Origin: Saksenaea vasiformis B4078
Lineage: Eukaryota; Mucoromycota; Mucoromycetes; Mucorales; Saksenaeaceae
DNA length: 64,000 nucleotides
Direction of reading: 5' to 3'
Assembly: GCA_000697055.1 (NCBI GenBank)
Contig: JNDT01002335.1
Coordinates: forward strand, 1-64,000
Made by a program: the position numbers and the translations under genes. This document shows positions 1-64,000 of this stretch, one piece after another. The notes beneath the pieces are model-generated. The model saw only the letters and a program-made list of their open reading frames with translations. It did not search any database and was not told the origin of the DNA. Within the stretch, counting starts at the first letter, position 1. Every line of letters begins with the position of its first letter.

Positions 1-109
1 TGATGTGAACGCGGGAAGAAACATGAGAAGAATTCTAGTTGCCTACATGGAAAATGGACATCAGCTAGAGTCAAGACCCCTCTCATTACAACGACCGCAG
101 CAGCAACAA

Positions 110-376
110 CAACCGCCCCATATCGGGGCTAGGCAGTAAGGAACTGCCAACAAGCCTCTCGTTAGGCACCTGGTGTGCTGTCTTCGGGCAGGTAAGAATT
201 GCTGTCACGTTAAAAAGAAACTTACGTCTTACTTCTCCGTGACTTAAGTGCACTGGAGAAACCCTCATAACATGCCACTCCCGAAGCTCATTGAGGGTAG
301 GTTAGCAGCTAATTTAGAGTCTTGGAGCGGCGACCTAACCGGTCGCCATCCTATATAATAACAAGCCTTCGGGCTC
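110..376 (+). other. Stem-loop-rich segment, candidate structured RNA
   Basis: No protein gene is convincing here. The plus strand holds a close series of perfect or near-perfect stem-loops. They are a 5-bp G/C stem at 115-129, a 6-bp stem at 132-148 (GGCAGT/ACTGCC), a 4-bp stem at 154-167, and a 5-bp stem at 178-191 closed by a cTTCGg tetraloop. A 7-bp stem lies at 329-347 (GGCGACC/GGTCGCC) and a second cTTCGg hairpin at 364-375. AATAAA follows near 376. The two UUCG loops favour plus-strand RNA. It could be a non-coding RNA, the 3' end of a retroelement, or the far end of the Fanzor element on the opposite strand. Confidence 0.35.
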
Positions 377-567
377 AATAAAACAGAGACAATCATTCAC
401 GTCCAAAAGAAAAGTCTTCAGTGTTAAGGTTAAAAGGCGAGGGAGATTGCCCAAATTAAAGTCTACACCACACAGCGTTTATTAGATAATCCAGTCAATT
501 AACCCAAATAACAAGTCCCGTAAATCACATGTTCCTCATCATCTGTGGCATTTGGATGTGGTCTCAT

Positions 568-653
568 GGCGCGGTTTAAATAATTTTTGCGCCGTTCGGG
601 AATTAAAAATTCCGCGTCGACGCAAAGAACATTTTCAAACGTGTGAAAACACG
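568..653 (-). other. Hairpin cluster just downstream of the Fanzor stop
   Basis: Four inverted repeats follow within about 100 bp of the Fanzor stop codon (665-667 on the minus strand). They are a CGTGT/ACACG stem with a 4-nt loop (640-653), the 10-nt palindrome GCGTCGACGC (614-623), a 6-bp GGAATT/AATTCC stem (599-613), and a GGCGC/GCGCC stem (568-593). TnpB and Fanzor guide (omega) RNAs are encoded from the 3' end of the nuclease ORF into the element end, so this is the expected place for such an RNA. That assignment is inference; only the inverted repeats are seen. Confidence 0.4.
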
Positions 654-2374
654 AGTCCCGTGAGTCATACTTGAATTACTGTCTGTGCTTGACTTACCAC
701 CATCGTAATCCCGTGGTAACGGGGACCTGTGTCGCACCAACGTTGTTGTTTTAGTTGGAGTCGTATAAACCCTGACGTACCTGTTACCGGTGGATCACGG
801 TGGAAAGGAAAAGGTTGGCCAGTGTGAAAGTGACTGGTTTGATCAAAGCATGGTAGAGTACGCCCTGTAAGCAGTCTAGCTGCTGCAGCGACTGCAATGC
901 ACTCAGCAGCTTGAACATCACGATTCTGTGTATTTCGTTCTGCTCTATACGAAGGGCACTCGGGATTCATACAGAGGGAAGAACCGTTGTTGGATACTGT
1001 TTTCCAGCCCCCGTTCACCATTTTACGCTGCTTCGGATGTACGATCAGGTTGAAACACGTGCTACAAGTTTGAGAAGTCATGTACTCATTGGTCATTGCC
1101 ACAGGAAGATATCGTCGATGCCGCTTGCGGAACTGTTCGCCACCCCGTCTTACATGCCCTTTGACTCGCGAACCTACGGTTGTGCCTGCGCTGCCAATGC
1201 ACATGATTACTGTATTTGGTGCCTTCGTATCTGCTCTTGCCCGATCAGATACAAATCTGCGCTCTTGCGATGTGAAACGGTCTTGAACTGTTTTGTTGAA
1301 TAACTCACGAGTTATGCTCTCCTTGCAATTTCGCTTGTTGTGATAGAAGTCCCGCAGAGTTGATCGGACTTTCAGTGCTTCTACATACCGTTGGAAGACA
1401 TCTGTCATTGTAACAGCCGTGTCCATGCTGTTCGATGCCAGAATTTTTTCGGCTTCTTGTATTTGCGGTGTTCTGCTTTTCTCCTTGAAAGTTTCTTAGC
1501 GTGTTTTCGATGGAGTGTCTTCTGATTGATCTCGGCTGTGATACGAAAACATCTGATAGGTGGCGGTTCCGGAGAACGTTCAGAGAGGGATCGATCTCCC
1601 TCTATGGAGACATCATCGGTCATGTCCACCTCCATAGGGTCATCCACCTCCATTGAATCGTCATTGTGCGTCTCTGCGAGCAGTGAAAAGCGGTTATACT
1701 GTTGGATCTTGTTGTCGTATTGAGCTTTTGTCAAGCGGATCGTCGTGGCCATTGTCACAAGCCCATAGTCGGTGCCACCGAAGATGATCTCGCGACCAAT
1801 CCTCGTTGATGCTGCCACCAGTTCCGAAACATCAAGTTTCTCACACGCCTCTTCACAACCAGGAACTTCAATCGTGGGTGGCGGACAAAGGAGTGTCTTG
1901 CTTTCCGTTTCCTTCGTGGATGTTTCGCCCTTTTTTTTTTTGAGTCAGCATGATCAAGTGTATGCTCCAGATATAGATCCATGACTTACACGTATCAATT
2001 TCCACCTATTCCCTCGTGCAGCTTTTAGTTGAAGCTTGGCTCTGAGAACCTTGGTCTGGCAGGTTGCACGGACCATCTTCAGTTCCTTCAATACCCAATA
2101 GAGAACTTGGCTTTCCGATGCAAACTGGTGGGGTTGGACGGGAGTGGATGCACCAGTAGTAGCTACGTCTCTCATGTTTTTCAGGAACCGTTTTTGTTTT
2201 TTTACATCACCGTCTGCCTTGCGGAGCCTTGCGGCCTTGTTCTTTAAATCCTTGCTGAGATCCTTGATAATAGAGTCCACTGTGCTCAATGTGTCCCTCA
2301 TCTCAGAGGTAATCTCGTCTCTGGTCTTCGTGTTTCTTGCGGTCGACTTGTGCTTCTCGTCTCGCATTATAGTA

Positions 2375-3716
2375 CACTCCTAGAAAGAAAGTCTGTCTAC
2401 ACTTGAGTAAACTCCGCCTACCCCATATCTTATGCTTTATCTTTCTCCACCACTTTTGCTTTGTAACATTATACACGAGGCCCATATTATGGCAGAAATA
2501 AGATATATCATATATTATAAATGTGTATGAAGCTTTTGGGGAAGATCTAGTAGCTCGTGTAGCCACCATTCGCTTCAATAACTTCTCTGCATCTTTTCCC
2601 CATTGATGCGACTAGATTCTGGCAAACACTCTGCGGCATCGCGTGCCATTCTTCCAACACAGCCTCCTCCAACTGCTTTGGATTTCTAATCAAATGCCTT
2701 CTCGGTGCCAAACGGCGCTCAACTTCGTTCCAAAGATGTTTGATCGGATTCAAATCGGGGCTCTGTGCTGGCCATTTTACCATCACAGACACTCCGTTTT
2801 CTTCCTTCCATTGCCTCGCTTCCTTTCCTGTATGGCTTGAAGCGCCATCCTCTTGAAAAAGGAGATCTTGCGTGTTGTTATCGTCTAAGAATGGAAGCAG
2901 GTATCTTTCCAGGACATTAGTGTACGCGGCCTGGTTCATTCTCCCTGGAACCAGTGATAGGGCCAACTCCAGCAGCAGTAAAGCAGGTCCAAACCATCAC
3001 TGAACCACCGCCATACTTGGTTGTACCTGTTATATGTTCTTTAAGAAGTGCTTCTCCACGCTTCCGCAGCACTCGTTTCCGGCCATCGTTGCCTGAGACA
3101 CGGAATCGGGATTCATCTGACCAAATGACACTTCCCCATTGTTGATCAGTCCAATTGAGGTGTTCCTTGGCCCATGCAAGTCTTTTCTCTTTGTGTTTTT
3201 CTGTTAGACTAGGTTTACGCCTTGGTCTACACGAAGAAAAACCAAGATCATGGACGGCATGACGAAATGTCGGTAGCGAGACATTTACACAAGTTGCGGA
3301 GAATTTGTAGTGATGATCAACCAAAGGGGCAAAACGATCGTGACGGATCGAGCGTTCAATGAGACGTAATGATCGTTCTCTAAGCTTTCTCAGTCTTCCC
3401 GTTCTAGGTTTCGACGCGGTAGTTCCAGTTTCATTGAATCTTTTTACTATTTTTTTTTGGACCGTAGATCGATCCAGTCCCCTGGACTTAGCGATTGTGC
3501 CATACGACATTCCAGCCTCCCTCATGCCCACGATGATCGCACGCTCTTCCACTGAAATTTCAGTATCTGGTTTGCGAGTGTTGTTAGAGATATCCTGAAG
3601 AGGCATAGTAGCTAGTTTACGAGAGAAGTGAGAAAAGTCGAGTGATATTCCTATCCTACGCGTTTTACACTTCGCGGAGTTTATTCAAGTGTAGACAGAC
3701 TTTCTTTCTAGGAGTG
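2375..3716 (-). mobile_element. Tc1/mariner element nested in the Fanzor gene
   Basis: This is a 1,342-bp element with about 43-bp terminal inverted repeats starting CACTCCTAGAAAG at both ends, flanked by duplicated TA (2373-2374 and 3717-3718). Its TIR shares the AAGTCTGT core with the intact element at 47781-49120. It carries one transposase-derived region on the minus strand. Removing it rejoins the two halves of the Fanzor coding region in one frame for 20-odd codons before another frame break, so it is a later insertion into that gene. Confidence 0.92.
2547..3606 (-). pseudogene. Tc1-family transposase, frameshifted and missing the catalytic Glu
   Basis: Two overlapping frames (2917-3606 and 2547-2966) together cover a Tc1 transposase. 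The first has an N-terminal paired HTH region (MPLQDISNNTRKP start, GMSYGTIAKSRGL) and the first catalytic Asp in VIWSDESRF. The second has the second Asp in LFQEDGASSH and the C-terminal PDLNPIKHLW. A single-base frame break lies near 2950. The third acidic residue, Glu in the family signature NPIEH, is Lys here, so the enzyme would be dead even without the frameshift. The intact relative at 47891-48949 keeps the Glu. Confidence 0.85.
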
Positions 3717-5977
3717 TATGAGGTGGACGGATTCACAGTTTCTTTGAGGACCCCCTGCATGTGGACAGCTCCATTTGGCAAGTACATGATCCTGTGGTCA
3801 AACTCCAACTTGTACGAAGAGCAGATGTTGTGAATCTCCTGAATGTCGAAGAAAGATGCAAATGTGTCTTCCTTGTTATGAGTAGCCCAGTCAGCCGATG
3901 TGATTGGAAGGTTATGTCTGTCCCTAATGATATAACCATCTTCCCGTGCAGAAGATGCCACGATTTCAAACAGAGTGCGAGCATCCAGAGGCAGCGCATG
4001 GATTGATGCCGGGCTTACAATGGGACAAATCTCTCGCGTATAGGCACTGTATCCAGCTACGCGTTGGACGATGGTTGAGATCATCACCAGAGGCATATGC
4101 AGCATAATGCATCGTGGCGCATCCTTATCTGGTATGAAATGCTGTAGTAACTTGCTGATGTTCGTGACAGCGCCCATCTCTTTGGCAGTCAGTTCCTCAC
4201 TGCCTTTCCATGCTGAACGAACCTTTTCCTCGAAGGTATTGTCGACCTTTGTGTTGGACAGAAGAAGTTTTTTGGTCAGCGTCTTTAGTGCATTGATTTT
4301 TCGGCTGGAACTTTCCGATTCACCCGGTTCTTGCTTCTCGCCTTCGCTTTCATTTTCTTCTTCTACCTCCATCTCAAGCAGGGCCTCAACTACACACTCT
4401 TCATTCATGCCACTTTTCAGCATCTGTTCAGCGGTATTATCTTGCGATTCATCAGCATTGTTCTTCTGGATATCATCTCCCTCAGCTTGCTGAGTTCCTG
4501 CATCGGTGTCCAGCGGCGGACCTTTTTTGTGTTCCTGATACATGGCAGCCCGTCTTTGAAAAGAAAGCTCTGCTCGTCGTTGCCACTCATTCCTTTTGTT
4601 CTGAGGTGCGGTAGCGTCTGTGGCTTTACTCAAGCATTTGTTCATGTATCGAGTTTCACGTCGTAACAGCTGATGCGTAGCACTTCTTTTCTTCGTCGTT
4701 GGGGCCTTTCGTTCTTTGGCTTCTTTGGCTTTCCTTGCAACCAGTTCTTTATACTTGCTTTCTCGGTTTGGTGCCAAATGGACTCTCAGATAGATAAGTA
4801 CGAGGCGATTGAGACAGCGTCCAAAGATATTTCCACTCCAGATGTTGCGCAGATTTGTCGAGAATGCGACAAGTTGCTATTGGAGTGTGTAACTGTAACC
4901 CGCAGGAAGTGGTGTGGTTTGATTTCCCGGGACCGCAAGTTCTTCTCATGTCTTGTTCTCTTTCGGCGTGTTAGACGAGAGATGCTTCGTATGCATGTAC
5001 TCTACATGCGGGAACTCGAACATCTTTGTGATATCGTGACCTGAGAGTTTCTCCATGTTCGCGCTTGGGAGGGGCGCTACTGGGATAATGCCATCTTCGC
5101 GGATATACTCCTTCTGTCTCTGTGCGCCAGATGGCAAGAAATCTCCAATACGAGGTAGCCAGCCAACGGAGTTGCCTTTCTTGATATCCACAGTACCATC
5201 TTCGGCGATGTTAATACAGAACCCTCGCTCCGCTGTACCGATCATCACCGCTCGGGTGACAGCTGCAAGTGTGGCTGCATAATCCGTTGCCACCATTGCT
5301 GTATTGTCGAGTCTTCGAGTGAAATCTCGCACATCAGGCTCGTTGGGAAGTGTTCGCAAGATTCGGGTCAGCTTCGATGGACAGGTCCTTGTTTTCTCAA
5401 TAGCCACCTTAGATCCCATCTTCTTTCGCCGCTCATGCTCTTCCTGATAGCGGGGATAGGCACTGTAGCCCTGCTGCTTGTACGCGTAAAATTCGTGTTG
5501 GACGAAGGCTTTCCAGTCAGCAAGCACTGTGTGGGCTGAACCAAGGCTCTTTCTGACAGTGCCTGGTTCATGTCTCCCAATATCATCAGCCCTGGAAAAG
5601 AGACCTCTTAGAACGCGTGTGACATCCACATTCTGGCTATATATGTCTTGCCAGGCATCTTCCGTAAGTTTCTTTTCTTGGCTGGCGAGTCCGCGGAGGG
5701 CACTTTCAACGTTGGCAGACAAGTGAAGCGGGAAGGCTATACGGACAACCTCTTGACATGTAGCTCGACTCAGTTTGGAGACGCTTCGTTTCGGTGCTGC
5801 CTGTCCAGAGGCACACCGCTCAGGATACGGGGTCTCGACAAAGGTAGTAGAGGAGTTAGGATCCCAGCTGACGCGGAGGAAGCTTGAACAGCTTTTTTTC
5901 GTCTTTTCGATTTTGCCTTCTACGATATGAATTAGGGCTATGTATAATTAGCGCCTATCGCAGGTACTTACCTCCAT

Positions 5978-7641
5978 GTTTTATATATTCACTATTTCTC
6001 TTTCAGATAAAGGAAAGGATAAAGTTATGCGAGGTAAGACAAACAAGTGAGAGTGACTTCTGCTTTTTTTTTTTGGACGACAACTGTAGAAGCAGTCGTA
6101 TTCTATTCGATAATGAGACCATTAGTTCACTGTTTGTCAAAGCTCCACCTCATTTTACCCACTGTTTCTATGATGGTACGTCTTCCTGGCACAAAAGACA
6201 AAAGACAGTGTATACAATGAGTTTGGCAAATTATCTACAGTCTGTCAGTTGTATTCGATGAAGAGTTATATACTTAACTTACGGTAAGTGATTTTGTCTT
6301 CTCAGAAGCAAGTTAATAAAGAACAGTGATAGCAAAATGGGGTCCTATGGTCCTGATTTTACAGACTATTAGTACAGTCTCCAGTCAACACAATTGTATA
6401 GTTAACATACCGGTATGTAAGAGCTTTCTTTTGATCGCAAATTAGATGTCGTGAAAAATCGAAAGAAATGTGGTAATGAACGAACGGATGAAGAAAGGTG
6501 GTAGTGAAAGAAAGGAGAAAGAAACCTCCTTCAACAGCTACAGACAATGAATCGGTGGAACTGAGAGCGGATAATGAAATAAATGCAGTGGAGAAGTCCA
6601 TTAGCTCATGATCAATATTCTTTGTATTTTTCAAGAATGATGAGGCGTTTATGAGTTGCATAACGCATGGGTTCGGTAACCACGATCCATAGTTAGTTTA
6701 TTCACTATACCATATTCATCGTTTGTTGAATTTCAACAATCGGTTCTGTTCTAAGCTTTGTTAACGTACTATCAGAGATAATTGAGGTCCATGATAATGT
6801 TCACAGCCTATTTGGTTGTCGACTCATGCCTCCCGCAACAGATCGAGTGATATGTGAAAAAGTACGCTCCTACTTGTTCTATCAGGGATGCTAGATATAA
6901 ATCCGGCGTATACGGATGGATCTATGCCTTAATACTTATAGTAAGTATCATGAAGTATCTCAGGCATTAGTTTCTGACAAGAAAGTGCACTACAATGGAC
7001 CACCTGCGGTATATAAAAAGTCGATCATTGGTCTACTTGCTGTAGATAGAAAGGAACATAGCTCTCAACCCCGGTTACAATACATTGTCATCATGATAGT
7101 CAACTATCCTACACCAGTCGTCAACGACAGCACAGCGCTACAACCGCGCTGACCCGAGAAATCTTAAGCAGAAAGCCCGCAAGAAGAAACGAAGTCGCCC
7201 CCGCCCCAAAGGAATTCGACTACAACTGTTGAAGCCTTAGATAGATCCCTAGATGCCTACATAACAAACCAAAAACAAATAAACTGCTTTGTAAAAGAAT
7301 ACCAACAACAATGACATCTGCACTGCGTCGGCGCGCTTATGTTCTTTTGGCCAAACTTAAGAAAGGAACTATGATATTCTAGGAGTATAGTAGGGAAAAG
7401 TCGTGACATGATTCTCGTCTGCGAGAAAGATAACAATGACAAAGGCCATGGAGAGTTTTGACGGAATTGCAAATGAACTGGAGGAAGCGCATTGATCATA
7501 GAGGAGAAACCGGTCTGACGTTTTGTTGGTTTGTTCCTAAAATGGTTATAGAAGTATGTTATCGGGAGTGTAAAAGTGAAAAAAGGGAATTTACTACAGT
7601 TTATAGGATTTCCAGGGGTGATCCGTGTCTCTGTGATTATC
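5978..7641. other. Stretch without a recognisable gene
   Basis: No convincing gene was found. A short lysine/arginine-rich frame ends at a stop near 7239 on the plus strand (KARKKKRSRPRPKG) and could be the tail of an eroded coding region. The rest is AT-rich with small unrelated open frames. The right end is probably the downstream flank of the decayed transposase that starts at 7642. Confidence 0.3.
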
Positions 7642-9011
7642 CTATAGCCCTTTTGCTTCATTTTTACAGCGCAAAAAGAACGATACAGCATGTCGAATCC
7701 ATGCCTGGCAGTCTAATAGGGTCACTCTGTTCACTGACTCACGGATTCGATCCGTAAGTCGATCGTCCACTTTCAGCACATTTCGCCTAATACCTGCTTT
7801 TAACTTTGACCAAAATTCCTCAATAGGATTAAGAAAGGGGGAATATGGTGGTAAGTACAGACAGTTATAGCCTCTACTCTCAATCAGATTGCGGACGACT
7901 GCAGGTGTGTAAATTAGGGCATTATCCACTACGATGTAATGGCCTTTCATATTATTTCTATCCAACACATCTATTACATTTGATATATAGGACAGAAAAT
8001 GTCCTGTTCGTGTACCAATCCGACCATTAACTGTCTTCGTTTGTTTTCCGTTAAATTTTCTCTTTTTGGACATAGATACAGCCTGAGGCTTTCTCAAAGA
8101 TACATCTACTACTCCAGCCTCAGAAATGGCGCCTAATACAGTAACCTTGACTCCCTTTCCGGTTGGTATAGTGCCTTTCGCTGCAGTTCCGTTCGCAGAG
8201 CGGCCAAAATTTCTTTGAGTATGCAGGTTAAAATCTGCATCATCGATAAAGAGGCAGTTCTCAGTGAAGTCCAAGACTTGCATCGTTTCTCATTGAGCAA
8301 CTTTATATTTTCGCAAAGTTATCACCCCATCATAATTCCTCGCTGCAGGAACCTCTTTCAAGTTTTCGAACATTAGATGACATTTATTGACTAAGTCTTC
8401 AGACGTCTCATATCAGATCCTTTGTATATCAGTCAGGATAGGACGGGATTTCTGTCGATGTAATCTGCAAAAAACTGGGAGTGAGCTTCAGTCAGCTTCC
8501 CATAACATCTAGTACGAGGCTTTCTCTGAACACCAGGTATACACTGTTCTTCATCCCAGTTGTATGTTTCGATATAATGGCTGAGCCGTTCGGACATCTA
8601 TACCTATGATAAGCGTTGCTTTCTTTGCTGTTCATCCTTCTTCAATCACCAGATCAAACATCTTTTTGATTTGCTGCGGGTGTATTTTCTATAGGAAGCT
8701 CTCGTTCTAGCTTTATGCTTACGCTACACACATAGTCTGTCTGGAAAGTGGATAAAGCCTGTTAAGATTTCATCTCTGTTATCATCAGCAAATATTGAGG
8801 CTTTTGTCAATGTATGCATTCGCATAAGGTTGATGTCTACATGACTACCTCCTTCCCGCCATCTTTCAGTTAAAACGAATGGATTTGAACGAGACAGTTC
8901 TGTCTACTCATTTTGTATATCATCCGCAGACATATCAACGTCGAATGAGGCGACATCATTTACATTCGATGGAGCGCCATCAACCTCTATGTGTTCGCGT
9001 AAAGCGTTCAT
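7642..9011 (-). pseudogene. IS630/Tc1-type DDE transposase, N-terminal half decayed
   Basis: The open part (7642-8283) is the DDE catalytic domain. It has the first Asp in CLFIDDADFNLHTQRN, the second in HYIVVDNALIYT and the Glu in FLNPIEEFW, with DD34E spacing. Upstream on the same strand the helix-turn-helix region can still be read (QQIKKMFDLVIEEG, then GIDVRTAQ) but is interrupted by several stop codons. An ATG-led stretch begins near 9011 (MNALREHIEVDG). This is a degraded copy of a transposase family that recurs in Mucoromycota. I could not define terminal repeats. Confidence 0.75.
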
Positions 9012-9133
9012 ATCGAAGAAGTAAAAGATGAGTTTGCTACCACCCTTTTCTTTGCAAATGGCGGAGTTCATGCAACGCAAAATTCATTAGCAGCCGGCGC
9101 AAAGTCACACGCAAAATACTGTATGTCCAAAGT

Positions 9134-10039
9134 CCCTCCGGTTTTTCACGTCTCTTAGCAAGCCGCCTGTACGCCCAATTCATCCGACCCAAATTAGAAT
9201 ATGGTCTAGCGATCAGCTCATTCACCAAAACGCAACTCCAGGAAATAGAACGTGCCCAAAACACATGCCTACGCATGATCTATGGTGCCCGCGCCAACTC
9301 TGAGACCAAGGTGATGCGCCATCTCGCAAAGCTACCTAGCATGCGCGAGAGGACTGCCATCCTACAGGCAAAATTCCTGCGCCGAGCCCACTACCTTCCG
9401 GAAGACGCACTACTCACACACCTCCGACCCCTACTCCTCTCCCCATCCACCTCCCACTGGAACAAACTCTGCCGCACACCAGTTTGGCAAATTGTTCCGA
9501 CACCAGAAACTGCCTCTATCAAGGTTTTCCGAGAGACTACCCGCAAATACCTGCGTGATACACACAAGACCATGATATCAGGCCCAATTGGCGCCAAGAC
9601 CCTGACTGCCTGTCGACAAACACTCTGCGTGGATCCCATCTTGTGGCTCCCCATGACGCGACGAGATCGCAGCCGCTGCATACGATGGCGACTGGCATGG
9701 CTCCCTGGTGGCAAGAAAAAACCCTGTGCCTCTTGCGGCCATGAGAACTTCAACAAACAGCACGCCACTGTCTGCCTCCGTATGCATGCTCGCTTAGGTA
9801 TCGCGCGTCGAAAGACAGATGATCCACTATCCTTCGCCCTCAACCTGCTTCCCCAATCACTATCGCAATCACCCCGCCGCCGTCAGCAGCTTCACACACT
9901 CTGGCCGGGGGTCTGTACCATTCTCGCTGAACTGGATGCACACCAACACCCAGGGTCAGATCCTCGACAATACTACGATCCAGATCCGGGACAGGCCCTC
10001 CTACAGTGGCTCGATTCTCCTCCTCTTGAACCAGGCTAG
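9134..10039 (+). pseudogene. C-terminal fragment of LINE reverse-transcriptase polyprotein
   Basis: The frame reads LYAQFIRPKLEYGLAI and IERAQNTCLRMIYG, the thumb/connection region that follows the catalytic palm of LINE reverse transcriptases. A cysteine-containing tail follows (CASCGHENFNKQHATVC, a likely CCHC-like knuckle). The endonuclease and palm domains are absent because of the 5' truncation, so it cannot act alone. The frame stays open to its natural stop at 10037-10039, which suggests a fairly recent insertion. Confidence 0.75.
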
Positions 10040-10276
10040 ACTCCTCAAACTGACACCTTCCTCTCTTTGCTTTCTTTTCCCTCTTTCTCTTCTCCCCTTT
10101 TCCCTCTTAGTCCTTATACTATCCGTTCCTTTTACCCCACACCCACGACCTTTTCCCTGTCTCTCCACAGGGTTTTTCCTCCCCCCCTCCCTTCTGAGCT
10201 GTCACGAGCAAATATGTCTGACCAAGACGCCGTGTTCAAATGTGACGTTAAATAAAAACCAAAAAAAATTTTAATC
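9134..10276 (+). mobile_element. 5'-truncated LINE (non-LTR retrotransposon) insertion
   Basis: The 13-bp direct repeat GTATGTCCAAAGT flanks the segment (9121-9133 and 10277-10289). The insert begins abruptly inside reverse-transcriptase coding sequence and ends with AATAAA and an A-rich tail (10252-10268). A 5' truncation, an A tail and a 7-20 bp target-site duplication are the hallmarks of LINE insertion. The empty target aligns with the paralogous gene copy near 14370-14410, so the LINE landed in the first copy of that duplicated gene. Confidence 0.85.
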
Positions 10277-10289
10277 GTATGTCCAAAGT

Positions 10290-11060
10290 TTGCAATGGTG
10301 CTATATAATTCAGCCTACAGCTTCATTTTTTGATCTTTATGACACGGAGCGCGAGAGACAGGTTATAACGCAGGAGTTAAGGGAGATAAGAGATGACACA
10401 TCGACTTCTAAAGCTCACAGCAACTAATGGGTTACCTGAATGGGCTCCTCTGTAAACTTCTACGTTAAATTGAAGCGGAAACTCGCCTGCTTTGCTGCAA
10501 ACATTGGACGAACTCGAAAGACATGTGCGCAAGCGTCTACACAATTTCGAAGAGGAATTAGAGCTTGACTGGGCCCAGAGGCCGATCCAGTTGGCTATTC
10601 ACTATTCCGACGATGATACTTTCCCTTGTCAGACCAGACAGAAGGTGACATTATTCGTCGAGTGCGGAATTTAATCGATACAGCTTTTGACGATCTCAAC
10701 ATCGACATTCGTACATAAGTGCATGCATTAAGATGATAAATTATAATTGTAGGATCATTCATCTTATTTATCTTAAGTTGGGAGATGGGGAACCTCGCAA
10801 GCGCCATGCGACAAAGTATTCACAGCCACAAAACGGGGCTTCCTATTGAAGTGTCTCCATAATGAGCCCGAATGTAGCGAAGCTGACAAGGAAGACGAGG
10901 GCGATGCTGGGACGAAGGAGATCAAGGAGCTTGTCTAAATGCCCAAAAACGATGGAAGACGTAATGATGCGGCAATTGTCAAAGAATTTTCCACAGTGCC
11001 GCCATGAATTAACTATCGTCGGCTTTATTTATTCGACTACAGCGTGCGCGCGTTATTATT
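10290..11060 (+). pseudogene. Lineage-specific gene, copy A (split by the LINE)
   Basis: This is homologous over about 700 bp to the copy at 14385-15180 in the same orientation. Shared peptides include LDELERHVRK and FEEELELDWAQ. A one-base deletion near 10600 relative to copy B shifts the frame, and further stops follow. The LINE insertion separates it from its upstream part. Flanking non-coding sequence, including the intron after the DIDV exon, is also shared, so this was a DNA-level duplication. See copy B for the family description. Confidence 0.65.
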
Positions 11061-11282
11061 GTGCTCTTGGTGAGGAGAAAGGTCGATAACATAACCGAGA
11101 ATATGCTTAAATCGAATTGGACATCCACCATATTAAATTATTATTTCTATTGGCTCATTGAAAACAGATCGTTCAGTATGGTACCCAGATAAAGATTTAT
11201 GGACCATCGTCTTTTACATATGATCGCATTGTACTAGCACATGTAGCCAATCTTCATTTCCTTTGTGTGCGTTGATAGAGCT

Positions 11283-11400
11283 GGATGTGCACTACCTTTA
11301 ACCGCAGATCAAACATAAATGCCCTTAAGAAATCTTTACGCATGCATGAATTTTGAGCGAAACCAAGAGAATATCTAACGTAATGCATTACTCGATGTAC
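11283..11400 (+). repeat. Dispersed repeat R2, copy 1
   Basis: This segment begins GATGTGCACTACCTTTAACC and matches 16418-16535 (GATGTGCATTACCTTTAACC) over roughly 80-115 bp. The shared features include a CCTTAAG block and a GAGCGAAAC block. Its function is unknown. It lies just before an R1 repeat here, whereas at 16.4 kb it lies after one. Confidence 0.55.
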
Positions 11401-11409
11401 CGTTTATTG

Positions 11410-11625
11410 AGATATGTTTTAGGCTGCACTAGATAAATGTTGGGTCCCGAAAGAACCAATCTTGCGCTGAAAAGAAAATGAACAAACGTGGTTAGCATGT
11501 CAGTTATGGTAGAAAAGGCATTTCTTACTTACTTGAACCTGATCCCTCCCATGGACGCAAAATTTATTGAAGCTGAGTAAAACATATTTCATGGTTAGTA
11601 AATGAAGGGATGTGACGATATCTTT
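11410..11625 (+). repeat. Dispersed repeat R1, copy 1
   Basis: This is one of four diverged copies in the window (also 15690-15915, 49305-49525 and 55860-56062), all in the same orientation. Shared anchors, in order, are TGCGCT, a TACTTAC block, a GATC-CC-ATGGACGCAAAATTTATTG block, and ATGGTTAGTAAATGAA. On the opposite strand the anchors could read as a short coding segment followed by a GTAAGT donor, so R1 may be the relic of an exon of a repeated gene or an element end. Confidence 0.6.
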
Positions 11626-11899
11626 TACCGCTTTTGCCGGATGCTTCCCTTGGGAGATACTTGGATATACCGCCTTTCCTATTGCACCACACATGGTGCT
11701 GGTTGTCGTAAAAATCACCTTCTGAACTTAGGCTCAGATTCGCTGGACTCGTACGGTTACGCGATCTTTACATCGTTTTCAAGACTGCATATTTTCGTTT
11801 TTCAGCTAGTTTCCCAAATGTTGGATTGATAAAGAAGACGAATAAGATGTAACAAAAAGATTTTTTTGACATCCGTCTAAATTAGGAAGGTCAAATTGT

Positions 11900-12358
11900 A
11901 TGACGGAAATTCTGTGCCCATGGCAAATTGCGCAAACAATGTTACCTCACGACAAAACGGACAGTAAAAAGCAGCATAGCTCAACTCGACGCTCCAGAGC
12001 TCGGAAGGAGCGCTCCAGCAGGAGCACCAGGGAAAACGAGTTTGGAATGACGACCTCAGAAACATCGAAGACAACATTCATGGACGATTATACGCGAACG
12101 TATTTGCAATCTATTCCCGAGAAAGACGCTATCCAGCTCCTTGCTTTATATTATTCAGTTGATACCTCTCGATCGCTGAATGACATCCTTCACACAATAG
12201 AACAAAAAAATGTCTCGTCTCTTCCGCCGCCCCGATCGAATTACCAGTGCGCGAAATGCGGTAGTCGTGAAGTGTCGTTGCATGAAGTGCAGACCCGCAG
12301 CACAGACGAAGGCGCGACTATCCTTCATGTTTGCGGCGCGTGCGGGGCAACCTTTTAG
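11900..12358 (+). CDS. Small protein with a TFIIS-type C-terminal zinc ribbon
   Basis: This 152-residue open frame has a basic Ser/Arg-rich N-terminus (residues about 23-45) and a short predicted helical part. Its C-terminal zinc ribbon is CAKC...CGAC, with TRSTDEGAT between the cysteine pairs. That arrangement matches the ribbon of TFIIS and RNA polymerase subunits RPA12/RPB9, where the RS-DE acidic hairpin stimulates transcript cleavage. Known TFIIS also has domains I and II before it, absent here. It may be a truncated paralogue, a domesticated or mobile-element gene, or of viral origin. The start could also be the ATG at 12047. Confidence 0.55.
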   Translation: MTEILCPWQIAQTMLPHDKTDSKKQHSSTRRSRARKERSSRSTRENEFGMTTSETSKTTFMDDYTRTYLQSIPEKDAIQLLALYYSVDTSRSLNDILHTIEQKNVSSLPPPRSNYQCAKCGSREVSLHEVQTRSTDEGATILHVCGACGATF

Positions 12359-12789
12359 AATCGCCAGCGTAGAAGGTTGCCGTTCCGTGTGTACACGCCG
12401 TTGCTATATCACTGCGGGAAAAAATCGGTTAATTTTGGTTAAATTTTTGATTAAATGGTTAACCGAAAAGTTGGGGGATTAGGAACCTAATACCCAGAAA
12501 TGACCGAGATGAAATAACCTGAAAATGACCTAAACGTTTGGTCGAACTAACCAGGAATAACCGTAAACGACCAAAAAAATATGGGTGTATTTTGATAGTA
12601 AAAATAGTGGTTTGCTACGAATATTGGTACTTTTGTAATACGTATCGGAATCATACAGCGTGTTTTGGTGCTAAATACAACAGTATCTGCTTCTTTATTT
12701 ATAATATATTCTTCACAATTGACTACATTATTGCTGTAGCGCTTCATGGAATTTCTTTCTATTACTGAGGATCAGATGGAACGAGCTAT

Positions 12790-13790
12790 CCAGATGCTTC
12801 TGACCATTCTAATCCAGCATCCCTACAGATAGTGTCAGTATCGGATTACTTATGGCGATCGATATCTCTCACCTTTATCCACTGCATCCTTGCTCCTCTT
12901 GCATTTGTGGGCAGACAGCTGTCTACCCGGGGTGTATCGATGGCAGACCAGACACCACTTTTGACGGTTCGCAAACGGAACGAGGACATGTCAAAGCCCG
13001 CAGCAGCCCCGCTGGGATTGCATCGGGGCATCGATCTCCAACTCCTTGCTAGCTGATATATAAGGCATGACCTCTTCGGCGAAGTGTACGAATGGCGAGA
13101 GACCTAATTGTCTAAAAAATTCTGCAACGGCGGTGTTGATCAACGATGCGGATCTCAGTACATATAATTGAGCAGCTGCCTGCATTTGTCATGACGGTGT
13201 ATTCTCCCGGTTTTGTCTGAAGTCGTGCAGCAGGTCGCCGCGCATATGCAGCCGGGTCCGTTACAGCTCCGATCAGTAAGTGCCTGCACCTTTGCCATCC
13301 TTCGATAGGCTTGATGAGTTCAGCATGGCTAATCTTCAGATAGTCGCGCACCCATCTTTCGGAAAAGTCTTGATCTTCTATTCAACGCCGAACACGCGAC
13401 TTGTGCGACGTATCCGCTGAAATCACCATACACTATACATTAAATGTCATGTGGCAGCCATTGACGACAGTTCCCATCTGCGGTCCCCAGCGGACCAATA
13501 CCATTCCGTACGATGGTAACTTTCCCCTGCATATTTTTCAAAAACATAGAGTTTTTTCTATGAGACGTCTTTTTTCTTCCCCTCTTGCTTTTATTTGCAT
13601 TATCACGTCCACATCTCTCTCAATAAAGGTGAGTTTCCACGATTGTAGCATTATCATTGTAGTTTTATTGATTATACATGTATCACCATCGTAGCCACTG
13701 TTCTATAAGACCGTTGACCATGTCCGCGCCTCCGCCGTTTTACGACTGTGACTTTTGCTGACACAAGTAACCTCACAAATGTTCATTAAT
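12790..13790. other. Stretch with decayed minus-strand coding traces
   Basis: Several minus-strand open frames (12846-13031, 12991-13185, 13112-13351) follow each other with small frame changes and have protein-like composition (for example SHAELIKPIEGWQRCRHLL). I do not recognise the family. They may be one eroded gene. No plus-strand gene is convincing. Confidence 0.25.
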
Positions 13791-13806
13791 TCCTGTTCAT
13801 GTCATA

Positions 13807-14073
13807 GTGTTTGAGCCTTATTTACGAGAATCGGCAACGCCAAAGTTGTCAGAATTCGTTAAAGAATATAAATATTCAATCGCCGCCTACCATGAGAAAG
13901 GCGATCGAGTGGCAGAAATTTGGGCAGCTCGATTCGGGAGAGCACTTGCGTTTCACCACCGCGATTTGCCAAAAAAGGAAAGATCAGCATTTTTAGACAC
14001 ACCCGATGTTGACTGGGGTGACTTGGCGCTGGCAATTTTAGAAGTAGGAATATCGAAAGAGCGCGGGAACTGA
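13807..14073 (+). CDS. Hypothetical protein, possibly first part of copy B
   Basis: This 88-residue open frame (MFEPYLRESATPKLSEF start) contains DVDWGDLALAILEVGI. I do not recognise it. It lies directly upstream of the lineage-specific copy B in the same orientation and could be its 5' exon or a separate small gene. No signal peptide or membrane segment is visible. Confidence 0.3.
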   Translation: MFEPYLRESATPKLSEFVKEYKYSIAAYHEKGDRVAEIWAARFGRALAFHHRDLPKKERSAFLDTPDVDWGDLALAILEVGISKERGN

Positions 14074-14156
14074 GGAAGTACTAAACAAGCATTTAGGCGG
14101 AAAAAGCGGGCAGCAACAGAGACGCACCGGCAGCAGCCACCATCTCTGGGGCGTCG

Positions 14157-15507
14157 TTGCCAAGTTCCAAGAGAAGTAACGGTAGCAACAGTAGCACCAG
14201 CAGCGCCAACTGTATGCAACAGGTCACGATGACCTTTCTTGATGAATTTCGCAGCACATATTCTGCCATGAAGAATGAAAAAAAATGGAAGTTGAAAAGC
14301 GGAAATACTGTAGAAGATAAACTCTTCCAATTCGGTCTGAAAAGACAGCATGAGCAGTATGTAAAGGAAGCACAGTAGTTCCATGCCCAGTGTTCTAATA
14401 GCGCTACGTAGTTCAGCTCATAGCTTCATTATTGATCTTTCCGACTCGCAGCTCAAAAAACAGTTTACAACGCAAGAGTTAAAGGAAATAAGAGAAGAAA
14501 ACGCACATCCGCTCCCTAGAAACTCGCAGCAACTGATGGATTACCTGAATGGATTCATTGAACTAGTATGTAAACTCACTATGTTTGAATTGTGACGGAA
14601 GCTCACCTGCTTTACAGCGAACGTTGGACGAAATGGAAAGGCATGTGCGCAAGCAGCTGTATAGTTTCGAAGAGGAATTTGAGCTCGACTGGGCGCAGAC
14701 GTCGATCCAGGCAGCGATTCGACTATTCCGAGGAGGGTACTTTCCCTTGTCAGACCAGACACAAGGTGACATTATTCGTCGAGTGTGGAATTTGATCGAT
14801 ACAGCCTTTGACGATCTCGACATCGACGTTCGTAGGTAAGTGCATACATGAAGGTGGCAACTTTAAATTGTAGGATTACTCATCCTATTTATCTTAAGTG
14901 GGGAGAAGGAGAGTTTCGCAAGCGCTGCGCGACGGAATATTGACCGCTCAGATGGCACGCGTAAAAAGCACGGCCATAAGACGGATTTACTGTTTAAGTG
15001 TCCTCAGGGCGAGCTTGGATGCAGTGAAGTCGGCAAGAAAGATGAAGGAGATGCAGGGACGAAGGAGATCAAGGAGCTGGGGCTTAAATGCCCGAAAATG
15101 ATGAAAGACATGATGTGGCAGCTGTCAAAGAACTTCCCCCAGTATCGCCATGAATTAACTATCGTCGGCTTCGTGATGATGGGTAACTAAATTATTGGTT
15201 TAGTATCCGATAACGTATTCGACTATTGTTTATAGGCTTAAAGCTACGCGCGCTTGTACTAGATCGGCCATCGGTCTACGTTTGCCGTATTCAGAAGACA
15301 TCGCCACTCTTTTTCCCCAGCACTGTGGATACATTGGGCAGTCAAATCGGAGCGATATTGGCATTGACCATGCAAGTGAAGCAGCTGGTCCTCACGACCC
15401 TAAATATGATTAAACAGCCAACGTCAGTAGCCAACCAGAGGTATGAGGAGACCGACAATGAAGATGATGAATTGCCATCCTGCCCGATGACACCGACGCC
15501 TCAATAA
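14157..15507 (+). pseudogene. Lineage-specific gene, copy B (nearly complete)
   Basis: This can be read as a multi-exon gene: WKLKSGNTVEDKLFQFGL, then HSFIIDLSDSQLKKQF, LDEMERHVRK, DIIRRVWNLIDTAFDDLDID. An intron at 14837-14899 follows, then KTDLLFKCPQGELGCSEVGK, GTKEIKELGLKCPKMMKDM and VGFVMMG. After a further intron ending near 15234 comes LKLRALVLDRPSVYVCRI and a tail ending at 15507. I associate this order with a repeated Mucoromycota family of unknown function. The D...E.G..E...TKE spacing is reminiscent of PD-(D/E)XK nucleases, but that is speculative. A stop and frame change near 14376-14390 leaves open whether it is intact with an unrecognised intron or already a pseudogene. Confidence 0.55.
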
Positions 15508-15689
15508 ACATGCTTATGTTCCTTCTCTTTTCCATCCCATGCTTCGATTTGCAAATCCTTTTTCTATGCACTAGTTCTTGTCGTTCATCTTCTATGATAC
15601 GCTTCTTATCTTTTTGTTCCACAGCATTTGGGCCCAATCTACTTTTCATGTCAACATAGGCAGGCCGATAGGTTATACTACTGTTTATT

Positions 15690-15915
15690 AAGTCAATTTT
15701 TACGCTGCTCTATGTAAATGTTGCGTCCATCATAAGTCATATTTGCGCTAAGGGATGAAATATGCGGTTATCGGTATATAAATTGGCGACAAGATAATAC
15801 TCTACTTACATCAACTTGATCCGCACATAGACATCAAATTTTATTTGAGCAGTATAAAGCTCCATTCATGGTTAGTAAATGGAAGACGCTTTGGTGTCTT
15901 TTTACTTATGCCCGA
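15690..15915 (+). repeat. Dispersed repeat R1, copy 2
   Basis: This is the second R1 copy (see 11410-11625). It keeps the ACATAGACATCAAATTTTAT and CATGGTTAGTAAATGGAA anchors and lies about 180 bp past copy B of the lineage-specific gene. Confidence 0.6.
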
Positions 15916-16047
15916 AAAGTGCTCCTATCCATTGGTGGCACGTAGCCCGCATCTGGCGCGGTGCGAGAGGTAGGAGAGACTGTACTGACAAGGCTGCCAG
16001 TTTGGTTCTTAACGCCGTGCAGGGCTTGAAGCGATACAATGTCTGCT

Positions 16048-16420
16048 GAACAAAACGCAGGAAGAAATGAAGGGAAGGTTCAAACAATGCATCCTGAACG
16101 AAAGTCGCAACCGTTACGAGGGAGCCGGGGCAAGAGCACATAGGCAGTCCCCCCAACTATGCAGTAACAACTACTCGGCTCAGTTCTGTCAAGGCATGAA
16201 GCGTCGACAGGTAGAACCTTGTACGTATACACAAAAAAAAAAACGGAACAAAACGCAGGAAGAAAAGAAGGGAAGGTTCAAACAATCCATCCGGAATAAA
16301 AATCGCAGCCATTACGAGGGAGTTAGGGCAAGAGCACATAGGCAATCGTCCCAGCTATGCAGTAACAGCTACTCGGCTCGATTCTGTCAAGGCACGAAGC
16401 GTCCACAGGTAGAGCCTGAT
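16048..16420 (+). repeat. Tandem direct duplication, period about 198 bp
   Basis: Two units of about 172 bp start GAACAAAACGCAGGAAGA at 16048 and 16246, separated by a short A-rich spacer. They share most positions, including GGGAAGGTTCAAACAAT, GGCAAGAGCACATAGGCA and CTATGCAGTAACA. The units are similar but not identical, so the duplication is not recent. No coding function is apparent. Confidence 0.75.
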
Positions 16421-16535
16421 GTGCATTACCTTTAACCGCAAATAAAAGATCAATAGCCTTAAGGAGTCTTTAGACATTGCGCACGACTTGCGAGCGAAAC
16501 AAAAAAGTCAGCAAGCAAACCTCAGAATTTTTAAA
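16418..16535 (+). repeat. Dispersed repeat R2, copy 2
   Basis: This is the second R2 copy (see 11283-11400). It abuts the end of the second tandem unit. Confidence 0.5.
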
Positions 16536-16754
16536 ATCTTCACCTGCAACATGCGACGAAGAGGAAATTTCATGCAATGCATTAGTCGAAAGGTAATGCT
16601 TCACATTTTCCGGGCGTTTGAACATGAATGTTTGTTGTATGGTTGTCTTGCCGCCCGGAGTTTGATTTTATCTCAAAGTGACGTAAAATAAAAAATTCGC
16701 CACGAACCAAGTGTCGGGTCGGGACCTACCTGAGGAGGAGAAAAAGAACGAAGG

Positions 16755-17116
16755 ATGGATGGCCAACAACAGCAGCAGCAACATACGCGATCGCCTACAG
16801 ATTTCTTAAATAATGTGATCGGACGACATGTTCTTGTCAAACTGAACTCTGGCATCAACTACAAAGGTGATAATCATACAATGGATGACAGCGGCTGGCT
16901 CTGACCAGTGTTTCTTTTAGGCGTTCTGGCATGTCTTGACGGTTATATGAACATCGCACTGGAAAATACAGAAGAATACGTGGATGGCAAATTGAAGAAC
17001 AGATATGGAGATACGTTTATTCGAGGAAATAATGGTAAATCACGAGAAAAGTTCGTCAACACGTTGCTCATACTGCTTTTGTAGTGTTGTATATTGGTGC
17101 AGATAACTCGCGATAG
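16755..17116 (+). CDS. LSM6: U6 snRNA-associated Sm-like protein LSm6
   Basis: Three exons (16755-16866, 16921-17034, 17085-17116) encode 85 residues. The Sm1 motif is NNVIGRHVLVKLNSGINYKG, the Sm2 motif ends NNVLYIGADNSR, and the middle reads LACLDGYMNIAL and YGDTFIRG. This is the standard LSm6 pattern and length. LSm6 is part of the Lsm2-8 ring on U6 snRNA in the nucleus and of Lsm1-7 in cytoplasmic mRNA decapping and decay. A short Gln run (QQQQQ) near the start is a local oddity. The ATG at 16755 gives the expected N-terminus. Both introns have GT-AG ends and keep phase. Confidence 0.93.
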
Positions 17117-17332
17117 TGATAATAAAAATGGATAATTAAGAGACACACATATACAGTTATTAGATTACGGTTACAACGCTTTTTTTCAGGTGTGGGCAGC
17201 TCTTTCTAATGAGCCATGGGATTAGCATTATCCTGTCCATGTATAAAAGAGCGAAGATACAAGATTTTATTTACATTCTTCTTCATTTTTTTCTTAAAAA
17301 AAAAGGAATTTCCCGTTCTTTACATAAATCAC

Positions 17333-20300
17333 CTACTCAAATTTTGCCTTCTTTGTTGAATCATTATCCTACAGAATTCCCATATGTCAGCTCCCCGAGA
17401 CAACTACTCGTTGCGCGCGCTGACTTACCTCAACAATGCCTTCAGCATCACGTTTGTTGCTGTTCATGCTGGATTTGATAGCTTCCGTCGTTTTCAACCC
17501 TTTTGCTGCACAGAGCTTGTTAAATTCAGCCTCAATTTCTTCACCCATCTTGTAAACAATATCATCTGCCAAATTGAACGTATAACAATTGACAAACACC
17601 TGGTTGGCATCCCGCAGTAGCTGCTCTGGTTCCGTATACTTGGATCCCTCGAGTTTCTTGCGAATCGTTCCAAAATCCATGGGTTTCTAAATGAGAAAAG
17701 AAGTGAGCACACCTGCAACTAGCGAACTTTGGGAGCACAGTTTACCTTGATAATATCAAAATACGTCGGGATTTGAAGCAGCACCGTATCCACTGGTGCA
17801 CCGAACGGATAGTACGAAGGGTGTATTTGAAGTTTATCCAGGACAGCTTTATATTTCCGCAACTCAATCTTGGCAGGATTGGGAGACGATGATTTTGAAG
17901 AGGACTTGGGTGATACCTTCACCGATTTAGTTCCATTTGAAGCGTGAGATGGTGAAGGAGATGCAAGTTTCAACTGCTCCTCTTTCGCGCGGATATTAGG
18001 TATCTCTTTGTTAAAGATCCCTTCGAGTATTTTTGCATTGCGAGAAATAGGATGTTCGAAACCATTAAATGTGTAGCAATTTGTGAAAACAAGCCGCACA
18101 TCGTTCTCAACGTCTTTAACCGCCTTGTACTCACCAGCCTTGAGATTTTTGGAACTAGACGCTCCCGTTTTAGCTCTATTCTCTATAAAAATAGAGGGGC
18201 GTGGTGATTACTTACATGGTACCAAGATCCATAGGATTTTTGATAATAAGCGGGTAATGAGGAATGTTAAGGGCCACAGGATCCACCTAAGGATAACTTT
18301 GTGAGCAACATGAACACTTCGCTGTCCAGACGACTTACTGGTTCCAGAAATCCGAGAGACGCTTTGTGATCCATCAACTTGTGGACCAACGACTCAAGTT
18401 TCACCTTTACGGCTGGAGGAAGTCTTTGTGGTATGTCTACGTCCATGGAAGACGACGTATCCTCGACTACAGGAGTTTTCTTTTCTTTCGGTTTCTTTGA
18501 GCTTTCTGGCCGGGCAGTAACCGGGTTCGGTGCCTTTGCTGACACATGATTCGTGGCTGCAACTTTGGCCGATCCTGTCGACGTAGCAGATCCAGGAGAC
18601 TGCTTCGATCGAACAGGAGCAGCTGCTGCAGCCGCCTTGGCTTTGTTGCGCAATTCTTTGCCCACATTTTGATAGTACTTCTCCAGTTTCTTGCCCTGCT
18701 CGTAAGCATAGGTAACGGAACTGTTGTAGGTGAAGCAATTGGAAAATGTGAGGCGGATATCGGCGTCCACCTGGTGCAGACTGGTGTATTTTCCTGACTC
18801 GATTTTTTCACTGATCGTTCGCAGATCCATCGGTGATTTGACGACTTGTCGGTAGTCAGGGAATATATCGCAATCAACAGGTTCATTAAACAGCGGCGCA
18901 GCCTCATGGGCCATCAGTTTCCCGATAATTTTTTGAGCCAGACGTTTGTCTTCTCCCTTCAGAGCATTAGGATCTCCAAACTCAGCAGACCATATCTGGT
19001 TGGTAAACGCTTCCAGTGCTTGGCCTTGCTGTGCAACCCATGATGACGAATCGTTGAAACGGTAACAGTTCCAGAAGATTTGTCGGATATCCTTTTCAAA
19101 CTCCCAAATTGTGGAGTACCGATTCTCCTTCAGATTGCGGCGGACAGCTGACAGATCCATTGGTTTCTATAGTACCCATGACCATCAATGTCTCTGACAG
19201 TTACTGCTTTTGGAAAACATACCTTTATGATCTCGTAGTACTGTGGTATGTTGAGCGCAGCAGCATCCACCTACGTAACAAAAGCGGTTAGTTTTACTGT
19301 TCAGACCACAAATTACCACATGCATACCGGCTCATAAAATGGTTGTGATGCTTGATGTTGCCAAATTTTCCCTAGGATGCGTTCACATTGTTTCTTGTTA
19401 TTATCATCCATTTGAGGATTAATGGCTGCAGGCTTGGATACATGGACAGACGTGGAAGGTGAAGCTTTTGCAGAACTGGTGTGACTATCGTGCGAAGATT
19501 TCGATGATGATGATGATGGTGATGCTTGCGCATTTTCGCTTGAAACGAGCTTCGTCCTCGGGGGTGCAGCCGGTGCAGTCTTTGTGTGCTTAGCGGCCTG
19601 TGGCTGCGGTTCAGGTGCAGGGCTCTCCTGAGGTGCATCCACAGACGTTCTACGCAGGTGAGCAAAGTAGACGTCCCATTCATTGTTGTACAGTTCTTCT
19701 AGTTTTTTCGCTTCGTTGTAAATGTAGAAATTAGGCGGATTGAACGTGTAGCAGTTCTTGAACATCAGTCGCACGTCGTCATCGAATTGTTGCGGATTGG
19801 AGTATTTGTTGTTCCTCAGCTTGGCTTTGATCGTACCCAAATCCATAGGATTCCTGATGATATTCCGATAATGTGGAATACCCTGCTTGATAGGATCAAC
19901 AGGACGCAAGAATTCAAATGCATGCGGACTTTCCATGGTCTTGGCCAAAATGGCCGCAAGTTTATCTTTTTCACTCTTCTCCCGCTCAGGTTTAGGCTCC
20001 TGCTGGGTCCTAGGAGGCGTGGAAGTGGACGATGCGGCCTGCGGCTGTGGAACAGGCGCCTTTGGTATATGCGCCTTTGGAGCGTGTGTCTTCGGTGCAT
20101 GTGCCTTTGGTGCGTGCGCCTTGGGTGTAGGAGGCGTCGGTTTTGGAGTGACAGTAGAAGGCTCACCGACCGGCCGCACCTGTTTAGCAGGACTCTCCAC
20201 AATCGTCATGTTCTGACTTTCTTCGCGCTCCTTGCCTTTAAGCAGTGCTAGTTCCTTTTCGAATACAAGTTCCAAAGTCTGTCCTTCATTGTAAACGTAG

Positions 20301-23300
20301 GTTCCTGGTCCATTGTAGGCAAAGCAATTGCTCAATGTCAACCGTATATCATCTTCGAAACCTTGGAACGATTCATACTGTCTGGCTTCGAGTTTTCGCT
20401 AGAATCTCTCGTAAGTACAAAGAATTCAAAGTCTAGAAAAGGAACTCACTTTCACTGTACCAAGATCCATCGGTTTCCTGGATTTTGTTTTGTTAAATAT
20501 GATTTCAATGCTGGTAAGTAAATATGTATCACTTACTTGATGATCCTGAAGTAGTCTGGAGCGCCATCGAGAACTTCGTCGACAGGTTCCAAAAAAGAAA
20601 CGGCAGAACGATGTTTTAAAAGCTTGTTGAGGATACGACGAGCTTTCTTTGTATCTTCCATTGAAATCATTTTGCCTTGCTTTTCCGCTGGTTTTGGCGA
20701 ACTGACTTCTGAAGCTTTGTCGACAGACGCGATACGGATCTTCGGTTGGGCAGGCGGTGGGCGAGAAGGTGCTGCCTCGACTGGCGCGGATGGCACTGGT
20801 GGGGAAGGTTGTTTCGCTGGTGTTGTTTGTGCTGGTGCTGGTGTCGGTACGGGGGTTGGTGCTGGAGTAGGTTTTGTGGGTGCAGGTTGTGATGCTGGAG
20901 CGGGTGCAGACGCAGGTGTGGAGACGGGAAGAACTGGTTCGGCAGGTGACTCTGTTTTGATATGCACTGTCGGTGTAGATGTCTTCTTTTCGACTTTTGG
21001 CGGTGCTTCTAATTTTATAGATAACAACTTTGTAAATGCTTCTTGTTTGTTTGTGATTCAGTTACTTACTTTCTTTTTCTTCTTCATTACGAGGAGCTGT
21101 CTGCTTAGGTTTACTAATTCGTAAGATAGGAGGCTGAGTAGGTGTTTGCGGTTGAGGCTCTTCTGGTGCTTCAGGTGTCTAACGCCATAGGTAAATTTCA
21201 TCTGCATCACTCTTTCAACGAACGCTTACCGGTAATGAGGACACCCGGATAGTGACCTTGAGACCCACGTCGATAGGTTTATACATGTATTCACAAAATT
21301 GTAATAGATATTTACGGATGCAATGATCCAGTGTAGCGCGTTCGGGCAGACTGCGAAAGAGAAGTTAGCATATAAACTGGCTGCAATCTTTTTTTTTCTA
21401 CGTACTTTAGAAGGTCCCATAGATTTTGTTGCAGTTCGCTGTTGTTTTCGAACCGTTTCCGCAAATGCTCAACACTTGCTTGGAATTCTTGATGGGGTGT
21501 CTTCCCAAACGGTTGTCGTTCATCATCAATAACCACCTTCCCTTCTTCTTCTGCGAATTCTTCCACAAATCGATTTTGTGCAAAGTCTGCCTTTTCCTTC
21601 ATAGCCAATCCCAGCCATGCCAAAGTGGCCCGTGCGACATAATGGGATACATACACGCTAGGATCATGCTCGATGACGTCCAGAAAATAACTAGTTAATG
21701 CGTTGTCCGTCAAGCCACATAAGACAAAGAGACTGTCAAACGCCGTGAGGCGTATGTCTACGAAGTTGCCATATCTAGAGCGTGTCAGCAATTTTCCCCC
21801 TGATTTGCTAGTGTACCTTGTGTACTGCATAAATAATGCCAAATCGACGTCCATGAGACTATTAAGCATCAACTTTGTAGTTGTCTAATCATACGTGTTA
21901 TTTCTCCAGTTTTTCCATTACTTTGTCCCTACCTTCAAACAAGCTTCCGTAACAACATTGTGATAGGATGGTATAACGTAGTCAAGCGTGCGGAAACGTT
22001 CAATCTCTGATTTAGCAGCAATAAGTAACTCTTCGCCTTCCAAATCTTCGAATCGCAATGCATCCGGCGCATCTGCGGCTGGAATTAAGGCGTCACCCAG
22101 TGCTGAAATCAGAGTCGCAACGTAATAACAATCGGAAAACTAGTAGGATAATAAGAACGCCCGTTATCGCCGTTGCTAGCGATGCTTACCTCGTTGCCGA
22201 TATTATCATTGTACTTCAGTAAATCCAAAAGGAACTGCCGTATTTTGATCGGTGTCAATCCACGTTGATCCCTGACCTGAGAAAACGCGATCACTACAGC
22301 TTTTTGGATGAAATAGTCGGGAAGCGTCGAGAAATTGTTCGGTTTTGGAATGCCAATATGAATCGGGACTTCATCGTCTAAATCCATCTGCGAGGAACTG
22401 ATAGGGAAACAGTATCGTTTTTGGAACATCTTATTCAACTGATGTAATCCGACGTACTCCATCGTTGGCACTGCACAGGTTGATAATGCGTATGCAGCTT
22501 CCATGCGTATTTTGTAGAAACATTTGGGATCCATCAACGCGCGCAATAAACTAGTTGATGTAGGAGGTGAAGGCATCTGCCTTAATGCGCCAATGGCCTC
22601 GTGCTGTGCCACAACATCTCTATCCTTTGTAAGCTGCGCAGCCCACATGTAATCCGGTTGTTTGAATTCAATCGTGGTCAACCACTCGAATTCAGCATCA
22701 AGACGAATCCAATCAAACATGGCGCTGGCTGCACCACTTGTATCTTCCTCATCTTGACCCCATTCGATGATTTTCCATTCTTGTCGCTGCGGTGGATCTT
22801 CAAACATTGGCATACCCAATCCCAAGCTTGGGATAATACCAAGCACATTGGTTGTCCCACCTTCGCCTTCTTCGTTATCGTGTTCTTCCTCAGCAACTGC
22901 TGCTGCTGCCGCGGCTTGCTTGGCTAAGAACCGTTTTGTGTTCCGACGAATACGTTTGTACTTGGTATTGAATTGTACTTCATATTTGTGATTTGCTGAC
23001 TGGATATCTAAAATGTGTTCGTATGGTGTTCCATCTGCTTCATGAATTCTGACGGTCAAATTTCCAGTAAAGAGCGGCGTCGTCAATTCTTGGAAGTTGA
23101 TCGCGCTTCCATCAGCCATCATACTGGTCGCACCTTCACCCGTACCAATGACCTTGTTTGTGTTCTCCTGATGCATGTATATTTCGACCACCATTTTCTT
23201 ACGATTGAAATGGAACCAGAATCCAAACTTCGGACAACCACTCTTGTACACCCATTGTTCCGCAAACGTTTTGGTATCGAAACCGCTTACTTTACGACAC

Positions 23301-25625
23301 AGCTTCATAAAATAGTGCGTACTGATGGCGTTCTGTACAAGTTCGCCACTCATTGCAGACACAAGAATCTTGGGCAAGACACGCGAAAGTCCCAATGTCG
23401 CACCTCCCTTGCACATACGTTTGTCCAGCATGTATAATACAAGCGGCGCCTTCAAGTCCAAAAATTCCAGATCTTCAGGATCCAGAGGAGACGGCAGTGC
23501 AGGATTATACAAAGGCGGACGGTTGATATCAAGTGAACAGCACAATTCCATATCCTACGAACGTGTCACTATTGCTGATACATGTTATGATTGTAAAATT
23601 TACCCTCTTCAGACGTAACCGATATTCATTGTTACCGAGATGTCGCTTGATAAACAAGGATGCCATTAAGTTGGCCAATCCGCACACCAACCATGTATCT
23701 GGCCATGACTTTTGAATAATGTGTATACCGAACCATTGTTTAGCTAGAGCTAAACTCAGTGTCCGCCGGGTGTGATAAGTTTGATCAATGATCTCTGGTG
23801 GATGAAGAAGGGCAGAGCTACAGCACATCAAATTGCAATCAGCGTTGCATCCAGCACACTTTTCTCTAATTTACCTGCAAATAGCTAATGAAGCACTAGC
23901 GGTCGCATCGTTCCATGCATCCTCAACAAACACAATCTTGAAATCCGAAAAAGGGTAGGATCCATACTCTTGTGCGTAAAAATGCATGGCCTTTCAGAAA
24001 GAGGTTGAGAACGAGCAACGTAAACAACAGCAAGCAACTACTTACGTGCATCAGAAAGCTACAACTAACACTCAAATCTTCGTCTCTTCCCGGTAACGCG
24101 AACGCATAAATATTGGACATCATATTAATCTCTGCCATTAAACTCTGTTGTTGATTTTCGTCCAAATCAGTCGCATTCAGCACTTCCTCTTGTAACTGCG
24201 ACGGTGATAATTTGATCATTTCGAAAGGTCCAACGGCGAATGCGATAAATGGCGCTGCAGTAGGTACTGATAAGCTGTAATGCACAATCTTTCTCGAAAT
24301 ATCGGTTGGGTGGATTATCTGCATCGTCGACGTCCATAAGCTACATCTGGTACATCTTCTCTTACCTGTTCCATCACTTCACCACTGCACACTACTACTG
24401 TCGCATCTTCTTCATCCAGTGGTCCCTCCGCATCGTAATCAGTTGGTAATGCATTCATTTTCCGCGGTACAATAAACTCCATATCCCATGTACAACGTTC
24501 GGAAATTCTGTCAATGCATGGTAACCACAAACGCGTTGCGCCCGGCAATGGTTGGTTTACTGTATATAGATGGTTGGAACGCTAGGGGTAATTGGTACAT
24601 ATTAGAAAGATAATGGGACATTCCTTTAGTCTTACATAAGGTGCCACATCTTCATCTTTTTCAACGAAAACCACGCCATACCGTGGATTTTCCAAAACGT
24701 AATCGATCTGGATTGTGAGAGGAGCGTAAGATGGAGGTGGTGGCATAGCAGGTACAGGCGGCGTTTTCTCGGACATCGTAACATCATCTTGCAAATCTAA
24801 AAATATCAAACAGTAAGCGTTATTTTTTTGTCGCACTTCGTCGGCACCGCCATACCCGCATTACTATGCAAAAACACATCGTTGCTGATCATTTGTGCCT
24901 CTGACTCTGACATCTTCCCGCGAAAAATAACGCATAAGATAATCCATCTCCAGCGTTCCTATGAAATACCTGTTTTATGCTGTCCTCTGGTATTTTAATT
25001 AAAAGTTCTCCATTGTCCCCTTCTCGTAATGCATTGAGGTATCTGCTTTTGTAGACTTGATGATGTGATATGGTGGTATTCGTGCCCAACGACAATTCTG
25101 ATACGGGATCTGTATGAACATGCTCTACTGGTGTATCATTGACATATGTCCGCAGTACATCTAATAGAATCGACATGCATTAACGCCCAAGATCATGATT
25201 ACAAAAAACGAAACATACTGCATTGTCGACAATTGATTCGAATGTTCGTGAGTTTGTTGTGTAGTGGTTGAACGGTCAGTTCCGCTGATCCCTGATGCGC
25301 GTAAATAAAATAACGAAGTTTTCAGCGAAATGATCAAGATTTGAACACGTTCGGGATTCGTTTACCTGAATGAATCGTTTATTTGGATCAACTTCCAGTA
25401 CAAAACGTTCATGACTCGTATAATTTGAAAATTAAGGTTAGGAGAAAGCTATATCGCTATCTTGTAGTAGAATACTTATAATGTAAACCCCTTCTTGTAT
25501 GCGTCTCGCTGCATTACAGTGGAGAGAACGTGAGTCTGTGAAGCAGTGCGGGCGATTTGAGGGTGATAGGCCTTTGAAATTTTGCGATGACGTTCGCGCA
25601 AATTCATCGGCGGTGTTTCAATCAT
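17333..25625 (-). CDS. TAF2: TFIID subunit TAF2 fused to six C-terminal bromodomains
   Basis: This is a long minus-strand gene with many short introns. The N-terminal two thirds is the TAF2 M1-aminopeptidase-like fold. It has HERFVLEVDPNKRFI and LTNIRINCRQC near the start, RLWLPCIDRISERCTWDMEF, then EDAWNDATASASLAIC and LALAKQWFGIHI. The HEXXH zinc site of true peptidases is absent, as known for TAF2. A HEAT-like region follows (22.1-23.5 kb). Downstream, six bromodomain units can be read at about 20.6-20.3, 20.0-19.6, 19.4-18.9, 18.9-18.6, 18.4-18.0 and 17.9-17.5 kb. Each has a PMD(L/F) ZA-loop motif where sequence allows and an NCxxxN asparagine motif. Linkers are Pro/Ala/Lys-rich. The last intron (17369-17428) leads to a short exon ending KKAKFE at 17333. 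TAF2 binds core-promoter initiator DNA within TFIID; the bromodomains would add acetyl-histone reading. The exact first exon (ATG 25625 or 25607) is uncertain. Confidence 0.88.
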
Positions 25626-25879
25626 CACCAGAGGGATCTCTGCTTCAACAAACTGGTAGAGCCTTCCTTTCTGCATTCTGCGAAATTCCGCCCCCCGCCA
25701 TTGTTCGGGCAGTTTACACGATCTTTCCTACGATTTTCCTTCCATTCAAATTATTCGGCGTTACTTCCACAACATTCTGCGCTTTGGAGTATGTGTTCTT
25801 GCGTTCACCCGATTCTATGGGTTGCATGTCATACTTTTCCACGCTACGTTTACGTCATTGATAAATTGCCATTATCTGA

Positions 25880-26150
25880 GATAAAGGATGTCTCAGAGAC
25901 AGGCTTTCATCGTCTCGTACAAAGGATGTGTTAAAGATAGGGCTCGATTGTCTCGTGTTAGGCATGGAACCCTTTGCCTCATGCAAAGAATACGTCAGTG
26001 ATCGGACTCTTTTATTTCATGCAAACGGTGTATGAAAGGTACGATTTTTTTTGTCTCATCCGAAGGGTGTATCAGTGATCGGATTCTTGTTATCACATGC
26101 CAACGGTATCAAAACAAGATTCCGTTGTCTCATGCGGAAATGATGTTTCG
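25880..26150 (+). repeat. Degenerate tandem repeat, period about 35-45 bp
   Basis: A GTCTCATGCAAAGG-like unit followed by GTGATCGGACTC-like sequence recurs about seven times with variation (for example near 25912, 25951, 25976, 26013 and 26053). It lies in the upstream flank of TAF2. No open frame spans it. Confidence 0.45.
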
Positions 26151-26263
26151 GATAAAGTAACGCGTACTTAGGGGGGAGACCGATTTCTTCTTCAGATATC
26201 TTATTCGGCTTCTTTATCAATCTAATGTATGTCAAACTATCTAGTGAACGTAGACACATAGAT

Positions 26264-27452
26264 ATGGAAGACATACAAGGAGACATAAGCGATAATGACC
26301 TCATCAATGCAATGGAGATCGATTTGCGAACAGCATCACTTTGTCAACAAAGCGCATTAAACAAAGGGAAATGCAACAAGGCTACATAACAAACTCAAGG
26401 TCAGCAGAGCTCTAAGTTCTTTCCTTTTCCTTGGGAGCCATACCACAAAAGGAGGATTCCACGTAGGCTATATCAAAATGGTCTAGTGCGATCGCAAGTG
26501 ATATTTAAGCAAGGACACTCAGTGACCCCGCTACTTACACGACTCGGCGTTATATCAATGTCATCGCTTAGCGTAGCTTTTGTCTGCTATTCTGCTTCCA
26601 GAAATGCGCTAGATTCATCGCATGAGCGAATGATAGAAAGGAATAACGGAAGATTCTGATATACGCCATTCATCTTTATTTTCTTCCCTTCTAGATTAAC
26701 AAGAACCAAATAAAAAGGCCGTGACGAGTCCAAACTAGCAAAAGAAGGCAATAAAGACGCATTACAACAAAAAGCTCGAGCAATACCCATGGAAGGAAGC
26801 TGGACTTGATTCTGCAGTCCAGTAATGTTGAACTGTGTTCTGCGAAGTGGAAGTCAATGGCTGCTATGAACGTTAAATTGATGAAACAATACGTCAAAAA
26901 CCTTCGAGTCAACAAATGCATATTGCTTGGTTTATCTGATCTGTTGGAGGACAACAACATTGAACTTCTAGGAATGGACTGGAAGGGTACGGATGATATG
27001 TTTAGCGCAACTATGTTTATTCAAGGTTACTCCAAAATTTTGTATCTTCCATTTAGGATTTGTTGGCTATATTTATCTGCTGAAAATGATTGATAAAGTC
27101 ACCTTCGCGAAAGAAGTCTGTAGAATTTTTTTACCTCAAGATCAATGCGGATTCCCAGATGTCCGCCATACGATTGCCGCATTGTTGCATTTCAAGATAA
27201 GCTGGATGAAGCTATTATCGGTAGTGATTAAATTGGCAAAATTATATATTTTATGGACTTGCTTCACTGATCTGACTAATACAACTTAGGCTCACTATTC
27301 CAATATCAGCAACGTCATAAAATCGAAGTTGGCTCAACGTCGACGAAAACGTCAGTTGGATAATTTGTTTGATGCTGCCCCTACAGTCGGCCAAAGTCCC
27401 TCCTCGCATACGTTTTTTACGCCGAAACGGCCTACCATAAGACACCTAAACT
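26264..27452 (+). pseudogene. Decayed copy of a second lineage-specific gene family
   Basis: Readable pieces in one order are MEDIQGDISDNDLINAMEID (26264), VELCSAKWKSMAAMN and NLRVNKCILLGL, the GMDWKGTDD region (26830-27000), and a C-terminal exon after an AG at 27289-27290 (AHYSNISNVIKSKLAQRRRK, ending RPTIRHLN at 27452). Frame changes between them show decay or missed introns. I associate the WK...KNLRxNxxIL pattern with a repeated Mucoromycota family of unknown function. The basic RRRKRQ motif could be a nuclear localisation signal. Confidence 0.45.
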
Positions 27453-28011
27453 GAATATCTGCGTTTCTAAACAAAATGACTGTACTCGCCTGAATCGTAG
27501 TCCATTTGGGCTATATAGGGATCAATGTCGATTACCATGAATAACTTTGTCCAATAAACTTCTTGATACTGTGTTGCAGCGCAATCAACCATTTGTAACT
27601 TTTGATGGTAAGTAAATCTTCCAGTGCTTGTATTTGAAATGCCCTTTTAAGACTCTATTGCCAAAAAAAAAAAAAAAGAGAGCATAGCCGCCTATCGAAA
27701 ATCATGATAACACAGGATAGAAGCCTAACCTCAGTTACCAAGTATTGACAGTTCCTATGTTAATGGATGCTAGAGACAAGTGAATCTACCATCAAAGCAC
27801 CATGTACCAGAAGGACTAGTTATTCGGCTCAACATTTAGTCCGGATAGTTTCGCAATCCGCTTTATGTACAAGTTTTTCTTATCCTTCTTTCTGTACCTC
27901 TTTCCTATTTCCTTCCTTTTTTACACTGTGGCGGCCAATCATCTATCCTTACCTACGGCCCATCAGCGGCAGCGCTCCATCAGTCTCAAATTAGAGCGAC
28001 AGCAGAGCGGG

Positions 28012-29538
28012 ATGCAGAAACTAATGACTGCAGCTAGAGCCCGTTACTCCTTACTTCTAAAATGCGCGTTTACCGCCACAGTAATACTCCTCATGTTGTG
28101 GTTCCTCATTCCAAACGTTCCTTATCAATCCCTTGATCAAAGTAACAGTAAACAGGATAGGATATGTGACCATAGGTGTTAAAAGCATGACTATAATAGA
28201 TATCTTGCCCATGTCTGACCATTGCTCCACTGCCCATGCCGGTCGGCCACTGATTCAGTATGCAGTAATGATCGACGCTGGTTCCTCTGGATCACGCGTA
28301 CATGTCTATCGTTTCAATTATTGTAAAGCAGAGCCTGAATTGGAAGACGAGGTGTTCCAAATGATCGAACCAGGCCTGTCTTCGTACAAAGATCCGACGG
28401 TGGCAGCCGAGTCACTGGATGAATTGATGCATACGGCCATCCGTAGTGTCCCAGAATACCTTCATTACTGTACACCTGTGGCGATCAAGGCCACAGCAGG
28501 ATTGCGTCTGCTGGGTAAAACTCAGAGTGATCTCATCCTCCAAGAAGTGCGCTCGCGATTGGAAACTCTGTTTCCTTTTCCTGTTATTGACGTCGAGCTC
28601 ATGGATGGCAAAGAAGAAGGTAATTAATTAAGTAATTAATTAAGGCTGTTGCTGAGAATAAGGAAAAAAAAAATAACACAATGAAAAAAAAAGGCGTGTT
28701 TGCATGGATTACGGTCAATTACCTGTTGGGAAAACTCAGACAAGGTGCGCAAGGCCAATCAGCAGCGATTTTTGATCTAGGGGGTGCATCTACCCAGATT
28801 GTCTTTGAGCCCACTACCATGAAGAACAGCAACATCAGTGAATATGAAATGCAATTGCACTACGGTGGCTCTGAATACAAACTGTACCAACATTCCTATC
28901 TCGGGTATGGTTTGAACGAAGCTCGCCGGCGGATCAAGGCTCAGATCATGGATCAATTGCAGCCGTCAAAGAATATGGGACCCGTCTATCATCCTTGTCT
29001 ACCCGAAAACCATACCGAAACAATGCAATGGAAAAATGGCAACAGAACACAGGCGATCAAACTTATTGGCTCCGGTGCTGGCCATGCGGAATGCCGCGCA
29101 GTCGTCGAACGCGTGTTCAATAAGGAGAAACCGTGCCCAGAAAATCCATGCGCATTTGATGGCATATACCAACCATCTCTCGAGGATACCTTTAAAAATC
29201 GCGACTTGTATGCCTTTTCTTTCTTTTACGATCTCTCACAACCATTGGGTCTGCCTATGGAATTCTCTGTAGCCGAACTGGGTGGTTTGGCAAAAGACGT
29301 ATGTGCTGGCGAGACGCGATCTCTTCGTCATGTCCCTGGAGCATTACAAGCACTACAAAAGCAGCCTAGTTACTGTCTCGACCTGACGTATGCCTATGCG
29401 TTACTAAGGGTTGGGTATGAATTACCACCGGAGCGGCTGGTACGTACTGCGAAGAAGATTCGTGATGCCGAAACAGGATGGTGTTTAGGTGCGTCGATAA
29501 AGATGCTGGATAATGTACCATTATGTCGCGCAAAATAG
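28012..29538 (+). CDS. GDA1: Golgi guanosine diphosphatase (GDA1/CD39 apyrase family)
   Basis: Three exons (28012-28141, 28200-28619, 28694-29538) encode about 464 residues. A type II membrane anchor lies at residues about 15-35 (LLLKCAFTATVILLMLWFL). Apyrase conserved regions follow: ACR1 VMIDAGSSGSRVHVYRF, an ACR2-like AIKATAGLRLL, ACR3 DGKEEGVFAWITVNYLLG and ACR4 IFDLGGASTQIVFEP. The enzyme hydrolyses GDP to GMP in the Golgi lumen so that GMP can exchange for GDP-mannose, supporting mannosylation. An in-frame ATG at 27865 would add a hydrophobic 49-residue leader, but its T-rich composition looks like 5' UTR. Both introns keep phase. Confidence 0.9.
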
Positions 29539-30015
29539 AATTGTTATTTTTCATACAAACTATTTAATCCTTGTTTCTTCTTCTTTTCTGCTCTAAATTA
29601 TTTCGAAGTGAGATTCTATACATACTTCATTCATGGACATAACGATTAAAAAACAAAAACAAACAAAAAAAAAAGAGAGAACATAAGACTACATGAGATC
29701 ATATATAATACGTGTATAGATCCAAAAAAAAAAGAGAGATTGGTGGGGGGTTGAGTTCAGCATGTTCCTCTTGGTCTTGCACCTAAGGCTTCGTAAAAAA
29801 AATCACTTCTTTTTCTCTCTTCTTGCCTATTTGAGGAAATCACTGGGGAAACACGTTTTTGATTGAGAAAAACGAGTTCATTATCTTTTTTTTTTCTTCT
29901 TGTAATTCTGTTTTTGTCCGTTCGTAGTGAAGTAGTTGCTCAGGATGGGCAATACAGAAAAAAACATGTAGTTCTTCTTTACATAAGATGTCGATTCACC
30001 TGTGCCGAAGAAAAT
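29539..30015. other. Convergent intergenic region
   Basis: This lies between the stop codons of the convergent GDA1 and regulator genes. It is T/A-rich with several A tracts and no gene. It presumably holds both 3' untranslated regions. Confidence 0.5.
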
Positions 30016-32577
30016 TTACACCTGGACTTTTGGTTGAGTCAATGTTGCTATGCGCTCGCTTGTCCTGTACCTCCAATTTTTCATATCCACATCTATCATC
30101 GTATCACCTTCCATATCTGGTTGTTCAATTTTGACTGGCCATATTGCTGGTGATCGGTTTCCTGCTGGTGGTGATCGTAAGGGTTGTTGGGAAAGTGTTT
30201 GGCGATACATATGAGGTGAGTTTGGAAGGGTATCGTTGAAACCATGGAGATTGGTGTGTGGCATTTGTACAGCACAGGAAGTGGTTGAGAAATAGCGTTT
30301 CAGTAAATCATAATCCCCTTCTTCGTTCATATCTTTCTCCATTGGATGATCCTGCATCCCATGATGAATGAGAAATTCATTGAGACATGCTGTCAGGTCG
30401 TCTGGGAAACCTTGGTACCTCTCGCATCCCGATGCGAGGATACGGATAATACGTTGAATCATTGCTTTTGCTGTCTGACGACTCTGTTCATCTCGATTGA
30501 GGACATTGCGACAATAAATCGTTGATGCTTGATAGATACAGTTAACAAAATGTTGACAAACACACCAGCCAAAGTTTTCGGTAATCTTTTCAGCAATAAC
30601 AACAATTCGATTGGCAGCATCGGTGCAAATGGCCTGGGAACGATCAGCTAGTGAAGTAAGAGGTCGTGGTGATGCGGGACTATCTGAACGTTGGGAGTAG
30701 CGGGTTGAATTCGGTGAACCGAGAGAGGGAGTGAAAGGCGAGGAGTTGGAAGAGGAGGATAAGAACGTTTTGTGAAGGATGATCCATTGGGTTTGGTACT
30801 GTAACATCAGAAGAAGAGCTGACTGTTCTTTGAGAGCTTGTGCATCCATGGGCTGAGTGCATGAGATATCACATTGTGGATTGTGCTTGTGCGGTTTTTC
30901 TGTATATGTTTCGTCCGGTTGAGGGTCGACACGATAATAATCCGGCAGCCGATCGTACCATTTTGCCAAGGCAATTTCGATCTGTTGTACTTGCTTTGCC
31001 CAACGTGGCGATAACTCAGACCGCGGTGAATACGAATGCTGCTTGTAATCTCGAATGAAATTTCTTGTCCGCTTGCCAATCCGACCGAGCTCAAGTAAGT
31101 GAGCGAAATAAGTATCCTTTGCCAGTGCTTTTTCATCCCGCGTAATTTCCCCGTCTTGAATCAATGCTTCGGTGACGCTGATGATTTCATAAAAGTCGAT
31201 ATCCGTGTCTTTGTCATCCAGCAGAGCCGGCTCGCCAGAATACATCGAACAGGTAATGTCATTGTAATACAAGACCATAAAGAGTTTCAGGTACTTTTTC
31301 CGCAAAAGTCGATCGCTAGGCAACTTTGCCTTTTTGTGCATATTCATTTCCAACATCATACGGAGTGAAAGGCTCATATAGATTCGTGCTTGTGAATGCC
31401 GTTTACATAAGATGCAAAACATAGCGAGATTCAGCAACGTCTCGATGGTGGCGCAATCCGGTGCGTCAAAATATTCCATCAATGCGTCGCGTGCACGATC
31501 ATAATAATAACAAGCAATGTCGTGTGCATTCTCGCAAATGTTTTTATGATGTCGAAGCACATGCAAAAACACCTGTGAAGCTGATTTTAGTCGTGCACTC
31601 AAAACAGACAGAGCGCCTCTTTTTTCTTTTTTCTTTTTTTTTTTCTTTGGCTTCCTCTTTCCTCGCTCTTTTTCTTTTCTTTTTTTCGCTCTCACTCTCT
31701 CACTCTCTTTGTCTCATACCATGGCAAGTCCGGAATCAATGCAGACTTGGTTACGTTTAGGATCACCAGAACGATCCCAAAAGGTAGACCAGTCTCCGGA
31801 GAATTTGGGATGCAAACAATCCCAAAGGATTTGACAGCTGCGATTCAGGACGTTGGGTGATACATCGTTAGCCAAACGGCTAAGATTCATTTCACAATGT
31901 TTGAATTTTTCCAGGCAAATGTGTGGTCGTCTCAAAAGGGCGATATTCCAGTATTCAGTAGCTGGATCAGGGTCCGGATCAGGTGTGATGGTTAACAGCC
32001 CCGATGGACCAGAAGTGGGGTTAGAGGAGGAACATAAAATAATACTGTCAGTATCGTTATCATCGGCATTGAGATCTGCTGGATCCGTTGACTCCGAAGG
32101 TTCTGCCAGCAATCTGATCTTCTTCACAGCGTCCACCAGCTGATCAACTGATTTGATGTTGGTTTCTAATCGAAGCGAATTACCAGGCTGAAACGATAAA
32201 GTCCATTGCATAGAACTGAGCTGATCCATTTTGGCGCTTGACAGGTCGCGATTCCATGATAATGGTTGCAGTAATGGTTGCGATGTTGTTGATTCATTCT
32301 GCGGTTTCGTTTCTTTCCGTCGTTTATCGAAATGGTGAGAAGCTTTGTCCAACTCTTTCGTCATGCGACCCAGAATGGGTGTTGTCTTTTCGATCCATGA
32401 CTCGATCTCGTAGAATGTGATTTGCAGAGCTTCCAATTCATCTTGCTGTGTCTTTTGTTCTTTAGCTGCTGCTTTGGCTTCTGCTAACGCGGCTGGTTGT
32501 TTGTTCTTCTTTGCGGATGCCGCTTTCTTGGCTGCACTCATACGTTTTGCGGTTCCTCCCATGTCAACCAAAAGCAT
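30016..32577 (-). CDS. fungal_trans-domain transcription regulator without a visible zinc cluster
   Basis: Two exons are joined by a 147-nt purine-rich intron (31573-31719). The junction reads QVCIDSGLAM then VFLHVLRHHKN, continuous within the middle-homology (fungal_trans) domain of fungal Zn2Cys6 regulators. Further motifs are TIETLLNLAMFCILCKRHSQ and RMMLEMNMHKK. The first exon starts MGGTAKRMSAAKKAASAKKN (ATG 32562, or 32577 upstream) and has a helical stretch (LEALQITFYEIESWIEKTTP). No CX2CX6C cluster is present in it or in the next 500 bp upstream. The protein may act with a DNA-binding partner, or a distant 5' exon was missed. Ser/Pro-rich segments near 30.7 kb look disordered. Confidence 0.78.
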
Positions 32578-35320
32578 GAGGTTTAAAGGGAAAGAACAGT
32601 AAAAGAAGAAAAAATGTTAGGAAAGAATAACCAACCAATAATGTTTCTAATTCTGGGTTTAAGATTTTTTTTTTTCTGTGGTTCACCAAACTTGTCTTCA
32701 CGCTGTATTTCCTTTTTTTTGAAACTTCCTAGAATTTTCATAATGGCGTTTATCAATTAAGGTAATTGCAAGAATAAAAATAACTGTGCTGATTGGTACA
32801 GAGTATCAACTTTGGGGGAGAATCCGTTGTAGAGTAAGATCGTCGCCCGCTTTTTCTCACGTGTCCCTCGGGTCAGCTTTGCGGGGATTTGCCTACTCTC
32901 CTTTTTTGGCACTCATCTCCACAACCAATGCTGCTTTAAAACACAGCCTCATCCTTCAATCAGGTCCGAAGGTTCAAACAACGGCGGTCGTTCGCGTGCA
33001 AACCGGGAAATTGTTTTATTCGGCTAGTCACTTCTCCGCTCAGTGTTTCCCGAAATCCAATTGTATTTGTCAGCAAAAGTTTAGAGTTCACTAGATGATG
33101 GTCCACGCTACTTGTCCTACACTGGTTTTTTTTTTGTTATTCCATGAGTTCTTAATTTAACTGTCTTTGTCATACGATGCACAAAAACTATTTCGAAAGA
33201 ATGATGTATGGTTCATTTAGAACCTATTCGTAGTGAGTCATTGGCTGAGAACCCATCGGAAGATCAGCACTATCCAAAAAATATATATTACTTCAAAAAG
33301 GAATCACGTTGACTCATGGTTTGTTATTAAATCAAAAACAATCACTTCATAAATTTCAGTTCCAGAACCCATGGATCCGTTTTCCGCTAAAACGGCCAAA
33401 AACCAAACATAGCGACAGGCCATGTTTTGTATTATCACATTTGATGATAAGGGACTACGTAAGCTTTGATCAATGTAATAATGTCTCATCCCTTAACAAC
33501 GTGCTGCGGCAACGTGCACCTGATTTTGTGTTTCCCCTCCTTTTTGTCACACCATCAAACAATGGAACTGCTGTTTTTATCTGATGAAATTTCTACTTTA
33601 AGCTTAACATTGTTGTCGTTGATGTTGACATTGCCCTAAAACGATTTCTGTAAGCATTTACCATTTACGTCACCCTGACAACAGGGTTGGCAAGGGAAAT
33701 GAAGAACAACCTATCAAAACGAACCGATTTGGTCATTTGATGACAGCGAGATGTTACTGCCTTTCATACGGAACACAAAGGAATGTTCCACATTCTTTGG
33801 ACGAATGATAGTCCAAGAACCCTTAAAACATTCAATCCTTTTAGCTTAACGTTGACTTGGTTTCCGCATAAAGATAAACTTGCTTGAGCTTTGCGCCAAA
33901 TATCTCTCTCACAAATAAATAAAACGAAACGGAAGTATATCCCAAATTATGACCATGGATAAGCTTTTCACTTCCTATGGATATATGGGGAAGGTAGAAC
34001 TTTCCTACTTATAACACTATCTGTATATGGCAATTGCCTTATTCGTCCCTTCCGACCAAACCCCCCTGTACGCTTTGTACTTCTTTAATACTTCTTCGAC
34101 CTTTTGTCCAGCAAATCTGTCTGCATAAAGCGAAATATGTATCTGCAGACATTTCTTCCTTTTTTTTTGAAGAAAAAAAATACGGATAATATCCAATCTA
34201 TATATCATCCAATCTATTTGGCTATCTCTCATCCAGGGATTCGAACGGAGAATGGCATGATTAGACGCGTTCTTCTCTGCGATATCATTAGTTGTCGACA
34301 GCTATCGGGTAAAATCGGATCTCTTTTCTAAAATATGTCCAACACGGGCGTTGACCTCCTCGCTTATTCTGTGCTCAGGCCATTTGCCTCATCCCTGAAG
34401 TACCTCTAGATCGTAAATAGAGTTACCAAACGTAATCGTAGATAGAAGCTAAATAGCTTTTAGGATATCATATCGGACATTGCTCTTCTTTTTCATATTT
34501 GTCAGTAAACTTGGTGCGTTTTGCAGTATCCAACAACTGTTTGTGTCCAATAGGATGCTTTTCAAAATATATTGACCACACATCAAAACGTGATCAGTCA
34601 GTCGTTAGTGCTTGAACCTTTGATCCAAACAGACAATACTTGCAACATGTGGTATTGTCCAGGTAAGAAAGAAGAAGCACCTTACATGGAATCCGATGCG
34701 TGCCACATCACTGCCAGATCCCTCATTGAAGATTAACCCTTGATTGGGAGGAAGGCAGATGACTTGTCTCCCAGTTATTGCAATTCTCTGGGAAACATGC
34801 CATTCTTAGGTACAACCCATTAGGAAATGGCTCTTGCAGGAATCTTTGCTACGCTCGCTTAGAAAGGTGACTCACATTCATGGAGATGACCCAAGATTCA
34901 AATTCAGAGGACAACCCCATTTTTGGTTAACTCTGGACCAATCGTCCTTCTAACTTTTGTACTACCATTTCCTTGCTTCGTTCAATTTTCCTTTAGAGTA
35001 TTTGTCCGGCGCGCTCTTACGGCGCTGATCCGTTTATAGCATAAGAAAGAATCATAGGAGAATTACAAAATGATCCTTTTCTCCGTCATTATTCTCCATT
35101 TGGTTGTGCCCAAATATTGAATGAAGCTTCTTCTTTTTTTTTTTTCCCACCATTGCTATATGAAAATAGCACCGTGTTCGCAGTTTCCGTGTTATCAAAG
35201 TTCTGCTCCGCACAGAAAGATATATGAGCTGCGAAAGGTGATATCACGCCATAACGGTTTAAGCTTCACGGGCAAATGGAACGAGCTGACCTTCCTTTCC
35301 TCATCCCATATCAGCTCATG
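32578..35320. other. Long stretch without a convincing gene
   Basis: The first few hundred bases are probably the promoter and 5' region of the regulator gene at 30016-32577. The rest holds only short open frames without recognisable motifs, some homopolymer runs and AT-rich DNA. A plus-strand frame at 32786-33094 is open for 102 codons but has no family signature. Confidence 0.4.
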
Positions 35321-35334
35321 AATTCTCTAAAGAT

Positions 35335-35586
35335 TTTTTTTTTTTGTAAGGGCGCTATGCGCCGTTTATTCAGTCACGTGTTCTAAGAAGGGACGTGCCG
35401 ATCAAAGTCAAAGGAAAGTACAAAACATTATGGTCTCAGTGAAGGGGAGGGGAGGATGGGATGTCTAGTCTAGGAAAGGGAGAAGACGTTCGTCAGGGAA
35501 GGAGGAAGTGAGCGATAGAGCCTTTTGAGCGATTAGGGCAGGTACCATTGGCGTAGCATCGAAGATGAAGCGCCAATGGGCGTCCA
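35335..35586 (-). mobile_element. Short retro-inserted element with poly(A) and 14-bp target duplication
   Basis: The direct repeat AATTCTCTAAAGAT occurs at 35321-35334 and 35587-35600. Read on the minus strand, the 252-bp insert starts near TGGACGCCCATTGG, carries a 9-bp inverted repeat (CCATTGGCG/CGCCAATGG, 35545-35579), and ends with AATAAA, the hairpin GGCGCATAGCGCC (35351-35363) and an A11 tail. A poly(A) tail, a 3' stem-loop and a target-site duplication mean LINE-machinery retrotransposition of a SINE or of a 5'-truncated LINE. Confidence 0.8.
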
Positions 35587-35600
35587 AATTCTCTAAAGAT

Positions 35601-37561
35601 GCCTTTTTGTCGGAAACAGTAACCCGTGGAAGAATGATCATCCTGGAAAAGCCGCCTTCCGTATATGATTTCCAGAAATTCCGCGGTACGAAGAGATCTG
35701 ATTGAGGCAGCATTCAATGCGTTGAAACTCCCCGTAAACATTAGGTTCAATGCACCACATGTTTATTGCCGTTGTATGATGTTAGCAAATCTCCCTCTCT
35801 CAGCGAATGTCCGACGCCATCATTTCTAGACACAGAGATTACGCGCCCTCGTGAGCCACAATGTACCAGAGTTTAGTGCAGTGACTACTGTGCAATGTAA
35901 GAAAGCGAAAAGAAATGCTACGTTTGCAGAGCTGAGAAATTCATGATGCATTAATAAGAGCATAAATGGACCACGTTCACTTTTTCTTTGTTCACCAGCT
36001 GACCAAATGAAGAGTTACTAGTTGCTATTATGCTGGGGATTTCTATGGTAGCGACATGTTATCATACTCCGCTATGCAATATAAGCATTGTCGATCTTTT
36101 GGTATCTCTCTCATTCCTTCTCTCCAAAGTCGCTTGATAATTTCCGTCCCGCTTTTTTGCCTTTAAATATAGATTTTGTGTTTTTTAGTCGCGAACTCTA
36201 ATCCTCTTGCCAGTAAAGTTAAAACAAGCTTGTTATGAAACGCAGTCATATTCGATGCGAGGAAGATGATTGTCCAAATCTTAACGTCGTCTGAATCAGT
36301 CAATGGTGTAGTAGCTAACAAAGCTAAACGAAATAGCTGTCTCTGTCGTACAATAACGTGACATAGAGAAGGTATAACGGTGGTAAAAATCGATAATCAT
36401 CGGACGGTATGACCATTCGCATAGATTGATTGCGGTTTACACGTCCATGGTTTAAGGTTACGTAGCTTATACGTATTTAGAATTAAGAACGACGTGGTAC
36501 TCGTACCAATTCCAATAATGGGGCGACGCGGTGCCACCAACTTTTCGGCTATCCCACTAGGCTATCACCTATGGGTGAGCTGTGAGCTCATCACACCACG
36601 TAGACGCAGTACGCATCATCATCCATCATTTCATCTCACTCGACTGCTGAAAGAAAAAAAGAAAAGATGATGCTAGTGTATTTACAGAACTTTTCGATGA
36701 ATGATGCACAGGTCGCAATCATTTCAAGCTTCCCAGCTCTCCCTTTTACCAAGATGGATGGTTTGGACGGAGGATTTCGGCAGGCTGAGTTTCTTTTTGC
36801 AACCTTGTCCATGCCTACGTGGTCCACCACTTCTGTAAGTAACAACGGCATCTCTTTGGATAATTATCTTGTGATTTTATTGGTCCGTATGAATGTATAT
36901 AAATTTTACAGACTTCCCCGTCCTATTCCCTTTTCCCCCTTTATTAGTTGAGGCAACACCATTGGCATTTGTAGACATAAAAAAAATTTGGATGTTGCCC
37001 GAAGCACACATTGAATAGGTTGGCTGGACAGATGATTATAGATGCTTTACATAAAAAGAACAGGTTACATCCCAAGAACGACCCGTGTGAAAATGACATC
37101 TTCCATATCGCCACTTCTTATTTGACATGGGCTGTTGACTACCTAACGTTGTCAAATAATGGCTCTAAACTTACGATAACTTTTTTTTAAAGTTCAATTT
37201 CTTTGACGCATGACAGATGCATGGATCATATCTTCAACTGGTTATTCTACATATCTCTCTATCTGACTGTAAATGTTTTGAAAGATGGAGCCACTTTTAC
37301 CACTATTTGTCATTTCGCTTCTTCTTCTTCTTCTTCTTCCTCTTTTGCTTCTTCTCTTTCACCAACTACATTCCCCTTCCCCCTTTGCTTCTGCACTGTT
37401 CTTTACATCGTTTCCTTTCATTTGAACTTACACTTTCTTGAAGAGCGAGATTTACCCTTGTCTTTAATTATCTCCGACCCCTTTCTACTTTTACGGGATT
37501 GTTTCCGGGGACAAAAAAAAGAAAAAAGAAAAAGAGCACATATACATACGATATCTCTGTC
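35601..37561. other. Stretch without a recognisable gene
   Basis: Short open frames on both strands (for example 36636-36951) show no family signature. Near 36500-36600 there are small palindromes (GGTACTCGTACC, GTGAGCTGTGAGCTCA). The 37.3-kb region is CTT-rich and is probably the 5' flank and leader of the membrane-protein gene at 37562. Confidence 0.35.
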
Positions 37562-38164
37562 ATGGAGAAACATCTGCAACAGCAGGACCCAGAATCTGTG
37601 TACGTTGATACGCCAGTCACTGCGCAGCCTGTGAACGATCATCATGTACTCGTCATCGCCTCGATCTTATTCTGTTTCTTACTTACTGGCGTGCTACTCG
37701 CCTTTATCATTTGTTTCCGACGGCGGAAACGGGACATGATGATTTTGCCCTATGCATACCATGAATCGACACTAAAACGACCACCAACGATGGCACGACG
37801 AGTCTCGACAAAAAGAACGCGAGTGATATGCAAAGGCATTAAATCGAGCCCATCCCTGGTGTCTGCTGGTCAAACACCCCCTTATGTTCACGAGAAAGCC
37901 ATGCCACCGCCACCCTACTTCGCTTTTCCTATCTACCAGTCGCCCTCGCCACCTCCTTACCAACCATCCAGCTGGCCGACACATCCGGTGATTGCCTTGT
38001 ATGCACAACCGGGATCACACCATCGGTTCGTATTCCGCAAGAAACCATCGTGGCAAATCGCATCATGGATGGTCTCCCCAAAACGACGTCCTCTAAGAAA
38101 TGCTTTGACTCGCTACGAAAAACCAACAACGACGACGGAGTCGCCATCTCATGAAACAACTTAA
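37562..38164 (+). CDS. Single-pass membrane protein with a proline-rich cytosolic tail
   Basis: This 200-residue open frame has a polar N-terminus, one strong membrane segment at residues about 27-48 (VLVIASILFCFLLTGVLLAF) and a following positive stop-transfer (RRRKRD). A Pro/Tyr-rich tail follows (PPPPYFAFPIYQSPSPPPY), typical of WW- or SH3-binding segments. There is no signal peptide; the single helix with positive residues after it suggests N-out/C-in. I do not recognise the family. I chose the ATG at 37562; an in-frame CTG-type extension from 37499 would only add a Lys-rich leader. Confidence 0.6.
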   Translation: MEKHLQQQDPESVYVDTPVTAQPVNDHHVLVIASILFCFLLTGVLLAFIICFRRRKRDMMILPYAYHESTLKRPPTMARRVSTKRTRVICKGIKSSPSLVSAGQTPPYVHEKAMPPPPYFAFPIYQSPSPPPYQPSSWPTHPVIALYAQPGSHHRFVFRKKPSWQIASWMVSPKRRPLRNALTRYEKPTTTTESPSHETT

Positions 38165-38350
38165 TACACCACGCACATCTTTGTAAATATTTTTTTCTTT
38201 TCTTGGTGATCAGGTTGTTGCAATTATGCATCTCACAAGATTGTTATGCTGTGCAACATCGAACAGATTCCAAGGCAAACTTTACATAAATATTTTTTCT
38301 TTTCCTTGTATGAGCTATCTATTCTATATCAAATTCTCGGGATCTCTGTG

Positions 38351-38394
38351 AATATATATGTATGTATATATGTATATATATATATATATATATT
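38351..38394. repeat. TA/TATG microsatellite
   Basis: A run of TA dinucleotides with ATGT interruptions, in non-coding DNA about 190 bp past the membrane-protein stop codon. Confidence 0.85.
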
Positions 38395-39883
38395 CGCTCA
38401 TACTAAGGATGCATAAACAAGGGGATGAAGGAGGGAAAAAGAGGGAAAGGGCGCCAACCCATCTCTTGCAGATGATGCGCCGTATGTACAGCACTCGCCA
38501 CGCCATCACCATCCATCCCATAGTTCGAACTCCGCTTCTCGGAAAGAAACTTCGTTCCTGAATCTTAGTCTATCCGCTTGTGTAAAAACCATACCTATGC
38601 ACCGTCCTATCCCAGCGTTTCTTAATTATTCTGTTTAGTGAATCACACCGTATAACTCAGATGATGCAGCCTTTCATGAATATGTTTTTTTCCTTAAAAG
38701 TCTATCAGTGGGCATCGTTGTACCACTGCATTATACGCCTATCGATCAACATGAAGAAAATGAAGTGCATTGCTAACCTTCTATTATGGGAAGTATCGTT
38801 TGACCCTCCGATCGGATTGCTTGATTCGCAGAGTTGCTATCCTCGCATGCTATACAATGCCGACTCCTAGAGCATTCACCTGCTGTAGCTGTACTTCTTC
38901 AATGAAGCACATTACTAAGAGATGCAATGGATCTCATAACAAAAGACAAGGCGAGCAATTAAATCATTGCGATAAAAGAATGAATGAGCATTTTGTATGA
39001 AAGCACACAGGCTTTGTTTATCAGATCACTAACAACACTAAATTCACAATCGCATAGTCGTGCTTTATTAAAAAAAAGCAATTTTTAATTATCGAATATC
39101 ACACAAGCTCACGCAAAGACAAATTATCTGTGGGAGTATTCCGCATGTACATCTCATGGTCTGCACCATGCTTTTGTGTCCACGATCAAGAAGCTACAAA
39201 GAAAGCTAGGTAATCAATGCTATCGTTCCATTGTCAACAGAAAAAAGGAAGCTCTAAATACAGTCCGCGGCATAATGGTATTATGCGGAAACGCAGCAAT
39301 GGTACAATTCTCCACCAAACACCATACAGAATCCGAGGAAAAACGATTTTGGCAATGCGAAGGTGTAGGCTGGAATACAGCTTGCTGCTTAATCCTACTA
39401 GCTCGAGGTACAGATAGCGTCCTCATGTGCATCAAATCAGGCAACCGTAGCCGGAGTAATATTTGATTTTTTTTCTATTGTTTTCAATCCTGCATCTGGA
39501 ACGATCATCACTTTACAAGAAGTATAAACATGCATCTTGGCGTTATTTTGGTAGCCGGCTACAAGCACTTGGGATAATATGACATGAACGCGATTAAGCT
39601 CTGATTGCAAAGAAAATAACGTCTTAACATATTTTTTTTTCGCAAAAAGAAAGATGTCCATGATGGGCACCTGTCATTTGGGCTGATTTTAAATGACCAT
39701 ATACGCGATAGGATGGTGACTTTTTCCTATCCATGCTGCCGAGCTTTGCTTCTAGAGAATATGACTTTGTTATCTTTTTGGAATCGGCATGATCAACACG
39801 CCACTGTACCCTTACGATCAAGGTTATTTGGAAGTGCCCACGGTTTCGCACCTTTCACTGAAACAGAACACATTCCAAGGCAG
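38395..39883. other. Mostly non-coding stretch with one protein-like frame
   Basis: The frame at 39176-39466 (plus) has protein-like composition (RGIMVLCGNAAMVQFSTKHH, then GWNTACCLILLARGTDSVL) but no family I can name and no partner exons. It may be a remnant of a repeated gene. The region from about 39650 is presumably the promoter of the aquaglyceroporin gene. Confidence 0.3.
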
Positions 39884-40987
39884 ATGGAGTCCGCACCTAC
39901 TATCTCGGAAAGTCCACCGTTACAGTCGGTGGTCGTTGTGAAAGACAATTCTGTCGACCATCTGTGCGATGGGATGTCGCATATGACTCATAACGACGAT
40001 AAAAAACAGGTTCTCTATCCTGAACGGACAAGTGCATCCAGAGGTATTCGAGCGCATTTTCGACGTTTTAGGCAAAAGGTACAGTGAACAAAATGCATAA
40101 ATTGCCCGATGGAATTGACAGCGCAATGTAGCATAGAGAAGCTCTATCTGAATTCATCGGTACATGTACACTTGTCTTGTTGATTGATGGGTTGATGGCC
40201 CACGAAATACTCATTGTTCCTGGCAATTCGTCATGGCTGACCATCTGTATCGGAAGTGGTAAGGCTAACTTTTCGGATGGTGGTTGCTTGGTTAGTTAAA
40301 TGCTGGCTAGGTATGGCTATCATCATTGCTATTGTTCTATCGGGACACATTTCGGTAAAAATTTGCTTTCCTTACAGCATAAATAATGTGTGAATCTCAA
40401 TAAGAATATAACAATAGGGAGCACATATCAATCCTGCCGTGACTCTTGCCTTTTGTCTGTTTGGCAATTTTCCCACCCGCAAGGTGCCTATCTACTGGAT
40501 AGCCCAAGTACTTGGTGGGTTTAGTGGAGCGGCTATTCTCTATCCGTTGATTTTACCCGCTATGGATCGTTTCGATGGGGGCTCGCGACAGATTTTCGGC
40601 AAAAATGGGACAGCGGGTATCTTTGCAACCTATGCACCGCCTTACGTTGGTTTGGGCCATGCCGCCATTTCAGAAATCATTGGTACAGCGATTCTGGTTG
40701 TCATCCTCCTAGTATCGGGACGATCGAAGAATGTGCCGTTTGTTCACGTCCAAGGCGTTATCATAGCGTTAACTGTCGCGGTAATTATTATGGCTATTGG
40801 GTATACATCAGGAATGTCGTTAAATCCAGCACGCGATATTGGTCCAAGGTTATTTACAGCCATTGCCGGATGGGGTCTAGAAGTATTCACCGTTGCAAAT
40901 TACTATGTATTTGTGCCATTGTTTGCTCCCCTAATAGGAAGCGTTTTTGGAGGCATTGTCTATATTGTGTTTATCGATTCATCATAA
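39884..40987 (+). CDS. Aquaglyceroporin (MIP family)
   Basis: Four exons (39884-40078, 40132-40258, 40311-40354, 40418-40987) encode about 311 residues. The first NPA box is GAHINPAVTLAF, formed exactly at the third splice junction. The second is SGMSLNPARDIGPR, where the Asp after NPAR marks the glycerol-permeable branch. Six membrane segments are readable, starting at EFIGTCTLVLLIDGL and ending at PLIGSVFGGIVYIVFI. The long polar N-terminal extension (about 65 residues) precedes the first helix. An upstream ATG at 39761 is possible. It conducts water, glycerol or related small solutes across a membrane. All introns are GT-AG and keep phase. Confidence 0.88.
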
Positions 40988-41179
40988 TAAACCGAAGAAA
41001 CTATATTTTTGATAAACATTTTTTTTTCTTTTTTTTCTCTCATCCTATGAGCTAACTAGATCAAGTGACACTCTTCAATTTTTTTTATTCTATTATGAGT
41101 ACCGAGGACTTTGCAATATGATGCACGCTGTAACTTCTACGTTATCTAGATGTACTATGGCACTATCCGTAAGATTATA

Positions 41180-41642
41180 TCAATAATAATGGTACTCAGT
41201 CAGAGAGTAGCTTTTCTTGTAGGTTATGCCACCGGTCGTCATCACGCTGCATTCCATACTTTCCATGCAGCTGTCACTCAAGCTAAACTTACACAACGGA
41301 AGGCAGAAGAATGCTAAGTTTTGATACGCAAGGCATTCATTTCTCTCCTTCGCTTTTTTTTTCTCATGGACTACTAAATAGGCGAGAAAAAGGAAGGCGA
41401 TTGATAGAACCAATAAAATCGGAGCAGGGACTATGCAGGAGTATAGAGAACACTCGCACAGACGCGAGAATTTCAGCAAGGTACGCCGGAAAGTACGCGG
41501 TCATTATTGCCCGGCGTAGAGGTTGTTATAAGCCGCCGTTAGTTACGAAGCTTGCTATCTTCCAAGCAGATTGGCGTGCAAAGTCGTGGCTGGCTTTGGG
41601 TTCTCTTCCGCCAAAATACAACATGTTGTCCATACTGCAGAA
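41180..41642 (-). CDS. Possible small membrane protein, gene model unresolved
   Basis: Two plausible exons lie on the minus strand: MDNMLYFGGREPKASHDFAR from 41624 or so down, and a segment with one strong helix (ILLVLSIAFLFLAYLVVHEK) followed by KKAKERNE. A GTAACT donor and a CATAG acceptor lie between them, but I could not make the phases agree. The family is not recognised. Treat as tentative. Confidence 0.25.
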
Positions 41643-41736
41643 CTAGAAGCGGCCAGTCTAAGGCAAAGAGAAAAACAACGGTATTGAACAATAGTACTGC
41701 ATAAATTGATGAGTAGCTTGTAGGATATGCATTGCT

Positions 41737-42680
41737 TTAAGGATCGTCGTCATCAACGGGTGTCATGGGATCTTTGACACGTTTTCGAAAAGCGAATTTC
41801 TCTGCAAAAACGTGATAATATAAAACACAACAGGTAATTGAGAGCACAATATTGGCACATGATTCCATCCTGAAACGTCTCTCTTTGTGCATGCTGCCAT
41901 AACAAACGTGACATGTCTGGAAACGGTATACAACAAAGCATGAATCCAGATAATGCTGAGCGCGAACGGCGAAGTGACGAGATTTCTTTTCAGACGAAAC
42001 TGTCAACTAGGGAGAAGGCTCCTATTTCATAAACAATAAAAGATCATCCATTCTTTTTTTTTAACAACGAATTTACTTCTCTTCGATAAAACGAGACCAC
42101 GAAGGGTGTGTTCCCATGACATCAGTAAAGAAAGTTAGCCACGTCTGGGTTGCAGATCTCGATTCCTTTGTAGTCACCTCTAATACCGTCCAATTCTTCC
42201 ACTTTGTGTACTTACCATGATGAGATAAATGGATACGCGTTCTCACGGTAAACCCAGCGTTCACGTCATAGAGGGCACAACCTTGGCAAGATTTTTGCAC
42301 ATCGTTGAACGGCAAATGACACTGTAAAAATAGACACATATCATCGACTTCATGCGTTTTATTTTCGTCCTTATCATTGATAAGCACGATACGCTTGATA
42401 CAGATTAACCGATTTGTCTGTCAGTAATGTCTCCTCTTGTCACTGCGAAACAGCTTCAGTTACACCGTTCCCCTCTGCATGGATGGCTCCCGAGTGACAG
42501 GTGTAGAGTCTAGTTGATGCATGCACAGCGGACTTGTATGAAGTTCAAATTCATAATAAATCGTGTGGTCAGAATTCCTGACATACATATGCTGTGCTGC
42601 TTTGCGATAAAATCAAACTCAAACTGTTTTGGTTCATAAAACAGCAACGGTCTGTATATCGCTTCTGATATGCGCTGCAT
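41737..42680 (-). CDS. Unidentified multi-exon protein
   Basis: Three protein-like stretches on the minus strand look like one gene. From ATG 42680: MQRISEAIYRPLLFYEPKQF, then YYEFELHTSPLCMHQLDS. At 42073-42387: HEVDDMCLFLQCHLPF and WTVLEVTTKESRSATQTWL. At 41737-42006: HYLDSCFVVYRFQTCHVCYG and a tail ending TPVDDDDP. The first stretch needs a two-base shift at ATATGTATGTC near 42580 to stay open, so there is either a missed intron or a frameshift. No family is recognised. Cysteine pairs (CQGC, CHVC) are noted. Confidence 0.4.
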
Positions 42681-43098
42681 GAGCTACATGTACCACCTTT
42701 CGGATGGGAAACTCCGAGTTTCATGAAAGGAAATTAAAGACCTTTCTCGATAGAGCGATGGACACTAAATAACAAGCAAACTTTAGGGAGAAGAAGATCT
42801 GTCCTTGTCGTGAAACACATTCCATAAGATGGCACTTGCATGCATCGCCTAAAACAGCAATACAAACTTGGCTTTAGTCAAACAGCCGATAGAAGCACAT
42901 TTCATATCAGATCCTAGCAAAATACGACACACTTCCGAGAGGAAGAACTGCTTCTTTTTTTGGGGGTTGCTATTCATAGCCAATCATATCGGGCGATGAC
43001 GCATTGGTGCAATCGCGCGTATAACGGACTCGACATGAAACAGGAAAAAAAGCATCCTCCGTACTCTTTTCCCTTGCATCTCTTTGCTATAAATCACC

Positions 43099-43425
43099 AT
43101 GGCTGACGATAACCTGAATGCACTTGCTCAGAAGTTTAAGGAACTCCGTGACCGTCAAGGGAAATATGGCGGTGGTGAACCGGACGAACAAGTTGATTCA
43201 GCCAATGGCGAAAAGTTCAAAGTCATGAAGGCACGGTTCACAAAGACCGCAGGAAAGCGAGCTAATATGTATGTACTGTAGGCGCTTGGTGATCAACTGG
43301 GACTTCCTGGTACACCTGCTGCAGATATTCTTGTGCACCTTGGGAAACCAGACGAGTTGACACTTATGCTACCACATAACCCAGTCCCAACGATGCCGGG
43401 TAGGATGGCATCGTTCGAAATATAG
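43099..43425 (+). CDS. Small hypothetical protein with an internal TAG
   Basis: The ATG at 43099 opens a 60-codon frame (MADDNLNALAQKFKELRDRQ, a short helix) that meets TAG at 43279-43281. The same frame then continues for 47 more codons (ALGDQLGLPGTPAADILVHL, KPDELTLMLPHNPVPTMPG) to a stop at 43423-43425. The second part is protein-like. A GCTAAT branch-like site and CTGTAG just before it suggest the TAG is the end of an intron whose donor I cannot place. Otherwise it is a nonsense mutation or a readthrough stop. Confidence 0.4.
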
Positions 43426-44204
43426 ACTGACCATATAGGATAAAGGACCGCAAATAACGTCGAGTACGGTGGAAGCGGATTCGACACAGCAACAGCCATA
43501 TTACTTTGTATACTACTGGCGTCATAAGCATGATTATCTTTATTTTAAGGTAAAAAAAGGGGGAATTCGTTAGGATCATGCAGCAGAAAATCTGAATTGT
43601 GGTATTAGATTGATCCTTCGAAAGAAACAGTAATTACTTCACAGTGGTTCAACACGCCCGAGTAAAGAGATTTTTTGTTCATACCTGCCAGAAAATACAT
43701 AAACCGATGGTTTCACAGTAAAAAAAAAATCCCACCCATGTCTTTCTGTGTGACCCGATGTTTTCATTTTAAAAGAAATGGGGAAGGAGTGACATCAACT
43801 AGATGACTACCTCATCTTACCGGTCTGCAGTTGACGAGTTTTCATACGTTACCTTTTCTAATGACAGTCTGCATGCATAGAAGGAAGTAGATACAAGTAC
43901 TGAAAACAAAGAAATGGCATAAGCATTTGCTTTTCGATTCATGCGTTGTGACACATAACTATGCACGAACACTTCGATGAATCCATCGAATGCAACTGTG
44001 AAGTGATCACATGAAAAAGAATGCAAATAGTCTCGATTTTTATCCTCTTTGAGACCGACTCGCATAGTGGTGTAGCATACGGAAAAAAAATGAAGAATCT
44101 TTTTATGCTGATCACACGATTTTTGCGTTCTGTCCCCAGAACTGGGTGCGTTACTTCTTTTTCCCCACTCTGTTCATCTCCGTTCTTTCTTCTTCTTTGT
44201 TGCA

Positions 44205-44976
44205 ATGACATCACCTTTACTTCTTGATCGACATCCTGAGACACAACGTGTCATGACCGTAACCATTGCGGATCAGGCATGCTTGCATTTGGGGGGGGGG
44301 GTGTTTCTTAGCACGCCGTGCTGATGTCCTGTTTTTAGTTGCGACCTCATCTTCCACGACGTTATCGACTTGCACCCTACTGGACCTTACTTTATAGTCT
44401 CGACCAACATGGTGTAAGTTTAACTACACTTTACCGACTTGCACGAACTAGCAAAGGACCTTGTATCCTTGCTATTAAAGATGCTGATGATCAGGTACAG
44501 CAAAGAGTAAAGAGAGAGAGAGGAAAAAAAAGGAAAGGACTTGGTATTAAGTAAAAACCAAAGGTGTATGGTGCTTTCTTGAATGAACCATTGAGACCAA
44601 GATCACATTATTATGGTACAGGCGAATGGTATGTGAAAAAAACAAAGAGGAATCAAAGGATGTAATTAAAAAAAGAAAAAATCAAGTTTTTTATGGAAAG
44701 CGGATGGGAATAAGGTGTTTCCTTGGACGGGTAAAAACGAATACATGATTTTATCCGAGACCGATTTTATTGCCATTGGAGGAGGGTAAGTCCAAAAGCT
44801 TCGTCTTCATTTAAAGAAACTTATGTTTCTATAGTGACGGATCTTTTGGATTATGGCTTAACTCAGATCTTGAGAAAGGACATAGTGAACCATGTCCTAC
44901 TTTTGATAATGAACAATTATCATTACGTCCAGAATTCGTATGCATTGAATTGGAAGTATGGGGGTTTAGAATTTAA
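44205..44976 (+). CDS. OXR1: TLDc-domain oxidation resistance protein
   Basis: Five exons (44205-44276, 44339-44494, 44564-44628, 44687-44785, 44835-44976) encode 177 residues that are almost entirely a TLDc domain. Motifs are LRPHLPRRYRLAPYWTLLYS, HGVSLTTLYRLARTS, VYGAFLNEPLRP, EYMILSETDFIAIGGG, then SFGLWLNSDLEKG and a C-terminal ELEVWGFRI. OXR1 proteins protect against oxidative damage and, as TLDc proteins, can regulate V-ATPase. The length matches minimal fungal OXR1. The first intron starts with GC (CAG/GCATGC) and contains a G11 run. All junctions keep phase. Confidence 0.9.
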
Positions 44977-45549
44977 GGTTCGTTTTAATGCCTAGAGAAA
45001 TAAAGAAAAATGACGGAAAAACAGAGCTGAGTAAGCCTGATGAGTCATGCATTAAGTGAGGGAAACAGCGGGAAAACGAAAGGATAAGGTCAAGAGCCGA
45101 TACGCCCAGGGTCTTCTTATTTTGTCAATCAAGTACATATTCCAAAAAAGGTAAGCACCTGCAGGACGATACGGATGAAATGTCGCCACTCCGAACATCA
45201 ATGATATGTCACAAAGATGATAGATTCCATCTACAAAGTGAAGAAACAAGAAAACAAATGCAACACTTAGCTCAATAATAAGGAAAAGAAACTAAACTTA
45301 GTACAACTAAATATATAAGCGTCATTCCATGCAGACCATTCGTGTGAAAAGTTAAACGTTACTGAAAAACGGCTTAAATGTTCGACCTCTTGCAAGTCAC
45401 GCCCCAACCTTACTCTTTGTAAGCAAATCAGTGACAATCAAAAACCCGTCCATTTTTATTTGACTCCATCCTTTTTTTTTCTTCTCCTTTTTCTTTTCTT
45501 CACGTATCTCTCTCTCTCTTCCTTTTTAGTTTACAACAAAACAAGAAGA

Positions 45550-47312
45550 ATGCCTTCACCTGTCGAACAACTTCGTGAACAAGTTACCAATGAACTTCAC
45601 GGCTCAGTGACTATTGTTGGTATGTTGGGGATAAACCATCGGGAAAATAAGCGCGATGTTGGGGGGAGAGAATGTTAGAAATTAATAAGGATTATTATAT
45701 CTTTCTAGTCTTGGGTGCTTCTGGCGATTTGGCTAAGAAGAAAACATACCCTGCCTTATTCGGCTTGTATCGTTATGGATTTTTACCCGAGAACACTCAA
45801 ATTGTCGGTTATGCACGTACACAAATGACGCATGAAGACTATCTCGGAAGAGTGACTCAATATATCAAAGCCCAAGATTGTCAAGAAACCTTGGAAGCAT
45901 TCAAGAAGATCACCACTTATGTTTCTGGACAATATGATGATGATAAGTCATGGCAACGTCTTGATAGTGCTTTGAGAGAGAGTGAACAAAAGCGCGGTTT
46001 GGTTGCTGGTCGAAAGCATCGTATCTTTTACATGGCTCTCCCTCCCTCTGTATTTATTCCCGTGGCTAAAGGTCTTAAGCGTAATGTCTACTCAACCGAA
46101 GGCTCAAACCGTCTTGTGGTTGAAAAGCCATTTGGTATGGATCTTGAAAGTGCCAATCATCTCGGTCGAGAACTCGGTGCATTGTTTAAAGAAGAAGAGG
46201 TAAGAAAGAAAGAAAGAAAAAAAAAGGGCGATAAGAAGGGGAGGCTATTCCATATCTAATCATTTCTTTTCCGTAGATTTTCCGTATCGATCATTATCTT
46301 GGAAAGGAAATGGTTAAAAATGTGATGAACGTTCGCTTTGCCAATATTTTCTTCAGCAACATCTGGGATCGTAACAACATTGATAATGTTCAAATTACAT
46401 TCAAGGAACCTTTTGGCACAGAAGGTCGTGGAGGTTACTTTGACCAAACAGGAATTATTCGTGATGTGATCCAAAACCGTAAGTGATAAGAAAAAAAAAA
46501 GAAAAGTTGGACGCGGTGAGAACTAAAGAGTTCGGGGTTCAGATTTATTGCAAGTCCTTTCATTGATTGCAATGGAGCGACCCATCTCAACCGATGCGGA
46601 GGCTATCCGAGATGAAAAGGTCAAGGTGCTCAAGTGCATTCGACCGATTACATTGGATGATGCCCTTTTGGGTCAGTACACCGCTGCCAATGGCAAACCC
46701 GGTTATCTTGAGGACGAGACGTTGAAGAATAAGGACAGTCTTACACCTACCTTTGCGGCATTGGCTTGTTGGATTCATAACGAACGTTGGGAAGGTGTTC
46801 CCTTTATTCTCAAGGCGGGTAAGGCTTTGAACGAAGCCAAGGTGGAGGTCCGCATCCAGTTCCGCCATGTGCCGGGTAATTTGTACCGAGAGTCTTCCCG
46901 TAACGAGCTAGTGATGCGTATCCAACCCAAGGAGGCGATGTACGTCAAATTTAACAACAAGCAGCCCGGTCTATCCTATCAGACAATCCAGACCGATCTT
47001 GACTTGTCCTACCATGACCGATACACCGATCTTCATATCCCCGACGCTTACGAATCGCTTATCTTGGACGTGTTGCGCAACGATCATTCCAACTTCGTAC
47101 GTGACGATGAATTGGAAGCGGCTTGGAAGATCTTTACACCGCTTCTTCACAAGATTGATGACCACGATAACGATATCAAGGTGGCAACCTATGCCTATGG
47201 TTCGCGTGGACCAGCTGAGCTGGATGACTTTGTGAAGAAATATGGTTACGACCGTGCACAGGCTGAATACTCGTGGCCACGTCAAAGCGTAGCAGGCAAC
47301 AACAAGCTTTAG
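45550..47312 (+). CDS. ZWF1: Glucose-6-phosphate 1-dehydrogenase
   Basis: Four exons (45550-45619, 45709-46199, 46277-46478, 46543-47312) encode 510 residues, the usual length. The NADP-binding fingerprint is [18 protein letters not shown] (completed across intron 1). The substrate and catalytic motif [11 protein letters not shown] comes right after intron 2, and QNHLLQVL is formed across intron 3. The C-terminus has the structural-NADP region. It oxidises glucose-6-phosphate to 6-phosphogluconolactone with NADP+, the first step of the oxidative pentose phosphate pathway, in the cytosol. It sits about 570 bp downstream of OXR1 in the same orientation. A T/C-rich tract precedes the start. Confidence 0.96.
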
Positions 47313-47422
47313 TTTCTTTCTTTGTTTCTTTTTCCGCTGGTTTTGGTTTTTCGTTCTTTTTTTTTGTGTGAATTATTCTTTCTGTATGGGTAAAAATCCT
47401 TGGTCTTGTTGTATTGTATGAA

Positions 47423-47463
47423 TATGTGTGTATGTGTGTGTGTGTGTGTGTGTATGTGTGTGG
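47423..47463. repeat. TG microsatellite
   Basis: A (TG)n run with two TATG interruptions in the 3' flank of the G6PD gene. Confidence 0.85.
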
Positions 47464-47780
47464 AGGATTACCCCCTTTCTCTTGTGTAAAACTTGTATTC
47501 CATCATCTGTTTTTCTCTTTATCCCCACTTTGAAACAATTTGTTCTTTTTTCTTTTTGGTCCAACGTTTTACCGAAAAGTCTAAAATCGGCGACCCTAAC
47601 GTTCCGCTTACATAAGCTGAAGAAAGAATTTAGCGAAGCGCTGTGTGTGTGTCTGTGCATGTGTTTCCGGCGGTCTGTCCTTTCGGCGGTCCATACGCTG
47701 AGTTAAGCCGCCCCCAAAAATAGAAGCTGCGTAGGTTTACCATCAGATATTGCATAACCAGAAAAAATCTATAGGACATA

Positions 47781-49120
47781 CACTCTAAAGTAGCAAGTCT
47801 GTGGACGGTAGTGCAAACTCCGCTACTTTCAGTTCATACTTCAAAATCTTTTACAGGTGTTTTCCTTCTTTTTCTTATAAATTTATTTCTATGCCATTTG
47901 GAGATATTTCCAATACTACTCGAAAGCATAACTGTGAATTTTCTGAGGCGGAGCGCACGATGATTTTCGGAATGAAGGCAGCAGGAATGTCATATGGTGC
48001 TATCGCCAAGGCCAAAGGACTTGGAAAATCGAGTGTGCATCGTATTGTAAAGCACGTTAGTGAGTATGGCTCTCCGACTTCTAAACCAAGAGAAGGAAGA
48101 CCCAAGAAGATTACGAAACGATCATGTCGAGCCATTGAACGCAGCATCCGTGACAATCCGCGTACACCCCTGAAGGTTCATCACGCGACTTTCTCCGAAA
48201 CATGCATGAAGGTTTCATTGAGCACATTCGCCAAAACTGTGCACGAACTTGGGTTCTCTTCACGCCGCCCTATTCGTAGACCTAGGTTAACAGAAAACCA
48301 CGGAACCAGACGGCTAAAGTGTGCAGAGGAACGCGTGAACTGGACTCCTGAGCGATGGCAGAAGGTAATCTGGAGCGATGAGTCCAGATTACGTGTCATT
48401 GGTAACGATGGTCGGGTACGTGTCTTGCGGAAGGATGGCGAAGGTCTTCTGGAACAGCACATCACCGAAACTACAAAGTTCGGCAGTGGCTCGGTAATGG
48501 TATGGGGCTGCTTCAATGCAGATGGGGTTGGCCTCATTCAAGTGGTAGATGGCAGGATGGATGGGAAGGAGTACATCAAGGTTTTGCAGAGAAACTTGAT
48601 ACCATTTTTGAAGGAGAACAAGTTAGATGACCATATCTTTCAGGAAGACAATGCCCCATGTCATAAGAGCAAGGCCGTGCAGCGATGGAAGAGCAAACAT
48701 GGTGTCTCCTTCATGCAAGACTGGCCTGCACAAAGTCCAGATCTCAATCCTATTGAGCATCTCTGGGACGAGCTGGAGCGTCGTCTGGTAAAGAGGAGAC
48801 ACCTGATTCACAAGCCAGAACAGTTGGAGGCAGCACTCATGGAAGAGTGGCATGCCGTCCCTGCAAGCATCTGTGAAAGCCTGGTTGCTTCCATGCCAAA
48901 AAGGTGTCAAGCCGTGATTGAGGCGCGTGGGGGGCACACACCTTACTAAATTCATACGACAATGGAAATAAATATGCTTCATATCTAACTTGTTCTACGT
49001 CTAGCATCTTTAAGTGCATTAAGTAGCATTTATCAAGTGCATATGAAGTATACAGTGTTGTCAGGAAATCAGATTAGCGGAGATTAGTGCTACCGTCCAC
49101 AGACTTGCTACTTTGGAGTG
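47781..49120 (+). mobile_element. Apparently intact Tc1/mariner element
   Basis: This is a 1,340-bp element flanked by TA (47779-47780 and 49121-49122). The terminal inverted repeats begin CACTC(T/C)AAAGTAGC and match for about 30 bp with two differences. It carries a single uninterrupted transposase gene on the plus strand. It lies between the G6PD and SWC4 genes and disrupts neither. Confidence 0.93.
47891..48949 (+). CDS. Tc1-family transposase, full length
   Basis: A 352-residue uninterrupted frame. The N-terminal bipartite HTH includes GMKAAGMSYGAIAKAKGL and the GRPRR-like hook KPREGRPKK. The DDE catalytic triad is complete: Asp in VIWSDESRL, Asp in IFQEDNAPCH and Glu in PDLNPIEHLWDE, with 35 residues between the last two by my count. 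It binds the element ends, excises it and inserts at TA. The ATG at 47891 gives MPFGDISNTTRKH, matching the start of the dead copies at 3606 and 58457. An upstream in-frame ATG at 47801 lies just inside the TIR and is less likely. Confidence 0.93.
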   Translation: MPFGDISNTTRKHNCEFSEAERTMIFGMKAAGMSYGAIAKAKGLGKSSVHRIVKHVSEYGSPTSKPREGRPKKITKRSCRAIERSIRDNPRTPLKVHHATFSETCMKVSLSTFAKTVHELGFSSRRPIRRPRLTENHGTRRLKCAEERVNWTPERWQKVIWSDESRLRVIGNDGRVRVLRKDGEGLLEQHITETTKFGSGSVMVWGCFNADGVGLIQVVDGRMDGKEYIKVLQRNLIPFLKENKLDDHIFQEDNAPCHKSKAVQRWKSKHGVSFMQDWPAQSPDLNPIEHLWDELERRLVKRRHLIHKPEQLEAALMEEWHAVPASICESLVASMPKRCQAVIEARGGHTPY

Positions 49121-49304
49121 TATATCAGATAGCATTTGTCATGGCCAACTAGGAGGTTGGATATCTTTCTGTTCATGGCAAAATGACGCGACAGTGGCAT
49201 TGAAAAACAAAATGAATTCCATATTCAATAATGTTTTCCCAAAAAAGAAACAACCACCATCAATGGAGGTGGGATCTCACGGCATCACTGTTCATTGAAC
49301 ACAG

Positions 49305-49525
49305 TTTTACGCTACTCTACATAAGCTGTGCTCCATGAAGAGCCGAGTTTGCGCTAAGGAAATAATTGAATATGCGGTCATTAGTTCACGAATTGGCGAC
49401 AAAATAATACTGTACTTACTTATATCAGCTTGATCCCCAGATGGACGCATAATTTATTGGAGCAGCATAAAAAATTGTTCACGATTAGTAAATGAAATAT
49501 GCTTTGATGTCGTTTTACTTACCCA
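49305..49525 (+). repeat. Dispersed repeat R1, copy 3
   Basis: The third R1 copy (see 11410-11625). It keeps TTGCGCTAAGGAAA, TACTTACTTATATCAGCTTG, ATGGACGCATAATTTATTGG and GATTAGTAAATGAAAT. Confidence 0.6.
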
Positions 49526-50277
49526 GAAGGTAAGCAGGTCAGAAGCCCGGGCCAAGCCCGCACCTGAGTCCGGTGGGGCTAACGTGTCTCAGGCGTTTGA
49601 GCAATACAAGAGTTCGGTGTGGGAAAATCAAAATCAAAAGTCTCACAATTGAGTGAAGACATTCATGCTGTATTGCAAGTAATATTAGAAGTCGATACAA
49701 CCGATATACCACATGCCCCTTGTAAAGAATACGATACTAAATTTAATTGATGTTAACTTTCCACTGAGAACTTTTACCTATCGACGATTAAGGAGCCAAT
49801 TGTGCTCTTTTCCCCTAGAAGCAGGAGGTCCTTTCGCTTCTTATTTGTCAATCACTATTTGAAAAATGAGAGTATGGCATGTGAGATGACGCTGTCTGGC
49901 GATTTTACTTTCATGAAGTACTAAAAAGTAGAGGCGATTTCTAGTCTAGCAACAAGAAAAGGCATATCAGAGTTAGTGAAATACGTCATCTGCTTGAGCT
50001 AGACAAGCGTCGCACATTGTATAATCCTCAGCATGGTTTTCAACAGATTACGACATTGTTTTACAAAAGTCTGTATAGCTCGTTCCGTGGTTGTACTCCC
50101 ATATCTATTTGTCAGACGCAAACGTCAATTTTGATGTGTGAATCCCCAATTTGAAGAATGTCAGACGGACAACTGTGTGCTTATGGCCAGGAGCGTTTTT
50201 GATTGGCTGAAAACTTTCTCCAGACTTACACGTACACACTGGCTGGGTACGGAGCCTCTCACAAATAATAAATTACC
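49526..50277. other. Stretch without a recognisable gene
   Basis: A GC-richer patch at 49540-49590 holds a small inverted repeat (AGCCC/GGGGCT). The rest is AT-rich without a convincing frame. The right end is presumably the SWC4 promoter. Confidence 0.35.
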
Positions 50278-52043
50278 ATGGTTGGATCCGATGGCTTTAA
50301 GAACGACCAAGGTAAATTACCACATGAAATGATCAAGAGAAGAGAAAGAGACATAAAGAAAGGGAAAAAAAGTGCACTTAACTTTTTCGGTTCTCTATTC
50401 AGAAGCACGACTCATGAGTGGACTATAGAGGTTGATCCAGATCTGTGTTCTTTGATCGGCGGTGCTCCTCCAGTAGCATTTATTAAGCCAAGTTATCAAA
50501 GGAAGTACAACGTACGACGAAAACCTGTGTCATGGTAGGAGAATAGAAAATAGGAATGGTTACCTTTACGAAAGAGAGAGAGAATAGGGTACTTGCACCA
50601 TTTACAAATCCTGCACGTATGGATGATTTGACTTTAAAACATTGGGTGAAAGCAACAGACGCAGACAGCGAAGGTGGGATGGGATGGGATGGGATGGGAT
50701 GGTAGAGCTGGGTTCTAACTCATCCATTGCTTAGATTATGCGTTCGCACAGTTCAATCGAGTGATTGATGTCGTTGAATACACTGATGAAGAATACGATA
50801 AACATTTGACAGGTAAACGAGAGCAGGAAAGAGCTCTTTTGGTTCATGGGTGGCGTCATTAGATCCTGGATGGACGAAAGAAGAGACAGATTATCTGTTT
50901 GCGCTCTGTCGACAGTATGATTTACGCTTTCCCGTCATCGCCGATCGATATACTTCTGAAAAACAACGAACTATGGAGGATCTGAAAGACCGCTATTATT
51001 CTGTCTACCGAAAATTACTTCGAGCGAGACCTTATGGAGATTTTGGACAGGATCGACAGATGTTGATGCAGCAATATCAATATGATAAAGAGAAAGAAGT
51101 GGAAAGAAAAAAAGCGTTGGCCAATTTATTTAGTCGGACAAGTGAACAAATTGAAGAAGAGGAAGTTCTATTGGCGGAAACAAGACGAATTGCGGAAAAC
51201 GAAGCACGTCTGGGTCGGGAGCGAGAATTATTATATGCTTCACTTCAGTTGGAAAGTGCGCAGCAAGCACCACCAACACCATTGACGCCTACGCACGCAG
51301 GTCCTAGTAGTACTTCGAGTGGTGCTTTGTCTACACCGGGAGGCATCGGCATTGCGGGAGGAACCGCGAGTACATCCAACGCGGCGGATATTAAGGCACG
51401 TGGTAAATGAAATTTTTATGGACAAGCGAGTAATGAACAAAGTAGAAAAAGAAGAAAGAGGAGATTGGCCATGTGAAGAAAGCGCGCAAGGTATCCAACG
51501 CCTCATCAAGCATGATGGAAGGTAAGCACAATCAGAAAATGCCAATGAATCGAAATATTGATACAACTCTACCCAGATATTATACCCGAAAAAAAGGAAA
51601 AACTTGTTCCTGGTGTTTATGTACGATCACAAAAAATATCTGGAGTCAAACCAGCATTGAACCAAAAAGTGCTAAAGACATTGGCGGATTTGGGCATTGG
51701 TAAAGAAAAGAAGAAGAAAAAAAAAGGAGAAAGCGGAGACAAAAAAAGAGGATGACTGAAAGGGGATCTGCATGATTATAGGACCACGGCCCGTGATGGG
51801 AACTGCACAAGTGTGTTACAAATATGAACAATTGCAAAATGCGGTCTTGAACATGTTCGATGTTAAGAAATCCGTGGATAAGATGGAAACTGACCACAGG
51901 CTGAGAGCGCAAAGAGGGCGTGAAGGCAGTACTTTTGGAAGGGTAAACTTGAGAAAAGAACGTCAATTAAGAACTAAAAACAAATGTTGCTATAGAAACA
52001 GTCCACCACCATGACTGGTATACGTGATAAAAGGCGTCGATAA
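50278..52043 (+). CDS. SWC4: SWR1/NuA4 subunit SWC4 (DMAP1 homologue)
   Basis: A multi-exon gene; clear introns are 50535-50587, 50674-50734 and 50813-50862, with further ones in the 3' half. Motifs in order are IGGAPPVAFIKPSYQRKYNV, APFTNPARMDDLTLKHWVKA, FAQFNRVIDVVEYTDEEYD and the SANT-like WTKEETDYLFALCRQYDLRF. Then come TMEDLKDRYYSVYRKLL, a long charged helix, and the C-terminal KKEKLVPGVYVRSQKISGV and PRPVMGTAQVCYKYEQL. The last exon ends TGIRDKRRR at 52043. SWC4 is shared by the H2A.Z-depositing SWR1 complex and the NuA4 acetyltransferase and binds DNA. The N-terminus is unusual or an upstream exon is missing; ATG 50278 is tentative. Confidence 0.85.
50674..50702 (+). repeat. GGGAT pentanucleotide repeat inside a SWC4 intron
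   Basis: Five perfect GGGAT units begin at the intron's own GTGGGAT donor, so the repeat includes the 5' splice site. It is then followed by a normal CTAAC branch and TTAG acceptor. Confidence 0.8.
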
Positions 52044-52257
52044 CCTAAATAAGTAACGCTTAAGAAGACACCCTTAAGGTGGAGTATGAATTCATGAAAA
52101 AACATAAAAAACAAAGCTGGAACCCAAAATTCCACTTTTTTACCTTTCTCCCCCCTTTTTTCTATAATAGCTTATAACCCTTTTTACCCTTGTTCTTTTT
52201 TTATTTATTTATTTATTTCTTTATACAGAGAGTGAGAAGTGCTAATTCACAGAGAGG

Positions 52258-53857
52258 ATGCTCGAAAAGGACCAGACGCCTCCTCCAAAGGCAGTCAACA
52301 TCATTCGTCCTTCATCGCCATTTTTTCAACATTTTAAACGACCTATTTCTCCTCATCATCTATCAGCTCCTCAGGATACTTCTCACTCTTCTTCAACCGC
52401 TTCTTCTTCTGCTTCTACTAGTCCTCCATCTACTGTATCTGCTTTATCGTCTGCATCTTCCAATTCTTTACGCATCCCACCAACTATCCTTAACCCATCA
52501 AACTTTGCCACTGGCTTTTCTCTCTTTCAGCCACCCAGTTGGACTCAGTATGCAAAACAGTCGTTTGCTGCAGCCGCTGCATCGCCATCCTTCACCACAA
52601 ACCCCCTTTTACAACGTCCAAAAAGCTTTTCCAACTTATCTAAATATACTGTCGTGTCAAACAGTCAAGAAGATGACACTTATGATACCATAGACGATCT
52701 GGATAGTATTGATGGCGATATTTCGGAAGACCATGACTCATCGGGATCCGATACGGAAATTCCAACCAAAGTCGTCGCCAAAGTAAAAGTAGGCACGATT
52801 ATGAATGGTAAAGGTCAATTTTTATCCAAAGGAGAAAGTGACACCCTAGACGACGCGCGAATGCATCGCAAGGTAATAATAACAACAACAACAGCAGCAG
52901 CAGCAGCGCTATTCCTTGTCATCCGAATTGTGGGATTTTAATGCCGCTATAAATAACAGATTGCCGATCTCGAAATTGAAAAAGCCTCCTTGTTGACACT
53001 GAATGCTACACTGGAAGCCACCGTGAGACGACAAGCTGAACAAATCGTCGAATTACAAAAACGCTTGCAATCGTAAGAATTACTTTATCCACCACCTCCT
53101 TCATTTCTATTCATGATTTCGACGAACAGAAATGATGGTCCATTAACCCCTGTATCTGAAAAACAGATGGGTCTCGAGGTAACTTGACTACTGTATCTTC
53201 TTTTTTTTAAAAACGATTCTAGTTGGATACCATCGACGTACCCGACGAATTGACGGAAGAAGAAATCCAAAATGATCATCTCTTTCAACGCGTTCGTTCC
53301 ATGGTGCAATTGCTAATTGATCAAGCTCAAATCGCCATTGTACAAAAGACAAAAGTCACCGGGCGCGTATTAACCAACTACGTTGAAAACGACGAAGGAA
53401 ATGAAATCCTTGAAGAATATGAATTGGATTTGGAACAACTACCTATACCAGAAGAAAAAGGTAAGACAACGTTGCGTAAAGACGTACTCATGGGGAAAAA
53501 AATGATGCAGAAAAAAGACCAACAACGAATCGACGATCATGGTCTCATACAAGCCATGAACAACAAAAATCATCGCTAAGAAGGACTTCTGATGGACAAA
53601 ATGTCACTACTACAACGACACATCATCGTCCTGCTTCCCCCGTGCTATCACGCCAACGTGCTATGACAGTAAACAGTACCCCCCCTACAAGACGATCGGC
53701 CGTACCACGAATACAGCGACCATCCTCACCTGCCCCCATTACGCCACCTCGTTCACAGTCTCCACGCCCCTTCAGCCCACCCTTACTACGTACAGCCTCA
53801 CGCGCATCATTTCGAAAAAGTCAGCAGGAATTGGAACCGCCAAAATGGTACAATTAA
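52258..53857 (+). CDS. Ser/Pro-rich coiled-coil protein
   Basis: Exons at 52258-52872, 52960-53072, 53130-53178 and 53223 onward. The N-terminal about 200 residues are Ser/Thr/Pro-rich and disordered. A coiled coil follows in exon 2 (IADLEIEKASLLTLNATLEA, then RQAEQIVELQKRLQ), then a helical part (FQRVRSMVQLLIDQAQIAIV). That frame stops at 53579. A different frame (from about 53580) carries a Pro/Arg/Ser-rich tail ending LEPPKWYN at 53857, so either an unplaced intron or a two-base shift joins them. Family not recognised. The layout suggests a cytoskeletal, spindle or adaptor protein, which is inference. Confidence 0.6.
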
Positions 53858-54219
53858 TGATACCTAACTTAAAAAGAAATTGATACTATGCCCATCATTT
53901 TGCAACCTTATGATATCAAAATCCCTTTGTCCTGGAGCAGCGCTTCAGATCCACCGCATATACCGTTTACATACATCTTTTACCCTTTTTTAAAAAACCG
54001 TTCAAGCCGAACGTTTGTACAGGCACCCCTTGTTTCTCTTTCTCTCTCTTTTTTTTTTCTTTAGTCGAATTTCATTGTATGGTATAAAGCTATCTTCTCT
54101 TATCCATCGACTAAGTAAAACCAATCATTCGGACAATGTATCGTCAGCAATCATTGCAACGCTAATTAATAAGAATAAGTAAAGTCGGCCTGGTTGTCTA
54201 GAAAACTGCACCGTGCCGG
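53858..54219. other. Convergent intergenic region
   Basis: It lies between the coiled-coil gene (+) and YOS9 (-) and is T-rich with no gene. It presumably holds both 3' ends. Confidence 0.5.
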
Positions 54220-55666
54220 TTAAAAATAGGTTTTCTCATACGCTTCCTTGTTCCGTTCTTGACCGTCCGAATTTTCAGGTTTCTTGTACTTCCGCTCCTC
54301 TTTCTCTTCGTTTGCCTGTTTTTCAAATAACTTTTTAAACTGCGTATTGTCCCCTTTCAAAAATCGTCCTTGTTCATCGGTGTAAAGAATCGTGAGTTCC
54401 ATTCCATCTTGACCCAACTGCTCCTCTAGCTCATTCTGACGCTGCAATTGATTGACTTGTGATGTAAGTCGTGCAATCATGGACAATAAAAGTTCCTTTG
54501 TGTCCGAATCATCTGTTGCATCATTTATCGCGTCTTTGTTGTAGGATGGCTCTTTTTTTGTTTCAGGTACATTTTCGTCTCCCTGCGTTGGGTCGGCGAT
54601 ATCGGTACTTTCCGCTTGTGTTGCTGTCTGCGTAGACTCTCCATCAGAGATCAGTTTCTCAGATACAATGGGATCACATTCAATTGTACGCGCTCCTGAT
54701 TGTGTTTGGGAAGCTAGCATCATCTCTTCACAAAGACGTGGCGTCAGTACTACGATCTGATATTGGCATATCGTCACTTCTTGAGGCATTGCAATGCGAT
54801 CGCCTGCTTGCATATCACAATGGTACTGAAGATAGACTCCTGAGTACATACACCGTAACAGCCTTTCGTTGTTATTTACCTGAATTTCTACTGTACGTGG
54901 TTTATCTGTCAAATCACATCTAGTACCACCAGTCCATTTCTGTACAAGGTAACGTTTGTCGCCTACGCGACGAAGACTTGTCGTCGGTCCCTCGTATCGT
55001 TTCGAAACATCGGTTTGGTCGCTTGTGTCTTCATTTTCTGTCGGATGGGCATAGGTGCCTAAATAGAAGGATGGAGAGGCACCTGGGACAGAGGCACCCT
55101 CTCCTTGCGTTTTTTGTTCAATATGGTATTGGCGGACATGTTTGTTATGGCAGTACTCGTAGGACCAGTACGAATGCGACTAGGTACGGGGTGAGCAACT
55201 CATCAAAGATACAATCTGCTTACGTGGTAGTAAAGACAATTTTTACCGAGCGGTTCAAGGAGCTGAAGGCCCTTTTCAATGCTTTGTTGTACATCCTCTT
55301 CACTCATATGTTCTGCACGTTCCTGTTTGGCCCGCTCGACTTTACTGTCAACCTGAGGGATGGTGCATAGAAATGGTTGGCCGTTGGCGCTCATCATAAC
55401 GACACTGTTCTTATCATTGTGGGTCTTGAACGAAACCTGGCCCTAAACATTCATTCGCATCAGTATTCCCCATAGAAAAGGGGGCAAAATGCAGAACTTA
55501 CGGCCGGGTGTTCATCAAAAACTTTGGATTCGGGGATCTTGTTCTCTGTTAGCGCTACGCGATAGCGAGGAAAGGCAAGTACATCTTCATAGACAAAGGA
55601 TGAGCTCAGACATGTTGGCAAGAGCTGTGCAAACAGCACAAGCAAAATCGCCCGATGTAAACCCAT
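54220..55666 (-). CDS. YOS9: ER lectin OS-9/Yos9 (MRH domain)
   Basis: Four exons (55666-55502, 55442-55224, 55179-54880, 54825-54220) encode 429 residues. A signal peptide is at residues 1-21 (GLHRAILLVLFAQLLPTCLS). The MRH lectin domain contains YWSYEYCHNKHVRQYH, YLVQKWTGGTRCDLTDKPRT, TVEIQYHCDMQ (formed across the last intron) and CQYQIVVLTPRLC. The Trp-Ser-Tyr-Glu and paired cysteines are the expected sugar-binding and disulphide residues. Yos9 recognises trimmed N-glycans on misfolded proteins and passes them to the Hrd1 complex for ER-associated degradation. There is no C-terminal HDEL; the tail is acidic and Lys-rich and ends KTYF. Confidence 0.9.
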
Positions 55667-55859
55667 TCTCTTCTGTCACTCCCGCGCCAAAGGCAGACTG
55701 CTGGCATTTTACCGGTATCCGGGTCATGCAGGTCACACATTTCACACATTTTTGGCAAAATGCCATTGGATCAGGACAAGTGTATGCGCCACAATGAGAA
55801 CCAAAGCGATCTGCTAAGCGTCCGAGGTAATCGATATAAGATTCTGTCCATTGAAACAC

Positions 55860-56062
55860 GTTCTATGCTACTCTAAAGAAGCTTCGCATGCAGAAAGAAC
55901 CAATGTTACGCCGAAAAGAAAGTAAACCACGTTTCTAGCACGCTAACTACAGCAGAGATCTTTGGTCTTGCCGTGAACACAAAATTTATTGGCATAAAAT
56001 GTATTTTAGGATTAGTAAACGAAATAGTACGTTGATATTTTAACTTACCCGAAGAGTGCCGT
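55860..56062 (+). repeat. Dispersed repeat R1, copy 4
   Basis: The fourth and most diverged R1 copy (see 11410-11625). It keeps TGCTACTCTA, a CGAAAAGAAAGT block shared with copy 1, GAACACAAAATTTATTGGC and GATTAGTAAACGAAAT. It lies just upstream of YOS9. Confidence 0.55.
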
Positions 56063-57244
56063 GCAACTAGTTGATACAGCCATGGAGAAGCCGAAATAGC
56101 GTTAGATAGTGATATAATAATCAAGGCGTAGCAGCCCTACCGCTTGGTTTGCAAATACTTGAGTATATGTCTTCTTTTTTTCCCACAAAGACTTTTGTAT
56201 TTTGTTGAGAGACCATGTTAATGGTTGATGCTTGTTGTTGCAGAATTTACCGTTATTTAAGACATTCTGTATCATGCTTCGTCCTTCTGAGTTCATCCTT
56301 CGAGATACGGGAATCATACAGTTAGGTCACCTTTGTATGTCTTTCACGCCAATGTATTTTCGTTGATCAGATAACTCTGCCATGCATTGGATCGATAAAG
56401 ACAACCAATGCACCAGATAATTAATGACTCAATATGGATCGCAAACCGTTGCCTAAAGCATATTCTACATCGGATGACAGAGTCAACATCTGGCGCGAAC
56501 ACAGCATGGAAAAGCTCGGCAAGTCGAGACAAGTATTGGGTTAACGTGAAAAGGACTATCTCCCAGCTCAAAATTTACCTAGAGGAAACGCTCATGTAAA
56601 ATCTACGAAGAAGGTGCAAGTTTAACGCGTTCTATCATTCATGTAAGCCAAAAACTATCTTCTAAAGGATACATAATTACATATGGTCCTGCGAGAGGTC
56701 CATTTGTTTGGGCCGAAATGAGTTACAACGCGCCTAGGGACCCGATTGTATGCCTCATCACAAATTCATTTAAAGCTGTTTCACCGCACAGTCCACTGCC
56801 AAGTGATGCTTGGCAAGAGCGTAAAAAAAAAAGGTAAAAGTCCGTTTAAGATGTCCTTCGGATATTGTCTTATTTGGTAAAATCTGGCCGCAGCCACAGC
56901 TCAGCTGGGAGCACAGAGCCTTTCAGTTCGTTTGACATGTTATGTGCACAGGTGCTAGAATCTATTCACACCACTGCACAGGTCTATGCTATTGCTGCGT
57001 AGTCAAAGCGTACATCCGTACTATGGGAAATTGCAACATGCGGTCTTTGATTTCACGTGAAGGCCTTTGATCTGCACCGCCCAGAAAACGGGATTCTATC
57101 GTCGGAACGTGTGCATGGCCGAATTTAGACACTTTGTCGGACAACGATCTCCTTTCGTTCGGCCCAAATGGTCCATATTTAGTACCATCAAGACGTATAA
57201 ATAGTGGTTTGAAAATGTAAGGAACGCTATCACAAGAACTCATC
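56063..57244. other. Stretch without a recognisable gene
   Basis: Only short frames without motifs. The last few hundred bases are the 5' flank of the first RTA1-like gene; no TATA box could be fixed with confidence. Confidence 0.35.
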
Positions 57245-58237
57245 ATGGACGCGCCTTATAACTTGTACCAATACGATCCCAACATTCCTCTTGCTATTGT
57301 TGGAACAATCGTCTTTGCCATTCTAGCAGCCATCATTGCTTACCAATCAAGGAAGTACCAGACAAAATACATGTACTCAGTGGTAGGCGGTGCAGTTGGT
57401 AAAGCTTGACCCTTGGTTATGAGACTTTTAACTAAAAAATCTTTGCCATAGCGGAAGTCATCGGGTTTGCAATTCGTATATGGTCAGGCCAACCTCAAAA
57501 CACAAAGAATATCCCAGCATACGCGACTTCTTCTCTGCTATTGCTGCTACCTCCTATTGTCATTGCTTTGGGAAGCTATATGACCATTGCTAAGATGTAG
57601 ATCCCTCTCAATAAGATTTAACAGTCGACTCAATTTTTTTTACGGTTCTAGTGTTATCTATTCCAACTATCAATCGCGTGTGGTCCGTCCAAAGATTGTC
57701 GAAAAGGCTTTCTTGTACATGGATATCTTCTGTCTCCTTGTCCAAAGTAGTGGAGGCAGTATGATGGTGACACCCAAGATTGCTCAGATAGGAACAACTG
57801 TCGCTATGGTTGGACTGGTGCTTGCTCTCGTCTCTTTCAGTACATTCGCCGTAGTCACCTTCTATGTGCAACGGTCACCCAACAAATTCACTTTCTCGGC
57901 AAGCAATAGCAGCACCCAATGGCGTATTTTGTTTGTGCTCGTGTGGATCAATATTGTTGCCCTTATTATTCGATCAGTCTACCGATTAGCCGAATTTGCT
58001 CAAGGCATGCACGGTTATCTCTTGACACACGAACCTTTCTTCTACGTTTTCGATTCCCTCATGATGGTGATCGCTCTTATAGCCTTCGTAATACTACCGC
58101 CCGGCAAGTACATTCGTGCAGAACTGATAGACTTCGGTGCTGGTTTCCTGCAGGAAGGAAACAAAACCATGCTGACCGTAGAGTCTAACGATTCCATGGA
58201 AATGGCACAATGGACAGAGAACGAAAGAAAACCTTAG
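57245..58237 (+). CDS. RTA1-like membrane protein, paralogue 1
   Basis: Exons 57245-57398, 57452-57596 and 57652-58237 encode 294 residues with about seven membrane segments. The RTA1 family signature reads IYSNYQSRVVRP, then DIFCLLVQSSGGSMM, and a QRS loop before WRILFVLVWINIVALIIRSV. The C-terminus is short, polar and cytosolic. RTA1-type proteins are fungal plasma-membrane proteins linked to lipid translocation and resistance to toxic compounds. The start MDAPYNLYQYDP is shared with the second paralogue. Both introns keep phase. Confidence 0.87.
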
Positions 58238-58429
58238 AGATACCCATTTTGCTATTCAACATGAACAACTTTATTTTTTACCTTCAATTAAACCAAAACG
58301 CATTGCATAGTTAGACATAAGTAATCTGAAAGACCCATACACAGTGGCATTGACTAAGCACAATTGCGGGGACATAAAACAATATAGTAGGGGTAAAAGT
58401 GCTGTCAACTACTCAAAGGCTTGTATGCA

Positions 58430-59587
58430 GTTGCCCAAACACCACAGACCGTGCTGATGTCGCTTGCAGATATTACAAATACTACTCGCAGACATACTAC
58501 TGAGCTTTCGGCAGCAAGGACGTGCTGCGATTTAGGGAATGAATTGAGTACGAATTTCATATGTGCCATTGCAAAGGTCAAGAAACTCAATCAATCAACT
58601 GCTCAACGAACAGTAGAAAATATAAGAAATACAGGGGTAGTGAGGCTAGCTCGCACAACATGAAACCCTTTCCATTCCGTCCGATAATAACACATCGCCC
58701 TCTCTTGTAGTTTCTCGATGAAGAATAGGCGGATGTCCAGAAGTTTTGTAGAGATGAGATTGTTTTCCGAATCAAAAGATGACGAATAAATATGCAACGT
58801 TTGAGCGGCCGCCGATGTTCTGAGAGATATGTTTGATTGAAATGGTCGCCACTGTACGATAGCATAAACGCTTCTAAAGAGGACGCACTCATTTTATTTA
58901 GAAGGGGTCGTTTGAAAGAAATGACGTGTGATGTGCGAACACGCAGCATTTACTAAACTTTCGGACGTTCCGATGAGACACAACCATCCTCCATAGGAAG
59001 GTCGAGGAGTCTCTCTAACAGGGCAGCCAGATCCATTGAGCACAGCATCAGACGCGACCCACAGTTGCTCCTTAAGTTCGCAAGCCAATCTTTTCCGACA
59101 TGGTGAAGGTACCATGCGACACAGTTTGCAAATCTTTACGGGATCCCACCTTTCACTTACTCTAACCCGCCCGTATGCCTAGAGTTACAGAGATCACAAT
59201 AAATGCAGTCCTTCCCTGGGTGAAGTAGCACGTTAACTGGACAAACAAACAGTATGACAAGGTAATCTAATATGATGGATCCAGATTCCTGTCATGGGTA
59301 ATGATGGCAGAAAACAGGTTCTGCGAGAAATGGTGAGGCATTTATGGAGAGATACAAAATTTAAACATAGAAGTACGGTGATAGTTTGGTCATGATTCCA
59401 GGCTGCTTCACTGCGAGTGGAGTTGGCCCGCTGCTGATGGCGGAAGGCAGGATGAACAGCAACAATTATAACCATGTCGCAAAAGCATACTTGTTTCCAT
59501 ACTGCAAGGAAAGTAATGCTGTAAACTCCCTTATCCGGGTGAATAATGTGCCTCGCCATGTAATTTAAAAGGAAAAGTCTTCAGTAT

Positions 59588-59628
<41 letters not shown>

Positions 59629-59890
59629 AGCGGTGTCTTCGTTTAACGAGTCTTTACGAGCCTAGATTTAGATCCTATCGAGAAAATCTGAGACGAGTTA
59701 GAGCACCGGTCGGAAAAGCAGAGGCATCTCGTTTAAGCCAAAAGACTTGAAAGCGGTGCTCCTGTAAAAATGGCAAACCATCATGCAGATTGTTAGCGAT
59801 AAACCGGTAGCCAGAATGCCCGAGACGCGCAGGGCTGTTATCAAGCTGGTGGGAGCCACACCCGTTTCTAAAATAAGCTCATATTTGAGC
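58430..59890 (+). pseudogene. Heavily decayed Tc1-family transposon remnant
   Basis: The N-terminus is recognisable at 58457 (MSLADITNTTRRHTTELS, compare MPFGDISNTTRKH of the intact transposase). Fragments further on match the catalytic region: VNWTNKQYDKVI, G-NDGRK-like and LRE near 59235-59330, and a PDLDPIEKI-like stretch near 59670. Many stops and frame changes are present, and about 500 bp (58665-59170) could not be matched. A long A run sits inside (59590-59626). It separates the two RTA1-like genes. Confidence 0.7.
59590..59626. repeat. A37 homopolymer
   Basis: Thirty-seven consecutive A residues inside the decayed Tc1 remnant. There is no clear target-site duplication around it, so a retro-insertion tail is not supported. 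Confidence 0.9.
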
Positions 59891-60615
59891 ATTATAGACT
59901 GTTAAATACTATAAAAACCCCTTTTGATTGTATCAGCTACGAGCCCATCAACCATACAGTGAGTTAAGAAATTGACTACATACAAATTTAGTACAGTGTA
60001 TTTTGTGCAGGTGCTATGACGCTCATGACCCTCTAGTTTCAACGCCCATCAATTTCATTCCCATTTTTCCAACGATTCTCATGCTAGAAAACGCTCCTCC
60101 CAGATATTTCCTATCAGTCCTTTCGCCATTCGTTTCATTTCCGCCACGTATTTTCAAAGTTGGAGACGGAATCGACAAATGGGAGTTGGAGAGGGATAAA
60201 CCGTGTAAACAATGCAGACCATTATACAGTAAGATGCATGCATGACATGGCTGTATCTATAGCAAACCGGGCGCAATTTTGCATTTAACGTCAAACTAAT
60301 TATTTCTTCTAAAAATCGCTAGACTTGAATAGTATAGACAAGAGAGCAGGCGACATAAAATAAAGCGTCATCGAAGTCTGACAGCATTTCAACTTGTCTA
60401 CGTTGTATTCCCTTGGGATACCTCAATCGGGGCAAGGCCCAGGAAATGGGATATGATGATCGGAGGACCCCCCCCCCCCTGCGAATTTAGGCTTCGTGTC
60501 AGGCAGCGGATCCTTCATTCGGCCAGAAAACACAAAAAAAAAAACAAAGTGCATCACACTATTATAAATAAGCATCAAGGAAGCGAGCATAGCACCTTCA
60601 TCCAGCCAACTCATC
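59891..60615. other. Intergenic region upstream of RTA1-like paralogue 2
   Basis: No convincing gene. It contains a C10 run near 60470. The terminal part is the presumed promoter and leader of the second RTA1-like gene. Confidence 0.4.
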
Positions 60616-61620
60616 ATGGATGCACCATACAATCTATACCGATACGATCCCAGTATTTCTCTGGCCGTCATTGGCGTTGTCGTCTTTGCCACTCTAGCAG
60701 CTATCATTGCCTATCAAACAAGGAAATACCAAACGAGGTACATGTACAGTGTCGTAGCCGGTGCAATTGGTAAGTTTCCGCCTCGACGATGGGTCTACTT
60801 ACGGAAAGCTTTTGTACCAGGGGAAGTCATCGGTTTTGGACTTCGTATATGGTCAGGTCGACCTCAGAACACAACGAATATCCCAGCTTATGTAACCTCT
60901 TTCCTAATGTTACTGCTACCACCCATCATTATAGCTTTGGGAAGTTACATGACCACCGGCAGCATGCAAGTTCTTTTTTTTTTTTTTTTCATCGCACCTC
61001 AAGGGTTGACTCCCATCTGTTTTCTTTTCTCTAGTACGATCTATTCCAACTATCAGTCACGCTTCATCCGTCCAAGAGTGATTAACACAACATTTTTGTA
61101 CATTGACATTCTTTGCCTTCTTGTCCAAGGCTGTGGAGGTGGAATGATGGCAACACCAAACGCTGCTCAAATTGGAAGGATCATTTGCACTGCTGGCTTG
61201 GTGCTAGCGCAGATCTCCTTCAGCACTTTTGCCATAATAACGTTCTACGTGCAACGTTCCTCCCACAAATTCACCTTTTCCACGAACAACAGCAGCACCG
61301 AGTGGCGCATTCTATTCGTGGCACTGTGGATCAATATTATCGCACTCGTTATCCGTTCTATCTATCGACTGATTGAATTTGCTGAAGGCTTGGATGGCTA
61401 TCTCATGACACACGAAGTTCCTTTCTACATCTTCGATTCCCTCATGATAGTGATTGCGCTTGTTACCTTTGTGATACTACCACCAGGCAAATACATTCGT
61501 GCAGAACTAATAGACTTCGGAACTGGTCTCTCAAGAGGCCCAAGCAGGAATACGGTGGCCGTAGAGTCCAATGAATCCACAGAGAAGGCGCAATGGAAAA
61601 AGGGTGAAACGAGAAGTTAG
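60616..61620 (+). CDS. RTA1-like membrane protein, paralogue 2
   Basis: The ORF is open from 60616 to 61620, but comparison with paralogue 1 shows two introns, 60770-60820 (51 nt) and 60966-61034 (69 nt, GC-AG). Spliced exons are 154, 145 and 586 nt, exactly those of paralogue 1, giving 294 residues. Signature segments are IYSNYQSRFIRP, DILCLLVQGCGGGMM and WRILFVALWINIIALVIRS. Both introns are multiples of three without stops, so unspliced transcript would still be open. Role as for paralogue 1. Differences cluster in loops and the C-terminus. Confidence 0.88.
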   Translation: MDAPYNLYRYDPSISLAVIGVVVFATLAAIIAYQTRKYQTRYMYSVVAGAIGKFPPRRWVYLRKAFVPGEVIGFGLRIWSGRPQNTTNIPAYVTSFLMLLLPPIIIALGSYMTTGSMQVLFFFFFIAPQGLTPICFLFSSTIYSNYQSRFIRPRVINTTFLYIDILCLLVQGCGGGMMATPNAAQIGRIICTAGLVLAQISFSTFAIITFYVQRSSHKFTFSTNNSSTEWRILFVALWINIIALVIRSIYRLIEFAEGLDGYLMTHEVPFYIFDSLMIVIALVTFVILPPGKYIRAELIDFGTGLSRGPSRNTVAVESNESTEKAQWKKGETRS

Positions 61621-61695
61621 AGTTGTTCTCGTTGCTATCCAACATTTACAATTTTTTATACATCTTTTCAAGTAAACCAGAAACGCATCGCATAG

Positions 61696-64000
61696 TTAGA
61701 CATAAGTAATTTGGAAGACCCATACAAAGTAACTCTGATTAAGTAGAACTTCCGGAACATGGATCACTAAGCGACCATTGCTTCGAACCTCCCATGCCAA
61801 TTCAGGCGATCTGTACTTCATCAGCATTGTGATTTTTGCCTGTGGTTGCAACGGAACGGCAGTCTTAATAACCACTTCTTCTCCCTTTGGACGTTCAAGG
61901 CTGAAAATATAAAATGCACTACCGTCTCGACGCTTAGCAAAGCGAAGTGGTTGACCGGGCTCGTTGTTGTCTACTGTGGTGACCCAGTACATTTCTGAAT
62001 CAAAGATGCTGGGCGAAACAAGGTCCAACCATTCTCCAATCTCTTTCAACCGTGTTACCATTGGCTCGGGTACCTTACCCGATGGTTCAGGCCCCATGTT
62101 AAGCAAGAAATTGCCACCCTTGGTAACAACATTGACGAGTTCGTGAACAAGCGATACCGATGAAGCGTACTGATCAGGTCGTGTCATATGATTGTAACTG
62201 AGAATCAGGGGATAGTTAAAGCAAAGACCATCATTGGGGGGACTTTTTACCCAAAGGAAAAGGGATCGATGCCGCGCGTCGCTTCCCAAAATCTAGCAGT
62301 GTCCTTTCAGTTAAGACCTACTCGGTCTCCTTTTTCCTACCTGGATGGAATATCATTGACTGTATCATACTCGACAGTTTGGAAATCGGAAACGCTGTTC
62401 CCGCAGCGATCGTTAATTGCTACCTCACGTCCTGTCAATCGTGCATTATTGAAGTATTTTGATTGCCACACGGTTGAATTATTAATACCACCGATATCGC
62501 ACCTACACATGTTCTAGTCGTATGTCTTGAGACTTCTTTTTTCTTTACCATAAAATCTCTGGCTGATAGCTGTCAATAAGTTCCAAAAATTGAGGAAGCT
62601 GCAGCTCGTTGACAAAGTCTTGGATAGGAGGACTGCCGGTATAGTCAATCACCTTGTGCGTATAGGAGTTGTGTGGCGGGCCATGCCAACCCAGGTATGG
62701 ATCGCTATAGCTTGGATGATACCATTCTGGCACAGAAACTTTACAAAGGATTAAAGAATTTCAATTCATCCTTGTACTTACAGTAGAGACCACGTCGCAA
62801 ATGGGGGTAATGTTTTTTGGATGTGTCCATGAGTTGGCGGACAAAGTCTTGTTGGAAAAAATGCATAGTCGATCGATTGGTGACGCGGCTATCGAAAAGA
62901 GCGATGCCATCATGATGTTTCGTTGTAAACACATAGTACTTTGCTCTGGCCGCATCAATCAAATCAAGCCATTGACGAGGATCAAACTCATCAAAGTGCC
63001 AGTCCTTCAAAAAATCGTCGTATTCCTTTGTCTCACCATAGGTGCTGCGGTGGTACTGGTAGGTAGGGCTGTTCACCTGGTTCAGTTGCCACCAGTACCA
63101 TTCGGCATACGACTTTCCCACTGGCGCCCAGGAAGGCACAGCATATAATCCCCAGTGAATAAAAATCCCGAATTTAGCTTGTTGGAGCCATCCAGGGGGC
63201 TCATGCCGCCGCAAAGATCTAAATCACATTTTGGGAAACGTTGTAAATAGGCGTGAGAACCAAAACCCCCAAAAATAAAACTAAAACTTTTTTTACGTTT
63301 CGTTTTCGCTGTAATCCGAGAGTCCGAGGAAGAGTGAGAAACTCTCCACCGTATTATCCACGCCATCGTCATAAACGTGCACAGTAATCGGTGTTTGTGC
63401 TGGCTCTTTTCGAAGGTTGCGGATGGACACATCTACTGTTTGCAAGTGGCCAGGAGCTATACGCGCAGCTCGACCGAATTCCTCTGTTCGGAGAAGAGGT
63501 CCTTTCACAGAAACCCGCACGTCTTTAGCCCAGATCGCGGCTGTATTGTGCAGTTGGACTTCAACCACCTGATCTTCATGCTTTCCCGTCCATCGTGTGG
63601 TGGCGCGTGCTTGGATGGTGCGGAGATCGGATGACCCTAGTAAAGTGATGGCAAAGACATGCAGCACTGGCCGGAAACTGCCAAGTGTATCGGTGTAGGG
63701 AAAAGTAAGGTGGGATAAGCGTTTGGACGGGTCGACAAGCACAGGCACCGAAAATAATAGGCCTGTCGCTCCCGTGCTCGTTCGACAAGGAAAGCTGTTG
63801 TATCGGTCTGCACGCTGCACTTGCCAGTCAGGAACTGTCAATGTGGTGGTGGTCTGCGATCCATCCTGATAAGTGACCACCATCTTGGTTGTCACAGGAC
63901 CATGACTAGCTGAGACAAGGAGGTACATCCCACCAATATGTTCGTATGGCAACGTGATGACTTGACCCCGTGTCATGGCATTATCAAACATCCGTTGGTC
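61696..64000 (-). CDS. GH29 alpha-L-fucosidase, 5' end beyond the window
   Basis: Partial; the gene continues past 64000. The GH29 catalytic domain begins after an intron ending near 63223 with RRHEPPGWLQQAKFGIFIHW, then KHHDGIALF, the LYFSVPEWYHP join across a 43-nt intron (62739-62781), and the nucleophile region ILWCDIGG formed across another. FWEATRGIDPFSFG joins YNH across the last intron; NFLLNMGPEPSGKV follows. The product removes terminal L-fucose. Before the catalytic domain there is a region of about 230 residues (63293-63991) of beta-rich composition, unlike a plain signal peptide, so an extra N-terminal domain is fused. The protein is probably secreted or vacuolar, but the signal region is outside the window. 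Confidence 0.88.

Follow-up and report, generated by a model that had tools for sequence, protein, structure and literature searches.

The window, a stretch of 64,000 nucleotides from Saksenaea vasiformis B4078, very probably carries the dead remains of a Tc1/mariner-type transposon in which a gene for a Fanzor1-like DNA nuclease lies behind the element's own transposase. By analogy, this nuclease would be RNA-guided. The first-pass annotation had described a broken Fanzor-type nuclease, which is borne out by the DED motifs, the zinc ribbon, and Fanzor profile matches. Beyond what that annotation covered, the feature runs on to 9121, holds a transposase, and is part of a mariner-type element. 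Since Fanzor1 is known both in mariner elements and in Mucorales (PMC3627910), the locus type is not new. The window copy is a fossil, and a dead copy is in itself ordinary. Less expected are the D-Y-G form of RuvC-I in every relative readable with the search pattern, the protein size of roughly 1,250 residues, and an apparently compensated hairpin at the Fanzor-side end.

The decayed nuclease gene spans positions 665-5947 on the minus strand and is preserved in five pieces. The N-terminal part (4946-5947) is a 333-aa open frame with a dN/dS of 0.21 against L025, a locus of the same genome, and the middle part (3665-4876) is a 403-aa open frame with a dN/dS of 0.19. A 141-aa frame (1954-2379) precedes an intron, into which its end runs. 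The RuvC-I part (1405-1944) has a dN/dS of 0.27, and the part holding RuvC-II, the zinc ribbon, and RuvC-III (665-1495) has a dN/dS of 0.18. As read from codon substitution, purifying selection acted on the nuclease gene before it decayed, with dN/dS at 0.18-0.27 in each of the four pieces compared out of five (all but the segment 1954-2379). The reading frame is lost between 4946 and 4876 and again near 1405-1495, in line with the frame breaks annotated earlier. In L025, the N-terminal half is one frame of 875 codons up to the intron, continuous across both window pieces, and in L031 it is a single frame of 850 codons up to the same point. Because of the uninterrupted 875-codon frame and the dN/dS range of 0.18-0.27, the assignment of the N-terminal half to the same protein as the C-terminal half, previously an inference, is confirmed.

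The 60-nt spliceosomal intron that had been predicted at 1930-1989 (minus strand) has the signals GTAAGT...TGCTGAC...AG. These are found in all six close copies examined (the window and L025-L029), with variation in intron length and in an A-run. The interrupting transposon that had been reported is a nested Tc1-type element (2375-3716) with TA on both sides and its own 45-nt inverted arms, which are 98% complementary. Four relatives (L025-L028) are without it and have a single TA at that place. The nested transposon is broken too, because its transposase consists of two overlapping minus-strand frames.

RuvC-I reads IIFGGTDYGLV (D codon 1770-1768), the zinc ribbon CSTC...CMNPEC, and RuvC-III NRDVQAAEC (D codon 919-917), each at the place on the minus strand that the first-pass annotation had given. 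The RuvC-II region reads NEYMTSQTCSTC, with its glutamate codon at 1087-1085. This catalytic glutamate, E(alt), stands six residues ahead of the zinc ribbon (NE-YMTSQT-CSTC), as in the Fanzor fingerprint, where the glutamate is described six residues before the zinc finger and not in the canonical place (PMC10711439). A conserved stretch upstream of it, IMCIGSAG, which was equated with the canonical site by eye, is without glutamate. The resulting ExxxxxxCxxC and RD layout matches the Fanzor arrangement given in the same paper (PMC10711439). The motif order reported for the TnpB/Fanzor superfamily, D-X(125,275)-[TS][TS]XX-C4 zinc finger-X(5,50)-RD (PMC3627910), is found in L025, with ~230 residues from the D to an SS pair followed by QT-CSTC...CMNPGC, 11 residues, and RD. 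The window holds these motifs too, spread over separate frames. The D, E, and D residues are kept in relatives, so that the DED site stands up to the alignment by which it was to be checked.

A PDB search with a profile of twelve own-genome copies gave four sequences at E<=1, among which the only TnpB/Cas12-type proteins were PpFz1 (rank 1, E 0.031) and SpuFz1 (rank 3, E 0.088), both in the correct register. The proposed check for a better match to an unrelated zinc-ribbon family thus came out weakly in favour of Fanzor. With a second profile, the PDB search yielded just SpuFz1 (E 4.2) and a Cas12f (E 9.9). These E-values are weak and count against the assignment. When profiles were compared with each other, the window family matched the D-P-G Fanzors of its own genome at E 2.8e-5 (probability 74, 93 columns; both alignments shallow), with E(alt), the zinc ribbon, and RD all aligned. 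The one control, a transposase, gave E 0.4 and a probability of 0.15. Separately, a PDB sequence search with the window C-terminal piece gave only matches to Bcl-xL, which were dismissed as being at chance level.

The motifs might instead belong to a zinc-ribbon transposon protein unrelated to TnpB, with a likeness confined to three short motifs. This is very improbable, although faint or missing domain matches and the poor C-terminal model speak for it. In Pfam, the window C-terminal piece scores 15 bits against TNB, under the cut-off of 26.3, and most of the relatives tested also stay under it. In NCBIfam, the one TnpB match was that of L031, below threshold, while four other proteins had no TnpB-like match. 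The C-terminal structure model is poor (pLDDT 61.5, pTM 0.31). With it, Foldseek found no match at E<=0.001, and VIA-align 2 gave long-helix matches, mostly to residues 40-142, with no Fanzor among the 50 matches listed. Foldseek with the N-terminal model (pLDDT 48.8) likewise stayed without a match at E<=0.001, and the 50 matches listed include no Fanzor, so that the models do not bring out the WED and REC domains that SpuFz1 and PpFz1 have beside RuvC and TNB. The TNB scores and the weakness of both models also weigh against the Fanzor assignment. On the other hand, SpuFz1 chains take ranks 1 and 2 in Foldseek with the weak C-terminal model (best E 0.0036, TM-score 0.14-0.17), and the relative C634 (L031) exceeds the TNB cut-off at 28.4 versus 26.3 bits. 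An unrelated protein is further opposed by the profile match to D-P-G Fanzors with its clean control, and by all three catalytic motifs being correct in order, spacing, and identity.

A larger Tc1/mariner-type element (577-9121, coding on the minus strand) carries the Fanzor gene as cargo. Its 5' end, CAGTATTTTGCG, lies at 9121 and adjoins a TA (9122-9123), and 22 of 49 other genomic matches to 8300-9140 start at query positions 16-25, which correspond to window positions 9125-9116. The 3' end is truncated at ~577; five copies match up to 577/578, and four of these continue for 34-35 nt to ...AGTA. In the window copy, a TA is seen at the 5' end, the 3' end being lost; both ends of L029, set by eye, can be read as adjoining TA. 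The transposase DDE core (7642-8289, minus strand; 215 aa) is of the Tc1/mariner/IS630 type, with a Pfam DDE_3 match at E 7e-21 and, by an eye count, D-34-E spacing. The upstream part of the transposase (8433-9083) lies in separate frames, and a relative in L047 is open over 466 aa (DDE_3 E 1e-25). As in Fanzor1, the carrier is a eukaryotic DNA transposon and not an IS607 element, the DDE_3 transposase lying within boundaries common to several copies. A transposase match lies upstream on the same strand in four of the six copies whose C-terminal match is at least 75% (C606, C110, C102, and C147); of the others, C186 is cut off within the element by the end of its contig and C511 is rearranged. 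Related transposases seemingly without a nuclease gene are material for testing capture of the nuclease by a mariner-type element.

SpuFz1, from Spizellomyces punctatus, is about half the size of the window protein. It shares E(alt), the third D, and the zinc ribbon with the window family and is likewise present in many copies, with 42 loci and 134 relatives without the gene; some Fz loci, like the window, hold inserted other elements (PMC10432273). The SpuFz1 locus is described as ~2.1 kb with a single ORF and therefore has no transposase gene, unlike the window element, and its RuvC-I metal ligands are D383 and N385, whereas the window reads D-Y-G (PMC10432273). Another close system is formed by the Fanzor1 genes known in Tc/mariner elements, such as PGv-1, PUl-1, and others (Bao and Jurka 2013, PMC3627910). 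As in the window, a Fanzor-type protein and a mariner-type transposase share one element, which in those cases is flanked by TA and in the window has a TA at its 5' end, and the C-terminal motif is D-X-[TS][TS]XX-zinc finger-RD (PMC3627910). The window differs in its mucoromycete host, its D-Y-G, and a protein about twice the usual size, most Fz1 having 600-700 residues (PMC11423790). The suggestion that few loci of this lineage are described in structural detail needs correction, as Mucorales Fanzor1s (the ROr, PBl, and MCi families) were described in 2013 (PMC3627910) and a cryo-EM structure exists for Parasitella PpFz1 (PMC11423790). Those of the Mucorales families considered here lie in elements that are MuDR-like or unclassified, some of which contain parts of Crypton or Harbinger transposases (PMC3627910), whereas the window element is mariner-type. 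The host group is probably the same, and PpFz1 is the best PDB profile match.

TnpBs with D-phi-G at RuvC-I and E(alt) are prokaryotic and smaller. Likened by description, they have the same RuvC-I/RuvC-II combination as the window family and form an E(alt) clade distinct from the D-P-G clade (PMC10711439). D-P-G at RuvC-I is part of the Fanzor fingerprint and has been called near-exclusive in Fanzors (PMC10711439). The RuvC-I motif annotated as a Fanzor signature is present but reads D-Y-G, and for this reason we call the family Fanzor1-like and not a fingerprint Fanzor. Of the 21 own-genome loci examined (the window and L025-L044), 16 have GTDYG, and in the other five the pattern [GAS]TDxG matched nothing at that place. 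D-Y-G also stands in all six public proteins that reach RuvC-I among 16 listed. The same genome also holds D-P-G Fanzors (3/3 further loci opened, all one subfamily). These observations would suit a family derived not from D-P-G Fanzors but from a separate eukaryotic capture of D-phi-G and E(alt) TnpBs, which we regard as unlikely. It is similarly doubtful that the GTDYG proteins make up a third branch of TnpB-like RNA-guided nucleases in eukaryotes, with an origin apart from those of Fanzor1 and Fanzor2. On that view, a giant form equipped with a right-end guide RNA of its own would have multiplied in Mucoromycota and Mortierellomycota. The best matches among solved structures are Fanzor1s, mariner-type carriage in a fungus fits Fanzor1, and a one-pattern scan of bacterial/archaeal contigs gave no relative. 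In addition, a change from P to Y needs few base changes, and the SpuFz1 metal site of D383 and N385 means that D-P-G is not absolute (PMC10432273). As a large fungal family that combines D-Y-G with the Fanzor-type glutamate, it bears on Fanzor origins and would be missed by filters requiring D-P-G.

A remnant of a 3' hairpin, a candidate guide-RNA scaffold, lies at 577-690 on the minus strand, its outer 3' arm being absent in the window. Four copies with a complete end give z values of -7.3, -6.4, -4.6, and -5.0, against +1.2 and +0.2 for two 5' ends. In an alignment resting on four sequences, 90.8% of cells are paired versus 40-55% on sliding, and 4 of 22 pairs are changed on both sides with pairing kept. 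Both the covariation score and the number of doubly changed cells are higher than in any of the 500 shuffles, while the count of double-changed pairs (4) was reached in 67/500 and the pair-type count in 345/500. An Rfam search of window positions 1-10000 gave nothing at E<=0.1. The guide RNA of SpuFz1 comes from a stretch of ~75 nt that lies past the stop codon at the right end (PMC10432273), and the hairpin of the window family, at the same end and seemingly kept by compensatory changes, may be a candidate guide RNA. In such a system, an RNA tail would copy host DNA flanking the element, this tail would guide cutting of a matching site, and the cutting would help the element persist or spread. 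None of this is expected of the window copy, whose reading frame is disrupted, which has a second transposon inserted in it, and which lacks the outer hairpin arm.

The hairpin may also be a DNA feature, because its arms carry TTTTGCG-type motifs that recur at the element 5' end. The family assignment would then stand, the hairpin would be a DNA signal (sub-terminal transposase sites arranged as a fold-back), and the protein would be guided by RNA from elsewhere or unguided, a prospect to which we give somewhat less than an even chance. It gains from a second subfamily of the same nuclease with nine 3' ends aligned, whose terminal stem has z values of -0.35, -0.78, -1.15, and -2.24 in the four tested, no clear improvement on shuffled sequence, and a double change in 1/17 pairs. 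It loses from the hairpin having been found at the Fanzor-side end and not in the two 5' ends tested, whereas a transposase would be expected to need its sites at either end, and from the hairpin's position and size, which fit the SpuFz1 guide RNA (PMC10432273). The idea that the terminal stem of subfamily L034-L043 marks guide RNAs in general was abandoned, as neither shuffle z nor pair changes supported it. The many diverged copies in one genome are material for testing guide-RNA candidates.

Relatives are numerous, and by sequence comparison the signal at the locus is far beyond chance. One-peptide-pattern scans of viral contigs and of bacterial/archaeal contigs found no relative, negatives that are weak because each used a single pattern. 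Protein searches gave 4, 20, and 4 proteins, one of the last four being the query P0004 itself; all were length-limited and two scored only the candidates with most words in common, so absence in other lineages is not implied. The C-terminal piece has 140 matches in its own genome, where the next best copies are 93, 90, 85, 76, and 75% identical, and ~120 places match the nuclease family. Relatives named to organism come from Apophysomyces and Umbelopsis (Mucoromycota) and from Mortierella, Modicella, and Dissophora (Mortierellomycota), the best of these protein matches being 71% identical (Apophysomyces).

The Fanzor-type gene lies on the minus strand between window positions 5947 and 665, where open-frame translation reads one gene as five open stretches (5947-4946, 4876-3665, 2379-1954, 1944-1405, and 1495-665). 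The N-terminal half, which the first-pass annotation had only inferred, is real because L025, a close relative in contig C102 of the same genome, carries the matching sequence as a single 875-codon frame that runs into an intron and is followed by a 401-codon frame. In L031, a more distant relative in contig C634, an 850-codon frame is followed by frames of 174 and 227 codons. The predicted protein has roughly 1,250 residues once intron codons and the uncertainty of its starts are taken into account; the majority of known Fanzor1s have 600-700 (PMC11423790).

All three catalytic codons have been located: the aspartate of GTDYG at 1770-1768, a glutamate six residues ahead of CSTC at 1087-1085, and the second aspartate, in NRD, at 919-917. 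The glutamate occupies the position of the alternative glutamate of Fanzor type defined in PMC10711439. The Pfam zinc-ribbon model TNB scores L031 above its cut-off (28.4 vs 26.3 bits), while the C-terminal piece of the window (15 bits) and the other C-terminal pieces tested do not reach it. An hhalign comparison with D-P-G Fanzors of the same genome, one side of which consists of three near-identical sequences, gives E 2.8e-5 across 93 columns in which the catalytic and zinc positions line up; a control with a transposase gives E 0.4. A profile of twelve copies from this genome, searched against PDB sequences, puts PpFz1 at the top (E 0.031) and SpuFz1 in third place (E 0.088) of the four hits at E≤1, and a second profile of twenty sequences returns SpuFz1 (E 4.2), a Cas12f (9.9), and nothing else. 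The AlphaFold models of the C-terminal and N-terminal parts are both weak, and neither gives a Foldseek match at E≤0.001; with the C-terminal model, SpuFz1 ranks first and second (E 0.0036 and 0.0078, TM-scores 0.14-0.17). The motifs, the L031 score, the hhalign alignment, and the PDB profile ranks bear out the proposed Fanzor-type family. The locus is a fossil of an already known kind, and the family to which it belongs is a variant.

The variant character is seen in RuvC-I, which reads D-Y-G in this family, while D-P-G is termed near exclusive in Fanzors in PMC10711439. Of the 20 family loci in this genome, 15 carry GTDYG at the corresponding position, as does the window (16/21). The scan pattern, [GAS]TDxG, permits any residue between D and G; it has no match at that place in the other five loci, which are thus unread, and a D-P-G in a different context would escape the scan. 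Of the sixteen public proteins listed, six extend into the region, and all six have GTDYG, including some from Umbelopsis and Mortierella. D-P-G is read in each of the three further Fanzor loci opened in this genome, all of one subfamily. The D-P-G rule is not absolute, since the SpuFz1 metal site uses D383 and N385 (PMC10432273).

Compared with L025, dN/dS is 0.21 (4946-5947), 0.19 (3665-4876), 0.27 (1405-1944), and 0.18 (665-1495), the short 1954-2379 piece being left out; these values argue that the lineage was maintained as a protein before the window copy died. Synonymous divergence from L025 is 0.29 in 3665-4876 and 0.69-0.86 in the three other pieces, and from this unevenness the copies appear mosaic, as if gene conversion had acted. 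A Tc1-type transposon with TA at either side and 45-nt inverted arms is nested at 2375-3716; in four gene copies (L025-L028) the site is empty, with just one TA. Frame is lost again between 4946 and 4876 and near 1405-1495. The 60-nt intron at 1989-1930 is not damage, because all six close copies examined show donor, branch-like, and acceptor signals, and its length varies among them. The first-pass annotation was correct on the family and in reading a decayed locus, and the window copy looks inactive by all structural criteria at hand. One relative, L028 in contig C511, is rearranged, with its N-terminal and C-terminal parts on opposite strands.

The carrier element has its 5' end at 9121 (CAGTATTTTGCG), adjoining TA, and carries a DDE_3 transposase at 7642-8289 on the minus strand (E 7e-21). 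Among the 49 other matches listed for window 8300-9140, 22 start within a few bases of 9121, and in the copy L029 both element ends can be read as adjacent to TA. Five copies match the window as far as 577/578; four continue for 34-35 nt to AGTA, so the 3' end in the window is truncated, and in L027 AGTA follows directly, so a short stretch has been lost there. A same-strand upstream transposase match is found in four of the six copies with a C-terminal match of at least 75%; of the remaining two, that in C186 starts at a contig end within the element and that in C511 is rearranged. The distant C634 copy has a related transposase next to the gene in opposite orientation; the two transposases show 59% identity across their common part. 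Fanzor1s in TA-flanked mariner elements are already known (PMC3627910).

Contigs C150, C208, and C492 hold the transposase together with some of the spacer. Neither C150 nor C208 is listed among the Fanzor search hits, and any listed hit in C492 lies at least about 24 kb away. Because C150 and C208 both stop about 1.3 kb beyond this point, a Fanzor gene may have been lost in these two. At least 49 other genomic matches to the element 5' end (8300-9121) far outnumber the six close Fanzor copies. By analogy, they are possibly deleted relatives resembling the ghost elements described for SpuFz1.

In each of the four copies whose 3' end is complete, the final 119 nt fold well beyond shuffles (z -7.3, -6.4, -4.6, and -5.0), compared with -2.0 for the truncated window end and +1.2 and +0.2 for two 5' ends. 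In the core stem of 22 pairs, 90.8% of cells are paired, against 40-55% when slid, and four pairs have changed on both sides with pairing kept, a covariation that rests on four sequences, which are few. All 500 shuffles fall below the observed values for percentage paired, cells changed on both sides, and covariation score; 67 of them reach the number of double-changed pairs and 345 that of pair types. The hairpin is a candidate guide RNA. SpuFz1 offers a published precedent (PMC10432273), with a 75-nt scaffold at the right end and a 14-15-nt guide from flanking DNA. A role as DNA is possible, because the arms hold TTTTGCG-type motifs of the element ends and the sequences are few. Intact relatives are inferred to cut DNA under RNA guidance, with a guide drawn from the 3' flank of the element, and such cutting would serve the persistence of the element. 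In a second subfamily of the same nuclease (L034-L043), which shares the 3' end GTTCAGATAC, seven of nine 3' ends compared stop exactly there and two have one change. No inverted repeats are seen by eye at these ends, and in four of them the terminal stem was compared with shuffles, giving z of -0.35, -0.78, -1.15, and -2.24, which speaks against a general terminal-stem rule.

The C-terminal piece has at least 140 matches in at least 120 places of this genome, counted as lower bounds with matches within 3 kb merged; some weak ones may belong to related families. The TNB model gives 137 matches, 131 above cut-off, a minority of whose places were opened; seven of the 137 overlap the C-terminal set, and the union comprises 247 places. 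In the open-licence literature, two Fanzor papers were found for Mucor, one for Parasitella, and none for Apophysomyces or Mortierella, nor was a TnpB paper found for Mucoromycota.

Elsewhere in the window, positions 1-256 are a high-copy repeat with at least 22 further places at 81-99% identity and at least 13 more that match part of it at 69-73%. A 335-aa plus-strand frame at 9032-10039 has no Pfam match at E≤0.001; its text looks like that at the end of LINE-type reverse transcriptases. An open 386-aa Tc1-type transposase frame (Pfam DDE_3, HTH_Tnp_Tc3_2) lies on the plus strand at 47789-48949. Ordinary host genes matched by Pfam (a bromodomain protein, a TAF2-like protein, a GDA1/CD39 phosphatase, and an RTA1-like protein) are found at 18267-23554, 28636-29538, and 60568-61620.
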